Source: Noviherbaspirillum suwonense (GTDB lineage Bacteria; Pseudomonadota; Gammaproteobacteria; Burkholderiales; Burkholderiaceae_D). From it: a stretch of 64,000 nt of DNA. This document shows, piece after piece, positions 1 through 64,000 of the stretch. The notes beneath the pieces were generated by a model, which saw only the letters and a list, made by a program, of their open reading frames with translations, made no database searches and was not told the origin of the DNA. The DNA is taken from the NCBI RefSeq assembly GCF_900182955.1, contig NZ_FXUL01000012.1:1-64000 (forward strand), in the 5' to 3' direction. The position numbers and the translations under genes were made by a program. Every line of letters starts with the position of its first letter. Positions within the stretch are counted from its first letter, which is position 1.

Positions 1-170
1 CTCGAAGGAGATATCGCATGGACCGTGCCAGCCCGCGTGGGCGGTAAAAGCGGCCGAAAACCTGTTATTCCAATATCGAATAGCGGGTTTTGATGCGCTT
101 TAATTACGGTTTGGCGAAGGAGGGTGTCTGCTGACGGCAAACAGTTTTTTAATAACTGTCGGAGGCGGCA
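1..170. other. left edge, no assignable gene
   Basis: Two frames are open from the left edge on the plus strand, closing with TGA at 91-93 and TAA at 101-103. Either could be the last 30 or so codons of a gene outside the window, and neither tail is recognisable. A small dyad, ACAGTT-N7-AACTGT, lies at 141-159 just before a ribosome binding site. Confidence 0.3.
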
Positions 171-257
171 ATGAGTAGCCGCTTTCAACGCTGCCAGAAG
201 CGCGGAGCTAATCCGCTTGAGAGGCTTGCAAGCGGCCTAGTCCTTGGCTATACCTAA
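171..257 (+). CDS. possible 28-residue small protein or leader peptide
   Basis: An ATG at 171 follows a strong GGAGG (161-165) at good spacing and opens a 28-codon frame ending in TAA at 255-257. The peptide is basic in its first half and mildly hydrophobic at the end. It lies about 110 bases before the DUF1059 gene on the same strand, so it could be a leader peptide or an independent small protein. I recognise no family, and the only support is the ribosome binding site. Confidence 0.25.
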   Translation: MSSRFQRCQKRGANPLERLASGLVLGYT

Positions 258-365
258 ATTGCGATCCTGGGAGCCGCCGGTGCTTCGCGTGGCGATGCAC
301 TCCCGCGCCTGGTTGGCAGCGTCACGCAGCCGGCAGCATGTCGAAGACGTTTCGGGGGAATGATC

Positions 366-590
366 ATGACTCGTCAATATATCGATTGCCGCGAATTTCC
401 GAGCGAGATGAATTGCTCGGTGGCCCTGGCAGCCGACACTGCGGAAGAATTACTGGAAGCCGCTGTCCAGCATGCCGTTTCCGTCCACGGGCATGAAGAT
501 ACGTCCGAGTTGCGCAGCCAGCTTCAGCAACTGTTCAAGGCAGGGACACCGCCGCTGGATTATCCGCGCCGTGAACCATCCCATGCGTGA
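366..590 (+). CDS. DUF1059 family small protein
   Basis: A small soluble protein of 74 residues. It begins with a short strand carrying the family's cysteine (YIDCREF) followed by NCSVALAADTAEELLEAAVQHAVSVHG, the layout of DUF1059 proteins, where a C-x-F/C-type strand is followed by an acidic helix and an H(A/V)xxVHG stretch. An ATG at 360 is also possible, but the GGGGGA just before it sits at proper distance only from the ATG at 366. The biochemical role of the family is unknown. It is not obviously in an operon: the next gene is on the other strand and ends 157 bases away. Confidence 0.7.
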   Translation: MTRQYIDCREFPSEMNCSVALAADTAEELLEAAVQHAVSVHGHEDTSELRSQLQQLFKAGTPPLDYPRREPSHA

Positions 591-747
591 CGCTCGGGCG
601 TATCGTGCAAGCCCCGATAGCGCGACGTTGAATGCGCCAGGTTAGCCTCATCATCCGGCGCCGCAGCCGGCGCGTGACCCGCCCGGATGGCGCAGCACCG
701 GGCATGCGAACGATGGTTCGCCCGCATGCCCGCGCTTGCCTGCCGGG

Positions 748-2151
748 CTAGTCCATTGGAAGCACCGGGACAAGCAGCCTGGAAAAGCTGGCAATGCAGG
801 CGAGCGCGGCAAACAGTGCGCCCAGCAGCAGCGCATGGCTTGCGCCGTGGAGGCTGGACAGGCTCAGGCACAGTGCGACGAGCGCAGCGCCGATCGATTG
901 CCCGGTCAGCCGGGAAATGGCAATGATGCCGCTGGCGCCGCCGCTGCGGTGCGGCGGCGCGCTTCCCATGATCGCCTTCAGGTTCGGGGCCTGGAAAAAG
1001 CCGAAGCCGATGCCGCACACCGCCATGCGCCAGCTGATATCGAGCGCGGTGGACTGGAGCGGGAGGAAGTAGAGCGACATCATGCCCGCGGCAAGCACCG
1101 CGAGGCCGATGCCCCCCAGCAGACCGGGCGAGTGCCGGTCGCTCAGCCGTCCCGCGATCGGCGCCATGATGCCGACGAAAACCGCCCAAGGCGTCATCAG
1201 GAAGCCGGTCTCGATCGGGGAACGGTTCAGCACGGATTCGAAATAGAAGGGCAGGGAAACAAACGCCAGGCTCTGGCATGCGAAGGTGCATACGGCTGTG
1301 AGGGACGATAGCGCGAAGGCCGGTCGCCGGAACAGATCGGTCGGCAGGATGGGCGCCTTCTTGCCAGCCTCGTGCCTGAGCAGCAGTACGAAGAACAGGA
1401 CCGCCAGCGCAAGTTCGGCGAGCGTTGCCGGCAGGGGTGCGAGGTGCGCCGCATCGCTCAGCGCCAGGATCAGCAGGCCAAACGCGCCCATCGTGTACAC
1501 GGCCGCCATGACATCGAAGCGCCCACCATGGCGCGCCGTGCGGGGCAGGACGCGCAGGCCCAGTGCGACGGCGATGACGCCCAGCGGCACATTGATGGCG
1601 AACAGCCACGGCCACGACCACACGGACAGGATCATCGATGCCACGGACGGGCCCAGTGCAAAGCCCACGGCGACCACCAGCGCATTGGTGCCAAACCCGC
1701 GACCTCGTAAATGCGCCGGATAGATCACCCGCAGCAGCGCGCCGTTGACGCTCATCAGCGCGCTGGCCCCCAGGCCCTGCAAGAGCCGCGCTGTCACGAG
1801 CGCCGGCAGCGACCCGGAGAGCGCACAGGCAAGCGACGCAGCGGTGAATAATGCAACGCCTGCAATGCACATGCGCCGGTACCCGACAATTTCGCTCAGC
1901 GCGGCCAGAGGCAAGAGCGTTGCCACCATCGCCAGATGATAGATGTTGATGATCCAGACCGATGCCGCGGGTGTGGCATGCAGCTGCTCGGCCATTGCAG
2001 GGAGCGCCGTATTGGCAATGGCCGTGTCGAGCGACGCCATGCCGACGCCGATGCACACGGACAGCATTGCCCATGCGCGTTCACCTGGAGGAAGGCCATC
2101 GGGAGGGTTGGACTTTTCGGGATTGTCTTGTTGTTCTTTGTTTGCTTGCAT
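748..2151 (-). CDS. MFS drug/multidrug exporter, DHA2 (EmrB/QacA-like) family
   Basis: A 467-residue inner-membrane carrier of the major facilitator superfamily. After a hydrophilic N-terminus of about 25 residues come many hydrophobic segments consistent with the 14-helix DHA2 group. The MFS signature between helices 2 and 3 is visible (ALSEIVGYRRM), as is the helix 5 antiporter-like motif region (GFALGPSVASMI). Proteins of this type export drugs, dyes or metabolites by proton antiport. There is no adjacent membrane-fusion (EmrA) gene or TetR/MarR regulator, so the substrate is unknown. Translation starts at the ATG at 2149-2151; the 600 bases before it hold no gene. Confidence 0.8.
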   Translation of the reverse strand: MQANKEQQDNPEKSNPPDGLPPGERAWAMLSVCIGVGMASLDTAIANTALPAMAEQLHATPAASVWIINIYHLAMVATLLPLAALSEIVGYRRMCIAGVALFTAASLACALSGSLPALVTARLLQGLGASALMSVNGALLRVIYPAHLRGRGFGTNALVVAVGFALGPSVASMILSVWSWPWLFAINVPLGVIAVALGLRVLPRTARHGGRFDVMAAVYTMGAFGLLILALSDAAHLAPLPATLAELALAVLFFVLLLRHEAGKKAPILPTDLFRRPAFALSSLTAVCTFACQSLAFVSLPFYFESVLNRSPIETGFLMTPWAVFVGIMAPIAGRLSDRHSPGLLGGIGLAVLAAGMMSLYFLPLQSTALDISWRMAVCGIGFGFFQAPNLKAIMGSAPPHRSGGASGIIAISRLTGQSIGAALVALCLSLSSLHGASHALLLGALFAALACIASFSRLLVPVLPMD

Positions 2152-2784
2152 TCGTTTCGGTTTTAATGGGGCGGCACGAAGGATGGAAGGGATGTTCCCC
2201 GTCTTTCAGGGAAGCTGGTGTATGGCGGTTGGGACAGACAGGGTAATCGTTTTTCAGGAATTCGACCGTTGTCCAGGCAACGGACGTGACGCCCACGGTC
2301 TGATGCATTCGTCACCAAGCCAGATCGACGGCGTCATGCTTCATCATTCCTCGCCGGACGTCCTCGGGACGCCCCTTGAAGTCAGCAGCCAGGCAGCGGG
2401 GTCCGCTCTCTTTTGCGCTGTCATTGAAAACCGCCCGTTGGCCAGCGACCAGGCGTCGGCATGCCGGGTTATTCCAGGCGCATCCGGTCCATGCCTGTCC
2501 CCGCACGACGGCAGGACCAGATCTGCCAGCAAGCCCAAGGATCAGGTTCGTGCAAGCCAATGCAGTGCGCATTTACACCTTGCCCTGCATGGCGCACGTC
2601 AAAGGCAGCAAGGGGAAAAGCGCCCAGGTACTCCAGCCTGAATGGACGTAGCCGGATCCTGGAGAAACGGCCGGAAATCTGGCCCGGACTGGGCCTTGAT
2701 TTAAGGAAGGTGGAGCGAATGCGCTGCCGCTCTGGAGTCTTTGTATTGGAAATTCGGACGACGCCACGGACCTTCCGTTGCGTC
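2152..2784. other. intergenic stretch, nothing recognised
   Basis: 633 bases between the divergently placed start of the DHA2 exporter and the end of the RpiR regulator. Short open frames on both strands have no family resemblance and no convincing ribosome binding sites. It must contain the exporter promoter, which I cannot place with confidence. Confidence 0.4.
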
Positions 2785-3648
2785 CTAAAATTCTTTCAAC
2801 TGCATATGCAGGTCTTCGATCCTCGCCAGGCGTTCCCGGCCCTGAAGGCCGACCAGCCTGATCAACTTCTCGGAAAGCACATGGCACACAGTCATGACGG
2901 CCGTGTGGTTATCCAGGGGGATAGGACTGCTCGTTTCGCATTTAATCGTCCAGTCCGCCTGAATATCCTGTTCACTTGCTGTGTCCGTGATCAGTACGAC
3001 TTTTGCGCCGGACTGCCGTACCGTGGAAACCAGTCCAGCCAGGCCAGGCTGCCGTCGCCTGAGGCCAAAAACGATAAACAGGTCAGCGGGCATCAAGCCG
3101 ACAAGATATTCGCCCAGGGTCTCTCCGGAAGCCGGGAGCAGGTAGACATCGCTGCGAAACTGAATCAATTGCCAGCGCAAGTAAGCGGCGAAGAAATAAT
3201 TATTTCGCTGTCCGAATATTCGGATCTGCCGTGCCCCGGCCAGCTGGCTGCCGATTTCCTCGATGACAATCGGAGAAATGCTTTCGAAGCTTGTCCGGAT
3301 ATTGGTGATACTGGCTTTGATATGGGCTTCAAATGGATCCTGGTCGATGACTTCTTGCGGTTCGCTGCTGCGGTCAAGCAAGAACAGCGGAGAGCCCCAG
3401 GCAATGCCCTCGCGCGCCAGACGCCGCATCTGTTCAAAGCTGTCATAACCCAGGCGTTGCACCAGGCGCGTCATCGTTGCATTGGACACCCCGGCCATGC
3501 GCGCAATCTCGGATGCCGAATAGCTCGCCATCTGACCAGGCGACTGCAGGATCATCTGACCGAGCTTTTTCTCCGCCTTCGGCAATTGGTCCATTACTTT
3601 CTTGATTCGGACCGAGAGGGTGTCAACGGTGGCGGTTTGCCGGGTCAT
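2785..3648 (-). CDS. RpiR/MurR family transcriptional regulator
   Basis: A 287-residue DNA-binding regulator. The N-terminal helix-turn-helix of the RpiR family is clear (KVMDQLPKAEKKLGQMIL, then SASEIARMAGVSNATMTRLV at about residues 40-60), followed by a SIS sugar-isomerase-like domain from about residue 120 (IRIFGQRNNYFFAAYLRWQL, later GAKVVLITDT). SIS domains sense phosphorylated sugars or related metabolites. The frame stays open upstream, but that extension runs through the A+T-rich promoter region, so the ATG at 3646-3648 (MTRQTATVDTLSVR) was chosen. It is divergent from the DctA-type carrier, whose promoter carries inverted repeats that are good candidates for its operator. Confidence 0.85.
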   Translation of the reverse strand: MTRQTATVDTLSVRIKKVMDQLPKAEKKLGQMILQSPGQMASYSASEIARMAGVSNATMTRLVQRLGYDSFEQMRRLAREGIAWGSPLFLLDRSSEPQEVIDQDPFEAHIKASITNIRTSFESISPIVIEEIGSQLAGARQIRIFGQRNNYFFAAYLRWQLIQFRSDVYLLPASGETLGEYLVGLMPADLFIVFGLRRRQPGLAGLVSTVRQSGAKVVLITDTASEQDIQADWTIKCETSSPIPLDNHTAVMTVCHVLSEKLIRLVGLQGRERLARIEDLHMQLKEF

Positions 3649-3703
3649 GGCGAAGGAGCGTGAAGAGTGAAGTTGAAGAATTCTACACGGTGTGACAAAA
3701 GCA

Positions 3704-3732
3704 TTGACAGTGAATGAAAAAAGATTTTCAAT
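3704..3732 (+). promoter_or_regulatory. sigma-70-type promoter of the dctA-like gene with RpiR operator candidate
   Basis: A perfect -35 TTGACA (3704-3709) and a 17-base spacer lead to TTCAAT (3727-3732). The spacer and -10 are covered by a perfect inverted repeat TGAAAA-N4-TTTTCA (3715-3730). A second TGAAAA/TTTTCA pair with a 12-base spacer lies at 3735-3758. A repeat placed across the spacer and -10 would fit repression by the divergent RpiR protein. Confidence 0.55.
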
Positions 3733-3823
3733 GCTGAAAAAAAGAAAAGATATTTTCATCAAGCCAGGATGCGTTAGCCGGCCAAGGTAGCCTCGCCAAC
3801 CCACCATACACATGGAGACCAAA

Positions 3824-5143
3824 ATGCGTTTTTTCCGCTCACTCTTCGGGCAGGTGGTCATTGCCCTGATTGCCGGCATTCTGGTCGGCGTGCTATATCC
3901 CGCTTTCGGCGTCGCCCTCAAGCCGCTTGGCGACGGCTTTATCAAGCTGGTCAAGATGATCATCCCGGTCATCGTGTTCTGCGTCGTGGTGCACGGCATC
4001 TACGGCGCGGGCGAACTGCGGAAGGTCGGCCGGGTGGGTCTGAAGGCCCTGATTTACTTCGAAGTCGTGACCAGCCTGGCCCTCGTGCTGGGCCTGGCGC
4101 TGGCTTACCTGTTTCATCCCGGGACTGGCATGAATATCGACATCAGTACGCTGGACGCCAGCGCCATGGGTGGCTATGTCGACAGTGCGACCAAGGTTCG
4201 CGACGCGGGCTTTGCCGATTTCCTGTTGAAGCTCATTCCCGTCACCGTCATCAGCGCCTTTACTTCGGGCGACGTATTGCAGGTGTTGCTGATCTCGCTG
4301 ATCTTCGGCTGCGCGCTATCGCTGATCGGCGAGAAAGCGGCGCCGGTTGCCGCGCTCATCGACAGCCTGTCCGCCGCCTTCTTCAAGGCGATGGGTTTCA
4401 TCATCCGCCTCGCGCCGCTGGGGGTGCTCGGCGCCATTGCCTTTACGGTAGGCAAATACGGCATCGGCTCGCTCAAGCAGCTCGGGCTGCTGGTCCTGCT
4501 GTTTTATGGTGCGGTCGCATTGTTCGTGGTCGTCATCCTGGGGAGCATCCTGCGTTTCAGTTCCGGGCTCGGCATCTTCCGCTTCATCCGATACCTGCGC
4601 GAGGAACTGCTGGTGGTCCTTGCAACCGCGTCATCCGACAGCGTGCTGCCGCAGATCATGCGCAAGCTGGAAAATATGGGCGTGAAGGACACCACGGTCG
4701 GCCTGGTCATACCGACTGGCTATTCCTTCAATCTTGATGCGTTCTCGATCTACCTGACGCTGGCTGCTGTCTTCATTGCGCAGGCGACCAACACGCCGCT
4801 GGCGATGTCGGACCTGCTGGCGATCCTGGCCGTCGCGCTGATCACGTCCAAGGGCGCACATGGCGTGCCGGGGTCGGCCATCGTGATTTTGGCCGCCACG
4901 CTTTCCGCCATCCCGGCCATCCCGGTCGTCGGGCTGGTGCTCGTGCTATCGATCGACTGGTTCATCGGCATTGCCCGCGCATTAGGCAACCTGCTCGGCA
5001 ACTGCGTGGCGACCGTGGTCGTCGCGGCCTGGGAAAAGGACATCGACATCGAACGTGCCCGCGCCGTGCTGGACGGCGATGCCAGCGTCGGGTGGGCCTA
5101 TGACGAAGAACGTGTCAGGAAGGGAAGGCTATCCCGCGCCTGA
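3824..5143 (+). CDS. dctA: DctA-type dicarboxylate/cation symporter (DAACS family)
   Basis: An inner-membrane sodium- or proton-coupled carrier of 439 residues, the usual length for DctA. It has the family's early helices (LFGQVVIALIAGILVGVLYP, KLVKMIIPVIVFCVVVHGI), the serine-rich reentrant stretch (LATASSDSVLPQIMRKLENMG) and the substrate-site motif PTGYSFNLDAFSIYLTLA. DctA imports succinate, fumarate, malate and sometimes orotate or aspartate. An ATG at 3812 is in frame, but the GGAGA inside those first codons is spaced correctly for the ATG at 3824, so the shorter start is preferred. The divergent RpiR gene is the likely regulator, which is less usual than DctB/DctD control; the exact substrate therefore remains open. 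Confidence 0.85.
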   Translation: MRFFRSLFGQVVIALIAGILVGVLYPAFGVALKPLGDGFIKLVKMIIPVIVFCVVVHGIYGAGELRKVGRVGLKALIYFEVVTSLALVLGLALAYLFHPGTGMNIDISTLDASAMGGYVDSATKVRDAGFADFLLKLIPVTVISAFTSGDVLQVLLISLIFGCALSLIGEKAAPVAALIDSLSAAFFKAMGFIIRLAPLGVLGAIAFTVGKYGIGSLKQLGLLVLLFYGAVALFVVVILGSILRFSSGLGIFRFIRYLREELLVVLATASSDSVLPQIMRKLENMGVKDTTVGLVIPTGYSFNLDAFSIYLTLAAVFIAQATNTPLAMSDLLAILAVALITSKGAHGVPGSAIVILAATLSAIPAIPVVGLVLVLSIDWFIGIARALGNLLGNCVATVVVAAWEKDIDIERARAVLDGDASVGWAYDEERVRKGRLSRA

Positions 5144-5802
5144 AGACAGAGCGTGAACGGCTCGTCGCTTACGCGGATGGCACTTCAGCATAAGCCGTGC
5201 CTGGTTCCACTTCGACGTCTGGCTGGCGTGGGACCAGCAGTTGATCGATGAAGCGCGCAGAGTGCCCGCGTGCTGTGGCCTGTTGCCAGACTGGTGCATC
5301 CAGGGCCATTCCGGAACTGGTGTGACCCCATGCAAAACGTCCAGAAACTCTGGTGCCGGCATGCGGCGACGAGATGCGGGGTCACTCTGCATGTGGCAGC
5401 GACTGACCTCGCAGCGTTCCTGGGCAGTGCCAGACTTCGAGCGGCCAATGTCGTTTGAATCAAGCTATTCCCAGAGTCATTTACTTGTGAGCACGATCGA
5501 AGGGTGATCGGTCTCAAACCCGGGCTGAAGGCACAGGCATAGGCGCGCGTGTAGAGCCGCCTGCACAGGCGATTAACCGGGCGCAGTCGTCATAGGGGAG
5601 GAGTGCTCCTTGAGGAACATGACGACGATGGCGGAAATGCTGCCATTGACGTAGCCGATGCCTTTCCGCGGCAGGAAAGCTCGAACTCCGCTGGCCAGTA
5701 CGTATAATTGCCCTTCGCCGCCATGCCTGCGTGTGATTTGCTTCCTGGTGCCGCCACCTGTCTACCGGGATCAATGCGTCATCCATACGGCGCGCCTTGC
5801 TC
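5144..5802. other. intergenic stretch, no firm gene
   Basis: 659 bases without a supportable gene. On the minus strand a stop-bounded frame of about 60 codons (near 5558-5747) ends with a peptide that looks mildly membrane-like, but it has no start, no ribosome binding site and no recognised family. It may be chance or debris. No terminator is evident after the carrier gene. Confidence 0.35.
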
Positions 5803-6837
5803 ATGAGATCAGCCAGCGAACTACTCGAATTTTTGAAGCGGGCAGGACGGTCGTTGCTATCCCGGCCCCCGGTGCCGGAAACGGCGCCGACCCTGCACAG
5901 CGGCACGCCGGGCAAACGCCGCGCCGGCCGCGTTTCGACCCGGCCATCGCAATTCCTTCACGGCACATTTCAATGCGATGCCGGCAGCCGCGATTACCGC
6001 CTGTTTGTCCCGTCATGCTACGCGGGGCGTCCCCTGCCGTTGATCATCATGTTGCATGGCTGTAAGCAAACGCCAGAAGACTTTGCTGCCGGCACCGCCA
6101 TGAATGAAGCTGCCGAGGCGGCGGGCCTGCTGGTGGCTTACCCGGCGCAAACGAAGGCTGCAAACCGCATGCAGTGCTGGAACTGGTTCCAGGACAAGCA
6201 CCAGCAACGCGGTAAAGGCGAGCCGGCCATCATTGCCGGCATCACGCGCGAGATCATGCAGCAGTATGCAATCGATGCGCACCGGGTATATGTCGCCGGC
6301 CTGTCGGCTGGCGGCTCGATGGCCGTTGTGATGGGGAACACCTATCCCGACCTGTATGCGGCCGTGGGCGTGCATTCCGGCCTGATGTACCGCGGCGCCG
6401 ACAATGCCTACAGCGCGATTTTTGCGATGCAACGTGGCGCCCGTATCAAGCCGACGCCCGCCACGCAGGTTTCCGCGCCTGCAACGCCAACCCTTCCCTG
6501 CATCGTGTTTCATGGCGAGAACGACCGCACGGTCCATCCGGACAATGGCCAGTTAATCATTGCCCACAGCGCACCCAATTCCCTGGAGGGCCATCCGCCG
6601 GCGCAGGTGGAAATCATGGTTCGCCGTGGCCAGGTCGATGGCGGCCATGCCTATACCCAGACAGCCTATCTTGACCAGGAACGCGTCCCGGTAGCAGAAC
6701 ACTGGCTGGTGCACGGCTCGGGCCATGCGTGGTCCGGCGGGCAAGTTCGCGGCAGTTATACCGATGGCAAGGGGCCGGATGCGACTGGGGAAATGCTACG
6801 GTTTTTGTTGAGCCACAGTCATCGATCCGGCCCTTGA
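5803..6837 (+). CDS. PHB-depolymerase-family esterase (LpqC/type 1 catalytic domain)
   Basis: A 344-residue alpha/beta hydrolase of the extracellular PHB-depolymerase catalytic-domain family. Visible elements are the strand before the oxyanion turn (LPLIIMLHGCKQTPEDFA), the nucleophile box GLSAGG (in YVAGLSAGGSMAVVMGNTYP), the aspartate strand (PCIVFHGENDRTVHPDN) and the catalytic histidine region (HGSGHAWSGG). Family members cleave polyhydroxybutyrate oligomers, feruloyl or other aryl esters. No clear signal peptide is present in the first 45 residues, which are basic and proline-rich, so it may be intracellular or use an atypical export route. The ATG at 5803 is preferred over a TTG two codons earlier; its ribosome binding site is weak. 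It appears monocistronic. Confidence 0.75.
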   Translation: MRSASELLEFLKRAGRSLLSRPPVPETAPTLHSGTPGKRRAGRVSTRPSQFLHGTFQCDAGSRDYRLFVPSCYAGRPLPLIIMLHGCKQTPEDFAAGTAMNEAAEAAGLLVAYPAQTKAANRMQCWNWFQDKHQQRGKGEPAIIAGITREIMQQYAIDAHRVYVAGLSAGGSMAVVMGNTYPDLYAAVGVHSGLMYRGADNAYSAIFAMQRGARIKPTPATQVSAPATPTLPCIVFHGENDRTVHPDNGQLIIAHSAPNSLEGHPPAQVEIMVRRGQVDGGHAYTQTAYLDQERVPVAEHWLVHGSGHAWSGGQVRGSYTDGKGPDATGEMLRFLLSHSHRSGP

Positions 6838-7096
6838 ACAAATTCGGTGCTTGCTGGAATTGCTCGGTGGCCTGTACTGCAACCATGTGCAATGTCCGGG
6901 ATTGGCGCCAGGCCGATCTGGTCGGTCAAGGCCCTGGGCAGCATGATGCCCCAGAGCGAGGCAATCCCGGGCGCCGCGATGGGCTTCGCGCCGCGAGCTT
7001 CGGGCTGAATGCACAAGCCCTCCCGACCAAAATGCGAATGTGTTCTAGTGCATCCAGCACCGACCGGGCGCCAGGAGAAACGCCCAGCAAACTCCC
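6838..7096. other. short convergent intergenic stretch
   Basis: 259 bases between the convergent esterase and benK genes. I see no strong terminator hairpin with a T run and no gene. Confidence 0.35.
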
Positions 7097-8476
7097 TCAC
7101 TTCGACGATAGCGCAGAGTTCATTGAAGCCAGGCCTTCGGCGGGGGACGCACCGGTATCGGTGTGGCTCACCGATGCGGCACGCCGATGGTCGATGAAAA
7201 GCACAGCAATCGTCGCAATGACTGCCGGGATGGAAATGGCCATGAAGTTTTGCTCCAGCGGCAGCGCCATGCCGACCAGGGTGCCGATCACGATGGGCGC
7301 CAGGATGGCGCCGCTGCGGCCGACGCCGGAGGCCCAGCCGATCCCGGTCGACCGCACCGCCATCGGGTAGAACTGCCCCGCATATGCATAGGTCACGATC
7401 TGCGTGCCGATGGTCGACGCACCCGCCAGTCCGACCAGCAGGAACAGCAGTCCGGCCGGTACCTTGAAGCCCAGCAGCGTGATGGATACCGCGGCCAGCG
7501 CATACATCCCGACCAGCACATACTTGATGTGAAAGCGGTCCGCGAGCCAGCCGCCGGCGACCGCGCCGATGACGGCGCCGAAATTGAGCACCAGCACGAA
7601 GGTCAGGGCCGAACCCAGGCTGTAGCCGGCGCTGGCCATCAGTTTCGCGAGCCAGGAGCTGAGCGCATACACCATGAACAGGCACATGAAGAAGGCGATC
7701 CAGAACATCACGGTGCTGAAGCCGCGCCCATTCTGGAACAGCTTGCTGATGGGTACGCCTTCGGCCTTGTCTTCGGACGGCAGCGCAAACCGGTCGCCAG
7801 CCTCGGGATGGTAAGCCGGCGACAGCCGCGCAACGATGCGCTTCAGTTCATCCAGCCGGTTCTGCCTGATCAGGAAGGGCATCGATTCCGGCAGGTATTT
7901 CAGCACAAAAGGAATCATCAGCACCGGTAACCCGGCGGCAAGGAAGACCGACGACCAGCCATAGGATTCGATCAGGCCCTTGCCCAGCAAGGCTGCCACC
8001 ATGCCGCCGACCGCGTAGCCGCTGAACATCAGGGTCACCATGGTGGACCTGATTTTCCTGGGCGAATACTCGGTCATCTGCGCCACCACGTTGGGCATCA
8101 CGCCGCCGATGCCCAGGCCGGCCAGGAAACGCATGCCGCTGAACAGGTAGGGGTCGTGCGTCAGTCCCGCCGCGGCGGTGAAGACGCTGAACAGGCCGAT
8201 GCAGATTGCAATTGCCCTGCGCCGGCCGATGCGGTCGGCGATCGTGCCCAGGAAGATGGCGCCGAACATCATGCCAAACAGCGCGGAGCTGACCATGAAG
8301 CCCGCATTCTGCGCAGTCACGCCCATCTCCTTCATGATCGACGGCAGCGCGATGCCGGCCACGGCCAGGTCGTAGCCGTCGCAGACGATGATCAGGGAGC
8401 ACCACAGGAGGATGCCGGCGTGGTAGCGGTTTAGGCTGGCCTCGTCAGACAGCTTGTGCACGTCGATTTGTCGCAT
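7097..8476 (-). CDS. benK: benzoate/aromatic acid:H+ symporter (AAHS family MFS)
   Basis: A 459-residue inner-membrane carrier with about twelve hydrophobic segments. Helix 1 carries the DGYDLAVAG motif whose aspartates are characteristic and important in the aromatic acid:proton symporters PcaK and BenK. The loop after helix 2 has GTIADRIGRRRAI, the MFS signature. It is the last gene of a minus-strand series that begins at catB, 45 bases after the BKACE gene, so import of the aromatic acid is co-expressed with its breakdown. Benzoate is the natural candidate substrate because the rest of the operon degrades benzoate; uptake of related aromatics cannot be excluded. Confidence 0.85.
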   Translation of the reverse strand: MRQIDVHKLSDEASLNRYHAGILLWCSLIIVCDGYDLAVAGIALPSIMKEMGVTAQNAGFMVSSALFGMMFGAIFLGTIADRIGRRRAIAICIGLFSVFTAAAGLTHDPYLFSGMRFLAGLGIGGVMPNVVAQMTEYSPRKIRSTMVTLMFSGYAVGGMVAALLGKGLIESYGWSSVFLAAGLPVLMIPFVLKYLPESMPFLIRQNRLDELKRIVARLSPAYHPEAGDRFALPSEDKAEGVPISKLFQNGRGFSTVMFWIAFFMCLFMVYALSSWLAKLMASAGYSLGSALTFVLVLNFGAVIGAVAGGWLADRFHIKYVLVGMYALAAVSITLLGFKVPAGLLFLLVGLAGASTIGTQIVTYAYAGQFYPMAVRSTGIGWASGVGRSGAILAPIVIGTLVGMALPLEQNFMAISIPAVIATIAVLFIDHRRAASVSHTDTGASPAEGLASMNSALSSK

Positions 8477-8521
8477 GATGTCGTCTCACTCTCTTGATAT
8501 TTGATGCGGGTTTGAAATTCT

Positions 8522-9373
8522 TCAGGCCAGCGCGCGTCGCATTGCCGGCGGCGCGATGCCGAGCATCCGCCTCGCCTCGTCGGGCGTGGCGGGCCGGGCG
8601 CCGTGACGGCTGCACAGTTCCGCGGCGATCTGCACGAGCGCGGCATTGCTTGCCGCCAGACGGTCCCGGTCGATGCGCACGTTGTCTTCCAGCCCGGTCC
8701 GCACTGCGTCGCCGCCGCGCTGCAGCACCCATTCGATGACCTCGCTCTGGTGCCGCCCGATCCCGGCCGCGGTCCAGGTGGCCTCCGGCGCGAGGCGCTT
8801 CAGCACCGACAGCAGCGCGTCGAGCAGATATTCTTCGACCGGCAGCGCATTCCTGATGCCCATGACGAACTGCACATGGGGCCGCTCGTTGATCAGGCCG
8901 GCGTCCATCAGCCGGCGCATGCCATACAGGTGCGACAGGTCGAAGATCTCGATCTCGGGCAGGATGCGATGGACCTTCATGGTCGAGGCCAGCTGGTCCA
9001 CCAGCGCCGGCGCGTTTTCGTAGACGATGGTGGGGAAGTTGACGGTGCCGGTGGCGAGCGAGGCCATGTCGGGCCCGAGCGGCAGGGCCGCGCCGCGCGC
9101 ACTCTGGTCGCGGCCGCGGCCGCCGGTGGAAAACTGCACGATCATGCCGGGGCAATAGTGGCGTATGCCTTCCAGCACGCGGGCAAACAGCGCCGGATCG
9201 GAGGACGCGCTTTCATCCGGGTTCCTGACATGCAGGTGCACCAGCGTGGCGCCGGCTTCATACGCCTGGTGCGTGGATTCGATCTGCTCGGCCACGGTGA
9301 CCGGCACGGCCGGGTTGTCCTTCTTGCGTGGCACCGAGCCGGTAATGGCGACAGCGATAACGACAGGTCTCAT
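8522..9373 (-). CDS. beta-keto acid cleavage enzyme (BKACE, DUF849), possibly acting on beta-ketoadipate
   Basis: A 283-residue TIM-barrel enzyme of the BKACE family. Known members bind zinc and convert a beta-keto acid plus acetyl-CoA into acetoacetate plus a new acyl-CoA. The metal-binding HLH motif is present (GATLVHLHVRNPDE), as are the later TGTVNFP, GIGRHQ and RTGLEDNVR segments holding the family's glutamate/aspartate pair. The start at 9371-9373 (MRPVVIAVAITG) follows AGGAGAG at good spacing; longer in-frame starts lack one. It sits between benD and benK. By inference it could turn beta-ketoadipate into succinyl-CoA and acetoacetate, replacing PcaIJ and PcaF, none of which is in this window. 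The substrate is not proven by sequence. Confidence 0.85.
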   Translation of the reverse strand: MRPVVIAVAITGSVPRKKDNPAVPVTVAEQIESTHQAYEAGATLVHLHVRNPDESASSDPALFARVLEGIRHYCPGMIVQFSTGGRGRDQSARGAALPLGPDMASLATGTVNFPTIVYENAPALVDQLASTMKVHRILPEIEIFDLSHLYGMRRLMDAGLINERPHVQFVMGIRNALPVEEYLLDALLSVLKRLAPEATWTAAGIGRHQSEVIEWVLQRGGDAVRTGLEDNVRIDRDRLAASNAALVQIAAELCSRHGARPATPDEARRMLGIAPPAMRRALA

Positions 9374-9392
9374 GGGTCTCTCCTGATTGTGT

Positions 9393-9416
9393 AATACGGA
9401 TTGCTCGAATACGGAT
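9393..9416. repeat. short direct repeat before the BKACE gene
   Basis: AATACGGAT occurs twice, at 9393-9401 and 9408-9416, with a 15-base period. It lies just upstream of the BKACE ribosome binding site inside the largest gap of the operon (165 bases after benD). It could be a regulator site for an internal promoter, or chance. Confidence 0.3.
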
Positions 9417-9538
9417 CTGCGACGGCGCGGCAACGCGTCGTCATCGCCCCTGTTCCTGCGGCTGCAAGGATGCGCTGGCCCTTCGGCTGCGGCGATGTGC
9501 TTGCTCCCGATCGGGTCGCACCGGACGGGACGCAGGCG

Positions 9539-10321
9539 TCAGCCCTGGTCGCCGCCGCCGACCGGCAGCACGGTGCCGGTGATGTACGAAGCTTCGTCGG
9601 AAGCCAGGAACAGGATCGCGCCGACCTGCTCGGCTATCGTGCCGTAGCGGTGCATCAGGCTGCTGTCCACGGTCTGGTCGACGATGGCCTGGTACCAGGC
9701 TTCTTCCTGCGGCGTCAGCTTCGCGGCATTGCGCGGCACCTTGCGCGGCGGCGCTTCGGTGCCGCCCGTGGCCACCGCATTGACCCGGATGCCGTCGGCT
9801 GCATGTTCGAACGCGAGGCTGGCCGTCATCGCATTGACGCCGCCCTTGGCTGCCGCGTACGGAACGCGGTAGATGCTGCGCGTGGCGATCGACGACACAT
9901 TGACGATGGCGCCGCGCTGCCTGTCGATCATCGTCGGCAGCACCGCGTGGCAGCACCAGAGCGTGGGGAACAGCGAGCGCCGGATCTCGGCTTCGATCTG
10001 CTCTTCCCGGTAGGCCTGGAATGGCTGCGCCCAGATCGTGCCGCCGACGTTATTGATCAGCATGTCGACGCGGCCATGGGCATCCAGCGCGGCCTGCACC
10101 GCGGACTGCGCGCCGGCATAGGTTTCCAGGTCGGCCAGCACCGCGAGCGGCGCCGCACCGCAGCGGCCGGCTTCGGCTGCCACTTCGTGCAGCAGTTCGG
10201 AGCGGTCGACCAGCACCAGCTGCGCACCCTCGGCGGCGGCGCGCAGCGCCACGCCGCGGCCGATGCCCTGTGCGGCGCCGGTGACGATCATCACCTGGTT
10301 GTCAAAGCGTTTGGATTGCAT
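9539..10321 (-). CDS. benD: benzoate cis-diol dehydrogenase (SDR family)
   Basis: A 260-residue short-chain dehydrogenase. It oxidises the cis-dihydrodiol of benzoate (1,6-dihydroxycyclohexa-2,4-diene-1-carboxylate) to catechol with loss of CO2 and reduction of NAD+. Motifs in order: cofactor loop TGAAQGIG, NNVGG after the fourth strand, catalytic serine in VNVSSIA, and the YAAAKGG tyrosine/lysine pair. The long APPRKVPRNAAKLTPQE insertion near residue 195 fits BenD/XylL. It follows benC by 70 bases on the same strand and completes the conversion of benzoate to catechol. Confidence 0.93.
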   Translation of the reverse strand: MQSKRFDNQVMIVTGAAQGIGRGVALRAAAEGAQLVLVDRSELLHEVAAEAGRCGAAPLAVLADLETYAGAQSAVQAALDAHGRVDMLINNVGGTIWAQPFQAYREEQIEAEIRRSLFPTLWCCHAVLPTMIDRQRGAIVNVSSIATRSIYRVPYAAAKGGVNAMTASLAFEHAADGIRVNAVATGGTEAPPRKVPRNAAKLTPQEEAWYQAIVDQTVDSSLMHRYGTIAEQVGAILFLASDEASYITGTVLPVGGGDQG

Positions 10322-10391
10322 GGTTTTTCTCGCGGTTGAGTCAATTCAGCTTGGATCAGGCCGAGGCGACTGCGGCCTGCTGCGTCAGTGT

Positions 10392-11471
<1,080 letters not shown>

Positions 11472-11963
11472 TCAGATGTGGTAGATGTCGATCACCTGGT
11501 GGATGTAGTCGTTTTTCAGCACGACATACTTGTTCAGGATTTTCGGCGCCTCGCCGCTGAAGTCGATCACGTAGCGCGACATGCCGAAGTGACTGTAGTT
11601 GGCCTTGTAGCGATGGCTCAGCGTGTGCCAGTTGAAGCGCACGGTGCAGACGCCGGCGTCTTCGCTTTCGACTTCGACGTTGCTGATGTTGTGGCTGGTG
11701 CGCGTGCTCGGCATGGTGGCGCTGGAGCGCTCGGTCTTGATCCGGAATACCCGGTCTTCCAGCCCCTGCCGGCTCGGATAGTAGATCAGCGAAATCTCGC
11801 GCTGCGGGTCGCCGACCAGCGTGTCGTCATCGTCCCAGGAGGGCATCCAGAACACCGCATTCTGGTCGTAGCAGGCCAGCCATTCATCCCAGTGCTCATC
11901 GTCCAGCAGACGCGACTCGCGGTACAGGAAGTCGCAGATCCGGGTCCTGTCCACGGCGCTCAT
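11472..11963 (-). CDS. benB: benzoate 1,2-dioxygenase small (beta) subunit
   Basis: A 163-residue structural subunit of the aromatic-ring hydroxylating dioxygenase, with the usual layout: an N-terminal [22 protein letters not shown] helix pair followed by a cone-shaped sheet. It assembles with BenA as an alpha3beta3 hexamer. The start at 11961-11963 ([11 protein letters not shown]) overlaps the benA stop codon by four bases (ATGA type), which indicates translational coupling. The frame is open further upstream only because it overlaps benA. Confidence 0.95.
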
Positions 11964-13327
11964 TTGGCTGCTCCTTCGACGCGCAGCGCCCGCTTCATTT
12001 CCTGCAGCCAGTAGCGGTGCTGCACGGTGTACAGGCCTTCGTCCTCGGTCTTGACGCCGCTCATGACCGGCTTCAGGCCGATCGCATCCGCTGCATCGTC
12101 GGCGCCCTCGATCCAGTGCCTGGCGCCGCGCGACATGTCGTTCCATTCCAGCGCCCGGCCCGCATAGCCTTCCTGGCAGGCGCGGAATTCCTCCAGGTCG
12201 TCGGGCGTCGCCATGCCGCTGACATTGAAGAAGTCCTCGTACTGGCGGATGCGGCGCGCCCGCGCTTCATCGGATTCGCCCTTGGGCGCGATGCAGTAGA
12301 TGGTGACCTCGGTCTTGTTGACCGAGATCGGGCGCAGCAGCCGGATCTGCGAGCCGAACTGGTCCATCAGGTACACGTTCGGGTACAGGCACAGGTTGCG
12401 CGAGTGCTGGATCATCCAGTCCGCGGTCGCCTCGCCCGCGCGCTCGGCGAACTCGGCGCGGCGCGAGAAGTTCGGACGGTCTTCCGGATTGGCCCACTTG
12501 GTCCACAGCAGCAGGTGGCCGTGGTCGAACGCATAGAATCCGCCGCCCTGCTGTCCCCACTTGCCGGCATCCATCGCGCGGATGTTGTCGGCGGCGGCGT
12601 TGGCGGCCTTGCGCTGGCTGGTGGTCGCGGCGTAATTCCAGTGGACCGCCGAGACATGGTAGCCGTCGGCGCCGTTCTCGGCCTGCAGCTTCCAGTTGCC
12701 TTCGAACGTATAAGTGGACGCGCCGCGCAGCACCTCCAGGCCCTCGCTCGACTGGTCGACGATCATGTCGATGATCTTGGCCGCTTCACCGAGGAACTCG
12801 ACCAGCGGCTTGACATCGGCATTCAGGCTGCCGAACAGGAAGCCGCGGTAGGACTCGAAGCGCGCCACTTTCTTCAGGTCGTGCGAGCCTTCCTTGTTGA
12901 AGCAGTCCGGATAGCCGGCGCCTTCCGGGTCCTTGACCTTGAGCAGCTTGCCGCTGTTGTTGAAGGTCCAGCCATGGAACGGGCAGGTATAGGTCGCCAT
13001 GTTGCCGCGCTTGTGGCGGCACAGGGTCGCGCCGCGGTGGCTGCAGGCATTGATGAACGCGTTCAGCTGGCCCTGGCGGTTGCGAGCAATCACCACCGGC
13101 TGGCGGCCGATGTGCGTCGTGTAATAGTCGTTGTTGCCGGGTATCTGGCTTTCATGGGCCAGGTAGATCCAGTTGCCTTCGAAGATGTGCTTCATCTCCA
13201 GCTCGAACAGGGCCTCGTCGGTAAAGGCGCTGCGGTGCAGGCGGTAATCGCCGGTTTCATGGTTCTCGACCAGGAAATCGTCCAGGCTGCGGACGTTCTG
13301 GTTCTTGTCGGGATAGATCGGAATCAT
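11960..13327 (-). CDS. benA: benzoate 1,2-dioxygenase large (alpha) subunit
   Basis: A 455-residue catalytic subunit. It adds both atoms of O2 to benzoate to give the 1,2-cis-dihydrodiol carboxylate. The Rieske 2Fe-2S ligands are C95/H97 (NACSHRGA) and C115/H118 (CPFHGW). The mononuclear iron ligands H224 and H229 lie in [11 protein letters not shown]. The length matches BenA/XylX. It starts 35 bases after catA and overlaps benB. The continuous arrangement of cat genes before ben genes means one transcript could encode the whole route from benzoate to muconolactone. Confidence 0.96.
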
Positions 13328-13362
13328 CGTGTGCTCCTCACTCTCTGGTCAAATCACAGGCG

Positions 13363-14283
13363 TCAGGCGGCGGCGCGGCTGCGCTCGACCTCGGCTGCCG
13401 GGGCGTTGGGCTTGTCGGCCAGCAGGTGGAAGTCGAAATCGATGCTGGCAAACGGCTTGCCTGTTTCACGGCGCGCAATTTCCGCCGCGTCGGTCACATG
13501 CGTGACCTTGGGCACCAGGCCTTCACGGCTGGCGAAGGCGAAGTCGTCCCACAGGTATTCGTCGCCGTCGATGTTGATCTGCGTGGTCAGCTTGCGCTGG
13601 CCCGGCGCGGTGACGAAGAAGTGGATATGCGCGGGGCGGCGGCCATGGCGGCCCAGCTTGTCCAGCAACTGCTGGGTCGAGCCGTCCGGCGGGCAGCCGT
13701 AGCCCATCGGCACGATGCTGCGGAACTGGTAGCGGCCCCTGGCATCGGTGACGATGGTGCGGCGCAGGTTGAACGGCGACTGGGTCTTGTCGAAGAACGA
13801 GTAATTGCCCATCAGGTTCGCATGCCACACCTCGACCGTGGCGTTCGGCACCGGCTTGCCGTCGGCGCCATAGACGGTGCCCTGCATGAACAGCGGCTCG
13901 GCGTCCTTTTCTTCGCTGCCGTCGTCAAGCCGCGCAAAGCCCTGCGACACTGGTGCGCCGGCCACGTACAGCGGGCCTTCGATGGTGCGCGGGGTGCCGC
14001 CGGTCAGACCGGCGCGGGCTTCGGCTTCGTCGGCCCGGATATCCAGGAAACGCTCCAGTCCGAGGCCTGGGGCAAGCAGGCCGAGCTCGTGCCTCGCACC
14101 AGCCTCCGCCAGGAATTCGATGCCCTTCCAGACTTCGCTGGGCTGCAGGTCCAGGTCCTCGATCGCCTTGAACAGGTCGCCGACCAGGCGTACCACCACC
14201 TGCTGGACGCGCTTGTCGACCGGGCCCCTGGCGGTGTCGACGATGAAGTTGTTGACCAGCTTGTCGATATCGGAATGGTTCAT
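13363..14283 (-). CDS. catA: catechol 1,2-dioxygenase (intradiol, ortho cleavage)
   Basis: A 306-residue non-haem Fe(III) enzyme that opens catechol to cis,cis-muconate. The helical N-terminal linker (residues 1-100) is followed by the intradiol beta-sandwich. The iron ligands are visible as Y161 (GNYSFF), Y195 (PMGYGCPP), H219 and H221 (PAHIHFF). It lies between catC and benA with gaps of 53 and 35 bases. The start ATG at 14281-14283 follows GAGATCC on the minus strand. Confidence 0.96.
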   Translation of the reverse strand: MNHSDIDKLVNNFIVDTARGPVDKRVQQVVVRLVGDLFKAIEDLDLQPSEVWKGIEFLAEAGARHELGLLAPGLGLERFLDIRADEAEARAGLTGGTPRTIEGPLYVAGAPVSQGFARLDDGSEEKDAEPLFMQGTVYGADGKPVPNATVEVWHANLMGNYSFFDKTQSPFNLRRTIVTDARGRYQFRSIVPMGYGCPPDGSTQQLLDKLGRHGRRPAHIHFFVTAPGQRKLTTQINIDGDEYLWDDFAFASREGLVPKVTHVTDAAEIARRETGKPFASIDFDFHLLADKPNAPAAEVERSRAAA

Positions 14284-14336
14284 TTCGGATCTCCTCGTTG
14301 AATGGATAGTCTTGCTGCGGGTAGGTAGGCGGCGAC

Positions 14337-14627
14337 TCAGCGGTCGCCGTCACGGATCGATGACGGATGGCGCAGCAGAGCCATCACCTCGATCTGCATG
14401 AAGGGGAACAGCGGCAGCATCGACAGCACCGCATGCAGCTCGTCGTTGTCCCGGACATCGAAAATGCTGACGTTCGAGTACTGGCCGGCAATGCGCCACA
14501 GGTGACGCCAGGTGCCGGCTTGCTGCAGTTCGGCGGCGCGGGCTTTTTCAACGCGCTTGAGTTCGGCCGCCTTTTCCTCGGGCATGTCATGAGGCAGACG
14601 GACATCCATGCGGACGTGGAACAGCAT
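14337..14627 (-). CDS. catC: muconolactone delta-isomerase
   Basis: A 96-residue enzyme with the standard CatC pattern: MLFHVRMDVRLP at the start, a helix KAAELKRVEKARAAELQQAG, then WRHLWRIAGQYSNVSIFDV and the LSMLPLFPFMQIEV core. It converts muconolactone to beta-ketoadipate enol-lactone and forms a decameric ring in known members. The adjacent catB gene supplies its substrate. No enol-lactone hydrolase (catD/pcaD) gene follows in this window. Confidence 0.95.
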   Translation of the reverse strand: MLFHVRMDVRLPHDMPEEKAAELKRVEKARAAELQQAGTWRHLWRIAGQYSNVSIFDVRDNDELHAVLSMLPLFPFMQIEVMALLRHPSSIRDGDR

Positions 14628-14674
14628 GATCGGATCCTCCGGTGTGATCGGTTAATAATTGATTGGGTAAAGGC

Positions 14675-15784
14675 CTAGCGGCGGCGCAGCGCGTCAAGCC
14701 TGTCCATGTCGACCTGTATGCCGAGGCCCGGGCCGGTCGGCACCTGCAGCATGAAGTCGCGGTAGACCAGCGGCTCGGCCAGGATCTCCTGGGTCAGCAG
14801 CAGCGGGCCAAACAGCTCGGTGCCAAAGGACAGGTCGTCGAAGGTCGAAAACAGGTGGGCCGAGGCGGCGGTGCCGACGGCGCCTTCGAGCATGGTGCCG
14901 CCATACAGGCTCACGCCGGCCAGCTGCGCGATGTCGGCGGCCAGGCGGGCCGGCACCAGGCCGCCGGACTGGGCAATCTTGATCGCGAAGACGCTCGCGG
15001 CGGCTTCGCCCACCAGGGACAATGCCGACAGCGGGCCCTTCAGCGCCTCGTCGGCCATCATCGGCACGGTGAAGCGGCGCGACAGCCTGGCCAGCGCGGC
15101 GCTCTGTTCCGAACGTACCGGCTGTTCGATCAAGTCGATGCCGCCGGCTTGCAGCGCGGCGATGCCCTGCTGCGCCTCCAGTTCGGACCATGCCATGTTG
15201 ACGTCGACCCGGATGCTGACCGCGTCGCCCAGCGCCTTCTTGATGGCCAGCACATGCCGCACGTCGTCCTCGACGCTCCTTGCGCCGATCTTGAGCTTGA
15301 AGATGCGGTGCCGGCGCTGCTCCAGCATTGCTTCGGCTTCGGCGATGTCTTTCCTGGTGTCGCCGCTGGCCAGGGTCCAGGCCACGGGCAGCGCATCGCG
15401 CAGCCGCCCGCCGAGCAGGTCGCTGACCGGGACGCCAAGCCGCTTGCCCTGGGCGTCCATCAATGCGGTTTCGATCGCGCACTTGGCGAAGCGGTTGCCC
15501 TGTATGACCTTGCGCACCCTGGCCATGCAGGCGGCGACATTGTCTGCCGTCATGCCCAGCAGCAGCGGCGCGATATGGGTGTCGATATTGACCTTGATGC
15601 TTTCCGGGCTTTCGTCGCCGTAGTTCAGGCCGCCGATGGTGGTCGCCTCGCCCCAGCCTTCGATGCCGTCGCGGCAGCGTATGCGCACCAGCACCAGCGT
15701 CTGCGACTGCATCGTCGCGACCGAGAGTTTGTGGGCGCGGACGGTCGGGATGTCGGCGAGGATCGTTTCAATTGCTTGGATCAT
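14675..15784 (-). CDS. catB: muconate cycloisomerase
   Basis: A 369-residue enolase-superfamily enzyme that closes cis,cis-muconate to muconolactone. Visible are the KxK base motif (FKLKIGARS), the three metal ligands in RVDVNMAW, DLIEQP and MADE, and the lysine in FAIKIAQSGG. It is the first gene of the minus-strand cat-ben series and is divergent from catR/benM, 108 bases away, the classical arrangement for muconate-induced control. Confidence 0.95.
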   Translation of the reverse strand: MIQAIETILADIPTVRAHKLSVATMQSQTLVLVRIRCRDGIEGWGEATTIGGLNYGDESPESIKVNIDTHIAPLLLGMTADNVAACMARVRKVIQGNRFAKCAIETALMDAQGKRLGVPVSDLLGGRLRDALPVAWTLASGDTRKDIAEAEAMLEQRRHRIFKLKIGARSVEDDVRHVLAIKKALGDAVSIRVDVNMAWSELEAQQGIAALQAGGIDLIEQPVRSEQSAALARLSRRFTVPMMADEALKGPLSALSLVGEAAASVFAIKIAQSGGLVPARLAADIAQLAGVSLYGGTMLEGAVGTAASAHLFSTFDDLSFGTELFGPLLLTQEILAEPLVYRDFMLQVPTGPGLGIQVDMDRLDALRRR

Positions 15785-15862
15785 GGTAGTCAGGTATAAC
15801 CCGGTGAATTGCTGGTATTCGTAGAATAGATAGCCGCCATAAGCGCGTCCAACACCGATTCA

Positions 15863-15888
15863 GTATTTTTTTCATACCTAAAAGGTAT
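15863..15888. promoter_or_regulatory. CatR/BenM operator: three alternating half-sites
   Basis: GTAT (15863-15866), ATAC (15874-15877) and GTAT (15885-15888) are each separated by exactly 7 bases. The right pair forms ATAC-N7-GTAT, the recognition pattern known for the LysR regulators BenM and CatM of Acinetobacter. The site lies in the catR-catB gap and ends four bases before the catR start codon, so binding should both activate catB and restrain catR. Confidence 0.75.
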
Positions 15889-15892
15889 TCCC

Positions 15893-16813
15893 ATGGAGCT
15901 ACGGCACTTGCGCTACTTCGTGGCGGTTGCCGAGGAACGCAACTTCACGCGCGCGGCCGAACGGCTGCACATTGCCCAGCCGCCGTTGAGCCGGCAGATC
16001 CAGCAGCTCGAGGAAATGGTCGGCGTCGCGCTGGTGGTGCGCGGCTCGCGCCCGCTTGAACTGACCGAGGCCGGGCACTTCTTTTACGGCCATGCAGTGC
16101 AGCTGCTGGCGCAGGGCGCGGAAGTGCTGTCGATGACCCGGCGCATCGGCAAGATCGAGCGCAAGTTTTCCATCGGCTTTGTCGGCTCCACGCTTTTCGG
16201 CTTTCTGCCAGAGGTCGTGCGCCGTTTCAAGGCAGCGCAGCCGACCACCGAGGTGACGCTGCATGAGATGACGACCATGGAGCAGATCAAGGGTCTGAAG
16301 GAGGGCCGCATCGATGTCGGGATCGGGCGCATCCGGCATGAAGACCCGAACATCCGCCGCATCCTGCTGCGCGAGGAAGCGCTGATCGCAGCCTTGCCGA
16401 TGGGCCATCCGCTGAGCTTCCTGGACCGCGGCCTTTACCTGCGCGAGTTCGTCAACGACAAGCTGATCGTGTTCCCCAAGACGCCGCGTCCGAGCTTCGC
16501 CGACCAGGTCCTGGCTGCTTTCCGCGACCACGGGCTGTCGCCGGTCGATACCCTGGAGGTAAGGGAGCTGCAGGTGGCGCTGGGACTGGTCGCCGCCGGG
16601 ATGGGCGTGTCCATCGTCCCGAAAAGCGTGCTTGGCCTGAAGCGCAGTGATGTCTGCTACAAGCCGATGGATGAGCCGAACCTGACTTCGCCCATCATCA
16701 TGAGCATCCGCGCGCTGGACAAATCGGAAGCCATCCGCTCCCTGCTCGACCTCATCTACAGCCTGTACCGATCGGAAGGCGTCCCGCATACGCAGGAAAC
16801 GCTGGACGACTGA
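15893..16813 (+). CDS. catR: CatR/BenM-type LysR regulator of the benzoate/catechol genes
   Basis: A 306-residue LysR activator. The N-terminal winged helix-turn-helix (MELRHLRYFVAVAEERNFTRAAERLHIAQ, PPLSRQIQQLEEMVG) is near-identical in pattern to CatR/BenM/CatM proteins. The effector domain contains the RPSFADQVL and GLVAAGMGVSIVPKS segments. Family members respond to cis,cis-muconate and, in BenM, also to benzoate. It is divergent from catB with an ATAC-N7-GTAT operator in between. It cannot be said from sequence whether it senses muconate alone or both effectors. Confidence 0.88.
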   Translation: MELRHLRYFVAVAEERNFTRAAERLHIAQPPLSRQIQQLEEMVGVALVVRGSRPLELTEAGHFFYGHAVQLLAQGAEVLSMTRRIGKIERKFSIGFVGSTLFGFLPEVVRRFKAAQPTTEVTLHEMTTMEQIKGLKEGRIDVGIGRIRHEDPNIRRILLREEALIAALPMGHPLSFLDRGLYLREFVNDKLIVFPKTPRPSFADQVLAAFRDHGLSPVDTLEVRELQVALGLVAAGMGVSIVPKSVLGLKRSDVCYKPMDEPNLTSPIIMSIRALDKSEAIRSLLDLIYSLYRSEGVPHTQETLDD

Positions 16814-16843
16814 GCGGGCGGGCTGCCGCTGCGGCCCATGCTG

Positions 16844-17743
16844 TCATTCGCCGAAATGGCGATGCGCAAAGTCGCGGAACGCGTCCACCACCGGCAATTC
16901 GCTGCGCCCGGCCACGCTTGCCAGCGCATACCGGCCCAGCCGCTCCGCGTGCGGCGCCACCTGTATTTCCCTGACGCGGCCTTCCTCGATGCGTGACTTC
17001 GCGCACCGGAAGATCCCGAAGAACACGGCTTCCGTGGTTTCAACGATGTCGAGCAGGCTGGGGATATCCTCGCTGCTGATGGTCATCAGGCGCGTCGGGT
17101 GGGCATTGGCGCCCAGCTCGACGACCAGGCCGCGGCTGATTTCGTCGCTGAGCGGCGTCGAGATCACTGGATGTTCGCGCAGCATGGACAGGTCGATCGA
17201 GGCGTAATCCAGCAGCGGGTGACCGGCGCGGCACAGGAAGCCGCCCCGCAGCGGCGGAAGCAATGCCACGTCCAGGTCCGGCGATGAGGGCAGGGCGCGC
17301 AGGTCGACCGCGATGATGTCCACCGTCTCGCTGCGCAGCGCCTGCACGAGCAGGTCGACCGAGCCGCGGGACACGTTGACCTGGACCCTGGGATAGGCGG
17401 CCGCCATCTGGCGCAGGAACGGCGTCATCAGGATGGCGGCCGGCGTCGGACCGAAGCCGACGCTGATCGTGCCCAGCGACCCGTCTTTCAGTTGCGCCAC
17501 GCTGCGCCGCAGTTCGGCCGTCTCCGACAGGATGCGCCGGGCGCTCTGCTCCACCTGGCGCCCGTAGGCTGTCAGCGTATTGCGCCGTCCCTTCCGGTCT
17601 ATCAGGGGTACGCCCAATTCCTGCTCCAGCGCCTGCAAGCTGCGGCTCAGGGCCGGTTGTGTCAGGAACAATGCGTCGGCTGCCTTGCGGAACGACTGGT
17701 GCTCGGCCAGGGCGAGCAGGTAGCGCAGGTGGTGCAGGTCCAT
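16844..17743 (-). CDS. LysR family regulator divergent from an amidohydrolase
   Basis: A 299-residue LysR regulator with the N-terminal helix-turn-helix MDLHHLRYLLALAEHQSFRKAADALFLTQPALS and a periplasmic-binding-like effector domain (SVGFGPTPAAILMTPFL, FRCAKSRIEEG). It converges on catR with a 30-base gap and is divergent from the M20 amidohydrolase at 17877, which it probably controls. A 14-base palindrome lies in the shared promoter region. The inducer is unknown; a hydrolysis product or substrate of the amidohydrolase is the simplest guess. Confidence 0.85.
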   Translation of the reverse strand: MDLHHLRYLLALAEHQSFRKAADALFLTQPALSRSLQALEQELGVPLIDRKGRRNTLTAYGRQVEQSARRILSETAELRRSVAQLKDGSLGTISVGFGPTPAAILMTPFLRQMAAAYPRVQVNVSRGSVDLLVQALRSETVDIIAVDLRALPSSPDLDVALLPPLRGGFLCRAGHPLLDYASIDLSMLREHPVISTPLSDEISRGLVVELGANAHPTRLMTISSEDIPSLLDIVETTEAVFFGIFRCAKSRIEEGRVREIQVAPHAERLGRYALASVAGRSELPVVDAFRDFAHRHFGE

Positions 17744-17772
17744 CCATTACTCCAGGTAATCAGATATGCGCT

Positions 17773-17786
17773 TCTAATGCATTAGA
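17773..17786. promoter_or_regulatory. candidate LysR operator palindrome
   Basis: TCTAATGCATTAGA is a perfect 14-base palindrome in the 133-base gap between the divergent LysR and amidohydrolase genes. Its spacing is near the T-N11-A pattern of LysR sites, and the flanks add partial outer symmetry (ATGCG/CGCAT). Confidence 0.5.
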
Positions 17787-17876
17787 CGCATGGTAATCGA
17801 AAGCGTATCGTTTGCAGCGCTGCCAGACCGCACGCCGATGCCGGCAGGCCCCGGACATTAACGAAGGAGACGAGCA

Positions 17877-19202
17877 ATGCAACGCACCCCTGTTTTCCTG
17901 GCTCTTGGACTCGCCTTGGCTGGCGCCGTGACGTCGGCGCAGGCAATCGACGAGCAGTTACTTGCAACGATAGGCACCCGGGTTTCCGCGGTCGAAACGA
18001 AGATGGTCGGATGGCGCCGGGATATCCATGAGCACCCGGAGCTTTCCAACCAGGAGCACCGCACGGCGGCACTCGTGGCTGCGCATCTGCGCAGCCTGGG
18101 CCTCGAGGTCAGGACTGGCGTGGGCGGCACCGGGGTGGTGGGCTTGCTCAAGGGCCGCCAGCCTGGCCGCGTGATCGCGCTGCGCGCCGACATGGATGCG
18201 TTGCCGGTCAAGGAAATGGTCGACCTGCCGTTCGCATCCAGGGCCAGGGGCAAGCACATGGGCAAGGAAGTCGACGTGATGCATGCCTGCGGCCACGATG
18301 GGCACACGGCGATCCTGATGGCGACTGCCGAAGTCCTGGCGGGCATGAAGGACCAGATCCAGGGCAGCGTCAAATTCATTTTCCAGCCAGCGGAAGAAGG
18401 CCCGTCCGAGGTGGCGCACGGCAAGGATGGGCACATTGGCGCGCTGGCAATGGTGGAAGCCGGCGTCCTGGACAATCCGAAGGTGGATGCGGTTGTCGGC
18501 CTGCACCTGATACCTGGTTTCGCGGCCGGCACCATTGCTTACCGTCCTGGCCCGATACTGGCCTCCGGCGATTCGTTTTCGATAAAGGTGACCGGCAAGC
18601 AGACCCATGGCGGCTTTCCGTGGAACGGCATCGACCCGGTCGTGAGCACCGCGCAAATCATCATGGGTTTGCAAACCATCGTCAGCCGCCAGCTCAACCT
18701 GTCGAAGGAAGCGGCTGTCATTTCGATCGGCTCGCTTCACGGGGGCAATCGGGAGAACATCATTCCCGAAAGCGTCGAACTGCTCGGCACGGTGCGTACC
18801 TTCGACGACGCGATGCGGGACGACACGCTGAAGCGAATGAAGATCACCGCCGAATCCATTGCGCAGGCCAGCGGCGCGAAGGCCGAGGTCAACTTCATGA
18901 AGCCGGTCTATTCGGCCACGGTCAATGACGAAAACCTGACCGCCCGGATGCTGCCGACCATGAAGCAGGTGACAGGCGGCAAAGCCGTCCTTGCCCCCAA
19001 GCTGAGCGCGTCGGAAGATTTTTCGGAATTCCAGAAAAAAGTCCCGGGCGTGTTTTTCTTCCTGGGTTCGACAGGCCCGAAGCAGGATCCGAATACCGCC
19101 GCACCCAACCACTCGCCCAAATTCGAAATCGACGAGGCCTCGCTTGCGGTTGGCGCCCGTGCATTGACGGCGGTGACGCTGGACTTCCTGGGCCAGCCTT
19201 AG
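17877..19202 (+). CDS. exported M20 family metallo-amidohydrolase (HipO/aminoacylase-like)
   Basis: A 441-residue protein with a Sec signal peptide (residues 1-23, cleavage probably after SAQA). The M20D metal-site motifs are clear: RRDIHEHPELSNQE, ALRADMDALP, HACGHDGHTA, IFQPAEEG and VGLHLIPG, and a dimerisation domain begins near ILASGDSFSIKVTG. Relatives remove N-acyl or N-aroyl groups from amino acids, for example hippurate to benzoate plus glycine. Most HipO proteins are cytoplasmic, so the signal peptide is notable. Its position behind the benzoate operon suggests, but does not prove, a benzoyl-amide substrate. An AAGGAG site precedes the ATG. Confidence 0.85.
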   Translation: MQRTPVFLALGLALAGAVTSAQAIDEQLLATIGTRVSAVETKMVGWRRDIHEHPELSNQEHRTAALVAAHLRSLGLEVRTGVGGTGVVGLLKGRQPGRVIALRADMDALPVKEMVDLPFASRARGKHMGKEVDVMHACGHDGHTAILMATAEVLAGMKDQIQGSVKFIFQPAEEGPSEVAHGKDGHIGALAMVEAGVLDNPKVDAVVGLHLIPGFAAGTIAYRPGPILASGDSFSIKVTGKQTHGGFPWNGIDPVVSTAQIIMGLQTIVSRQLNLSKEAAVISIGSLHGGNRENIIPESVELLGTVRTFDDAMRDDTLKRMKITAESIAQASGAKAEVNFMKPVYSATVNDENLTARMLPTMKQVTGGKAVLAPKLSASEDFSEFQKKVPGVFFFLGSTGPKQDPNTAAPNHSPKFEIDEASLAVGARALTAVTLDFLGQP

Positions 19203-19243
19203 CGGCAGGCGCCCGCGTCCGGATTCGGCCAGCCTGGCGCGTG

Positions 19244-19275
19244 GACCAGTCGACCAGTCGACCAGTCGACCAGTC
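19244..19275. repeat. tandem repeat of GACCAGTC, four perfect copies
   Basis: Four head-to-tail copies of the octamer GACCAGTC begin 42 bases after the amidohydrolase stop codon and continue into a degenerate fifth copy. The period is not a multiple of three and it is outside coding sequence. Such repeats are prone to slippage and could vary between strains. Confidence 0.8.
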
Positions 19276-19396
19276 GACTGTCAGGGCAACGCTTGCCACG
19301 GGATTCATCTGCCTTCCATTTACGAAAATCGGCGATCGTCATTGCGATATGACGCGAGGCGTTGCGCAACGGAACGTCCCAGTATTTGAATAACAA

Positions 19397-19420
19397 CCTA
19401 TCTGATAAATATCAGGTAGG
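19397..19420. promoter_or_regulatory. A+T-rich dyad before the tyrosinase gene
   Basis: CCTATCTGATA and TATCAGGTAGG form an 11-base inverted repeat with one mismatch around AA. Four bases later comes TTTTT. It could be a weak intrinsic terminator for the amidohydrolase transcript or an operator for the tyrosinase promoter; the sequence does not decide between them. Confidence 0.4.
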
Positions 19421-19533
19421 GCCGTTTTTATTGCCCAATACTTAAATCCTGCTGATGCTTTGTTCCATAAACCGGCATCGGGTGACTGTCCTTACCCGAT
19501 ACAGCATGCGCGAAATTTCCATGGAGGTGTCAA

Positions 19534-21036
19534 ATGGCATCCCTGCTCATTGGTCGGCGCGATTTTCTGAAGAGATCCGGATCCGCCATCGCACTGGTAA
19601 CTTTTCCGAACATAGCGTTTTCCCAAAGCACCACGGCGATACGCCTGGAATGGCAGCAATTCAAGACCACCACGCAATATGCGTCGTTCATCAATGCCGT
19701 GCATACCATGCGCGCCAACACCAATGCCCTCAGTCCTGCGTCGTGGACGTACTGGACCAACGTGCATGTCAATTACTGCCCCCACGGCATACCGTACTTC
19801 CTGGCCTGGCACCGTGGCTATATTCACTACCTCGAGCAGCAGCTGCGCGTGGTATCCGGGGACAATACGCTTAATCTGCCGTATTGGGACTATTACAAAT
19901 ATCCAACCATGCCTGCGGAATTCACCGATCCGTCGACGAACAATCCGCTGTATGTGCCGCGCACCGGCACCAGTGTTTACAACGCGCTGTCGCTATCGCC
20001 TTTTGCTTCGGCGGTGTGGAACTTCCAACGCGGCACGACGAACGCGTTCGAGCCGCTCATCGAATCGGCGCCGCATAACCCGGTGCACAATCTGATCGGC
20101 GGCATCATGGCGACGATGCAGTCTCCGAACGACCCGATCTTCTACCTGCACCATGCGCAGATCGACCGGCTGTGGCATGCGTGGGCCATGCCCAACGGGA
20201 AAGGCATACCGGCGACGAGCAATCCGTACAACGCGGCGAACAGCAGCCCATACTGGGCCGGCTCGTTTACCTACGCGTCGACGCTGACCATGCCGAAATA
20301 CCTTGCGTACTATCCCGGATGGCTGGGCAATGACTATGCAAACGTCACGCCGCCCAGCGTTCTGCCGCCGCTTGCAAAGGCCGGCAGCCCGTTCAAGCTG
20401 GTACAAGCGCAACTGGAACCTGCAATGACCCGTCCCGCCGTCGCGGACTTGCCCGTCGCAGTACCGCGCACCATCTCGGCGACCAGTCGATCGCTGGGAG
20501 GCGTCCTGAATGCGAGACTGGGCGAATCGTCGGCCAGCCTGCAACTGCCGCTGGCGGCGTCCCACCTCCAGACGGTCCGGGATGCGATCTCGGCGGCGGT
20601 TGGCGCGGCTGCGCAATCGGGCATAGCGAAAGCGGGCGCCTCCCGCTCGGTCAAGGTGGTGCTCGATAACCTCCAGCTGCGCGGCGCCGGAGCAAAAGGC
20701 GGTTTCTTCTATAACGTCTATGTCAATCTGCCGGCAGCCGGCGATGTCGCCGAAATTCGCCAGAAACATTTCCTGGGAACGGTGGGTCCCTTCGAGATTG
20801 CCGGCGCGTCGCATCATGGACAGCCGAAGCTGGAGCTGCCAGCCACGGAAGTGCTGGCGGGACTATCGTCGTCAGGGTTGAAGGAAGTCGTTCTTTCGAT
20901 CGTGCGGGTAAGCGGAGACAATGCGCCGCGCGGCGAAGTGCTTCGAATCGGAGAAGCCAGAATCGAGGTGTCCAGCGATGCACCCTGGGAGCGCAATGCG
21001 GGCGGCGGGCTTCTGCCGGGACAGTGCTATTGCTGA
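19534..21036 (+). CDS. Tat-exported tyrosinase/polyphenol oxidase with extra C-terminal domain
   Basis: A 500-residue type 3 copper oxidase. The N-terminus has a twin-arginine signal (GRRDFLKRSGSAIALV). The CuA region includes YCPHGIPYFLAWHRGYIHYLEQQL (H84, H93, with C82 in the position that forms a Cys-His thioether in some family members). The CuB region includes PHNPVHNLIGG and DPIFYLHHAQIDRLW. Tyrosinases oxidise phenols to o-quinones. After about residue 290 comes a domain of some 200 residues ending in GQCYC. It resembles the C-terminal beta-domain that shields the active site in polyphenol oxidases and may delay activation until export. GGAGG precedes the ATG. No caddie protein gene is next to it. 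Confidence 0.88.
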   Translation: MASLLIGRRDFLKRSGSAIALVTFPNIAFSQSTTAIRLEWQQFKTTTQYASFINAVHTMRANTNALSPASWTYWTNVHVNYCPHGIPYFLAWHRGYIHYLEQQLRVVSGDNTLNLPYWDYYKYPTMPAEFTDPSTNNPLYVPRTGTSVYNALSLSPFASAVWNFQRGTTNAFEPLIESAPHNPVHNLIGGIMATMQSPNDPIFYLHHAQIDRLWHAWAMPNGKGIPATSNPYNAANSSPYWAGSFTYASTLTMPKYLAYYPGWLGNDYANVTPPSVLPPLAKAGSPFKLVQAQLEPAMTRPAVADLPVAVPRTISATSRSLGGVLNARLGESSASLQLPLAASHLQTVRDAISAAVGAAAQSGIAKAGASRSVKVVLDNLQLRGAGAKGGFFYNVYVNLPAAGDVAEIRQKHFLGTVGPFEIAGASHHGQPKLELPATEVLAGLSSSGLKEVVLSIVRVSGDNAPRGEVLRIGEARIEVSSDAPWERNAGGGLLPGQCYC

Positions 21037-21207
21037 ACCCAGCCTGGTTGGATTGCCGCGCCCCTGCGCATGCAGGCGACCGCGGCCGGTCCGTCGACGC
21101 GTCGACTTGTCGCAAGAACGAAGCGGGGATTTGCAGACTTCGGCATCGATTCATAGGGAAGTCACATTGCGCGTCTAGCCTCGTCGTTTTCCAAGCGAGG
21201 AGCTGCA

Positions 21208-22818
21208 ATGACATCTTCCCTATCACGCCGCAAATTTCTGACCGGCGCTGGCGCACTTGCCGGCGGCACGATCCTGACGTCTTCTTTGCCCAATGTTGCC
21301 CATGCCGGCTGGAAGGGCCATGCGCCCATGATTGGTCCCAGCGAAGGCGAACGGCCGGCGCTTCCGTCAGGAATACAGTTCGGCGATGTCGCCGATGGCC
21401 GGGCCATTGTGTGGGGACGCAGCGACCGGAACGCGCGCATGATCGTTGAATATGACACCACCGACCGGTTCCATCATCCGCTGCGCATTGAAGGTCCGTA
21501 TGCGACAGCGGAGACCGATTACACGACCCGCATCGACCTCGTGGACTTGCCTCCTGGCCAGACAATCTTTACGCGGGTCCATTACGTCGATCCCCACGAC
21601 CGCCGGATACGGAGCGAGGTGCATTCCGGTCAATTTCAGACAGCACCGCACGCGCACCGGAAGCGGCCGGTTCGCTTTCACTGGAGCGGCGACAATGCAG
21701 GGCAGGGTTGGGGCATCAATACGGAATTCGGCGGCATGAAGATTTATGAAGCGATGCGTCGTCGCAATCCCGATTTCTTCATACACAGCGGCGACACGAT
21801 CTATGCCGACGGCCCGATCCTTGCCGAAGTCAGGGCCGAGAATGGCCGGATATGGAAAAACATCGTCACGCCCGAAGTCAGCAAGGTCGCCGAGACGCTC
21901 AGGGAGTATCGCGGCCGGCAGTCCTATAACATGATGGACGCAAACTTCCAGAAATTCGCCGCAGAGGTGCCCCAGATATGGCAATGGGATGATCATGAAG
22001 TGACCAACAACTACAGCGCGTCCAAGGACCTGTCGGCAGATGCACGGTATTCGGTGAAGGATGTGAATGTTCTTGCAGCGCGTGGGCAACGGGCGTTTCT
22101 CGAATACGCGCCCATGCGGTTCTACAGCCAGGCTGAACCACGGCGGATCTACCGGAAGATTCCTTACGGCCCGCTCCTCGACGTGTTCGTTCTCGACATG
22201 CGCAGCTACCGCGGCCCGAATTCCGCCAACCGCCAGACATCCGAAAGCGACGCAACGGCATTCCTCGGCGGCGCGCAGATCGACTGGCTCATTTCCGAAC
22301 TCCTGAATTCTTCGGCGACCTGGAAAGTGATTGCCGCCGACATGCCGGTCGGCCTCTATGTCGGTGACGGCAAGGATGCGCAGGGAAATGACAAGTGGGA
22401 GGCGGTGGCCAATGGCGACGATGGCCCCGCAACAGGGCGCGAGCTGGAAATAGCCCGTCTTCTGAAGAGCATCAGGACAGTCAAGAACGTCGTATGGGTT
22501 ACCGCTGACGTGCATTATTGCGCGGCGCATTACTACGACCCGGCCCAGGCGACGTTCAACGACTTTTCCGGGTTCTGGGAATTCGTTGCCGGCCCGATGA
22601 ATGCCGGCTCATTCGGCCCAAATAAGCTCGATCGCACCTTTGGTCCAACTGCCGTGTTCCAGAAAGGACCGGATGCCCAGGGCGCATCGCCTTTCGCCGG
22701 CTTCCAGTTCTTCGGCGAAGTCGATATCGACCCGCATTCAAGGACGCTCTCGGTCGAGCTGATCAACCTGGACGGCGTGTCGCAGTTCAGGAAAACCCTG
22801 CATCCTGAAGCAGGATAG
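21208..22818 (+). CDS. Tat-exported PhoD-family phosphatase/phosphodiesterase
   Basis: A 536-residue exported metallophosphatase. A twin-arginine signal (SRRKFLTGAGALAGG) ends near AHAG. A fibronectin-like N-terminal domain (GIQFGDVADGRAIVWGRSD) precedes the catalytic domain, whose metal ligands lie in FHWSGDNAGQG, FIHSGDTIYADG, WQWDDHEVTNNY and VVWVTADVHYCAAH. PhoD enzymes hydrolyse phosphate mono- and diesters outside the cytoplasm using Fe and Ca. GAGGAG precedes the ATG. It lies 171 bases after the tyrosinase on the same strand; both are Tat substrates. No Pho box was recognised. Confidence 0.88.
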   Translation: MTSSLSRRKFLTGAGALAGGTILTSSLPNVAHAGWKGHAPMIGPSEGERPALPSGIQFGDVADGRAIVWGRSDRNARMIVEYDTTDRFHHPLRIEGPYATAETDYTTRIDLVDLPPGQTIFTRVHYVDPHDRRIRSEVHSGQFQTAPHAHRKRPVRFHWSGDNAGQGWGINTEFGGMKIYEAMRRRNPDFFIHSGDTIYADGPILAEVRAENGRIWKNIVTPEVSKVAETLREYRGRQSYNMMDANFQKFAAEVPQIWQWDDHEVTNNYSASKDLSADARYSVKDVNVLAARGQRAFLEYAPMRFYSQAEPRRIYRKIPYGPLLDVFVLDMRSYRGPNSANRQTSESDATAFLGGAQIDWLISELLNSSATWKVIAADMPVGLYVGDGKDAQGNDKWEAVANGDDGPATGRELEIARLLKSIRTVKNVVWVTADVHYCAAHYYDPAQATFNDFSGFWEFVAGPMNAGSFGPNKLDRTFGPTAVFQKGPDAQGASPFAGFQFFGEVDIDPHSRTLSVELINLDGVSQFRKTLHPEAG

Positions 22819-22993
22819 GGAGAACGTCTGGTCCGCGCCTACCTGCTGAAACGGTGCAGGCGCCAGTTTCCGAAGGCCGGCCGTTGCCACTAGGCGTCAA
22901 CGGCGCATGGACGTTCCGCGGGCTTTGCCCAACCGGCTGTGCTTCCGCCGCAGGAGCGCCGCGCCATTGTCGGCTGCGACGGCGCCGGCTGCG

Positions 22994-23641
22994 TCAATTC
23001 CCCTTGTCGGACAGATAGCGGGACGCGAGCACCGCCGCCTCGACGCGGCTGCGCACCTGCAGTTTTTGCAGGATGTTGGTGACGTAGCGCTTGATCGTTT
23101 TCTCGGACAGGTTCAGCTCGTCGCCGATCTCGCGATTTTTCATGCCCGAACCGATCATGGACAGGATGCGGTACTCGCGCTCGGTCAGGTCTTCCAGCGG
23201 ATCGGCGTCCGCCCCGCTGTTCATGGCGAGCAGCATATGCGCGGCAAGCGACGGCGTCACATAGGCATCGCCGGCCGCGACCGTCCGTATCACCTTTGCC
23301 AGCTCCTGGCTCGACACCCCTTTCAGCACATAGGCCCTGGCGCCCGCCTTGAAGGCTTTCAGCAGCTTGTCCCGGTCCTCCGAGCTGGTCAGGATCACGA
23401 TCGCCGTGGCGGGGCAGGCGGCCGATATCTTTTCGGTGCTGACCAGGCCGTCCCAGCCTGGCATATGAATGTCGAGCAGGACCACGTCGGGCATCAGCTC
23501 CTGCACCATGGCCAGCGCGGCTTCGCCCGAGCCGGCTTCGCCGACGACCGTTATCTGCCCGGCGCTGCCCAGTGCATGCACGACGCCCTGCCGGAAAATG
23601 GGATGATCGTCCACCACGACCACGCGGATGTTTTCAGGCAT
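22994..23641 (-). CDS. NarL/FixJ-type response regulator
   Basis: A 215-residue regulator. The receiver domain has the acidic pair D11/D12 (VVVVDDHPIFRQ), phosphoacceptor D57 (VVLLDIHMPGWDG) and conserved lysine in YVLKGVSSQE. A LuxR-type helix-turn-helix follows (LTEREYRILSMIGSGMKNREIGDELNLSEKTIKRYVTNIL). AGGAG is eight bases before the ATG at 23639-23641, so this start is preferred to the ATG two codons earlier. The start overlaps the end of the kinase gene by eight bases, so the two are translationally coupled. Confidence 0.88.
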   Translation of the reverse strand: MPENIRVVVVDDHPIFRQGVVHALGSAGQITVVGEAGSGEAALAMVQELMPDVVLLDIHMPGWDGLVSTEKISAACPATAIVILTSSEDRDKLLKAFKAGARAYVLKGVSSQELAKVIRTVAAGDAYVTPSLAAHMLLAMNSGADADPLEDLTEREYRILSMIGSGMKNREIGDELNLSEKTIKRYVTNILQKLQVRSRVEAAVLASRYLSDKGN

Positions 23642-25049
23642 GTTCATCGCTCCTGACCCTGAACGGCAATCCCGCCTGGATGACCGTCCCGTGCCCGGGG
23701 CAGGTATGCAGCCCGAAATCCCCGCCAAGCGCTTCAACCCGCTCGCGCATGCCCTTGATGCCGAGGTGCCCGTGCTCCGGCACCGCCTCGAGGTCGAAAC
23801 CCATGCCGCCGTCGGCGATCCTGACATGCACGCAGCTGTCGTCATACCACAGCTCGACTCTCTGGTTCACGCCATTGGCGTGCCGGTACCCGTTCAGCAG
23901 CGACTCCTGCAGGATACGATACAGCGTGATCTTCACCGGCAGGATCACGTCGCGCTCTTCCTCGGGCATGACGACGTCGACCGGCATGTGGACCTTGATC
24001 TGGTAGTCATGCACCGATCGCATGACGACCTGACGGATCGACAGCGTTTCCAGGTCAGGCAGCTGCAGGCCGGCGGCGATGGTGCGCAGCTCGCCCAATG
24101 CCGCCTTCAGCAATGCGCGCACGGTCGGCGATTCACGGTCATTGCGTTCCTGCAGTTCCTGTTTCCTGGGACAGGTTTCGCAGGCGTCGCACAGGGTTTC
24201 CACCTTCATCAGCGCCAGGCCAAGGTCCTGCGCCGGACCGTCGTGCAGATCCGCGGATATCCGGTGGAGAAAATCTTCGTTCAAGGTGGTCACGCGCGCC
24301 GCGGCCAACTTCACCTTATCGTGCAGCACACTGTTCTGCTCGTTTAATGCCGTCACGAGGTCAAGCTTTTCACGAAGGCTGGCGCGCTGGGCGTCGATCA
24401 TGTTGCTGCCATTGCGCACGATCTGGAAAAGAAGAACATATGCCGCGCCAAATACCGCGCCGACAATTAACCAGCTGTCCAGTTCAGCCATTTCCGCTTC
24501 GCGGTTCAGTTCTTCCGTCGTCATGAAAAACTCGGCGACTGCCAATATCTCGTCAGTTCCTTCGCGCCGGATTGGCGCATAGGATTCAATTAGCGTGCCC
24601 AAGTCGCGCAAGTCATTTTCCGGCTCATTATTCGATGGCGAAATTATTTCCGAATATATATTTCCTGCGTAGGCATCCGAGAGGCCCTCGCTAACTGGAA
24701 ATGACTTTCCGAGCAATGTTTTGTTTTTGGAATAAATCAATTTTCCCGCAGGCGCCCAAAGATAAAGCGCGGCCACTTTTTTCTCCAATCCCGTGTCGAC
24801 CAGAAACGAATCGAGCGCCGTGATGCTGGCCGGCGTCAGGTCGTGCGTTCCCGGCCTGAATTGCAGCCGATGGGAAAGAAGGGTATCAACATACAACGCT
24901 GCATCGCCTCCCAGACGGTGCGCCACGCCGTTCTTTACCGTGTAGCCGACCCATGAGCCGACCAGGATCGTGCACAACGCAATGACCGGAAAGCTGGCGA
25001 TCAGAAATTGACTTGAAAGACGGAAATGATCAAAGGATGAAAATTTCAT
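23634..25049 (-). CDS. membrane histidine kinase (HisKA_3 type) with a C-x2-C-x2-C motif
   Basis: A 471-residue sensor kinase. One membrane helix (about residues 13-35), an extracytoplasmic sensor region (36-190), a second helix (191-211) and a coiled-coil linker lead to the HisKA_3 domain with H269 (SADLHDGPAQDLGLALMKVE). Directly after it comes C287-x2-C290-x2-C293. The ATPase domain (LYRILQESLLNGYRHA, HGHLGIKGMRERVEALGG) completes it. The partner is the NarL-type regulator downstream. The start at 25047-25049 is chosen because it places the first membrane helix near the N-terminus; its ribosome binding site is weak. The cysteine cluster could bind a metal or iron-sulfur centre, as redox-sensing cysteines do in NreB, but the spacing differs. 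Confidence 0.87.
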   Translation of the reverse strand: MKFSSFDHFRLSSQFLIASFPVIALCTILVGSWVGYTVKNGVAHRLGGDAALYVDTLLSHRLQFRPGTHDLTPASITALDSFLVDTGLEKKVAALYLWAPAGKLIYSKNKTLLGKSFPVSEGLSDAYAGNIYSEIISPSNNEPENDLRDLGTLIESYAPIRREGTDEILAVAEFFMTTEELNREAEMAELDSWLIVGAVFGAAYVLLFQIVRNGSNMIDAQRASLREKLDLVTALNEQNSVLHDKVKLAAARVTTLNEDFLHRISADLHDGPAQDLGLALMKVETLCDACETCPRKQELQERNDRESPTVRALLKAALGELRTIAAGLQLPDLETLSIRQVVMRSVHDYQIKVHMPVDVVMPEEERDVILPVKITLYRILQESLLNGYRHANGVNQRVELWYDDSCVHVRIADGGMGFDLEAVPEHGHLGIKGMRERVEALGGDFGLHTCPGHGTVIQAGLPFRVRSDEHA

Positions 25050-25382
25050 GATCGATTCAATCCGGATTATGAATTTTTCAGGATTAAGCAGGGGGAAGAA
25101 AGTCCAGCTTGCCACGGGACGAAAGCCCGTGAAGCCTATGGACTAAAGTCTATCCGCATTGACGACGAATGTAGCGAAATTTTCACGGTTATTTTTAAAC
25201 CTGCCGAGGCTTGACTTTAATCAAAGGCGCGGGTCCGGTGAAAGCGAATCTATGTCGGCGGACTGCTTTCTTTTGTAATTCCTTCAAAACGGGAATGCGT
25301 CCCGATTTCGGCGAATATGCATCTATTCGCTGTACTTAATCGACTAACTGGCAAATGGAATTAACCTGCCGCCGGGATTTAT

Positions 25383-25399
25383 TGGCGCGGCACGGGCAT
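25383..25399 (+). promoter_or_regulatory. weak sigma-54 promoter candidate before the multicopper oxidase
   Basis: TTGGCGCGGCACGGGCA has the invariant GG and GC ten bases apart and a good -24 half, but the -12 half is GGGCA instead of TTGCA. Transcription would begin near 25411, ahead of the AAGGAGG at 25419-25425. The match could be chance in G+C-rich DNA. Confidence 0.25.
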
Positions 25400-25434
25400 T
25401 TATTGCCTCGAATTTGTACAAGGAGGGTTGTTGC

Positions 25435-27621
25435 ATGTACCTCAGCACGAAAGCGTCCCCCCAGCAGGTCAGGGAAGCGTTGAAGGCGCGTGAAAACCGC
25501 CAGGAAATCGTCAGGGCCTTGTCGCATGGGCAGGTGTCGCGGCGGGACCTGTTGAAGTGGGGCCTGTTCACCGCCGGCGGCATGCTGGCAATGAAGGGCG
25601 GGCTCAATCCGTTCGTGGGCAATGCATTGGCCGATTCGATTCCGACCGGGCTGCCCCTGAGTCCGCTATTCGGCGTCAAGCCGTTCAGCGCGCCGCTGCC
25701 GCGCTGCGATGTCCTGAAGCGCAACCCGGTGTCGAGCCTGAGCCCGGCGCCGACCAAGGAGGCCAACACAACCGCGACCTATGACATCGCGCCTGCGCTC
25801 GTGGGCGGCAGCACCGGCTTGAAGGGGCCGGCGGAAGGCCGCCCGCCGGGGCCGATCTGGGCGCACCAGGGATGGGAGAAATATTCGCCGCAGGTGGCCG
25901 TGGAAGTCTGGCAGCGCGGCGCGTCGGCATGCTACGACTACAACCCGCAGGTCGACAGTTCGCTGAACAATGGCATCGATCCGAAGGCCGCGGTGCCGTG
26001 CAGCTTCCATCCGCAGTTTCCCGTCCAGAACCCCGGCAACCTGTGGACCTTCGAGGGCAACGCGCCGCCCAAGCTGCTGCTCGCCCGGTATGGCGAGCCG
26101 GTGCTGTTCAGGCATCACAACGACCTGAATCCCGATATCACCAAGAATGGCGGCTTTGGCCGCAACACCATCAGCACGCATGAGCACAATGGCCATCATG
26201 GCGCGGAAAACGACGGCTTTGCCGGCGCCTTCTTTTTCCCCGGCCAGTACTACGATTACCACTGGCCGATCGTCCACGCCGGCGTCAACAGCATCAATCT
26301 CGAGGCAGCCGACGCCAGGTGCGGCACGCCGGACGGCAAGGGCGGCATCACCAAGCTACCCGGCGACTGGCATGAGACCATGAGCACCCACTGGTTCCAT
26401 GACCACATGTTCAGCTTCACCGCGCAAAATGTGTACAAGGGCGTCGCGGCCATGTTCAACCTGTACAGCTCGCTGGACCGCGGCAATGAGACCATCAACG
26501 ACGGCGTGAACCTGAGGCTGCCCAGCGGCAGGGCCAAGGACTGGGGCAACCTGGACTATGACGTCAACCTGATGCTGGCGGACAAAGCCTTCGATCAGAG
26601 CGGCCAGATGGCATTCGACATCTTCGACTTCGACGGCTTCCTGGGCGACACGATGACGGTGAACCTTGCGTACCGGCCTTATTTCGAGGTCGAGCGGCGC
26701 AAGTACCGCTTCCGCATCCTCAACGCATCGGTGTCGCGGTTCTTCAAGCTGGCGCTCAGCGACGGCTCGCAGATCATCCAGATCGGCAACGATGGCAACC
26801 TGCTGCCCGCGCCGGCCTACCTGTCCGAACTCGACCAGCAGGGCATCGCGGAGCGTTTCGATGTCGTCATCGATTTCTCGCGTTACAAGAACGGCGACAA
26901 GGTCTACTTTGTCAACCTGGCCGAGCACCAGGATGGCAAGCGGGTGGCGAACGATCTGTCGCTGACCGAGGCGCTGTCGGGCAAGTCGCCCGACCCCTGC
27001 GTCGGCCGCTTCCTGGAATTCCGCATCGCCCGCAATGCCGCCTATCCGGACACCAGCCAGGTGCCCAGGGTGCTGATTCCCAACCCCGACCTGTCGAGGA
27101 TACCGGTGGCGCGCGAACGCACGATCGAGTTCGGCAGCGGCGCTGCCAGCCTGAAGACCTCGACCGCTGCGTCCGGCCCGTGGGGCTCGAAAGTGGATGG
27201 CGGCGCCATGCTGGCGGCGGACATCGGGCGCGTGTCCGCGGCGCCGAGGGCGGGCACCCGGGAAATCTGGACGCTGAAGAACGGCGGCGGCGGCTGGGAC
27301 CATCCGATCCACATCCATTTCGAGGAAGCCCAGATTCTCGCGCGCGACGGCAAGGCGAGCAATGTGCCGCTGTGGGAAAGGGGCCGGAAAGACGTGTTCC
27401 GGCTGCGCCCCGGCGGGTCGATGACGATCACGCTGCAGTTTCGCGACTGGGGCGGGATGTTCATGGAGCATTGCCACAACACGGTCCATGAAGACAACGC
27501 GATGCTGCTGCGCTGGGAGATCGACGATTCCGGCTCGCCGTTCCTGAGGCCGCTGCCGACGCCGATCCCGACGCCGCAGGGCGTCACGTTTCAGGCCAGC
27601 GTGCTGCCGAACGGCGCCTAG
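25435..27621 (+). CDS. Tat-exported multicopper oxidase
   Basis: A 728-residue multicopper oxidase. A twin-arginine signal lies unusually far in (SRRDLLKWGLFTAGG at residues 35-49, after a hydrophilic lead of 34). The four copper-binding motifs are present: HEHNGHH (near 250), STHWFHDHMF (near 320), HPIHIHFEEA (near 622) and MEHCHNTVHEDNAM (near 680), which also supplies the type 1 copper site. Such enzymes oxidise metals (Cu(I), Mn(II), Fe(II)), phenols or bilirubin with O2. AAGGAGG is well spaced from the ATG at 25435. It heads a plus-strand group with two small proteins, a SCO-cytochrome fusion and a MauG-like protein. Mn(II) or Cu(I) is a possible substrate, but nothing in the sequence fixes it. 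Confidence 0.88.
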   Translation: MYLSTKASPQQVREALKARENRQEIVRALSHGQVSRRDLLKWGLFTAGGMLAMKGGLNPFVGNALADSIPTGLPLSPLFGVKPFSAPLPRCDVLKRNPVSSLSPAPTKEANTTATYDIAPALVGGSTGLKGPAEGRPPGPIWAHQGWEKYSPQVAVEVWQRGASACYDYNPQVDSSLNNGIDPKAAVPCSFHPQFPVQNPGNLWTFEGNAPPKLLLARYGEPVLFRHHNDLNPDITKNGGFGRNTISTHEHNGHHGAENDGFAGAFFFPGQYYDYHWPIVHAGVNSINLEAADARCGTPDGKGGITKLPGDWHETMSTHWFHDHMFSFTAQNVYKGVAAMFNLYSSLDRGNETINDGVNLRLPSGRAKDWGNLDYDVNLMLADKAFDQSGQMAFDIFDFDGFLGDTMTVNLAYRPYFEVERRKYRFRILNASVSRFFKLALSDGSQIIQIGNDGNLLPAPAYLSELDQQGIAERFDVVIDFSRYKNGDKVYFVNLAEHQDGKRVANDLSLTEALSGKSPDPCVGRFLEFRIARNAAYPDTSQVPRVLIPNPDLSRIPVARERTIEFGSGAASLKTSTAASGPWGSKVDGGAMLAADIGRVSAAPRAGTREIWTLKNGGGGWDHPIHIHFEEAQILARDGKASNVPLWERGRKDVFRLRPGGSMTITLQFRDWGGMFMEHCHNTVHEDNAMLLRWEIDDSGSPFLRPLPTPIPTPQGVTFQASVLPNGA

Positions 27622-27692
27622 CAGGCGCGTCCGGCGAGGCCTGCAGCCAACGCAATGCAATGCAACGCAACCGTCAAAGACCGAGGTTCATC

Positions 27693-28172
27693 ATGAACAT
27701 GCACCGCTTCCGCAGCAGCCTGTCCAATGCCGTCCCGCCTGCCTTGATGGCAGCCGTGCTGATCGCCGCGCCGATGGCGGCCCAGGCGATCACGTCCATC
27801 CCGCCGACGTCGGTCGCAGTCAGCGGCAACGTCTCCGACGCCGCCGAAAACGTCAAGTTCAACGGCAACATCGCGGTGGAAGGCAAGGTCATCGACGACC
27901 TGGTCTTCAACAGCCCGCAGGTGCTTGAACTGGTGATCGACTTCAGCAACGTCAAGGGGGTGGGCAACAAGACCGGCAAGCAGTACGTCAACAGCGCGCA
28001 GGCCATCCTGCACCGCCCGCTGAAGTCGAAAGACATCGTCGAGGTGACGCTGCCGTTTTACTCGGAGAGCGACCCGGCGGACTCGCGCGCCGTCATCGCG
28101 TCGTTCGAAGTCTCGTTCAACGGCGCCAACAACGTGAAGATGAAACTGGACTTAAAGCCCGCCAAGTTCTAG
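27693..28172 (+). CDS. small exported protein of unknown function
   Basis: A 159-residue protein with a Sec-type signal peptide (VPPALMAAVLIAAPMAAQA, cleavage near residue 30). The mature part is polar and rich in alternating strand-like segments (SVAVSGNVSDAAENVKFNGNIAVEGKVIDDLVF, VEVTLPFYSESD), with no cysteine and no recognised domain. It lies 72 bases after the multicopper oxidase and 49 before the SCO-cytochrome gene, so it is very likely co-expressed. The position invites the idea of a partner or substrate of the oxidase or of the di-haem protein; that is inference only. Confidence 0.75.
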   Translation: MNMHRFRSSLSNAVPPALMAAVLIAAPMAAQAITSIPPTSVAVSGNVSDAAENVKFNGNIAVEGKVIDDLVFNSPQVLELVIDFSNVKGVGNKTGKQYVNSAQAILHRPLKSKDIVEVTLPFYSESDPADSRAVIASFEVSFNGANNVKMKLDLKPAKF

Positions 28173-28220
28173 CCGGAATGGCGACGCGGCCGGCGGCTTC
28201 TTTTTCGATGGGAATAGCAC

Positions 28221-29216
28221 ATGAACTTACCGACATTTCAACGAACTGTGCAGCGCTGCCGGCACGCCGGGGCGCTCGTCCTTGGGCTTGTCGTCGCGGC
28301 CGGCGGCCTGGGCGCAGGCGCCGCGTCCGCCGCGGCCAGGTGGGGCGCAGACTACTTCCCCGACGTGACGCTTACCACGCATGAAGGCAGGCCGGTCCGG
28401 CTTTACGATGACCTGCTCAAGGGGAAAGCCGTGGCCATCAACGTGATCTACACCAGCTGCACCGACGAATGTCCGCTGGAGACGGCGCGAATGGCGGAGG
28501 TGCAGCGGCTGATCGGGCAACATGCGGGCAAGGACGTGCTGTTCTACTCGATCAGCATCGACCCCGAGCATGACACGCCTGCGGTGCTCAAGGCCTATGC
28601 CGAGAAGTTCAATGTCGGACCGGGCTGGCTGTTCCTGACCGGGAAGAAGGACGACATCAAGCTCGTGACCCGCAAGCTGGGACTGTCGCGCAGCAGCGAC
28701 GCGGCCAATCGCGACGGCCACGCCAGCAGCCTGATGCTGGGCAACGAGCCGGCCGGCCAGTGGATGCGCAATTCGGCCGTCGACAACCCGCGCTTCCTCG
28801 CCGCCACCATGGGCAACTTCTTCGGCTGGGCCAAAGATGCGCCGGCTGCCAGCTATGCCGCCGCACAGGCGCTCGACGTGACCCGCGCGCAATTCACTTT
28901 CCAGAGCCGCTGTGCGGCATGCCACACCATCGGCGACGGCGACCGGATCGGGCCGGACCTGATGGGCGTGACGGAACGGCGGGAGCGGGGCTGGCTCGAT
29001 CGGTACCTGCGCGAACCGGAGAAAGTGCTCGCCGCCGGCGACCCGACCGCCAAGGCCCTGTTTGACAAATACCGCCAGGTCCGCATGCCCAACCTGAAGC
29101 TGGGCGAAGAAGACGTCGATGTGCTGCTTGCCTATATCAAGACGGCAAGCGCGCAACGGACGCCGGCCGCGCCATCGGCGCGGCAAGCGCACGGGCACCA
29201 GCACCACCACCACTGA
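28221..29216 (+). CDS. SCO1/SenC-cytochrome c fusion with histidine-rich tail
   Basis: A 331-residue exported protein. A signal peptide (to about residue 38) is followed by a thioredoxin-fold SCO domain with the copper ligands C80 and C84 (YTSCTDECP) and H167 (NRDGHASS). A class I cytochrome c domain comes next, with haem site C231-A-A-C-H235 and M289 (VRMPNL). The last residues are HGHQHHHH. SCO proteins deliver copper to, or reduce thiols of, copper-oxidase sites. Here a haem domain in the same chain could pass electrons, and the histidine tail could hold copper. It lies between the two small-protein genes in the oxidase group, so it may mature the multicopper oxidase rather than cytochrome oxidase. 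Confidence 0.88.
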   Translation: MNLPTFQRTVQRCRHAGALVLGLVVAAGGLGAGAASAAARWGADYFPDVTLTTHEGRPVRLYDDLLKGKAVAINVIYTSCTDECPLETARMAEVQRLIGQHAGKDVLFYSISIDPEHDTPAVLKAYAEKFNVGPGWLFLTGKKDDIKLVTRKLGLSRSSDAANRDGHASSLMLGNEPAGQWMRNSAVDNPRFLAATMGNFFGWAKDAPAASYAAAQALDVTRAQFTFQSRCAACHTIGDGDRIGPDLMGVTERRERGWLDRYLREPEKVLAAGDPTAKALFDKYRQVRMPNLKLGEEDVDVLLAYIKTASAQRTPAAPSARQAHGHQHHHH

Positions 29217-29359
29217 ATGACGAATGGCCGCAGCGCCGTCCAGGGCACGGCCTTCAAGACACAGCATGCCGTCGCGCGGCAGGAAAGGCCGCACGGCGGC
29301 AGAGCTGCCTGATGCACCGGGCACCGAATGCAAAACCGCTTTTTTGAAGGAGATGCCAC

Positions 29360-29695
29360 ATGCAGGCTGACCGCGAACTCGACGGACACGGACGGGCAGG
29401 CGAATGCGCGCGGTCGATTGCGCTTCCGAATTCACATGGCGGTCCGGGCAAACGCGCCGCACCGCGCAGCGTTCGCGCTGTCGCCGCGGGCGTGGCGCCT
29501 TCCGCCCAGTGCGCATTCCCGATAAGCCTCGTGCTCGCCGTGACGCTGCCGCAAGCGGGCAGCGGGCCGATTGCACCCGGCGGCGGCGTCATTCCGGCTG
29601 GCGGCGCCATCGCCACCGCGGGAACAGTCGAGTTCAGCGGCGCCCGCATCAATCCGGACAACGCTTCGGCCGCCGTGACGATCCAGGCCAGGTAA
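29360..29695 (+). CDS. hypothetical small protein
   Basis: A 111-residue frame whose ATG follows a strong GAAGGAG. The first 50 residues are basic and without family resemblance. A hydrophobic stretch (AFPISLVLAVTLPQA) is followed by a glycine/alanine-rich tail with repeated GG(G/A)xI pattern (PIAPGGGVIPAGGAIATAGT) and a strand-like end (GTVEFSGARINPDNASAAVTIQAR). The late hydrophobic stretch may act as an internal export or membrane signal. It sits between the SCO-cytochrome and MauG-like genes on the same strand. Coding status rests on the ribosome binding site and position. Confidence 0.5.
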   Translation: MQADRELDGHGRAGECARSIALPNSHGGPGKRAAPRSVRAVAAGVAPSAQCAFPISLVLAVTLPQAGSGPIAPGGGVIPAGGAIATAGTVEFSGARINPDNASAAVTIQAR

Positions 29696-29772
29696 CCCTT
29701 GCAATGCAACGGGAAGCGCCCGCCAGGCGCGCGGTCCATTGCCTTGCCTTTTAACTGCAGAGAGAAGAAACA

Positions 29773-31830
29773 ATGACCTTGTCCACGCCCCTTCTTACGC
29801 TTTCAGCGAGGCGCTTGCGGAACCATCCGCTGCCTTCGGACCGGCCTTCGTCGCGCGGTATACGCGCTCTTGCCGGCATCCTGGTTACGTTCTGCCTCGG
29901 CGGCGCCGTGTCTGCCGAACCTGCCGTCAGCGCGCTGTCCCTCAAGTCCGTTCCGATTCCAGGCCCGTCCCATGCGCTGTTGTCCCAGTTCGTCGCCGAC
30001 AAGACCGCTGCCATCCAGCTCGGCAAGGCGCTGTTCTGGGATGCGCGGGTCGGCAGCGATAACAAGACGGCTTGCGCGACCTGCCACTTCGCCGCCGGCG
30101 CCGACACGCGCGTCAGGAACCAGGTCAGCCCCGGCCTGCTGCGCCTGTCGCCGGGACCGGACCGGACCTTCCAGCTTGGCGGTGCGCCCAACCACAAGCT
30201 TTCCGCCGATGACTTTCCCTTCACCAGGTATGCCAGCCTGAACGACGCCGGTGCGCGCCTGTCGGACCTCAACGACGTCGCTTCGTCGGCCGGCGTATTC
30301 ACGACGGCGCAGGACGGCCTTGTCACGGTGAGCAGCAGCGGCGGCCCGGACAACTGCAGCTATGTGGCCGACGACGTAATCGGCCATGGCGGCGACGGCT
30401 TCAATATCGGCGGCGTGAACACCAGGCGCGTCGAACCGCGCAATTCGCCGTCGGTGATCAATGCCGTGTTCAATTTCCGCAACTTCTGGGATGGCCGGGG
30501 CAACAATGTGTTCAACGGCGGCGACCCGTTCGGCGCCCGTAACCCGCAGCCGCTGGTCTGGAAGCGCGTCAATGGCGTGATGGTGCGCGTGCCGGTGCTT
30601 CTGCCTTCGTCGTCGCTGGCGTCCCAGGCATCCGGCCCGCCGCTGTCCGGGACCGAAATGAGCTGCCGCAACCGGGCGTTCGTGATGCTGGGCCAGAAGC
30701 TGCTCGACCAGGACATCCTGGCAGGGCAGGCCATCTCGCCGAACGACAGCGTGCTCGGCAAGCATGCGAAGTCGAACCGGCCCAGCTATCGTCACCTCGT
30801 GAAGCAGGCATTTCGCCCGGAATGGTGGAACGCGCCGTCGACCGCGCGCTTCACCAATGCCGACGCGCGGGCGGCCGCCTCGATGGACCTGGACAAGCCG
30901 GCGCAGTTCCGGCAGGCTTTCGGCGTCGACGTCGGACAGGCCGAGCTGAACTTCAGCCTGTTCTTTTCGCTTGCGATCCAGCTCTATGAAAGCACGCTGG
31001 TTTCCGACGACACGCCGTTCGACCGCTATGTCGCCGGCGACAGCAAGGCGCTGGACGAAAGCCAGAAGGCGGGCCTTGCCATCTTCATGGGCAAGGGACG
31101 CTGCATCAATTGCCATGGCGGCGCCGAACTCAGCAATGCATCCTTTCGCAACGTGACGAGCCAGCGGCTGGAACGCATGGCGATGGCGAACGGCGCGAGC
31201 AAGGTCTATGACACCGGCTTCTATAACATCGGTGTCCGGCCCTACGGCGAAGACGTGGGCGTGGGCGGCACCGATCCCTGGGGCCAGCCGCTGTCGGAAA
31301 GCATGATGGCGCTGAGCAGCCTGTCCAAGCTGCTGGGCAATGACTTCAGCAGCGCCCGAAACCCGGCGCCTGCCGGCCCCGATGACGTCAGCGTGATGGG
31401 CGCATTCAAGACGCCTGGCCTGCGCAACGTGGAATTGACCGGCCCGTATTTCCACAATGGCGGCAAGTCGACGCTGATGCAGGTGGTCGATTTCTATAAC
31501 CGCGGCAGCGATTTCGCCGCTGAAAACCGGTCCTACCTTGCGCCCGACATCCAGCCGCTCGGCCTGACGGAACCGGAAAAGATGTCGCTCGTGTCCTTTC
31601 TCGTTTCCCTGACCGACGAACGCGTGCGCTGGCGGAAAGCGCCGTTCGACCATCCGTCGCTCTGCCTGCCGCAGGGGGCAATCGGCGATACGCTGTGGGT
31701 CAAGCCGGATGCGGCAAATCCGGCGAACGCTGCCGACGACCTGTCCGGCGCATGCATGGGCGAAGTGGGCGCGTCCGGAAGCGGCGCGCCGCTCGGCACC
31801 TTCCTGTCGCTGCCGCCGGGCCGCCATTGA
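29773..31830 (+). CDS. large MauG/cytochrome c peroxidase-like di-haem protein
   Basis: A 685-residue exported c-type cytochrome. After a signal sequence ending near AVSAEP (residue 50), the first haem site is C101-A-T-C-H105 and the second C444-I-N-C-H448 (GKGRCINCHGGAEL). The elements LGKALFWDARVGSDNKTACATCH and FKTPGLRNVELTGPYFHNGG are typical of bacterial di-haem peroxidases and MauG. It is nearly twice the usual length, because the spacer between the haems is about 340 residues instead of about 150. MauG-type members use high-valent haem to oxidise protein residues; peroxidase members reduce H2O2. GAGAGAAG precedes the ATG. It closes the multicopper-oxidase group. Confidence 0.87.
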   Translation: MTLSTPLLTLSARRLRNHPLPSDRPSSRGIRALAGILVTFCLGGAVSAEPAVSALSLKSVPIPGPSHALLSQFVADKTAAIQLGKALFWDARVGSDNKTACATCHFAAGADTRVRNQVSPGLLRLSPGPDRTFQLGGAPNHKLSADDFPFTRYASLNDAGARLSDLNDVASSAGVFTTAQDGLVTVSSSGGPDNCSYVADDVIGHGGDGFNIGGVNTRRVEPRNSPSVINAVFNFRNFWDGRGNNVFNGGDPFGARNPQPLVWKRVNGVMVRVPVLLPSSSLASQASGPPLSGTEMSCRNRAFVMLGQKLLDQDILAGQAISPNDSVLGKHAKSNRPSYRHLVKQAFRPEWWNAPSTARFTNADARAAASMDLDKPAQFRQAFGVDVGQAELNFSLFFSLAIQLYESTLVSDDTPFDRYVAGDSKALDESQKAGLAIFMGKGRCINCHGGAELSNASFRNVTSQRLERMAMANGASKVYDTGFYNIGVRPYGEDVGVGGTDPWGQPLSESMMALSSLSKLLGNDFSSARNPAPAGPDDVSVMGAFKTPGLRNVELTGPYFHNGGKSTLMQVVDFYNRGSDFAAENRSYLAPDIQPLGLTEPEKMSLVSFLVSLTDERVRWRKAPFDHPSLCLPQGAIGDTLWVKPDAANPANAADDLSGACMGEVGASGSGAPLGTFLSLPPGRH

Positions 31831-32191
31831 CCGCGTGGCTGGCGGGGAGGGGCACCATATCGTCGAAGGCGACCGGGAACCGGGCCCTTTGCCACTGCCT
31901 GTCCGGCGGAGCAGCCTGGAACGGCGCGTCGGACAGAAAGACGAGGGGAGCAGCACGGTCGGCGCAGTCCAGCGGCAAGCATGCAAATGGCGGACATTGG
32001 CACGGTTGGCCTGGCCAGGCGGTCATGCCTGGCCAGGCCGCGAACCCCGATGAAACGCGGCAGCGCGATCAAACCGGTGCGCCAGGGCGCGCAATCAGGA
32101 CGTTTTCTGCAAGCATTCTTGGCATATCTCAATTTCCCGTTGCTGAAGCTCACTGATAGTGGATTGCTGGAGAAGAAAGCGAGGGATTCGG
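31831..32191. other. intergenic stretch between the oxidase group and the two-component genes
   Basis: 361 bases without a convincing gene. It contains the perfect inverted repeat listed separately. The promoter of the kinase-regulator pair should lie here but I could not place it; a TTGGCA near 32129 lacks a -12 partner at the right distance. Confidence 0.4.
32008..32039. repeat. perfect 13-base inverted repeat
   Basis: GGCCTGGCCAGGC (32008-32020), loop GGTCAT, then GCCTGGCCAGGCC (32027-32039). Each arm is itself palindromic in its core (CCTGGCCAGG). No T run follows, so it is not a typical intrinsic terminator. It could be a stable RNA hairpin stabilising the oxidase transcript or separating it from the regulator genes, or a protein site. 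Confidence 0.7.
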
Positions 32192-33544
32192 ATGGGAGTC
32201 AAACCCGGGCATGCATCAGGCGAGCCATATCAGTTCAAGCGCCGCTTCCTGTGCGTCAGCCTGCTCGTCATTGCAGTGGTCACGGTCCTGTCATCCATCC
32301 TGCTGTCGCGTTTTCTCTCCGCAAGGCTGCTGATGCAGGATGCCGAAGCGATGCGTGCCTTTGTGCACGGCATCGTGGTGGTGGAACAGGCGAGCGACTA
32401 TTTCCTGGGCGAGCGGGACCAGGATGAAAATATTGAGGAATTGTTCAAGCACATCGCGTCCATGCCGGACGTCGCTCGCGCCAATGTCTATGGGAAAGAC
32501 CAGCGCCTGCTCTGGTCCAGCAATCGCCAGATCATTGGGCAGCGGTTCGACAGCAATCCCGAACTGGAAGAGGCGCTGGCCGGAAAGCTGCTGATCAAAA
32601 GCGGCAAGGTGGGCGACCATGACAAGCCCGAGCACGTCGCGCTGGGCAACGAGCAGTTGCGCTTTGTCGAGATCTATATTCCGGTCAGCCAGGGCGAGAC
32701 GGGCAACATCATTGGCGCCGTCGAGGTCTACCGGCTTCCTTACGCACTGTTCGCCACGATAGACCAGGGCCAGCGGATCATCTGGATCAGCGCCATCCTG
32801 GCCGGCTTTCTTCTGCTCGCGGCCGTCTACGGCATGGTGCGGCGGGCCGACCAGGTCATACGCAGCCAGCAGAGCCGGCTGGTGGAGACCGAGACCCTGG
32901 CGGCGCTGGGGGAAATCGCGTCCGCGGTGGCCCACGGCATACGCAATCCGCTGGCCTCCATCAGGTCGTCGGCCGAACTGTGGCATGACTCGAGCGAGCC
33001 TGGCGTGCATGAGTCGGCGCGCGACATCATGTCCGAGACCGATCGCCTGGAAAAGTGGGTAAGGGAACTGCTCACCTATTCGCAGCCTCTCGAAGACCAG
33101 ATGACCGCGCTGAGGCTGCCGCCCATCATCCATGAAAGCGTGACCAGTTTTGCGCGCGAGTCCGAGCGCCGGGACGTCCGCATCAAGGTGCAGATCAACG
33201 AGTGCCTGCCGCCCATTGCCGGCGATCCCGCACTGCTGATGCAGGCCTTCAACAACCTGATCGCCAATGCGCTTGAAGCGACCGGGCCCGGCGGTGAAAT
33301 CATCATCAGCGGCGCTTCCGTCTCGAAGCACGTCGAACTGGCATTCACCGACAACGGCGCCGGCATTGCGCCTGAGCGAATGGCCCAGGTGGGAAACACC
33401 TTTTATACGACCAAGCGCAAGGGACTGGGCGTGGGGCTCGCGCTGGTGCGGCGCATCGTCAAACGTTTCGGCGGCACCGTCGTCATCGCGAGCCGGCAGG
33501 GCGTCGGCACCACCGTTACACTTTTTCTTCAGCGCGCATATTAA
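32192..33544 (+). CDS. NtrB-like membrane histidine kinase
   Basis: A 450-residue sensor kinase with two membrane helices (about 19-41 and 196-216) flanking an extracytoplasmic sensor region of some 150 residues. It has a HisKA dimerisation domain with H248 (LAALGEIASAVAHGIRNPLASIRSS), and an ATPase domain (NNLIANALEATGPGG, DNGAGI, TKRKGLGVGLALVRRIVKRFGG). GAGGGA precedes the ATG at 32192; an in-frame GTG 11 codons earlier lacks one. The stop is two bases from the start of the sigma-54 regulator gene, so the two form an operon. The sensed signal is unknown; position suggests an extracytoplasmic redox or metal cue. Confidence 0.9.
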   Translation: MGVKPGHASGEPYQFKRRFLCVSLLVIAVVTVLSSILLSRFLSARLLMQDAEAMRAFVHGIVVVEQASDYFLGERDQDENIEELFKHIASMPDVARANVYGKDQRLLWSSNRQIIGQRFDSNPELEEALAGKLLIKSGKVGDHDKPEHVALGNEQLRFVEIYIPVSQGETGNIIGAVEVYRLPYALFATIDQGQRIIWISAILAGFLLLAAVYGMVRRADQVIRSQQSRLVETETLAALGEIASAVAHGIRNPLASIRSSAELWHDSSEPGVHESARDIMSETDRLEKWVRELLTYSQPLEDQMTALRLPPIIHESVTSFARESERRDVRIKVQINECLPPIAGDPALLMQAFNNLIANALEATGPGGEIIISGASVSKHVELAFTDNGAGIAPERMAQVGNTFYTTKRKGLGVGLALVRRIVKRFGGTVVIASRQGVGTTVTLFLQRAY

Positions 33545-33546
33545 TC

Positions 33547-34968
33547 ATGTCCCATGACGTCCTGATTATTGAAGATGAACCCATCCTGGCCAAGAACGTG
33601 AAGGCTTACCTCGCACGTTATGGCTACGACTCCATGCTGGCGTTCAGCGGCGAGGAAGGACTGAACGCAATGAACAGCTTCCAGCCGGGCGTGGTGCTCC
33701 TGGACTATCACCTGCCCGACATGAATGGCTTGCAGGTGCTGGAACAGCTGCGCAAGCGCGAGGCCGGCATCAAGGTCATCATGATCACCGGGCATGGCAG
33801 CGTGCAGGTCGCCGTGCAGGCCATGAAGGGCGGGGCCTGCGACTACTTGTCCAAGCCCATGATCCTGAGCGAGCTGAAGCTGCTGGTCGACCAGGCAATC
33901 GATCGCGACAAGCGTGACATGAACCACGTCTATCCTCACGAACAGCCTGCCGGTCACCAGGGCCTTGAGCAGATGATAGGGACGTCGCTGCCCATGATGG
34001 ACCTCAAGGACAGTCTGCGCCGCCTGATTGCGGCGGAACATGTGCTGGAGGATAACGACGCACCCTCGGTGCTCATCGTGGGGGAAACCGGCACCGGCAA
34101 GGAACTGGTGGCGCGCGCCCTGCATTTCGAAGGCAGGCGCGGGTTGCAGCCATTTATCGAGATCAATTGCGCTGCCATGCCGTCTCATCTGCTGGAAGCG
34201 GAGCTGTTTGGCTATGAGCGCGGCGCTTTCACCGATGCGAAGGCGCGCAAGCCGGGGCTGCTGGAAGCAGCCGACGGAGGCACCTTGTTTCTCGACGAGA
34301 TCGGCGAAGCCGAACTGTCTTTTCAGTCCAAACTGCTGAAGGTCCTGGAAGAGAAGAAGCTGCGCCGCCTAGGCAGCCTGCACGAGATTTCGGTCAATTT
34401 TCGCGTCATCGCCGCCACCAACCAGGATCTCGAACTCCGGGTGCAGGAGGGAAAGTTTCGCTCCGACCTCTATTTCCGGCTGTGCACGATGCCGCTGAAC
34501 GTGCCGCCTCTGCGCGAGCGGGGGCATGACGTGCTCCTCCTGGCCAGAAATTTCCTGAAATTGCACGGCGCGCGTTATCGCAAGCCGGACCTGTTTCTCA
34601 CTCCCGGTGCTGAAATGGCCCTGCTGGACTGGCCGTGGCCTGGCAATGTCAGGGAATTGCGCAACACGCTCGAGCATGTCGCCCTGATGGCGCGAGACGA
34701 TGCAATTGGCGAGGGCCAGCTGGCGAAGCTCATCTCGCCCGCAGCCGTGCACATCGGGACCAGACCGCCGGCATGCGCCGCCGCCGGGCCGGTGGCTGGC
34801 CACCGACCTGCGGATGAATTGAACCTGGAAAAGCTGGAGCGCGATTGCCTGGTGCGCGCGCTGCAGAATACCGGATGGAATGTCACCCAGGCGGCAAAGC
34901 TGCTGGGCTTGTCCCGCGATACCTTGCGCTACCGGATGGAGAAGCACGGCCTGAAAAACGTGCAATGA
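33547..34968 (+). CDS. sigma-54-dependent response regulator (NtrC family)
   Basis: A 473-residue transcription activator with three domains. The receiver has E9/D10 and phosphoacceptor D53 (VVLLDYHLPDMNG). The AAA+ domain has Walker A GETGTGKE (179-186), the sigma-54-contacting GAFTDA loop (226-231; canonical GAFTGA with Gly to Asp at position five) and Walker B GTLFLDEIGE. A Fis-type helix-turn-helix forms the C-terminus (VTQAAKLLGLSRDTLRYRMEKHGL). GAFTDA is a known natural variant of the loop. It should activate a sigma-54 promoter; a very good one, with two matching dyads, lies about 265 bases downstream of its stop codon. Confidence 0.93.
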   Translation: MSHDVLIIEDEPILAKNVKAYLARYGYDSMLAFSGEEGLNAMNSFQPGVVLLDYHLPDMNGLQVLEQLRKREAGIKVIMITGHGSVQVAVQAMKGGACDYLSKPMILSELKLLVDQAIDRDKRDMNHVYPHEQPAGHQGLEQMIGTSLPMMDLKDSLRRLIAAEHVLEDNDAPSVLIVGETGTGKELVARALHFEGRRGLQPFIEINCAAMPSHLLEAELFGYERGAFTDAKARKPGLLEAADGGTLFLDEIGEAELSFQSKLLKVLEEKKLRRLGSLHEISVNFRVIAATNQDLELRVQEGKFRSDLYFRLCTMPLNVPPLRERGHDVLLLARNFLKLHGARYRKPDLFLTPGAEMALLDWPWPGNVRELRNTLEHVALMARDDAIGEGQLAKLISPAAVHIGTRPPACAAAGPVAGHRPADELNLEKLERDCLVRALQNTGWNVTQAAKLLGLSRDTLRYRMEKHGLKNVQ

Positions 34969-35110
34969 GCTTGCCAGGCTAACGATGAAACCCGGGCGTT
35001 CCAGGCCGCTCCCGCAAGCGTGCGGCGATGGTTGGAGAGTGGATTCGCCCACGCCTGCGCAGGATGATCGGCCGTCCTGGCCCGGAAATATGCGTTCCCC
35101 CGCATTAAAC

Positions 35111-35124
35111 GGGTCATATGACCC
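35111..35124. promoter_or_regulatory. enhancer-like palindrome 1 for the sigma-54 regulator
   Basis: GGGTCATATGACCC is a perfect 14-base palindrome with core GTCA-N2-TGAC, centred about 140 bases before the predicted sigma-54 start point. That is a usual distance for NtrC-type binding sites. Confidence 0.65.
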
Positions 35125-35144
35125 GGTCAAATCCCCCATGCCAC

Positions 35145-35160
35145 TGCGTCATTTGACGCA
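35145..35160. promoter_or_regulatory. enhancer-like palindrome 2 for the sigma-54 regulator
   Basis: TGCGTCATTTGACGCA has 7-base arms around TT and shares the core GTCA-N2-TGAC with the first palindrome, 35 bases away centre to centre. It is centred about 107 bases before the predicted start point. Two dyads with one core suggest a pair of dimer sites for the regulator at 33547-34968. Confidence 0.65.
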
Positions 35161-35233
35161 CTTGCCCGATAAGCCCTTCCGGGTTTCCTTTATAAAACAA
35201 TAACCTATGAAAAATGGTTAGCTGTTTGCAGCT

Positions 35234-35249
35234 TGGCATATCCATTGCA
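35234..35249 (+). promoter_or_regulatory. sigma-54 (-24/-12) promoter
   Basis: TGGCATATCCATTGCA matches the consensus TGGCACG-N4-TTGCA at both boxes, with GG and GC separated by exactly ten bases. Transcription would start near 35260, about 70 bases before the ATG at 35333. Confidence 0.8.
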
Positions 35250-35332
35250 ATACGTTAATGCGCTTCCAGCAGGAACAGTCCCGAGACTGAACTGCAAAAG
35301 AGCTTCCTTAACTTGAGCAAAGGATAGGTCCC

Positions 35333-36331
35333 ATGATTACTTCCTCTAATTACAGGCAACTGAACGCGCTGGACGATGAAAAAGGCTCCGGGCGGTGGTC
35401 ACGCTGCGCTACGGCAGCGGTTGTGTCGTCTTTTTGTGTAATGGCGGGAATGGCAAACGCAGCCGATTCTGCCGGGTGCGAGGGTGGCGGATTTACCGTT
35501 TTAAACCGGAAGGCTCCCCAGGACCTCGATGTGGCTGCAAATACGATTCCGTCGGTGATCACGGTCAGGGGCAAATACGTTGAATTCGATATCGATGCCA
35601 ATACCTTCGCCGTGCGGAATTATGTTTTGACCGGCGCGCCGAATCCTGCAGATATCACCGGCGGCGTGCGCACGGACGTTTTTCAGAGCAAGGTGCCGGA
35701 CCATAAGGGTCTGTTCCTCAACAGCGCGGTGGAATTAAGGCTCAGGGAAACGGAGCTCGTTATTCAGCGGGAAGGGCCGGGACTGACAATGAAAGTCCAG
35801 GCCAAGGATTGCGCCCAGGGTGGCATTTTCCAGATGGAAGTGGAGCGCGACGACCAGGCACGGACCTTGTTCACCCACACCCTGGCGCCCTCTGCGTTTT
35901 ACTTCGACAACCGTAAATTCCGTGAGCGGGAAGGCGCTACGCTTTCCTACAAGGACACGACCGTGGTCGTCACGCCTCGGGTCAACTTCGCCAATGACGT
36001 TTCAAGGAAGTTCGTTGGCCGCGACAGTCCGCAGGTGGCAGACCGGGTGCCTCATCCCGAATGCACCAACAGTATCGCCACGCGTACTGGAAGGCCAGTA
36101 GATGTCCAGCACTGCGGCGGCGTATCGCAGTGGCTCGTGGCAAGCGGCGGGCGCATGGGGCAGGTCATGGGCGAAGACTCGGTGGAAGTCGCTCCGCCGG
36201 CCACCGTTTGCACACGCAAATGCCAGGCCCAGAACCGTGTCCGCGGCCAAGCCGTTGTCCTTGGCTTTCCGTTTCCAGTGGCTGAGCCGGACCGGCTGAA
36301 GCCACGTTCGCCAACTATCCCGTTGCGCTGA
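35333..36331 (+). CDS. exported protein of unknown function, predicted sigma-54 target
   Basis: A 332-residue protein with a long N-terminal region and a Sec signal core (CATAAVVSSFCVMAGMANAAD, cleavage near residue 44). The mature part starts with ADSAGCEGGGF and has conserved-looking cysteines near CEGG, DCAQGG, ECTN, QHCGG and CTRKCQ, six in all, so disulfides are likely outside the cytoplasm. No domain is recognised. It stands alone: a sigma-54 promoter in front, an intrinsic terminator behind, and the gene for the matching activator just upstream. That layout suggests it is the dedicated output of the NtrB/NtrC-type pair. Confidence 0.8.
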   Translation: MITSSNYRQLNALDDEKGSGRWSRCATAAVVSSFCVMAGMANAADSAGCEGGGFTVLNRKAPQDLDVAANTIPSVITVRGKYVEFDIDANTFAVRNYVLTGAPNPADITGGVRTDVFQSKVPDHKGLFLNSAVELRLRETELVIQREGPGLTMKVQAKDCAQGGIFQMEVERDDQARTLFTHTLAPSAFYFDNRKFREREGATLSYKDTTVVVTPRVNFANDVSRKFVGRDSPQVADRVPHPECTNSIATRTGRPVDVQHCGGVSQWLVASGGRMGQVMGEDSVEVAPPATVCTRKCQAQNRVRGQAVVLGFPFPVAEPDRLKPRSPTIPLR

Positions 36332-36411
36332 CATGGGCGCCGCGGGAAATTGGTAAAGGAAGACGGAGTGCGCAACTGAACAATTGTCTGGGCATCCGTA
36401 GGTGGAAAGAA

Positions 36412-36444
36412 GACGCCCCTGGCATTGCCTGCCGGGCGTCTTTT
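36412..36444 (+). terminator. intrinsic terminator of the sigma-54 target gene
   Basis: GACGCCC (36412-36418) pairs with GGGCGTC (36434-36440) and is followed by TTTT. It begins 81 bases after the stop codon. Confidence 0.75.
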
Positions 36445-36739
36445 CCGTTCAACGCCGGGCAATGCGGTTTTCGGAGCTGCTGCCACCTGCGCGCCGCGTA
36501 CGCTGACGGATGCGGTTGAATGCGCGCTGGCAACTGGACTAAGGGTAAGTGCGCCATGGCCGGTGGCTGTGATTAACGATACGCCGCAGCAGTCGAAGGC
36601 TGCTTGCTGCCGGCAGCATTGCCGTGTCGCGGAATATCGGCGCGCTGGCGTTCATCCGGTACAGAATGGGTTGGCGGCCATTGGTCGCGACCGTCGAAAT
36701 CCCATCCGGCTGGCACTTTGGCCAAACTTTCGTGGAAGG

Positions 36740-36757
36740 TATGCTTGATCAAGCATA
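36740..36757. promoter_or_regulatory. HipB operator-like repeat 1
   Basis: TATGCTTGATCAAGCATA is a perfect 18-base palindrome with outer pattern TATGC-N8-GCATA. Known E. coli HipB operators read TATCC-N8-GGATA, so the layout is the same with a changed arm base. It lies 108 bases before the hipB start. Confidence 0.65.
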
Positions 36758-36793
36758 AAATAATTTTATTCTTTATCAGGCATATATTGTATT

Positions 36794-36811
36794 TATGCTT
36801 GATTCGGCATA
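36794..36811. promoter_or_regulatory. HipB operator-like repeat 2
   Basis: TATGC-TTGATTCG-GCATA repeats the same arms and spacer length 54 bases further on. The paired sites suggest cooperative repression by HipB or the HipBA complex. Confidence 0.65.
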
Positions 36812-36864
36812 GCATGACTTCATTACCTGATATGCATCATCGCGAAGGATAGGACTGCGGCGTC

Positions 36865-37155
36865 ATGAAAACCAGTATCACTACGTCCGGGCAACTCGGC
36901 CCGCTACTGAAGAAACTCCGGGTTGAAAAGGGGCTGTCCCAGGAAGCGCTTGGCGCCAAGATTGGTTTGTCGCAGGAGCGTATCTCGCGCATCGAGAGCC
37001 GGCCCGAGTCCGTGACGTTGGACCAGCTTCTGACCGTCCTGATGGCGCTGGACGCCGCGCTGGCAGTGGAGCCGCGCCTTTCCCTCGAGGATCAGGCGCG
37101 CTCGTCGGTCCCGGCTTCCGCTGGCCTGCGCACCGATGACGAGGAAACCTGGTAA
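36865..37155 (+). CDS. hipB: HipB-type antitoxin, XRE helix-turn-helix
   Basis: A 96-residue DNA-binding antitoxin. The XRE fold is clear: LGPLLKKLRVEKGLSQEALGAKIGLSQERISRIESRPESVTLDQLLTVLMALD. A flexible C-terminal tail ends in the tryptophan of DDEETW, like the C-terminal tryptophan of E. coli HipB. It would neutralise HipA and repress its own operon through the upstream TATGC-N8-GCATA sites. Its stop codon shares one base with the hipA start (TAATG). Confidence 0.88.
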   Translation: MKTSITTSGQLGPLLKKLRVEKGLSQEALGAKIGLSQERISRIESRPESVTLDQLLTVLMALDAALAVEPRLSLEDQARSSVPASAGLRTDDEETW

Positions 37156-38498
37156 TGGCCGGTCGTCCTTCAAAAACACGCCGCCTCGACGTCTGGATGA
37201 ACGGGCAGCTGGTCGGCCAGTGGAGCATCGCGGCAAACGGCGTTCAGCAATTCGCCTATGACGCAAGCTGGCACGACAGCCCTGCGGCCCGGCCGCTGTC
37301 CTTGTCGCTACCGCTAAGCCTTGGCACGAAAGCGGTGAGCGGCCACGCGGTGGCCAGCTATTTTGACAACCTGCTCCCGGACAGCGCCGTCATTCGCGCC
37401 CGGATCGCAAGCCGTCACGGAGCCGCCTCGGACGAAGCGTTCGACCTGCTGGAGAGAATTGGCCGGGACTGCGTCGGCGCCGTGCAACTGCTGCCGGCCG
37501 GGAGTTCGCCGCCGGACGTGCGGCAAATCACCAGCCGGCCCCTGGCTGCTGCAGAACTCGAGGCGCATCTGGAAGCCGTGGTCGGCGGCGTCGACCTCGG
37601 CATGCCGGCCGAAGACGAGTTGCGCATCTCACTGGCTGGCGCACAGGAAAAGACGGCTTTTTTGTACCACGAGGGCGGCTGGCATTTGCCCCAGGGCGCA
37701 ACGCCCACCACGCACATTTTCAAGCTGCCGATGGGCGATGTGGGCATGGTCCGGGCCGACTTTTCCATGTCGGTCGAGAACGAGTGGCTGTGCGCGAAGA
37801 TCATGCAGGCCTATGGCCTGCCGGCCGCCGACTGCGAAATCGGCCAATTTGGCCGGTGCAAGGTGCTGGTGGTCGAGCGTTTCGACCGCCGGTGGATGCA
37901 CGCTGGCTGGATTGCCCGGCTTCCGCAGGAAGATTTCTGCCAGGTCTTTGGACGCGGCTCCGGCCAGAAATACGAGGAAAAGGGCGGGCCTGGAATGAAC
38001 GACATCCTCGACAAGTTGCGCGGCAGCGTGAACGCCGAGCAGGACCGCAAGCGATTCCTGACCACCCAGCTGCTGTTCTGGATGCTGGCCGCACCCGATG
38101 GACACGCGAAGAACTTCAGCATTCGATTGCTGCCCGGCAGCGCGTTTGAGCTCACGCCGCTTTATGACGTGATGTCGGCTTGGCCGGTCATCGGCAGGGG
38201 GCCGCGGCAGTTTCAGTGGCAAAAACTGAAACTAGCCATGGCGGTGCGGTCGAAGAATGCGCATTACCGGATGTCGGATATCCAGCGCCGGCATTGGAAC
38301 ACGGTCGCCAAGCGCAATGCGATGGGCAGCGACTTCGAGTCCGTGATTGAAGACCTGCTCGCAAGGACGCCCGGCGTCGTCGAGGCCGTCGGCGCCCAGC
38401 TGCCACAGGGTTTTCCCGCGCAGGTCGCCGGACCGATCTTCGAAGGGCTGCTACTTCAGGCAAAGCGATTGGGCAATGCGGTGCCGGCGGGGGATTGA
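37155..38498 (+). CDS. hipA: HipA-type serine/threonine kinase toxin
   Basis: A 447-residue kinase toxin of the length of E. coli HipA. It has the N-terminal HipA_N region (VWMNGQLVGQWSI, LLPDSAVIRARIA), the nucleotide-binding loop (ISLAGAQEKTAFL), the strand VERFDRRW, and the catalytic D315 and N320 in APDGHAKNFSI with the metal ligand in LTPLYDVMSAWP. E. coli HipA phosphorylates glutamyl-tRNA synthetase and causes growth arrest and persistence; the target here is presumed, not shown. Key residues are intact, so the toxin is probably active. Expression is coupled to hipB. Confidence 0.92.
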   Translation: MAGRPSKTRRLDVWMNGQLVGQWSIAANGVQQFAYDASWHDSPAARPLSLSLPLSLGTKAVSGHAVASYFDNLLPDSAVIRARIASRHGAASDEAFDLLERIGRDCVGAVQLLPAGSSPPDVRQITSRPLAAAELEAHLEAVVGGVDLGMPAEDELRISLAGAQEKTAFLYHEGGWHLPQGATPTTHIFKLPMGDVGMVRADFSMSVENEWLCAKIMQAYGLPAADCEIGQFGRCKVLVVERFDRRWMHAGWIARLPQEDFCQVFGRGSGQKYEEKGGPGMNDILDKLRGSVNAEQDRKRFLTTQLLFWMLAAPDGHAKNFSIRLLPGSAFELTPLYDVMSAWPVIGRGPRQFQWQKLKLAMAVRSKNAHYRMSDIQRRHWNTVAKRNAMGSDFESVIEDLLARTPGVVEAVGAQLPQGFPAQVAGPIFEGLLLQAKRLGNAVPAGD

Positions 38499-39337
38499 AG
38501 ACTTCTCCGTTTCCTGGACGCCGGCAAGCCTCTCAACACGCAGCTTCTTAGTAGGATGAGAGCCTTCAATCAACATATGTCCCCGTGTGGTCACATTATC
38601 ATGCCTTTAGGTGTAGACCTCGCCCGTCGCCAGGAAAGCGCTTATATCAAGCGTAACGCTATCACGCCTATTGTCGACGGTGCGCCGTCGAGAGCGCCGT
38701 ACGGACAGGGATGTATTAAAGCTCCTTTGCGGCGGGGGAAGCTCATCCGTGTTGTCTGAAGCGCATGCGCTGCTGTGGATTCGTCTATCTTTGACGGGGA
38801 GGCCACGCGTCTGTGGTACATCGGGCCAGTATGATGTTTCGCAAACACTGCGGAGCAATCAGGTGAAGAATTTCTCCCATCGGCCAACAGGAGATGCGGT
38901 AAAACGCGTCTGGCGATGATCGGCAGTCGCTTCAAAGGGTGTGGTTCAAAGGAGCGTGTACTTCCAGCGGCGTATCCGCCTCTCGGGGTCGGTATGGGTA
39001 GCTACTTTGAGCGCCGCTTGAACAGCGCCGGTGTTGATGGTCGGCGATCTGTGCGCCCATGAGCTAGACAGCGCCGGGGATGCTGCTCGCCCGCCTTCCG
39101 TATTGAAGCTGCGCGTGAGCAGTAGCAATATAGGTACAGCTAACCCTGGCGATACAGGGCTCTCCGCCGCCGATCGACGGCGTGCCCACGCCAAGCTGCC
39201 GCTGGTTCGGCGACCGCAATCATGCCCCGGTCTTCGAGATGCCAGGGACATGGGCGGAGGCTCGTCACGTAAGCCAAACGCGTGGTCGCCGCGGAACCTT
39301 CACCAACGTCGGCAAGTGGCTGAATCTGGAGGCGATT
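38499..39337. other. intergenic stretch, nothing firm
   Basis: 839 bases with only short open frames, none with family resemblance or a good ribosome binding site. A hairpin-forming segment (GTCGACGGTGCGCCGTCGA) lies near 38672. The stretch separates the hipBA module from the monooxygenase and may be degraded sequence. Confidence 0.4.
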
Positions 39338-40972
39338 ATGAAAACGGACGTTCTCATTGTCGGCGCCGGCCCAACTGGTCTGATGCTCGCCAATCAACTC
39401 GTCAGGCGCGGGGTCAAGGTAACTATCGTCGACCGCAATCCCGGCCCGTCGGTGCAGAGCAAGGCGCTGGGGGTGCAGGCGCGCACGCTGGAGATCTACG
39501 CCTATCTGGGCATTGCGGAGCAGGCCGTTACCCTGGGCAGGCGCGCCTCCGGCGCCAGTATATGGATCAAGGGAAGGCGTGCGGCGCGGGTACCGCTGGG
39601 CGATATCGGCGCGGATATGAGTCCTTATCCCTATCTGCTGATCCTGGGGCAGGACGAAAATGAAAAGCTGCTTGGCGAAGCGCTGCGTGCCCAGGGGGTA
39701 TCAGTGCTCTGGAACACGAGGCTGGTTGACCTCGTGCACTTGCCGGACGGCGTTCGGGCAAAACTCGATCAGGAGAACGAAACAACGATCGAGATCACTG
39801 CACGCTGGGTCGCCGGTTGTGATGGCGCGCACAGCACGGTGCGCAGCGCATGCAATATCGCATTTACGGGTGCGCCGTACCAGCATGTGTTCTATGTCGC
39901 CGACACGCGCGCGACCGGCTCCATGGCTCCGGGCGAGCTCAACGTATACCTGTGGCAGGGTGGCTTTCACCTGTTTTTCCCGATGCGAGGCAACGATCAC
40001 TGGCGCGTGGTCGGGATTGTCCCGGCCGCGCAGCGCTCGCGCGACCAGCTCGTCTTCGGGGACATTGCGCCGTTCATTCGCACCGAGGTGAACGCTGCCG
40101 ACAACGTCGCCGGCCTCGCATTCCAGAGCTGCACGTGGTTCTCCACCTATCATGTACATCACCGACGTGCGGAGCGGTTCCGTGATCGACGCTGCTTTCT
40201 CCTGGGCGACGCTGCTCACATTCACAGTCCGGTTGGTGCGCAGGGCATGAACACCGGCCTGCAGGATGCCTATAACCTGGCGTGGAAGCTCGCGCTGGTG
40301 GTAACAGGTCAGGCAGATGAAGCGTTGCTCGATTCCTACGAAACCGAGCGCATCCCGGTTGCCGACCGGCTGCTCCGGACCACCGATCGCGCATTTACTT
40401 TCCTGATTTCGCCGCATTGGCTGGCGCGATTTTTTCGGATGCAGGTTTTCCAGAAGGTCATTGCATTTGCCATGCGCTATGCACGTACCCGCATGCTGGC
40501 ATTTCGCACGATTTCGCAGATCGGGATCCGCTACGCGAACAGTCCGCTATCCCGCATGCTGGCGCACATTCCGAAAGGCGCCCCTGCGGCCGGCGACCGT
40601 TTTCCCTGGCTGCACTTGAAATTTTCGTCCGCGGGCCCGGCGGAAGACCTCTTTCGGAAACTGGACGACACCCGGTTCACCCTGCTGCTGTTCGGACAGG
40701 CATTGCCTGGAGCCGGCTTGCCGGATGGTTCTTCAAGGCTAATGAGCGCCTATTCAATCCCGGATGATCCGACCAACGATCGGGCGTTGGCGGCAGCACG
40801 CATTTTGAAGCCTTCGTTTTATTTGCTGCGTCCCGATGGGCATATCGGCCTTGCCGGAAGCGCCCTGGATGGCACGGCACTGTCCAGCTATTTCAATGAC
40901 CGCGTCAAGATCCGGACCGGTTCCACCGGTCGAGACCACTGGAACGAGATGGCGCCCAACCTACGCCAGTGA
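39338..40972 (+). CDS. FAD-dependent aromatic monooxygenase (PheA/TfdB/MhpA-like)
   Basis: A 544-residue flavoprotein of the class A hydroxylase family. The FAD dinucleotide fold is at the N-terminus (VLIVGAGPTGLMLANQLVRRGVKVTIVDRN), the DG motif in VAGCDGAHSTVRS, and the second FAD motif in CFLLGDAAHIHSPVGAQGMNTGLQDAYNLAWKL. A thioredoxin-like C-terminal domain ends the chain (FYLLRPDGHIGLAG). Relatives hydroxylate phenols, 3-(3-hydroxyphenyl)propionate or polyketide rings using NAD(P)H and O2. TGGAGG precedes the ATG at 39338. The neighbouring alpha/beta hydrolase is on the other strand, so a shared pathway is not shown. Confidence 0.85.
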   Translation: MKTDVLIVGAGPTGLMLANQLVRRGVKVTIVDRNPGPSVQSKALGVQARTLEIYAYLGIAEQAVTLGRRASGASIWIKGRRAARVPLGDIGADMSPYPYLLILGQDENEKLLGEALRAQGVSVLWNTRLVDLVHLPDGVRAKLDQENETTIEITARWVAGCDGAHSTVRSACNIAFTGAPYQHVFYVADTRATGSMAPGELNVYLWQGGFHLFFPMRGNDHWRVVGIVPAAQRSRDQLVFGDIAPFIRTEVNAADNVAGLAFQSCTWFSTYHVHHRRAERFRDRRCFLLGDAAHIHSPVGAQGMNTGLQDAYNLAWKLALVVTGQADEALLDSYETERIPVADRLLRTTDRAFTFLISPHWLARFFRMQVFQKVIAFAMRYARTRMLAFRTISQIGIRYANSPLSRMLAHIPKGAPAAGDRFPWLHLKFSSAGPAEDLFRKLDDTRFTLLLFGQALPGAGLPDGSSRLMSAYSIPDDPTNDRALAAARILKPSFYLLRPDGHIGLAGSALDGTALSSYFNDRVKIRTGSTGRDHWNEMAPNLRQ

Positions 40973-41117
40973 CGCCAGGATGGTGACGTGCCCCGGCGGT
41001 TGCGGAGAGTGCCCGATACGGGGCAGGCAGGAGCAGTCCCGGCTTTCAAATCCCGCCCAGTACCGCGTGGCCCATTGCCTTTACCGGTCGGAGACCGCTC
41101 GCGAAGGATGACGCCAT

Positions 41118-42107
41118 CTACGCCGCTGCCGACGCAATAGCTTCCAGCACCTGCTCCGGGGCGACGTGGTGAACCATGTGGCCGGCGCCGGGAACCAGAA
41201 CGAGCTTGCTATGTGGAACATGGTCATGCAACCGCTCGGAATGTATCTTCGTCGCCACGTGCATGTCATGTGTTCCTGCCATGATCGTTATCGGCATCCG
41301 TAGCTCCGCGTAACGCTGGGCCAGCCAGAAGGCTTCGGACGTCATCAACGCGGTTTCGACCGCGCTGGCGAGAATCTGCGACGGACGCAGGGTCATCCAT
41401 ACCGGGAATTCGGCTTCCCATCGTGCGGTAGGCAGTGCCGGACTGAAGAACTTCTGGATCAATGCCGGCCAGATCAGCCGGCCAATGAATGGCGAGACGG
41501 TAGGGCGAATGACGTCGCCGAAGCCGGGAATCGACGGGGGAGAAAGGAGAAGGACATCCATGCGCGGGACCGGGTAATAATATCCCGAGAGCAGGACCAG
41601 GCTCCGCACACATTCCGGGTGTTCGAGCGCAAGCGAGGTCGCCACCATCGTTCCCCATGAATGACCGACGACGATCGCCTGCTCGATACCGAGCGCCGTC
41701 AGCGCCTTGGAGAGCAGATCGGCCTGTTCCTTCGATGTCCATGCCTGTCCGCGCGGTCGTTCGCTATAACCGTAACCGGGACGATCGAATGCCAGCACCC
41801 GAAAATTTTTTGAAGCGAGACCGAGAAGGGAGCTGACTTCAAACTCATATGCCATCGTGCCATTTCCATGCAGCATTACCACGGGAATGCCGGCGCCCTG
41901 GTCCAGGTAGTGAAGGGAAATGCCGTCGACTTCGATGAACCGGCCAGTCGGCGGGTTTTCGTGTTCGGTCTTATTGGTCAGATATTGCGAAAGCATGGCT
42001 GACGGCGTCCAGGCGACGCCGGAAGCAATCAGTGCAGACGCATTCGCAAATGCACGTTTATTACCTACTATCTCGGCAACCGCGCCTGTCAATGTATCCG
42101 AAACCAT
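41118..42107 (-). CDS. alpha/beta hydrolase
   Basis: A 329-residue hydrolase. An N-terminal extension of about 55 residues precedes the fold: HG oxyanion region (IPVVMLHGNGTMAYEFE), FDRPGYGYSERP, nucleophile elbow VVGHSWGTMVA, aspartate region MAGTHDMHV and the catalytic histidine in GAGHMVHHV. The amphipathic first 40 residues may give membrane association. Relatives include epoxide hydrolases, haloperoxidases and lactonases, and the substrate cannot be named. It converges on the monooxygenase gene, with 145 bases between the stops. Confidence 0.82.
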   Translation of the reverse strand: MVSDTLTGAVAEIVGNKRAFANASALIASGVAWTPSAMLSQYLTNKTEHENPPTGRFIEVDGISLHYLDQGAGIPVVMLHGNGTMAYEFEVSSLLGLASKNFRVLAFDRPGYGYSERPRGQAWTSKEQADLLSKALTALGIEQAIVVGHSWGTMVATSLALEHPECVRSLVLLSGYYYPVPRMDVLLLSPPSIPGFGDVIRPTVSPFIGRLIWPALIQKFFSPALPTARWEAEFPVWMTLRPSQILASAVETALMTSEAFWLAQRYAELRMPITIMAGTHDMHVATKIHSERLHDHVPHSKLVLVPGAGHMVHHVAPEQVLEAIASAAA

Positions 42108-42501
42108 TTTTTCTCCGAAAAACTGCGTGTCATTAAATCGTGAATTGAAAGCCGGAATTGATTGGTAAGACGATCAATACCCTGATAACCGGTCTTGCTT
42201 GGAACAGCGTCTTCGTTTCCGTCAGCGATTGCAGCGCATCCGCACACGCCATTCAGGAGAAGAGCGCACCGATCTACCCAGCGAACGGTTAAGCGAGTAA
42301 CAACCGCGTTAGCCATCACTTGGGACATTTACTGCTTGCAGAAGGCGACAACGGCAAGATGAGCGCCAAGCCTTTTAGCAAAGGCAGCGTTCAATTCACA
42401 CAGCGTAACTTATTATGCTGCGACGCACCATTCTTGGACGCCCACATTACGTGTAGTCCGATTCCCACATAAACAGGGACGGCGGAATGACCGGTGCATG
42501 A

Positions 42502-42843
42502 TTGCAAATACCCTGCAGGTGGCGTGCTGGTTTTCCCGCAGCGCCTACCCGGCAAGGGACACATGCCAAGTTGGCCGGTCGCATTGTATTTCGAGGAGTT
42601 AGAGGGACAAACAATGCAAGAGGCAAAGGCCAGCTGCATTTTGCTGCAAAATCCGCATCGCCAGACGCCGTTCAGTTTGGGAACGAGGTGCAGCTCATTA
42701 GCATTGATGGTGCAAAACTTAATTGCGTCGAAGATGCCGGTGAATTGCCCGCAAAAGAAGCGGTTGCCTCCCAGCCAGGCCAAGCTGTGACGCGGTCTAT
42801 TCGAGGCCAACCGGCGCAGCGAAGCGCATGCGTCCCGCTTTGA
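42502..42843 (+). pseudogene. possible remnant of an unknown coding sequence
   Basis: A plus-strand frame without an ATG start whose middle part reads like protein (LAGRIVFRGVRGTNNARGKG followed by strand-like EVQLISIDGAKLNCVEDAGE). It lacks a ribosome binding site and a clear beginning and lies in a degraded stretch. It could be a truncated OB-fold-like domain or chance. Confidence 0.25.
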
Positions 42844-42937
42844 AGGGAAAAACGCTTAGTGTTGACGAATCAACCGCGGCGTCGGCGGACAAGGTTCTTG
42901 CAGCCTGAGAGACAGAGAAAGCACGCTCTCTGCTGAT

Positions 42938-43137
42938 TTACATGAATGCCAGGACGTCGACGGTGTAAGCGGCCAGACCTTGACCGAAGCCCGTGTTGTT
43001 GCTCTTATCCAGGAAGATATTCAGCGTGCCAGTGTCAGCAGCAAAACCAGGTCGGTACGGCCGGTCGTTGCATTGGTCGTATAGGTGCCGTTAGCCGAGT
43101 ACAAAGCGTAGAGGTCATATTTGCTGCTGAGGCCACC
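42938..43137 (-). pseudogene. frameshifted fragment of an exported, PEP-CTERM-like protein
   Basis: On the minus strand the sequence reads GGLSSKYDLYALYSANGTYT TNATTGRTDLV in one frame and continues as FAADTGTLNIFLDKSNNTGF GQGLAAYTVDVLAF in another. Restoring one T in the run near 43035 would join them. An in-frame stop precedes the fragment at 43138-43140 and TAA ends it at 42938-42940. The composition (Tyr/Asn/Thr/Gly-rich, no charge clusters) and the YDLYALYSANG phrase recall exported PEP-CTERM proteins of betaproteobacteria. Family assignment is tentative; the broken frame is visible directly. Confidence 0.55.
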
Positions 43138-43770
43138 CTACTAAAGTTTGTTTTTTGAGAAATCATCGACAGTCGATGGGATGGGCCGGACCAGCAGCAC
43201 TGTCCATCCCATCAAAATGCGGTGCATTTGCGTGGAAAATGCACGTTGCAGCCAGCTGGCCAAGCGCGGCCATCGATCGCAATCGCATCGGTTCAGGTCG
43301 GACTAATCGTTATCACATGACAGGCGCCTGTCTTGCCGGTGGAGACGTGGGTCGATACAGGTCATCGACCTACCGTAGCTGCCAATCGCCTCCCAATCCG
43401 TGTGCCCGGTCCATTACCTTTTTGTCGGACCGTAATTGCAGCGGATGAAAGAAATTCTCTAGGGCTATCCGTTGCTGCGGTTTTCAACTAGCTCCAACAG
43501 CTTTCGGTATGCAATGTCGCGAAGGTCGCTTCATTGTCGGCCTGCTGCGCGTACGCGCTCTACAAGCTGCAGGTGAAGGCATGCAACACCTCGATCGCGC
43601 CGGGGGACGGCAAATGTTTTGCCCGTATCCCAAATGCGTGACGGCATCGAGGATGCACCGCACTGTTCTCCGGCCGTCGACAATTGTGCGTTACAGGATG
43701 CTGGCTTGCATCGCAACGACAGATCGCTCGAACCTGACGCAGCGGCTTGGCCTGGCTCGGGTTGCTCTAA

Positions 43771-44136
43771 TTATCCCGCCAGCGCTGTTCTCTCGAATTG
43801 CTCGCGATACAACTGTTCGAGGAGGCGCAATTCCATCAGGCAGTCGAAGCCGGGGTCATCGTTTTCCTTTATCAGCGCCACGATTTCGAATGTGAAGCGT
43901 TCAGGACCGCCACGGTCCCATGCCGCTTGCAGCGTCTTGTTCGTATGCGAGCGCATGCGCAGTTCGAACTGCGTGCGGTTCAGTGCACCGTCGACGTTGC
44001 GGCTGGCCCCAACCAATACCGCGCCCGTTTCATTGTCGCGAATGGTATAGATGCCCATGCGTGGAAATGCGTCGCGGGCCTGACGCGCAACCTGGCGCCG
44101 AGTGGCAGGCGCAACCTGGTCTGGTTTGTATGTCAT
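43771..44136 (-). CDS. small GIY-YIG nuclease-family protein
   Basis: A 121-residue single-domain protein. The GIY strand is clear (RMGIYTIRDNETGAVLVGASRNV), with VG in place of YIG. The following helix carries the conserved arginine (ELRMRSHTNKTLQAAWDRGG), then FTFEIVALI and a helix with the family glutamate (LMELRLLEQLYREQF). Stand-alone proteins of this type are common in bacteria, and their nuclease activity is mostly untested. AAAGGAC precedes the ATG at 44134-44136; a longer frame upstream has no support. It follows the DUF2239 gene by 80 bases on the same strand and may share its transcript. Confidence 0.75.
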   Translation of the reverse strand: MTYKPDQVAPATRRQVARQARDAFPRMGIYTIRDNETGAVLVGASRNVDGALNRTQFELRMRSHTNKTLQAAWDRGGPERFTFEIVALIKENDDPGFDCLMELRLLEQLYREQFERTALAG

Positions 44137-44216
44137 CGCTGGTCCTTTCGTAAGGAAATATTTCGATGCTGCTAAATTGCCTCTGTTAACCTGCCCTAAC
44201 AGGAGGAAGGCAAGGA

Positions 44217-44834
44217 TCAGTTTTGTCCTTGCTCGCTCACGCCCGTGGGAACGGCCAGGCGCAATACGTACGCCAGGACATCGGCCGGCCATGCCCGTGC
44301 TTCGATGGCAAGCGTGGCCAGCCTGCCGGCAAACAGCGCGCGGCTGGCCTCTTCAAAGCCGGGAAGGTTGCCGGCCAGCGCTGACATCGCCCGGTAGGCG
44401 CGGTCATGCGCAAGTCGCTGGTCCTCGCGACCGGCGCCGGTCTTGCGCGCTTCGTGCACAAGCTTTCGCAGGGCAACGGAAGCGCCGCCGGGTTGCAATG
44501 CCAGCCAGTCCCAGTGATCCGGCAACAAGGTTACTTCGCGTGCAATCACGCCAAGCCTAGGCCGCCCCCGCGCCTTGACGACCGGCTTTTCGCGATCATC
44601 GGACGCCGCCTCCACGTCAGCAGCGGCATGTTGATCGTCGGGGACAACGCTCTCCGGCTCATTGAGGTTGAAATCGACCTGCTCTCCGCTGGCGTCACGG
44701 AACACGATCGGCATGGGGCGAGCATCCTCCTGCGCCAGGCTGCGCAGCATTGCCGCAACGGCGTTAAGGCTTCCTGCGGCAACGCAGCGGGAATCGAGAA
44801 AGGCGGTGTAGGTAGAGGCGGGTCCGGAAGTCAT
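44217..44834 (-). CDS. DUF2239 family protein, possible ribbon-helix-helix regulator
   Basis: A 205-residue protein of the DUF2239 family, recognised from the N-terminal AFLDSRCVAAGSLNAVAAML region and the central RGRPRLGVIAREVTLLPDHWDWL with ASVALRKLVHEARK. The central part reads as a basic arm, one strand and two helices, the layout of a ribbon-helix-helix DNA-binding unit. The C-terminal 90 residues are helical (ALAGNLPGFEEASRALFAGR). The family has no established function. Two TTACCCGGGTAA palindromes lie just before the gene, which would suit autoregulation. The DNA-binding idea is inference from pattern only. Confidence 0.75.
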   Translation of the reverse strand: MTSGPASTYTAFLDSRCVAAGSLNAVAAMLRSLAQEDARPMPIVFRDASGEQVDFNLNEPESVVPDDQHAAADVEAASDDREKPVVKARGRPRLGVIAREVTLLPDHWDWLALQPGGASVALRKLVHEARKTGAGREDQRLAHDRAYRAMSALAGNLPGFEEASRALFAGRLATLAIEARAWPADVLAYVLRLAVPTGVSEQGQN

Positions 44835-44862
44835 GGCGGCACCAGATGTTTAGATGGGCTTA

Positions 44863-44878
44863 TTTTACCCGGGTAAAA
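44863..44878. promoter_or_regulatory. operator-like palindrome 1 before DUF2239
   Basis: TTTTACCCGGGTAAAA is a perfect 16-base palindrome centred 36 bases before the DUF2239 start codon. It shares the core TTACCCGGGTAA with a second copy 28 bases away. Confidence 0.75.
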
Positions 44879-44888
44879 ATAAATGCAC

Positions 44889-44908
44889 AATATTACCCGG
44901 GTAATATT
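44889..44908. promoter_or_regulatory. operator-like palindrome 2 before DUF2239
   Basis: A perfect 20-base palindrome with the core TTACCCGGGTAA and AATA/TATT flanks, centred 64 bases before the DUF2239 start. Two copies of one 12-base core in A+T-rich promoter DNA are unlikely by chance. Confidence 0.75.
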
Positions 44909-45410
44909 AGAACGAGTGCCTGCTGGTCCGGCTCCGTGTCGGAACGCATTCAATGCATCGAGCGTTGGCATTAACTACCGGGGTGCGGCGAGGGCATCCT
45001 TTCCCGCCAAGACTTTTGTGAGGGATTAAGGACCTGAGAGCAAGTAACGACGTTCGGCGGATAAGCCATTGGACGCTTTCGAGACGCGCTAATCGGAACG
45101 GGCAGGCGAGTTGTCCCGCCCCCATTCCAACCGCCCTGGGCACGAGCCAATCGTCCACGGACTTGGACGATTTCACGCGTCCGACGCAAATGCTGAACGA
45201 TGAATCCTGTTTCCCCGGAGATAGGGACCTGTTGCCTTGCTAGGCTCAAACGCCGGTCATGCTTGATTCAAAGATAACTCGTTCCAGTTAGTAATCAGCC
45301 AAGCCCACGCCCACGATTAGACTGACAAGCCACGAATCGGGCGCAGCCCGCACCGCCAGCATGCTGGACGCGCTCGACACCGCCTTTTCCCATAGATCAA
45401 GAAAGTATTC
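44909..45410. other. intergenic stretch between divergent DUF2239 and DUF2231 genes
   Basis: About 500 bases with no supportable gene. Besides the twin palindromes at its left border I see no further organised signal. Confidence 0.4.
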
Positions 45411-45854
45411 ATGAGCACCCAGCCCTCTCAACACCGCTCCGTCGTGGCCAATGCCATTTACGGCCTCCTCAATCCCATCCCGTTCGGCCTGTTCGTCGCC
45501 GCGCTTATTTTCGACATCGTCTACTTCCGCACGGGCGTGATCCAGTGGGTCAAGGGCGCCGCCTGGCTGATCGTCCTCGGCCTGCTGTTCGCCGTTATCC
45601 CGCGCCTGGTCAACTTGGCGCAAGTCTGGATCACGTCCCGGCGCAGCGCCGTGCGTGCACACCGGGTCGACTTCTGGCTCAACCTGGTTGCCATCATTGC
45701 GGCGATTTTCAACGCGTTCGTCCACAGCCGCGATGCCTATGCGTCGATGCCTACCGGCGTCTGGCTCTCCGCTCTCACGGTTATCCTCCTGGCCATCGGC
45801 CGTATCAATGTAGCCGTGCAAGTGACGTCCGAAGGAGGGCTCGTTCATGAATAA
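45411..45854 (+). CDS. DUF2231 family inner-membrane protein
   Basis: A 147-residue membrane protein with four predicted helices (near residues 22-38, 48-66, 88-105 and 117-133). The opening NAIYGLLNPIPFGLFVAALIFDIVYF fits DUF2231, whose members are often encoded beside haem or quinone dehydrogenases. The role is unknown; membrane electron transfer or anchoring of the partner is possible. Its end overlaps the start of the downstream PQQ-type dehydrogenase gene by eight bases, so the two are co-translated. Confidence 0.8.
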   Translation: MSTQPSQHRSVVANAIYGLLNPIPFGLFVAALIFDIVYFRTGVIQWVKGAAWLIVLGLLFAVIPRLVNLAQVWITSRRSAVRAHRVDFWLNLVAIIAAIFNAFVHSRDAYASMPTGVWLSALTVILLAIGRINVAVQVTSEGGLVHE

Positions 45855-47157
45855 GTTTGCCTATTGCAGCGCCTCGGCGCTCATCTTCGGCGCGGCGCTT
45901 GCAGGCTGCAGCGGCAAGGCGTCGTTCGAGACCGCCCAGCAGTCGGGCCAAAACCCGCCACTGCCGAGCCCGAAGGATTTCCTGATGCCGCCGATGCAGG
46001 TTCCAACAGGAACCGGCTGGCAGCCCGGGCAAAGCCCCAAGGTGGCCGAAGGCCTCAAGATCGAGAGGATCGCAAACGGCCTGATGCATCCGCGCCAGTT
46101 GCTGGCACTGCCCAATGGCGACGTGCTGGTGGTCGAGTCCAACGGGCCGGGTGAGGAACCCGCCACGACGCCGAAACAGGTAATCGCCGGCAAGGTTAAA
46201 AATCTTTCCGGCAAGGGCGGCAAGGGCGGCAACCGCATTACCTTGCTGCGCGCGAAACCGGGCGGCGGCGAATGGGAAAAGCACGTGTTTATCGAGAATC
46301 TGCATTCGCCGTTCGGCGTTCAGCTGATCGGCGACACGCTGTATGTGGCCAACACCGGGTCCATCGTCAAGTTTCCTTACCGTACCGGCCAGACGCAGAT
46401 CACTGCGCCGGGCGTGGAGTTCACGGACTTGCCGAGCACGGTCAACCACCACTGGACCAAGGCGCTGCTGGCCAGCCCGGACGGCAAGAAGCTGTATGTG
46501 GGCGTCGGCTCCAACAGCAACATCACCGAGAACGGGATGGACATCGAGTACCGGCGCGCGGCTGTGCTGGAGGTGGATGTGGCAACAGGGGGAAGCCGCA
46601 TCTTCGCTTCCGGCCTGCGCAATCCGACCGGCCTGCAATGGGAGCCGCATAGCGGCAAGCTCTGGGCGATCGTCAACGAGCGGGACGAAATTGGCGCGGA
46701 CCTGGTGCCCGACTACATGACCTCGGTGCAGGAAGGCGGATTCTATGGATGGCCCTACAGTTATTACGGGCAGAACGTGGATCGCCGCGTCATGCCGCAG
46801 CGGCCGGAAATGGTCGCCAAGGCGCTCAAGCCGGATTATGCCCTCGGGTCGCATGTCGCCGCGCTGGGCCTGATGTTCTCCGGGAAGAATGCGTTGCCGG
46901 CGACATACCAGGATGGCGCATTCGTGAGCGAGCATGGCAGTTGGGACCGTTCCCCGCTCAGTGGCTACGAGGTCGTCTTCGTCGGGTTCCAGGAAGGCAA
47001 GGCAGTGGGCAAGCCCAAGGTGGTTGTCAGCGGCTTCCATTCCGACGACGAGAAGTCCCTGTACGGTGCGCCAGTCGGACTGGCGCAGGATAAACAGGGC
47101 GCGTTGCTCATTGCCGACGACGTCGGCGATGTGGTGTGGCGGGTGACCGCGCAATAA
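45847..47157 (+). CDS. lipoprotein sugar/sorbosone dehydrogenase, six-bladed beta-propeller (PQQ type)
   Basis: A 436-residue exported protein of the GSDH/sorbosone dehydrogenase family. A lipoprotein signal ends in LAGC at residue 20. The propeller has the expected phrases LMHPRQLLALPNGDVLVVE, NHHWTKALLASPDGKKLYVGVGSNSN, FASGLRNPTGLQWEP, WAIVNERDEIGADLVPDY and FVSEHGSWDRSPLSGYEV. Relatives oxidise aldoses with pyrroloquinoline quinone in the periplasm; some have lost activity. GGAGG precedes the ATG within the DUF2231 gene. The overlap implies that the membrane protein may accept its electrons; no pqq biosynthesis gene is in the window. Confidence 0.85.
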   Translation: MNKFAYCSASALIFGAALAGCSGKASFETAQQSGQNPPLPSPKDFLMPPMQVPTGTGWQPGQSPKVAEGLKIERIANGLMHPRQLLALPNGDVLVVESNGPGEEPATTPKQVIAGKVKNLSGKGGKGGNRITLLRAKPGGGEWEKHVFIENLHSPFGVQLIGDTLYVANTGSIVKFPYRTGQTQITAPGVEFTDLPSTVNHHWTKALLASPDGKKLYVGVGSNSNITENGMDIEYRRAAVLEVDVATGGSRIFASGLRNPTGLQWEPHSGKLWAIVNERDEIGADLVPDYMTSVQEGGFYGWPYSYYGQNVDRRVMPQRPEMVAKALKPDYALGSHVAALGLMFSGKNALPATYQDGAFVSEHGSWDRSPLSGYEVVFVGFQEGKAVGKPKVVVSGFHSDDEKSLYGAPVGLAQDKQGALLIADDVGDVVWRVTAQ

Positions 47158-47435
47158 GGCCGAGACCCGTGGCGCCGGACAGTGCGAAGCAGCGCGGACC
47201 GCTGATCCTTTGCTGCCATCCGGCGCGACTTCGGGGGGCCGGGTGTAGAACGCAGCAGATATCGCCACTGCGCCGGCGCCCGGCTCGGCGTCATCCGGCG
47301 ACACCGTTCTCTGCCGGCGCACCTGCTCCCGGCGGCAATACGGCAGACCGATCGCCAACAACTGAAATGTCGCAGGTCGAACCTTTTCGTCCTGCGCTTC
47401 TCCTATCCAATCATTAGCGAACAGAAAAGCCCTGA

Positions 47436-48137
47436 ATGAAGCCCTATATTATTTGCCATATGATGTCTTCCATTGACGGCCACGCGCTGACCGATGGCTG
47501 GGACCGGACGTTCAAGAAGAATGCCGGCGCCCTATACGAAACGCTGGCCGAAGAGTTCAGGTTCGATGCGTGGATCTGCGGCCGCGTCACCATGCAAGAG
47601 ATATCGCACGGCGACGATTACCCCAGAGGCCTTGCCAGCGCGCCCATTCCCCGCACCCACCATTTTGCGAAGCGGGATGCGCGACTTTTCGCCGTGTCCA
47701 TCGACCCGCACGGGAAGGTGGCCTGGAAAACGAGCGAGGCCCTGGGGGCGCACATCGTCGAAGTTGTCACCGAGGCCGTCGCCGACGATTATCTGGCGTA
47801 TCTCCAGTCGATCGGCATCTCCTACGTATTTGGCGGAAAGACCGAAATTGACCTGGCGCTGGTCGTCGCGATCCTCGCCGACGAACTTGGCTTGAAACGC
47901 ATCGTCGTCGAAGGCGGCCCCACGGTCAGCGGATCATTTGTCAATGCAGGACTGGCCGATGAAATCAGCGTGCTCCTGCTGCCGATTGTCGATGGCCGTG
48001 GCGAACATCCCGCCTCGTTCGAAGTCCCCAAGGAAGCCTGGACCGCGCCTACGTATCTTTCGCTGACGTCGGCTGAAGTACAGGATGGCGGAGGCGTGTG
48101 GCTGCGGTACAAGACGAAGTCAGACAGCGCTGCGTAG
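47436..48137 (+). CDS. RibD C-terminal (dihydrofolate-reductase-like) family reductase
   Basis: A 233-residue NADPH-dependent reductase with the RibD C-terminal fold: HMMSSIDGHALTDGW at the start, WICGRVTMQEI, YVFGGKTEIDLALV, and the GGPTVSGSFVNAGLADEISVLLLPIVDGRG signature. Stand-alone members resemble the reductase half of RibD but act on varied substrates. No deaminase domain and no riboflavin genes are nearby, so a housekeeping role in riboflavin synthesis is unlikely. It appears monocistronic. Confidence 0.83.
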   Translation: MKPYIICHMMSSIDGHALTDGWDRTFKKNAGALYETLAEEFRFDAWICGRVTMQEISHGDDYPRGLASAPIPRTHHFAKRDARLFAVSIDPHGKVAWKTSEALGAHIVEVVTEAVADDYLAYLQSIGISYVFGGKTEIDLALVVAILADELGLKRIVVEGGPTVSGSFVNAGLADEISVLLLPIVDGRGEHPASFEVPKEAWTAPTYLSLTSAEVQDGGGVWLRYKTKSDSAA

Positions 48138-48366
48138 TTTGATTTCGACATCCCTCGCTGCCTCGCAATTCGCGGTAGCGAGGATGCTTAATCATGAAGA
48201 CCGGGCGGCCAGGTTTCTCCCTGCCGTCAGGCATAGCAGGCGGGTCGGCCGCAAATGTCTTCTGGCACAGCCGACATCTGCGGCGTATCCCGCCCAGTGA
48301 CTGAACTGACAGAGCAACACAACAAGCAATCCTCGTTTTACAGAAGACAAATCCCCACCGTATTGA
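48138..48366. other. intergenic stretch before the acyl-CoA synthetase relic
   Basis: No gene recognised. It links the RibD-like gene to the relic; the region from 48138 to 48748 contains no intact gene. Confidence 0.4.
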
Positions 48367-48612
48367 CTGCAGGTCTGGAGCGACGAGGCACTGGAGCTCG
48401 TGCGGGAGCTCAGGACATGGCCGCTCCTGGATGGTTTCCGCGGCCGTCCCAGGGCGGACGTCGATGCGCTGGTCTCGGCCATTGTCGCCTTTTCCCAGAT
48501 GGCGGCCCAGCTGGGCGAGCGGCTTGTCGAGGCAGAGATCAACCCGGTATTCGTTTTGCCCGCAGGCCAAGGCGTGCGGGCAGCCGATGGCGTGGCGGTG
48601 CTCGCCGGGTAA
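48367..48612 (+). pseudogene. C-terminal relic of an NDP-forming acyl-CoA synthetase
   Basis: An 81-codon frame bounded by a stop at 48364-48366. It reads SDEALELVRELRTWPLLDGF, FRGRPRADVDALVSAIVAF and EAEINPVFVLPAGQGVRAAD. It aligns along its length with residues 625-697 of the intact fusion protein at 50195-53563 (GELKTGALLRGFRGAPLADV, VELNPFVVLPGGQGAL). Only the last part of the ATP-grasp region is left, with no start codon of its own. It is a decayed paralogue or homologue, not a functional gene. Confidence 0.8.
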
Positions 48613-48748
48613 ACAGGAATCCGGCGGTGCCTGCCGGGTAAACGGCAATCGTATCGATGACGGGGTCAGCATGGCTGCAGGTCCCGGTGGGACCTGCAGC
48701 CTGCTGGCGAAAGGCGGCGTCAACGTCGCTGGCGCCAGCGGAGCCGCT

Positions 48749-49417
48749 TCAGGACGGGTCTACCCGCATCACCCCCCAGCAGGCATTGACCAGCTCATCT
48801 TCGAATTCAGCCGTGCCCAGCAACGGAGAGTCCTCGAGGGATGCGGATCGGACGGTGCCTGCCAGAAGGCGCGTCAGGACAAAGGTAATGACGGGCGAGG
48901 GGGGCCGTACCAATGGGAGACGAACCCGCTGGATATGCAGCGCAATCCGGTCGCTCGCTTCCCGCAGCGACTGCACCATTGCCTGCTGGTTGTCGAGCCT
49001 CCAGGCCAGTTTGACCAGCGCACGGCGGCCGGGCGCGCCGGTGCCAAATGCCGCGATATAGCGTTGGACGAATGCCCGCAGCAGCATGCGCGGATCGGAC
49101 TTGAGCGGGTCCGGGTCGTCGGGATCGGCATTGGCCAGGAGCGTGTCGAGCGTCGTCATGACTTCTTCCCGTTCGCGTGCGAGCATGGCCAGCACGATGT
49201 CTTCCTTGCTCGCGAAATACTGATACAGCGTACCGATCGATACGCCTGCCCTGGCCGCGATGCGGTTGGTCGTCAGCGCCGATTCGCCATCGTCGTTCAA
49301 TACCTGAGCCGTGGCTTCAAAAATAGCGCGGATGGTGTGTTCGGCGCGGGCCTGTGATGGAATGCGCCGCGACGGCGTTACTCGGGAAACGGCTGACGGA
49401 TGTCGTTTGATCGGCAT
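48749..49417 (-). CDS. TetR family transcriptional regulator
   Basis: A 222-residue repressor-type regulator. The helix-turn-helix is clear (TIRAIFEATAQVLNDDGESALTTNRIAARAGVSIGTLYQYFASKEDIVLAML, residues 28-80), followed by a helical ligand domain. It lies beside the acyl-CoA synthetase relic, on the opposite strand. GAGCAAA occurs twice in its upstream region (49440-49446 and 49464-49470), the second as the palindrome GAGCAAAGCTC, and may be its operator. Its target could be the divergent membrane protein gene or itself. Confidence 0.85.
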   Translation of the reverse strand: MPIKRHPSAVSRVTPSRRIPSQARAEHTIRAIFEATAQVLNDDGESALTTNRIAARAGVSIGTLYQYFASKEDIVLAMLAREREEVMTTLDTLLANADPDDPDPLKSDPRMLLRAFVQRYIAAFGTGAPGRRALVKLAWRLDNQQAMVQSLREASDRIALHIQRVRLPLVRPPSPVITFVLTRLLAGTVRSASLEDSPLLGTAEFEDELVNACWGVMRVDPS

Positions 49418-49728
49418 GGAAAACGGTCATTAAGAATCTGAGCAAAAGGCGAGTAGAAAACCCGAGCAAAGCTCATCATAATCTAAGCGTATCCGGTCCC
49501 GTTCCAATGTCCAGTCGACGTGCCATGCTGAACGCCCTGGCCATGCATTATCGAAACGATCCGCCGCCGAACCATGTAACGATGCTGCTCCAAAAGCGAT
49601 TGCGCAGGCATCCTGCTCCGGGCGGATCGAAGAAGGATTAATCCGCGTGCGTCGCTACTTCCAATGGTTCCGGAATGGGATGGATCGGAACCGGACGTCC
49701 AATGGGCACTTAAATAATGGAGAATGCC
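49418..49728. other. divergent promoter region of TetR and membrane protein genes
   Basis: 311 bases with no gene. It contains the GAGCAAA repeats near the TetR start and the GGAGA ribosome binding site of the membrane protein gene at its end. Confidence 0.45.
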
Positions 49729-50154
49729 ATGCTGGCTCAAATTTTCGTCGGCCTCAGTGCCGGAATCATCATGCTGCTCGGGATCGTACACCTGGTCTAC
49801 ACCTACCGGGGCGATAAGCTGCATCCACGCGGCACGGAGCTGCTTGCGAATTTGGAAGCGACATCCCCCGTCATCAGCCGCCAGACAACCATGTGGAACG
49901 CATGGATCGGTTTTAATGCAAGCCACAGTCTGGGCGCAATTCTGTTCGGCACAGTGTTTGGTTACCTGGCAGTCCAGCAACCGGCCGTGTTCTTCCAGTC
50001 CTATTTCCTCGAATGGACCGGCCTGATCGTGCTGGGAGCGTATCTCGCGATGGCGAAGCGGTACTGGTTCAATCGTCCCTTGCAAGGCATCTCGCTGGCC
50101 AGCCTGTTCTATGTGGCTGGCCTGGTCGTCGCGAATGCTCAGGTTTTCCATTGA
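49729..50154 (+). CDS. small four-helix membrane protein
   Basis: A 141-residue inner-membrane protein with four hydrophobic segments (residues 2-25, 60-82, 88-106 and 117-137). The pattern LAQIFVGLSAGIIMLLGIVHLVYTY, FNASHSLGAILFGTVFGYLA matches an uncharacterised bacterial family with a conserved N-x-S-H-S motif in helix 2. GGAGA inside an upstream in-frame ATG (49717) is correctly spaced for the ATG at 49729. Function is unknown. The gene is divergent from TetR and converges on the synthetase fusion. Confidence 0.65.
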   Translation: MLAQIFVGLSAGIIMLLGIVHLVYTYRGDKLHPRGTELLANLEATSPVISRQTTMWNAWIGFNASHSLGAILFGTVFGYLAVQQPAVFFQSYFLEWTGLIVLGAYLAMAKRYWFNRPLQGISLASLFYVAGLVVANAQVFH

Positions 50155-50194
50155 AGGAAGCCACAGCCCCAGGCCCGTAAAAGTCGCATTTGAT

Positions 50195-53100
50195 TCAGGC
50201 CATCACTTGTACCGGCGGATAGTTGAATGTCCCTTCCAGGTGCGGCTGGAGCGGCTGGTATAAGCGCAAGGTGAGGTAGAAATCCTCCTCGCAGGGCGCA
50301 GGAAGCCAGTTCTTCCCCGGTCCTGGATCATCGGCGCCGATCACGATGCTCAGGCCGCCATCCGGCTCGTGCTGCAGGCCCGCTGTCCGGTCGCCGATGG
50401 AGTAGCGGTTGATTGGATTATCGACCAGCAAACAATCGCTGCGCCGATAAAGCGTAATCGACCAGAAGGTTGCGACTTGCGGCATGCCGCCCGGCGGAAA
50501 CCGTAGCACATAGCGTCGGCTGCCGGTCAACTTTTCGCCGGCGGCATCGACCTCCGCCATGATGTACATGGCTTCGTCTATGCCTAATGTGCCGATCCAG
50601 TTGCGCGCCACGCGCGCCCTGGTTTCAATATCGTCGCCGAAGCTGTCACGCACGGACACGGCGGTGGTCCAGCCTCCGCCCAGCTCCGACGGTTGGGCGC
50701 AATCACGCAATGCAGTATAGACGTCAAGCAATGCGCCTGGAAGCTGATCCAGCGCCGGCGGCCATCCGGCGACAGGCGCAGGCGGAGGATTACGTTCAAG
50801 CATAGGCTCCAGCACCCGAACATATTCACTCGCGTCCGGCACGCCGGTGTCCCGGTTCTCCAGCAGGCAGTCGACGCGTGACAATGCCGGCGTGCCGTCG
50901 AGTCTGCGGATCGCAAACCGGTCTTGTAAAGCATGCACGCGTGCGAGGTCTTCCGGGGTGTCGTCGACCAGTATCCGTCCGATTATCCAGACATCGTCCC
51001 CCGGGGAGCTGATGCCGTGCATGCCTTCGGGAATAACGCCGGTCCAACCGGGACCATGGACAAACGAGCGCTGCGCTTCGCCTCCTGTAGTACGCCGGCC
51101 GGCATAAGCCCAGGGATTCGTCCATGCATCGAGAAAGCCAAGCACCCAGTATCGCGATCCCATCTCCGGCACGTCGATGATGAGAGGGCCGCCGGAGAGG
51201 TCAAGCCAGGCATTGGTAAAGAGAGTGTCGTTGTTTGGCGTGACCACTTCCTTGTCCTCCGGGCCACGCAGTCGCCGCGTATGCGTGAACTGGTTGACCC
51301 ACCGCATCCGGGAATCTGTGCTGTTCCCGGCGAAGCCCTCCTTCGGATGCCTTCGCGCCGTGTTGGAAGCATGCATCCGGGCCATTTCAAACAGGGGCAG
51401 GGTCGTCATCACCGCCTTGTGCAGATCGGAAGAAGCAGAAGCGGCCATCGGCTCGTGCGTGGGCGCCTGCCGGGTCAGCAGCACGGCGTCGAGCGCCAGG
51501 GCGCCCTGCCCCCCGGGCAGCACGACGAACGGATTCAGTTCCACCGATTCCAGCGCGCTTCCTGCAGAAAGCGCGAAACGGGAAATCTGCACAATCGCAT
51601 CGGCCAGCGCTTCCACGTCAGCCAGCGGTGCGCCGCGAAATCCACGCAGCAGTGCGCCGGTTTTCAGTTCACCGATCATTTCATGGGCTTGCCGCAAGCT
51701 CACGGGCGCAAATCGCAAGCTCACATCCTTGAGCAATTCGGCGTTCACGCCGCCTGAGCCGAGCATCACGACCGTGCCCAATGCGTCATCGCGGCGCATG
51801 CCCACGATGCATTCGACTCCGCCCCGGACCATGGGCGCGACGAGCACGCCATCCATCTGCGCCGCAAGGCCTGCGGAATCGGCAGAGGCCTGGATGCGGT
51901 CAAACGCACGGCCCGCCTCGGCAGCATCGCGGATGTTCAACACAACGCCGCCCATATCGCTTTTGTGCGTGATCTCTGCGGAGAGGATTTTCATCACAAC
52001 CGGAAACCCGGTAGCACAGGCATGGGCGACCGCTTCATCGCGCGTCCGTGCACGCAGGCTTGACGCTACCGAAATGCCAAAGTCGCGCAGCACCGTCATC
52101 GCGTCGTACTCGTTATATAGACCGGGTCGCAATGCAACGGTCGAACCCGTGCCAGGTTCAGCCGACTCCGCCGGACGCCGCAGCTGGTTGTGGAAGAACG
52201 TCATGGCTGCCAATACCCGGATAGCCTGGGCCGGGTCGGAAAAGCACAGGCAGCCGTGCGCTTCGAGCGCGCGCCGCTGGGAGGCATCGGCCAGAGTGCT
52301 GAAAATCACGAGCCGTTCGGGAAAATCGTGTCGCAGTCTTTCCGCCAGCTCGACCTGGAGCGTTTGCATCGCAGGCGTATTGCCAAATGCCGCTAAAAAT
52401 ATCAGCAGGCTCCCGTGATCGGCCTGTTCCAGCATCACGCGTGCGGCGAATTCCAGCAACCCTGGCTCGGCGGTTACCTGGCCGGTGATATCGACTGGAT
52501 TGCTAGCCGCGGCGAATGGCACACGACTGTGAATCAGGGCCTGCGCGGAAGCCGGCAACTGGGCGACGTCCAGCCCCGCGTCGGCCGCGTCGTCCGCCAT
52601 CATGACCCCGACGCCGCCGGACACGGTCAGCAGCCCAACCCGTGTGTTTGCCGGCAGGCCGCCAACACCCAGGCCATGCGCGATATCGAAGAATTCCTCG
52701 ATGGAGCGCGCGCGCCAGGCGCCATACTGTCGAAACAATGCTTCGTAGGCCGCATCGTCGCCGGCAAGTGCGGCAGTGTGCGACGCCGCGGCCTGCGCGC
52801 CAAGCTGGGTCCTGCCCACCTTCACCACCACGACAGGCTTTCCCGCGATGCGAGCCGATTCGAGCGCCTCGCGCAGCTTGTCGCCGTCACGGCATCCTTC
52901 CAGGTAGGCCATGATGACCTTTGTTGCCGGGTCGCGGGCCATCCATGCAATGCATTCGGCCACGCTGATGTCCGACTCGTTACCAGTGGTCACCCAGGCG
53001 GAGAGGCCTATCCCGCGCTGGCGTGCCATCGCATATGCATAGGCGCCGAACGCGCCGCTTTGGCTGACGATGCCTACGTTGCCGGGCTTCGCAAGTCCCG

Positions 53101-53563
53101 TCGAGACAACCGGCGAAAAGGTGGCATAGACGGATTGGGCGACATTCATGAAGCCCAGGCAATTCGGACCAAGCACGCGGATGCCGGCAGCCCGTGCCTT
53201 GTCGCAAAAACGTTGTTGTGCTTCCTCGCCCGCCTTCCCCATCTCTGCGAACCCCGCAGAGAACATCACTACGTTCTTTACGCGGGCCTCGATCGCATCC
53301 GCCAGCGCGTCTTCGGCATGGGACGCGGGAATCGCGAAAATCGCGAGATCGATGGGGCGGCCTACCGATTGCAACGTCGGAAAGGCATTTAATCCTCCAA
53401 TTTCCGCAGCCTTCGAATTAACCGGATAGATCTCGCCCCGGTAACCGTGTTCGACGAGATAACGAACCGGGATGGCGCCGATCTTGTTCGGCGCCGACGA
53501 CGCGCCGACAATGGCAATTGAGCGGGGCGACAGGAAGGAGTCAAGGTTAGGCAGGGTCATCAT
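50195..53563 (-). CDS. fusion of NDP-forming acyl-CoA synthetase with DUF1254-DUF1214
   Basis: A 1122-residue protein. Residues 1-700 are a complete NDP-forming acetate/acyl-CoA ligase: CoA-binding domain (RSIAIVGASSAPNKIGAIPV), ligase domain with the phosphorylated-histidine loop SHTAALAG (H262), and ATP-grasp domain (from about 483; FPVVMKILSAEITHKSDMGG, MLGSGGVNAELLKDVSLRFAP). Residues 712-1122 are a DUF1254 (WVNQFTHTRRL, TPNNDTLFTNAWLDLSGGPL) followed by DUF1214 (ending LRLYQPLQPHLEGTF). The two halves are in one frame without a stop, and a Met at 706 lacks a ribosome binding site. DUF1254/1214 proteins are normally separate and often exported, so a cytoplasmic fusion is unusual. The start is one of two adjacent ATG codons (53558-53563). 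Confidence 0.85.
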   Translation of the reverse strand: MMTLPNLDSFLSPRSIAIVGASSAPNKIGAIPVRYLVEHGYRGEIYPVNSKAAEIGGLNAFPTLQSVGRPIDLAIFAIPASHAEDALADAIEARVKNVVMFSAGFAEMGKAGEEAQQRFCDKARAAGIRVLGPNCLGFMNVAQSVYATFSPVVSTGLAKPGNVGIVSQSGAFGAYAYAMARQRGIGLSAWVTTGNESDISVAECIAWMARDPATKVIMAYLEGCRDGDKLREALESARIAGKPVVVVKVGRTQLGAQAAASHTAALAGDDAAYEALFRQYGAWRARSIEEFFDIAHGLGVGGLPANTRVGLLTVSGGVGVMMADDAADAGLDVAQLPASAQALIHSRVPFAAASNPVDITGQVTAEPGLLEFAARVMLEQADHGSLLIFLAAFGNTPAMQTLQVELAERLRHDFPERLVIFSTLADASQRRALEAHGCLCFSDPAQAIRVLAAMTFFHNQLRRPAESAEPGTGSTVALRPGLYNEYDAMTVLRDFGISVASSLRARTRDEAVAHACATGFPVVMKILSAEITHKSDMGGVVLNIRDAAEAGRAFDRIQASADSAGLAAQMDGVLVAPMVRGGVECIVGMRRDDALGTVVMLGSGGVNAELLKDVSLRFAPVSLRQAHEMIGELKTGALLRGFRGAPLADVEALADAIVQISRFALSAGSALESVELNPFVVLPGGQGALALDAVLLTRQAPTHEPMAASASSDLHKAVMTTLPLFEMARMHASNTARRHPKEGFAGNSTDSRMRWVNQFTHTRRLRGPEDKEVVTPNNDTLFTNAWLDLSGGPLIIDVPEMGSRYWVLGFLDAWTNPWAYAGRRTTGGEAQRSFVHGPGWTGVIPEGMHGISSPGDDVWIIGRILVDDTPEDLARVHALQDRFAIRRLDGTPALSRVDCLLENRDTGVPDASEYVRVLEPMLERNPPPAPVAGWPPALDQLPGALLDVYTALRDCAQPSELGGGWTTAVSVRDSFGDDIETRARVARNWIGTLGIDEAMYIMAEVDAAGEKLTGSRRYVLRFPPGGMPQVATFWSITLYRRSDCLLVDNPINRYSIGDRTAGLQHEPDGGLSIVIGADDPGPGKNWLPAPCEEDFYLTLRLYQPLQPHLEGTFNYPPVQVMA

Positions 53564-54097
53564 GTGTTTTAACCAATCAAGTAATGCGCTGTGGCGCGCC
53601 GCCCGCAGCCGAATCGCCCGGGGCATCGAGAAGATTGCAATTACGATACCCTGACGAGGTTTATCGGACAAACTGCATTTTTTGATCCGGCTATAACTTC
53701 TGCTTATGTATGGAACCCGCTGATCGGCTTCGATCCTGCTCGAAAGCATTCCAGTGCAATCGGGAGGAAGCGAGGCAAGGCACTAACAGTCCGGCGTTTA
53801 AGACCCGGTCAGGTCGCCTCCGGATGCCATAACCGGATTCGGGATATCGACCTGCTCCTGCTTGGCCAGGTCGGCAAACTGGTTCGGCGAACCAGCCATT
53901 CAAACATTCCGGGCACGCAGTCAAAGCGCGACGCTGTGACGACTTGCTAATCCACGCACTGCCGGACACCTTGGCTGCGGCCCGTTTGATCGCCGCGATT
54001 GCGATGCACTTTCGTCCCATCGATAGCGGGCGTATCCTTACGCGCTCAGGTGAGCCTCTCCCGAGGTCTGCCTGCCGCCATCGGCGAACCCAGGCCA
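53564..54097. other. intergenic stretch, nothing recognised
   Basis: 534 bases between the end of the LysR gene and the start of the synthetase fusion, both on the minus strand. No gene is supportable. It is long enough to hold an independent promoter for the fusion gene. Confidence 0.4.
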
Positions 54098-55024
54098 TCA
54101 GTTCCGAAACGGCGTGACCATGCGGCTGCTGTCCCAGGTTGTCGCAGCCTGAAGCGTGTAGTCGAGAAAACTCTCGACCGCAGGGGAGAGAGACGGCCGG
54201 TTCCTGGCAAAGATTGCAATGCGCCAGGTCACCGTCGGCTGGCGCAGCGGCCGGAAAGCCAGGCCGAAGCCTTCCACGAGGGAGCGCGCCATCGAGGGAC
54301 AGATCACGCATCCTTGCCTGACCTGCACCAGGGAGAGCGCCGTATTGACACGGTGGACTGCGATGATGTTTCGCGGGTAATGCCGTACTGGCACGTGGCT
54401 CAGCACATTGCTCGCCAAGTTGGGCATGTAATTGATTAGAAGCCGCTCGCACAGATCCTTCCAGTTCACCGACTCACCGCTCGCCAGGGGATCGTCCTTG
54501 CGCAGTGCAACCCACAGGGGATCGACGCGTATCATGTGGACCTCGATCGCTTCCTCCGCCACGACCCCCTCCGGGCCGAATCCGATGTCGATGCTGCCAT
54601 CGTGCAGGCCCGCAAGCACTTGTTCAATCGGAACGTCCTCGAACTGGACGTCGATGCCGGGATGAAGCATCTCGTAGCCGGTAATGAGCTCAGGCAGCAG
54701 GGTGCAGGAAAGCGTTTCGGGCGCAGCCACGCGTACCAGCCCGCGCCGCAGTTCCTTGAGATCCGTCACGCTCTCGAGCGCATCATCCAGGCTGGTGAGC
54801 ACGCGGCGCACCATCGGTTCGAACGTGACGCCCGCGACCGACAAGCTCACCCTGCGTGTATTCCGATCGAGCAGGCGCACGCCAAGCCGACCTTCCAGTT
54901 CCTTGATAAGTCCGCTTAGCGCTGCCTGCGACAAGTGCATCGCGGCGGCCGCTTCCGAAAAGCTTCCCGACTCCAGAACCGCAACAAATGCACGTAGCTG
55001 CCTGAGGGTTACTTCCGCTGCCAT
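54098..55024 (-). CDS. LysR family regulator divergent from a Bug-type binding protein
   Basis: A 308-residue LysR regulator: helix-turn-helix VTLRQLRAFVAVLESGSFSEAAAAMHLSQAALSGLIKELEGRLG, then the effector domain (RGLVRVAAPETLSCTLLPELI, DIGFGP). GGGAG precedes the ATG at 55022-55024; the slightly longer frame is not supported. It is divergent from the Bug gene with a dyad ACTTATA-N9-TATAAGT in between, so that gene is its likely target. It may also act on the downstream synthetase fusion. Confidence 0.87.
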   Translation of the reverse strand: MAAEVTLRQLRAFVAVLESGSFSEAAAAMHLSQAALSGLIKELEGRLGVRLLDRNTRRVSLSVAGVTFEPMVRRVLTSLDDALESVTDLKELRRGLVRVAAPETLSCTLLPELITGYEMLHPGIDVQFEDVPIEQVLAGLHDGSIDIGFGPEGVVAEEAIEVHMIRVDPLWVALRKDDPLASGESVNWKDLCERLLINYMPNLASNVLSHVPVRHYPRNIIAVHRVNTALSLVQVRQGCVICPSMARSLVEGFGLAFRPLRQPTVTWRIAIFARNRPSLSPAVESFLDYTLQAATTWDSSRMVTPFRN

Positions 55025-55056
55025 GCCATCTCCCGGTGTGCGCTGCCCTCGCATTC

Positions 55057-55079
55057 ACTTATAACCATAGTCTATAAGT
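55057..55079. promoter_or_regulatory. LysR operator candidate
   Basis: ACTTATA (55057-55063) and TATAAGT (55073-55079) form a perfect 7-base dyad with a 9-base spacer, 33 bases before the LysR start codon and between the divergent genes. It contains the T-N11-A core expected of LysR sites. Confidence 0.6.
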
Positions 55080-55194
55080 TGGCAAGAAATTATTGATTGT
55101 CTGAACTGATTGCGCATTCTACTATCGGATCGATGGCCATTGCCGCTCAGCGCAAGCAAGGTTTTCAATACTAAATAAACGCTCAGGAGACAAA

Positions 55195-56175
55195 ATGAAG
55201 ATGACCCGCCGGACGTTCATCAATGCGGCGCTCGCCAGCATTGGCACCGCTGCTCTTCCATGGTCTTTCGCACAGGACCGGTGGCCGGCCCGCCCCGTCA
55301 CCATCATTTCCCCATACGGGCCGGGCGGGCCGAACGATATCTCTGCGCGGCTGATCGGCGAGCATTTACGGAGTCGACTGGGGCAGCCGTTTATTGTTGA
55401 AAACAAGGCGGGCGCGGGCACGCGCATCGGCACCAGTTATGTCGCGCACAAGGCTTCCGACGGCTATACCCTTCTGTATGCGGCGGCGCCTTACGCCACC
55501 ATGGAAGCGTTGTACGGCAACCTCGACTTCGATCCGCACAAAGACCTGCAGCCGGTCGGAATGACAGCGATCGCGCCGCTGTTTCTCATCGTTAATGCAC
55601 AAATGCCGGTCAAGACCGTGCGCGAACTGATTGCCTATGGAAAGTCACGTCCCGACGGACTGACCTTCGGCTCCCCCGGCACCGGATCTATGCCGCACCT
55701 GGCGCAGGAGCTGCTGTTCCTGGACGCGAGCGTAAAGGGGTTATCGGTCCATTATCGCGGCGATGCCGCGGCATACATGGACTTGCTGGCTGGCCGCATC
55801 GACGCAACGCTCACCGCGATCTCGGCGGCACTGCCGCATATCCGGAGCGGCAAGCTCCGGGTGCTCGGCGTTGCGTCGGGTTCCCGAAGCGAGATCTACC
55901 CCGACGCAATGACATTGCGGGAGCAGGGTTTTCCAAATGTGGTCGCGTCCGGATGGTATGGATTCATGCTGCCGCGCGACGTGCCCAAGGCCGTCGTGGA
56001 CCGGCTCGACGCGGAAGTGAGCCAGGCGATCAAGGATACGGAGATGAAGAAGAAGCTGCTGGCCCAGGGCATGGAGCCTCACGCGCTTGGCGCGGCCGAT
56101 TTTGGCAAATTCATCGACGCCGAGATGGAAAAATGGGGCACTGTGATACGAAAGGTCGGCATCAAGGGCGAGTGA
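55195..56175 (+). CDS. Bug/TctC-type periplasmic solute-binding protein
   Basis: A 326-residue exported binding protein. The signal carries a TRRTFINAALASIG sequence (Tat-like or Sec) with cleavage near SFAQ. The mature chain starts with WPARPVTIISPYGPGGPNDISARLIG and has the family's GAGTRIGTSYVAHKASDGYTLL, LTFGSPGTGSMPHLAQELL, and VVASGWYGFMLPRDVPKAVVDRL. Members bind carboxylates or amides and feed tripartite tricarboxylate transporters; very many are orphans in Bordetella-like bacteria, as this one is, because no TctA/TctB gene is adjacent. AGGAG precedes the ATG. The ligand is unknown. Confidence 0.9.
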   Translation: MKMTRRTFINAALASIGTAALPWSFAQDRWPARPVTIISPYGPGGPNDISARLIGEHLRSRLGQPFIVENKAGAGTRIGTSYVAHKASDGYTLLYAAAPYATMEALYGNLDFDPHKDLQPVGMTAIAPLFLIVNAQMPVKTVRELIAYGKSRPDGLTFGSPGTGSMPHLAQELLFLDASVKGLSVHYRGDAAAYMDLLAGRIDATLTAISAALPHIRSGKLRVLGVASGSRSEIYPDAMTLREQGFPNVVASGWYGFMLPRDVPKAVVDRLDAEVSQAIKDTEMKKKLLAQGMEPHALGAADFGKFIDAEMEKWGTVIRKVGIKGE

Positions 56176-56527
56176 TCGCCACGAGGTGCATAACGCGGTG
56201 CAGGAGGTGGAACAGAAGGCCGCACGATTCAGCGAATGCAATCCAACATCCCGCTGCGGCTGCCGGATGGATGCTGGCCCTGCCTGTATCGGCGGCTTTG
56301 CACGCGCCAAGGCATGGAGCGACTTCGACCGGCCGCGCCGCGCTATCGGTGCCGGCAGGGTTGCCCCGGAACCGATGGCGCTGTGCCTGTGAATTAAATT
56401 AGCAGATCAAAGGACGCGGCATCATTCCCAGATGGGCTTGCGCAGGCAGACAATCGCGGCGGAGCGCCTCCAGCCCAAGGGCCTGGGTTATCGATACCCT
56501 GCCTGCACAGACCACCGCGAGGCAGCG
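56176..56527. other. convergent intergenic stretch
   Basis: 352 bases between the convergent Bug and metE genes. No gene or clear terminator was recognised. Confidence 0.4.
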
Positions 56528-58813
56528 TTACGCTGCGCGCAGGGTCTTGGCTGCCGCAACCATATTCGCCAGTGCCGGGATCACTTCAGCCCACCCGCGG
56601 GTCTTCAGGCCGCAGTCGGGATTGACCCACAGCCGTTCCGCCGGAATCCGTTTCGCCGCCGTCCTCATCAGGCGCACGATGTGTTCCTGCGTCGGTATGT
56701 TCGGCGAATGAATGTCATAGACGCCGGGACCGATCTCATTCGGGTACTTGAACTGCTTGAAGACATCCAGCAATTCCATGTCCGAGCGTGACGTCTCGAT
56801 GGTGATCACATCCGCGTCCATCGCGGCGATCGAGGCGATGATGTCATTGAATTCGGAATAACACATGTGCGTGTGGATTTGCGTCTCGTCCGAAACGCCA
56901 TTGGCGCACAGGCGGAACGATTCCACTGCCCAGTCCAGGTATTGCGCCCATTCCGCGCGCCGCAGCGGCAGGCCTTCGCGCAGTGCGGCCTCATCGATCT
57001 GGATCACGCGGACACCGGCTTCCTCCAGGTCCAGCACTTCCTGCCGGATGGCCAGCGCCAGCTGCCTGCACGAGACCGAGCGTGGCTGGTCGTCGCGCAC
57101 GAAGGACCAGTTGAGGATGGTCACAGGGCCGGTCAACATGCCCTTCATGGGTTTTGCGGTCAGCGATTGCGCGTACCTGGTCCACTCCACGGTCATCGGC
57201 CTTGGCCGGCTGATGTCGCCGAACAGGATGGGCGGCTTCACGCAGCGTGAGCCATAGGATTGCACCCAGCCGAACCGGCTGAACGCATAGCCGTCGAGCT
57301 GCTCGCCAAAATACTCGACCATGTCATTGCGTTCGGCCTCCCCGTGCACGAGCACATCGAGTTCCAGCGCTTCCTGTTCACGCACGCTGCGCGCGATCTC
57401 GGCTTGCATTGCCTTCTTGTAACCGGCGTCGTCCAGACGGCCCGCCTTGTGCTCGCTGCGTGCCAGGCGGATTTCCGCAGTCTGCGGGAAGGAGCCGATC
57501 GTCGTGGTCGGGAAGGCTGGCAGCTTCAGCAGCGCGGCCTGCTTTCGGGCGCGCTCGGGGTAGGCGCTGTCGCGTTGGCCATCGCGGGGATCGATGCTGG
57601 CGACGGCGGTTTGGACGGCAGGGTTGTTCACACGGGGGGAAGCACGGCGCGCCGCCAGCGCGGCCCGGTTTGCGGCCAGCTCGGCCGCAACGGCTTCTCG
57701 TCCTTCACGCAAAGCCCTTCCCAGTACCCGCAATTCGTCCAGCTTCTGCAGGGCGAATGCAAGCCAGGACCTGATCTCCGGATCAAGCTGCTGCTCGCAT
57801 TCCAGGTCGACCGGTACGTGCAGCAGCGAGCACGATGGCGCGATCCACAGGCGATCGCCCAGGCGCTCGGCCAGGGGTTCGATCCGGTCCAGCACGGCGG
57901 TCAGATCGGTTTTCCAGATATTGCGGCCGCTGACGACGCCCAGTGAAAGGATTTTGTGCGGAGCCAGCAGGTTGATCAGTGGCTGCACGTCGTCGTGGCT
58001 GCCGGTCACGTCGATATGCAGGCCGGCCACCGGGAGGTTCGCCGCCAGGTAGCCGTTCTCCTTCAGTTCGCCGAAATAGGTCGCCAGCAGCAGCTTGACC
58101 TTGCAGACCTTGAGCTGATGATAGGCCGTGTTGAACGCGTGCTGCCATTCGGCATCCAGCTCCGTCACCAGGATGGGTTCGTCGACCTGCACCCATTCCA
58201 CGCCTTCACCAGCCAGCGTATCGAGCAGTGCCGCATACACCGGCAGCAGGCGGGGCAGCAGCGCCAGCTTTGCGGACTGGTCCTTGCTCTTGCCCAGTGC
58301 CAGATAGGTGATCGGTCCGATGATCACGGGCTTGGCTTTCACGCCTTGCGCGCTGGCTTCGGCCAGTTGTTCCAGCAGGCGCGACGCATCGAGCCTGAAC
58401 TCGGTTGCGGTATTGAACTCCGGGACGATGTAATGGTAGTTGGTGTCGAACCACTTGGTCATCTCGCCTGCTGCAACGCCGCCGCAGCAGCCATGCCCTT
58501 CCGTGCCCTGCGCGGAACGACCGCGCGCTACGCGAAAGTAATTGTCCAGGGCGTCGCCCTGGAAGCCGTGCACCCGCTCGGGCAGGTTTCCCAGGGTGAA
58601 GCTCATATCCAGCACTTGATCGTAATAGGCGAAGTCGCCGACCGGGACCAGGTCCAGTCCCGACTGCTGGTCCCAGTGGCGCTTGCGCAGCTGGACCCCG
58701 ACGTTTTCCAGCGTGTCGCGCGAGGCGTTGCCCTTCCAGTAAGACTCAAGCGCAAATTTCAGTTCACGCTTCCCGCCGACGCGGGGGAAGCCCAGATTGT
58801 GAATGGTAGTCAT
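56528..58813 (-). CDS. metE: cobalamin-independent methionine synthase
   Basis: A 761-residue enzyme that transfers a methyl group from methyltetrahydrofolate (triglutamate) to homocysteine. Two related barrels are visible: the N-terminal [27 protein letters not shown] and the C-terminal [17 protein letters not shown]. The zinc ligands are in [12 protein letters not shown] (His, Cys), the downstream Glu, and [13 protein letters not shown] (Cys). The length is standard. GGAG precedes the ATG at 58811-58813. It is divergent from metR, the classical pair. Confidence 0.96.
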
Positions 58814-58908
58814 GGTTCGCTCCAGATGATGAATGCCGATGTCAATGCGACTGCGCGGATCGTAGAGTTCGTCGCTCATGAAGTAAAATGGTTTTATCTC
58901 ACCTTTCC

Positions 58909-58923
58909 ATGAAATTCACTCAT
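58909..58923. promoter_or_regulatory. possible MetR site
   Basis: ATGA-N7-TCAT with an inner TGAA-A-TTCA lies right before the metR start codon. The known MetR box is TGAA-N5-TTCA, so this is a poor match to the spacing and only a candidate. Confidence 0.3.
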
Positions 58924-58925
58924 TA

Positions 58926-59840
58926 ATGATGTTGGATCGCATCCATTTAGCCATCGTCCAGGAGGTCGACCGATTGGGGTCCCTGACCGCCGCCGCCAGC
59001 GTGCTGCATGTCACCCAATCGGCCCTGAGCCACAGCATGAAAAAGCTGGAGCAGCAGTTGGGCACCGATGTCTGGCTGCGGGAGGGCCGCAGCCTGCAGC
59101 TCACGCAGGCGGGGCGGTATCTGCTCGGGGTCGCCAACCGCGTGCTGCCGCAAATGACCCTGGCCGAGGACAGGCTGCGCCAGTTCGCGCGGGGCGAACG
59201 CGGCGCGCTGCGCATCGGCATGGAATGCCATCCCTGTTATCAATGGCTGTTGAAAGTGGTTTCGCCTTATCTGGCGGCCTGGCCGGACGTCGACGTGGAT
59301 GTGAAGCAGAAATTCCAGTTCGGCGGCATCGGCGCGCTGTTTGCCTACGAAATCGATCTGCTGGTCACTCCCGATCCGCTTTTCAAGCCAGGCCTGATTT
59401 TCGAGCCGGTTTTCGACTACGAGCAGGTTCTCGTCGTCGCCGGCAAGCACAGGCTTGCAAGCGCAAGCTATGTCGAGCCATCGCAATTGACCGGCGAAGT
59501 GCTCATTACCTACCCGGTAACGCCGGACAGGCTGGATATCTACAATCTTTTCCTGACGCCCGCCGGCGTAACGCCCAAGCGGCACAAAGTCATCGAGACG
59601 ACCGACATCATGTTGCAGATGGTCGCAAGTGAGCGCGGCGTCGCGGCCCTGCCGCGCTGGCTGGTGCTGGAATACGCGAGCAAGATGGATGTCGTCCCTG
59701 TCCGGCTGGGGAAGGAAGGCATTGCGAAGCAGATCTTCCTGGGCGCGCGCGAGAGCGACGTCGGAATCGACTACCTGAAGGCTTTCATTGAACTGGCGCG
59801 CGAACCGGCCGCGCCCAACGGCGCGCAATCCATCGGGTGA
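58926..59840 (+). CDS. metR: MetR, LysR-type activator of methionine genes
   Basis: A 304-residue LysR regulator. The N-terminal IHLAIVQEVDRLGSLTAAASVLHVTQSALSHSMKKLEQQLG and the effector part with GMECHPCYQWLLKVV and DLLVTPDPL are typical of MetR, which uses homocysteine as co-activator. It is divergent from metE with about 110 bases between the starts. Two adjacent ATG codons (58926, 58929) can serve as start. Confidence 0.93.
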   Translation: MMLDRIHLAIVQEVDRLGSLTAAASVLHVTQSALSHSMKKLEQQLGTDVWLREGRSLQLTQAGRYLLGVANRVLPQMTLAEDRLRQFARGERGALRIGMECHPCYQWLLKVVSPYLAAWPDVDVDVKQKFQFGGIGALFAYEIDLLVTPDPLFKPGLIFEPVFDYEQVLVVAGKHRLASASYVEPSQLTGEVLITYPVTPDRLDIYNLFLTPAGVTPKRHKVIETTDIMLQMVASERGVAALPRWLVLEYASKMDVVPVRLGKEGIAKQIFLGARESDVGIDYLKAFIELAREPAAPNGAQSIG

Positions 59841-60061
59841 ATCTAACCGTGCCCCGGATCGCTGGATATCGGGCATGCTTCGTCATGCAAACCCGGTGCC
59901 GGGCTGCTGGAATCGACCTTCTGGCGCAGGGCCGGCAAATGCGCACAATCGAAACGCGCCGCTGCGGGTTGCAGATATGGATCGGTCGATTATATTAGGC
60001 CGACGCTTTGAGCCAACGCGCCAGGTAATGTAAACGGCATGGAAATTTGGAGGAACGAGCG

Positions 60062-60343
60062 ATGGACATGAAAAAGATCAATTCCGGAAAACTGCGTGCC
60101 ATTGGATACGACCCGAAGGAACGACGCTTAAGGGTGGAGCTGGAGGATGGAACGGCAATCGATTATTCCGCGGTGGGCGCCGAAGTCTGGCGCACCTTGT
60201 CGAGCACGGGTTCGGCCTGGAGCTATTACCGCGACAATATCGAGGAGGAATTTACCGGTCGCCGCAGCTCGGTCCGCCCCAAGGCAAATCAGGATGCGCT
60301 CAAGGACCTTTTCAATCCCCCCAGCGACAGTGCGGAGAATTAA
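60062..60343 (+). CDS. KTSC domain protein
   Basis: A 93-residue protein with one KTSC domain: INSGKLRAIGYDPKERRLRVELEDGTAIDYSAVGAEVWRTLSSTGSAWSYYRDNI. The domain is small and of unknown function, named for its similarity to the C-terminus of some lysyl-tRNA synthetases. GGAGG lies eight bases before the ATG at 60062. It is followed 44 bases later by the Ldh2-type dehydrogenase and may be co-transcribed. Confidence 0.8.
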   Translation: MDMKKINSGKLRAIGYDPKERRLRVELEDGTAIDYSAVGAEVWRTLSSTGSAWSYYRDNIEEEFTGRRSSVRPKANQDALKDLFNPPSDSAEN

Positions 60344-60387
60344 GGCATTGACGCCGCCTGTGATGGATCTAATCTGAAGGAACGCAT

Positions 60388-61464
60388 ATGAACGAGACAG
60401 TACCTGCCCGTTATGACTATCCTGCCTTGCGCGATTTTGCCGCCAGCCTGTTTGGCGCAGCCGGCCTTGACGCGGAAAAGGCCGAGAATATCGCTGAAAT
60501 CCTGGTGGAAGCGGACTTGATGGGGCATTCAACCCATGGGCTCGCGCTCGCTCCCTGGTACCTGGATGCGATAAAGAGCGGGGCCATGACGCTGGATGGC
60601 GAACCGGAAATCCTGTCCGACCGCGGCGCCTGCGTTCTATGGAATGGAAGACGGCTGCCCGGCACCTGGCTAACCGCCAAGGCAGTCGATCTCGCGGTGG
60701 AACGTGTGGCGACCTATGGGACGGTAACCGTTTCAATCTCCGAAAGCTGGCATATCGGCGCCCTTGCTGCCTATCTGCCACGCGCGACCGACAAGGGTTA
60801 CATGGTGATGCTCGCGTGTTCCACGCCGACGACGAGCGGGGTGGCGCCGTATGGCGGCTCCAGGCCATTGTTCACGCCAAATCCGTACGCAGCCGGCATC
60901 CCGACCGATGCCGATCCCATCCTGCTCGATATCAGCGCGTCCATCACCACGCTCAACAAGGCCAAGCAGCTTTTCAGGGCGGGCGAGTCCTTCACCCAGC
61001 CGTGGGTAATGGATGTCGAAGGCAATCCGACGACCGATCCGGCCGCGGTAGTCAATGGCGGTGGATCGTTGCTTCCGGTCGGAGGCCTGGACCATGGTCA
61101 CAAGGGCTACAGCATGGCCTTACTGGTCGAAGCATTAACCCAGGGCCTTGGCGGTTTTGGACGCAGCGATCATCCGTCGGGCACGAGCGTGTCCGTCTTC
61201 CTGCAAGTCATCGATCCCACCGCATTCGGCGGCCGCGAACAATTCACGAAACAGACCACATGGCTTGCCGATTCCTGCAGAAGCAATCCTCCCAGGCCCG
61301 GCACCGATCGCGTTCGCGTGCCAGGCGACCGCGCCCTTGCAACCAAGCGCGAAGCGCTCAGGCGCGGCGTCCCCCTGGAGGCTGCCATCACCAATAGCCT
61401 GCGGCCTTATATCGACCAGTTCGGGCTGAGTTTGCCGGAACCCGTGACAAGCCAGGATCGTTAA
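60388..61464 (+). CDS. Ldh2-family malate/lactate/ureidoglycolate dehydrogenase
   Basis: A 358-residue NAD(P)-dependent oxidoreductase of the type 2 malate/L-lactate dehydrogenase family. Visible motifs are ADLMGHSTHGLALAPWYLD, VSISESWHIGALAAYLPRATDKGYM, GGSRPLFTPNPYAAGIPT and VGGLDHGHKGYSMALLVEALTQGLGG. Members act on malate, sulfolactate, ureidoglycolate, 2,3-diketogulonate or proline-derived imines. The substrate here cannot be told. GAAGGAACG precedes the ATG. Confidence 0.88.
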   Translation: MNETVPARYDYPALRDFAASLFGAAGLDAEKAENIAEILVEADLMGHSTHGLALAPWYLDAIKSGAMTLDGEPEILSDRGACVLWNGRRLPGTWLTAKAVDLAVERVATYGTVTVSISESWHIGALAAYLPRATDKGYMVMLACSTPTTSGVAPYGGSRPLFTPNPYAAGIPTDADPILLDISASITTLNKAKQLFRAGESFTQPWVMDVEGNPTTDPAAVVNGGGSLLPVGGLDHGHKGYSMALLVEALTQGLGGFGRSDHPSGTSVSVFLQVIDPTAFGGREQFTKQTTWLADSCRSNPPRPGTDRVRVPGDRALATKREALRRGVPLEAAITNSLRPYIDQFGLSLPEPVTSQDR

Positions 61465-62002
61465 AAAGCGGCTGGACAGGGATTGCATTGCGCAGCGCGA
61501 CTGCTGTCCAGGTCAGCATTTTGCCCGCGGGGTGCTCGATCCGGACTGCATGTCGATTGGCTGCATCCATGGGCGGGCGGCGAAGGGGATACAGGCAGCC
61601 AGCGCAGCAATTGATACCGCGAAGTGGAGTAAGGCGGTCAAGGCGTAGGGGGCGACCGTGCATTGATTAACTGACGTGATAAGCAAGGCCGGACAGCCGT
61701 ATGTGTCATGTCCGGAATTTAACAGGGATGATTACAATCTGTTGTCGGGTTATTCCGCTCGCGCCAACTTCCTTAAGCACAATTTCTGCTTCCGCATCTT
61801 TTTTCTTGCAATGCATATCATTATAATTCTAGGACAGCGGCCAACTATTAAATTCCGGTTTTCAGTAAACGAAAATAAACTTACACTCCAGGATTTATTC
61901 AACTAGTTACCTTCGGTGGGCTACACTTAATTCCTAGTGCATTATCAAGGAAGGCACAGAAATAACCTGAAATTTTTTCTCCTGCCGGTACATAACAATC
62001 CA
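61465..62002. other. intergenic stretch crossing into A+T-richer DNA
   Basis: 538 bases without a supportable gene. The composition changes visibly near 61720: before it the sequence is G+C-rich like the rest of the window, after it runs of A and T are frequent. This marks a possible junction of acquired DNA. No direct repeat or tRNA was seen at the change. Confidence 0.45.
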
Positions 62003-62437
62003 ATGATAAATATCCGTGCAGCCGAAGTTTCCGATGCAGTCACGATTGCAAATTTGCTTGAACAACTTGGATATATTGCATCGTCTAGTCTTGTCGCTCA
62101 CAAAATTACGCTGCTTGCTGGCAATCCGAGCGACTTGGTCCTGGTCGCCGAGGACGATGGTATCGTCGCGGGCGTGATGAGTCTTCATGTGACAGAATTG
62201 TTCCATGCTGCCGGACGCATCGGCCGAATCACTTCTCTGGTTATCGCTTCCGACAAGCGTGGAGAAGGAATGGGAAAGTTGCTGATTCGGGCAGCGGATG
62301 CGTTTTTCATCGCCGCTGGTTGTGTGCGGTCTGAAGTCACAAGTGGAAATCAGCGTTCGGAAGCTCATGCGTTCTATCAATCGAATGGCTATTTGCCGGA
62401 CGAGCGTCGCTTCCTTAAACGTTATAGCCAGAAATAA
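62003..62437 (+). CDS. GNAT family N-acetyltransferase
   Basis: A 144-residue acetyltransferase. The N-terminus INIRAAEVSDAVTIANLLEQLGY, the central strand pair (LVLVAEDDGIVAGVMSLHVTELFHA), and the acetyl-CoA loop region (ITSLVIASDKRGEGMGKLLIRAADAFFIAAGC) followed by SEAHAFYQSNGY define the fold. The substrate is unknown. The ATG at 62003 has no clear ribosome binding site. Codon and base use are A+T-richer than in genes to the left, and the VOC gene follows after 12 bases, so the two probably form an operon. Confidence 0.85.
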   Translation: MINIRAAEVSDAVTIANLLEQLGYIASSSLVAHKITLLAGNPSDLVLVAEDDGIVAGVMSLHVTELFHAAGRIGRITSLVIASDKRGEGMGKLLIRAADAFFIAAGCVRSEVTSGNQRSEAHAFYQSNGYLPDERRFLKRYSQK

Positions 62438-62449
62438 AACGCGCCCCAA

Positions 62450-63271
62450 ATGACGACACAATTGTTTAACGGCGTTGACCACATCATGGTCCGTGTTGAG
62501 AAAACAGAGCCGCTTCTAGCGTTATTTTCCGACAGGTTTTCATTGCCTACGTCGTGGCCCTTGCAGCACATGGAATTTGCTACCTACGCGTGGATCACGC
62601 TCGGAAATACCAATCTGGAATTCTGGGCAGCAGCGGACAACTCAGACTTACCTGCAGAGCAGTCCCTGCCTTTGTTTTCCGGCTTTGCACTGGACCCACC
62701 AAGCCTCAGCGATAGCATCGAGGTGCTTGCAAAGCGCGGGATCGCCTGTAAAACGCCATGGGCATTTGTCACGCCAGGACGAAATGGGGAGCGAGTTACT
62801 AACTTTACGAACGCGGTTATCCTGGACGTTTCGACTTCAACATGTTGCGTCTTTTTCTGTGAATGGGGAATAGACGGCACCATTTTTCCATGGACTGGAA
62901 AACTCACAGCCCAGGACCGCCGACTCCGGGAGCAGCATCAATTCGACCAGTGCGGCGGCGGACCGCTCGGCGTCATTCGCCTTTCAGAAATAACGATGGT
63001 TTCGCCGGATCTAGAAAGAGCTACGCAACACTGGCAGGCGATCACGGGACAAGCATCAGAGACCTTCGACTTGGGCCGTGGCATCGCGCTGACTTTGCAT
63101 GCCGGCAAAAAAGTCGAAATCACTTCCATCGTGTTGGCGGTTAAGTCCCTGGCTGTCGCACGAGATTTTCTCGGTTCACAATCGATGCTTGGAAACGATC
63201 GCGAAGATGAAATCTCTATTGGCGCGAATGTTTGTCCCGATTTATGCATCCGCTTGAAAGAGGTATCTTAA
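62450..63271 (+). CDS. VOC (glyoxalase-like) superfamily protein
   Basis: A 273-residue protein with two vicinal-oxygen-chelate halves. The first begins GVDHIMVRVEKTEPLLALFSDRF and the second SEITMVSPDLERATQHWQAITG. Metal-ligand positions are plausible in the first half (GVDHIMV, LEFW) but less clear in the second, so catalysis cannot be assured. VOC proteins include lyases, dioxygenases, and antibiotic-binding or fosfomycin-modifying proteins. It follows the acetyltransferase closely. Confidence 0.75.
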   Translation: MTTQLFNGVDHIMVRVEKTEPLLALFSDRFSLPTSWPLQHMEFATYAWITLGNTNLEFWAAADNSDLPAEQSLPLFSGFALDPPSLSDSIEVLAKRGIACKTPWAFVTPGRNGERVTNFTNAVILDVSTSTCCVFFCEWGIDGTIFPWTGKLTAQDRRLREQHQFDQCGGGPLGVIRLSEITMVSPDLERATQHWQAITGQASETFDLGRGIALTLHAGKKVEITSIVLAVKSLAVARDFLGSQSMLGNDREDEISIGANVCPDLCIRLKEVS

Positions 63272-63690
63272 AAATTCCGTTTCCCAAGGTGCTGAGCCGT
63301 TGTATTTTGCGAAACTATTTTTTCTTATACACTGCACCGATTAGCCGCAAGCGGTCGTTCGAATTAGCTTAAGTTTGTCCAGCCTTTACAGATCGAACAG
63401 ATTGGCCTCGGCTAGTGAATTAAGGTGGATATTTCTGCACCATATAAGCGCGATTTTTGGAAGAATGGAGTGGACTAAAAATGCACGGCAGCGCTAACTT
63501 TTCGAGGGGGTCGATGACGTTTTCATTTGCGCAAGGCGGCGCGTGATGGTGAGACGTTGTGCCGATTGGCCACGCGGCAAGTCAAAGCTGATGTTTGAAA
63601 CTGGAGCGCTTCTGCTCTGGGCGAAACACAGGTGTCCAGTAACGAGTTAATTTTATGCAATCATGGAAAATTTTCTCCTGAAGGTAATGA
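63272..63690. other. intergenic stretch, nothing recognised
   Basis: 419 bases, A+T-rich at first (runs of T near 63320). No gene, repeat or terminator is supported. It likely contains the promoter of the methyltransferase gene. Confidence 0.4.
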
Positions 63691-64000
63691 ATGGCTGAAC
63701 AATATCTTGCAGATTACTATGCGCGACGCGCGAACGAGTACGATGCGATCTACCGCAAGCCCGAACGTCAGAATGACATTCGGCTTCTCGCGGCCCATTT
63801 GACGGAGCTTCTAGCGTCGCGTTCGGTGTTGGAAATCGCTTGTGGTACAGGGTTCTGGACGCAATTCTTTGCACCTGGATCCACGTTCGTGACAGCGACA
63901 GATTACAACGATGACGTACTCCGTATAGCAAAACAAAGGCTATCGTGCCTGGCCAATGTCTGCGTCAAGCAGGCCGATGCGTTTGCACTGGATGGACTGG
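63691..64000 (+). CDS. class I SAM-dependent methyltransferase, partial (cut by window end)
   Basis: An open frame of 103 codons runs off the right edge. It begins MAEQYLADYYARRANEYDAI, and motif I of SAM-binding Rossmann methyltransferases is clear at about residues 48-56 (VLEIACGTGFWT), followed by the acidic end of strand 2 (TATDYNDDVLRIAK) and a QADAF segment at motif II. GAAGG lies a short distance before the ATG. The substrate cannot be inferred. It continues the A+T-richer block. Confidence 0.85.
   Translation, partial: MAEQYLADYYARRANEYDAIYRKPERQNDIRLLAAHLTELLASRSVLEIACGTGFWTQFFAPGSTFVTATDYNDDVLRIAKQRLSCLANVCVKQADAFALDGL

Follow-up and report, generated by a model that had tools for sequence, protein, structure and literature searches.

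A sigma-54 promoter with paired upstream dyads very probably links a kinase/NtrC-type regulator pair to what is probably its single sigma-54 target, an exported-protein gene, in Noviherbaspirillum suwonense

We analysed a stretch of 64,000 nucleotides of Noviherbaspirillum suwonense DNA (contig NZ_FXUL01000012.1, positions 1 to 64,000), referred to below as the window. In it, the genes of a sensor histidine kinase (HK2) and an NtrC-type response regulator are followed on the same strand by a gene for a presumed exported protein, and a sigma-54 promoter and two dyads lie between regulator and exported gene. The features on which the argument draws are the following, in window coordinates.

22994-25115, minus strand: NarL-type pair, homologous to the pair found at loci L009 and L014
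25414-27621, plus strand: multicopper oxidase (Pfam)
32192-33544, plus strand: sensor histidine kinase HK2, with HisKA and HATPase_c domains; the start is uncertain, 32159 or 32192
about 32321-32779, plus strand: extracytoplasmic Cache/PDC-like sensor domain of HK2, from the predicted structure
33547-34968, plus strand: NtrC-type response regulator, with receiver, sigma-54 AAA+ and Fis-type HTH domains (Pfam)
35110-35125, no strand assigned: upstream dyad 1, CGGGTCATATGACCCG, a full GGG-N8-CCC site whose 14-mer lies at -123 from the -24 element
35145-35160, no strand assigned: upstream dyad 2, TGCGTCATTTGACGCA, of the form GCG-N8-CGC, whose 14-mer lies at -88 from the -24 element
35234-35249, plus strand: sigma-54 -24/-12 promoter, TGGCATATCCATTGCA, a match to the strict pattern
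35333-36331, plus strand: exported protein of 332 residues, with AAAGGA ahead of the ATG; its signal peptide was judged by eye
36409-36443, plus strand: intrinsic terminator hairpin (folding and shuffles)

The regulator has the make-up of an enhancer-binding protein, a sigma-54-interacting AAA+ domain combined with an HTH, in a genome that holds one sigma-54 gene (PF04552 match). Its loop reads GAFTDA, which we take to be a known variant of GAFTGA, in all six copies that we aligned, and the HTH is largely invariant among them. The nearest NCBIfam families were AtoC and then NtrC, with ZraR in eighth place, all of them far below cut-off; for HK2 the first two matches were AtoS and ZraS, likewise far below cut-off. 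The model of the HK2 sensor domain (pLDDT 75.8) resembled the extracellular domain of WalK at TM scores, by query length, of 0.65-0.69 and CitA (2j80) at 0.57-0.58, and sCache_3_2 matched HK2 at E 0.0098, below cut-off, and was absent in two relatives scanned. The extracytoplasmic domain of HK2 is thus predicted from its model to have a Cache/PDC fold, most like that of WalK and then CitA, an assignment that implies no ligand.

The -24/-12 element at 35234 has GG and GC at exact spacing, and the transcript of the 332-residue gene is predicted to start near 35255-35260. Dyad 1, with its core GTCATATGAC at 35113-35122, is a perfect 16-bp palindrome; in dyad 2, with its core GTCATTTGAC at 35148-35157, the 7-base arms are perfect and the TT centre is non-palindromic. 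Behind the exported gene, the terminator hairpin reached -25.3 kcal/mol (51-nt stretch folded; z -3.97), a stability equalled in 0 of 200 shuffles. An earlier sequence-only reading of this DNA had placed a sigma-54 promoter with exact spacing at 35234-35249, the end of the NtrC-type gene (34968) just upstream and an intrinsic terminator after the exported gene, and all of these are present. It had also described two perfect palindromes, which holds for dyad 1 but only for the arms of dyad 2, and had given dyad distances of 107 and 142 bases, which are right if counted from the transcript start near 35255 but not from the ATG, to which the dyads lie at 185 and 220. No sigma-70-like consensus site was found within 34900-36900, against a chance expectation of 1.1. 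As a candidate IHF site between dyads and promoter, we found just 2-mismatch matches in the window and at L069 and L070, and none at L012, L017 and L019, and we rejected it. Some 420 bp past the terminator, at 36865-38498, lies a HipBA-like toxin-antitoxin pair (HTH_3 protein and HipA).

Taken one at a time, these sequence elements carry little weight. A strict sigma-54 match is expected 0.22 times in 64 kb, and at least one appeared in 21 of 100 shuffled windows; GTCA-N2-TGAC, the motif shared by the two dyads, occurs twice where 0.69 are expected, and two or more appeared in 15 of 100 shuffles. The 200 bp before the promoter gave a different picture when scored for palindromes: in the 16-mer test the best one reached 0.002 and the best two were matched in 0 of 1000 shuffles, while the 14-mer test gave 0.017 for the best and 0.006 for the best two. 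A chance origin of two palindromes in these 200 bp is unlikely.

Across the whole 6.45-Mb genome the strict sigma-54 pattern has 42 matches, whereas its reversed control has 4. The sequence-only reading had proposed scanning the genome for dyad pairs at such promoters. When this was done, the site at 35234 was the only one of the 42 whose preceding 250 bp contain a strong dyad pair (it scored 22 of 24, the next best 18), and a GTCA-N2-TGAC pair spaced by 15-45 bp was found once in the genome and never in the reversed control. The pair is what counts, and a single site is uninformative, since exact GGGNCANNTGNCCC has 4 matches in the genome and its reversed control more, 8. Within the window there is no second strict sigma-54 site, be it before the kinase gene or elsewhere, and no second consensus match of at least 11/12. 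Judged over the strict sigma-54 sites of this genome, the 332-residue gene is probably the one sigma-54 target of the NtrC-type regulator, as the dyad pair occurs nowhere else in the genome and only this strict site bears it. The earlier claim that this gene is the regulator's main target is thereby sharpened to its being probably the only sigma-54 target, the other 41 strict sites having no comparable pair within 250 bp.

Six copies of the kinase/NtrC pair were examined: that of the window and those at L012 (M. niastensis), L017 (Telluria aromaticivorans ML15P13), L019, L069 and L070. Kinase homologs at E <= 1e-70 were present in 4 of 392 genomes of the family, our own included, and all four lie among the 15 genomes that carry the exported gene; the kinase survey scored the best 4 candidates per genome and the exported-gene survey at most 5, so that copies may be missed. 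An intact exported gene adjoins the pair in five of the six copies. It follows the regulator in the window, diverges from the kinase at L012, L017 and L019, and is convergent with the regulator at L069. At L070 the gene is reduced to fragments (best tblastn E 3.6e-28, L069 protein against a 1.6-kb stretch); there, at 11425-12240, the decayed gene has kept an intact sigma-54 promoter and dyads beside an intact kinase/regulator pair.

We scanned 19 loci for promoters with a slightly relaxed sigma-54 pattern, the window having been scanned with the strict one. At all six loci with the pair, the exported gene or what is left of it has a sigma-54 promoter before it, the five relatives each having one match, the sole one in loci of 11.7-21.0 kb; the 14 homologous loci without the pair have none. 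All six also carry two upstream sites between -132 and -87 from the -24 element, a best one of GGG-N8-CCC type and a weaker second one. The positions of the best and then the second site, with the consensus positions matched, are as follows.

Window: -123 (12/12) and -88 (10/12)
L012: -88 (11/12) and -109 (9/12)
L017: -108 (11/12) and -87 (9/12)
L019: -87 (10/12) and -108 (9/12)
L069: -108 (12/12) and -131 (9/12)
L070: -109 (12/12) and -132 (9/12)

The best site is GGGTCATATGACCC in the window and GGGCCATATGCCCC at L069 and L070. Best sites scored 10-12 of 12 at the six pair-linked loci and 7-9 at the 14 loci without the pair, with a consensus that was picked after inspection and spans of 200 bp before the promoter for the linked loci and 350 bp before the start codon for the controls, which include near-copies (L015/L016/L018/L074 and L013/L022). 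Dyads that lie 80-150 bp ahead of the promoter are thus retained together with the activator, the strong site in six of six and the second one weak in the five relatives; as L069 and L070 come from one genome and L012, L017 and L019 from one clade, this amounts to about three independent lineages. The second site matches 9/12 in every relative, no more than the strongest controls do (9 each at L013 and L022), so that position is the sole support of the second sites. The best site of L019 alone gave p 0.062, and the best plain palindrome reached p 0.05 in none of the five relatives. Conservation of the dyads in relatives had been named as a point on which the sequence-only reading could fail, and in the main the reading stood up: position and GGG-N8-CCC are kept at all six loci, but GTCA-N2-TGAC, tried as the conserved site and rejected, occurs in none of the 200-bp upstream regions of the five relatives. 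From this comparison of sequences, GTCA is particular to the window and the GGG-N8-CCC pattern is the common element.

The product of the target gene has about 280 residues past the presumed signal peptide, and its mature part contains six Cys that are invariant in 19 aligned intact copies. It had been described as having no known domain, and the protein indeed has no match in Pfam or NCBIfam and no PDB sequence match below E 0.25. The accompanying description of an orphan holds as regards annotation but not distribution: the gene occurs in 15 of 392 genomes of the family, its own included (with up to 5 candidates scored in each), and its own genome has a second copy, 67% identical (L007, G000:C12:176242-177135). 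After duplicates were merged, the 19 intact copies were 60-69% identical to the window copy, and 11 of the exported-gene loci come from named genomes. An order-wide profile search found the gene in 2 of 399 genomes, that of the window and a second one from the same bacterial family; two further loci, L020 (a MAG labelled Polaromonas) and L013 (a MAG labelled Burkholderiaceae), may fall outside that family. The predicted structure is all-beta, with a pLDDT of only 64.4. When this low-confidence model was compared with known folds (VIA), the periplasmic domain of YidC (5y82_A) came top (Z 10.6, 171 aligned, rmsd 3.6) and mutarotase-type rows followed near Z 9-10, while Foldseek gave a TM of at most 0.31 among the 50 matches listed. 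The nearest solved folds are, we presume, beta-supersandwich-type domains, and the model suggests, with low confidence, a galactose-mutarotase-like beta-supersandwich fold.

Away from the kinase/NtrC pair, the same gene is found beside other regulators. At 9 of the 14 loci without the pair it lies downstream of ECF sigma factor, zinc-finger anti-sigma factor and subtilase genes, with a Gcw_chp protein in between at seven of the nine. We observed this as a conserved operon (ECF sigma, zinc-finger anti-sigma, subtilase, Gcw_chp where present, exported protein) at L015 6659-10846 and eight similar loci; the Pfam assignments come from members at L015 and L073, with L013 added for the sigma factor and the subtilase. 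At two further loci, L009 and L014, its divergent neighbour is a NarL-type pair akin to that of the window (22994-25115); the match to the regulator at L009 contains a stop. Three loci are left: at L079 the gene adjoins ilv genes, at L020 it has no recognised partner, and at L007 it lies beside decayed oxidase, SCO and MauG genes; at this last locus (G000:C12:164001-177347, about 5900-10200) the decayed multicopper oxidase, SCO-cytochrome and MauG copies lie near a contig end. In a tree of the family, copies group by context, with 5 changes against a shuffled mean of 9.1 and none of 200 shuffles as low, a grouping that need not make the regulator-linked copies one clade. The exported protein family thus adjoins three regulator classes, NtrC-type, ECF-sigma/anti-sigma and NarL-type.

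At L009 and L014, a common palindrome, TCCGACTAAAGTCGGA or a near copy of it, precedes the exported gene. Its core, GACTAAAGTC, recurs in the window at 25141-25150, between the NarL-type pair and the multicopper oxidase, 26 bp before the start of the former and 264 bp before that of the latter. The 6.45-Mb genome has two copies of GACTAAAGTC against 9 for the reversed control, and the surroundings of the second copy (L102) gave no match to 15 window proteins. The sequence is a possible NarL-type operator. Since it stands just 26 bp from the pair's own start it may be autoregulatory, a role no less likely than control of the oxidase and one that makes a swap of regulators within one module less probable. 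We regard as tentative, and on balance doubtful, the wider reading in which an undescribed family of six-Cys beta-supersandwich envelope effectors, here mainly of Oxalobacteraceae, would have been wired separately to three unrelated control systems, with a NarL-type regulator swap within one module; in this reading the protein may, like ZraP, feed back on its sensor. Around the palindrome, window positions 19534-31830 hold genes for a tyrosinase, a PhoD-like phosphatase, the NarL-type pair, the multicopper oxidase, a 170-aa protein, a SCO1-cytochrome c fusion and a MauG-like di-heme protein, a possible copper or metal oxidation island. This oxidase cluster was considered as a sigma-54 target and rejected: it has no strict site, the sole one in the window being at 35234.

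If the promoter and dyads were chance matches, then the gene would be read from another promoter. That a single strict match turned up in 21 of 100 shuffled windows speaks for such an accident, but position and kind of the elements are kept at the six pair-linked loci and absent at the 14 others, and 34900-36900 offers no sigma-70-like consensus site, with 1.1 expected, to take over transcription; we consider this explanation very improbable. Alternatively, the dyads could be sites of another protein, such as a repressor or global regulator, with the NtrC-type regulator using other sites or acting elsewhere. The GTCA-N2-TGAC motif is palindromic and simple enough for 0.69 chance occurrences in a window, the two sites are 35 bp apart in the window and 21-23 bp apart in the relatives, and the relatives' second site is no stronger than the best controls, all of which would suit a foreign binder. 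A best site of 10-12/12 nevertheless accompanies the regulator at six of six loci, against a best of 9 at the 14 without it, and the regulator's HTH is conserved, so we judge this unlikely.

The kinase/NtrC pair might also mainly control the multicopper oxidase, SCO and MauG genes as a metal-oxidation regulon, with the exported gene a minor or accessory target. The model for such a regulon is MnxSR, in which MnxR is of NtrC type. The oxidase-SCO-MauG cluster lies directly upstream of the pair, and the kinase/NtrC copy at L070 has a multicopper oxidase and a SCO gene about 5 kb off. PMC11930936 describes two-component control by MnxS1/MnxS2-MnxR, with predicted IHF and sigma-54 sites at the mnxG and mcoA promoters, before the multicopper oxidase genes, of a Mn-oxidising Pseudomonas. 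In the window, the sigma-54 promoter precedes the exported-protein gene and not the oxidase (strict pattern), with no other strict site and no second consensus match of at least 11/12, and L012, L017 and L019 have no oxidase homolog of at least 60 bits in 11.7-21.0 kb; we think it improbable that the oxidase genes are the main target.

We therefore favour the wiring in which HK2, the NtrC-type regulator, the GGG-N8-CCC sites and the sigma-54 promoter serve a dedicated exported-protein gene. This wiring is very probably real, since the layout of the DNA sites is preserved in related bacteria, and the weak second sites in the relatives lower our confidence slightly. The sites, their link to the regulator at six loci, their uniqueness in the genome and the domain make-up are direct observations. 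HK2 would sense an extracytoplasmic signal through its Cache-like domain and would phosphorylate the regulator, which would bind the GGG-N8-CCC dyad and its weaker partner about 85-135 bp upstream of the -24/-12 promoter and, with sigma-54 RNA polymerase, turn on one dedicated gene in a presumably RpoN-dependent manner. The product, a Cys-containing protein that is presumably exported and disulphide-bonded, would then act in the envelope.

Among known systems, ZraSR-ZraP, the zinc/envelope-stress two-component system of enterobacteria, resembles this arrangement in its membrane kinase, its NtrC-type regulator and the sigma-54 promoter of one neighbouring exported protein, and ZraS is the second-best NCBIfam match of HK2. 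PMC4987338 describes ZraR as driving the divergent sigma-54 promoters of zraSR and zraP. Here, by contrast, the kinase gene has no strict sigma-54 site before it, kinase and regulator miss the cut-offs (180.7 of 479 bits for ZraS, 298.2 of 760 bits for ZraR), and the target is no ZraP-family protein by Pfam or NCBIfam but one of ~280 residues, beta-rich in its model. AtoSC gave the best NCBIfam scores for both HK2 and the regulator, but at about half the cut-off for the regulator (372.6 of 714) and under a third for the kinase (193.3 of 646). The most likely reading is that the exported protein is an envelope-stress or metal-related effector under a dedicated two-component system, a functional parallel to ZraP from outside that family.

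We found no literature on the kinase/NtrC/exported-protein system in open-licence papers, an absence that weighs little. The mechanism is textbook and the trio of kinase, regulator and exported protein is new. It offers a tight regulator-operator-target set for an uncharacterised two-component system and the first regulatory context for a protein family that lacks Pfam or NCBIfam annotation. Since one and the same protein stands beside three regulator classes, comparing their inducers could reveal its role.
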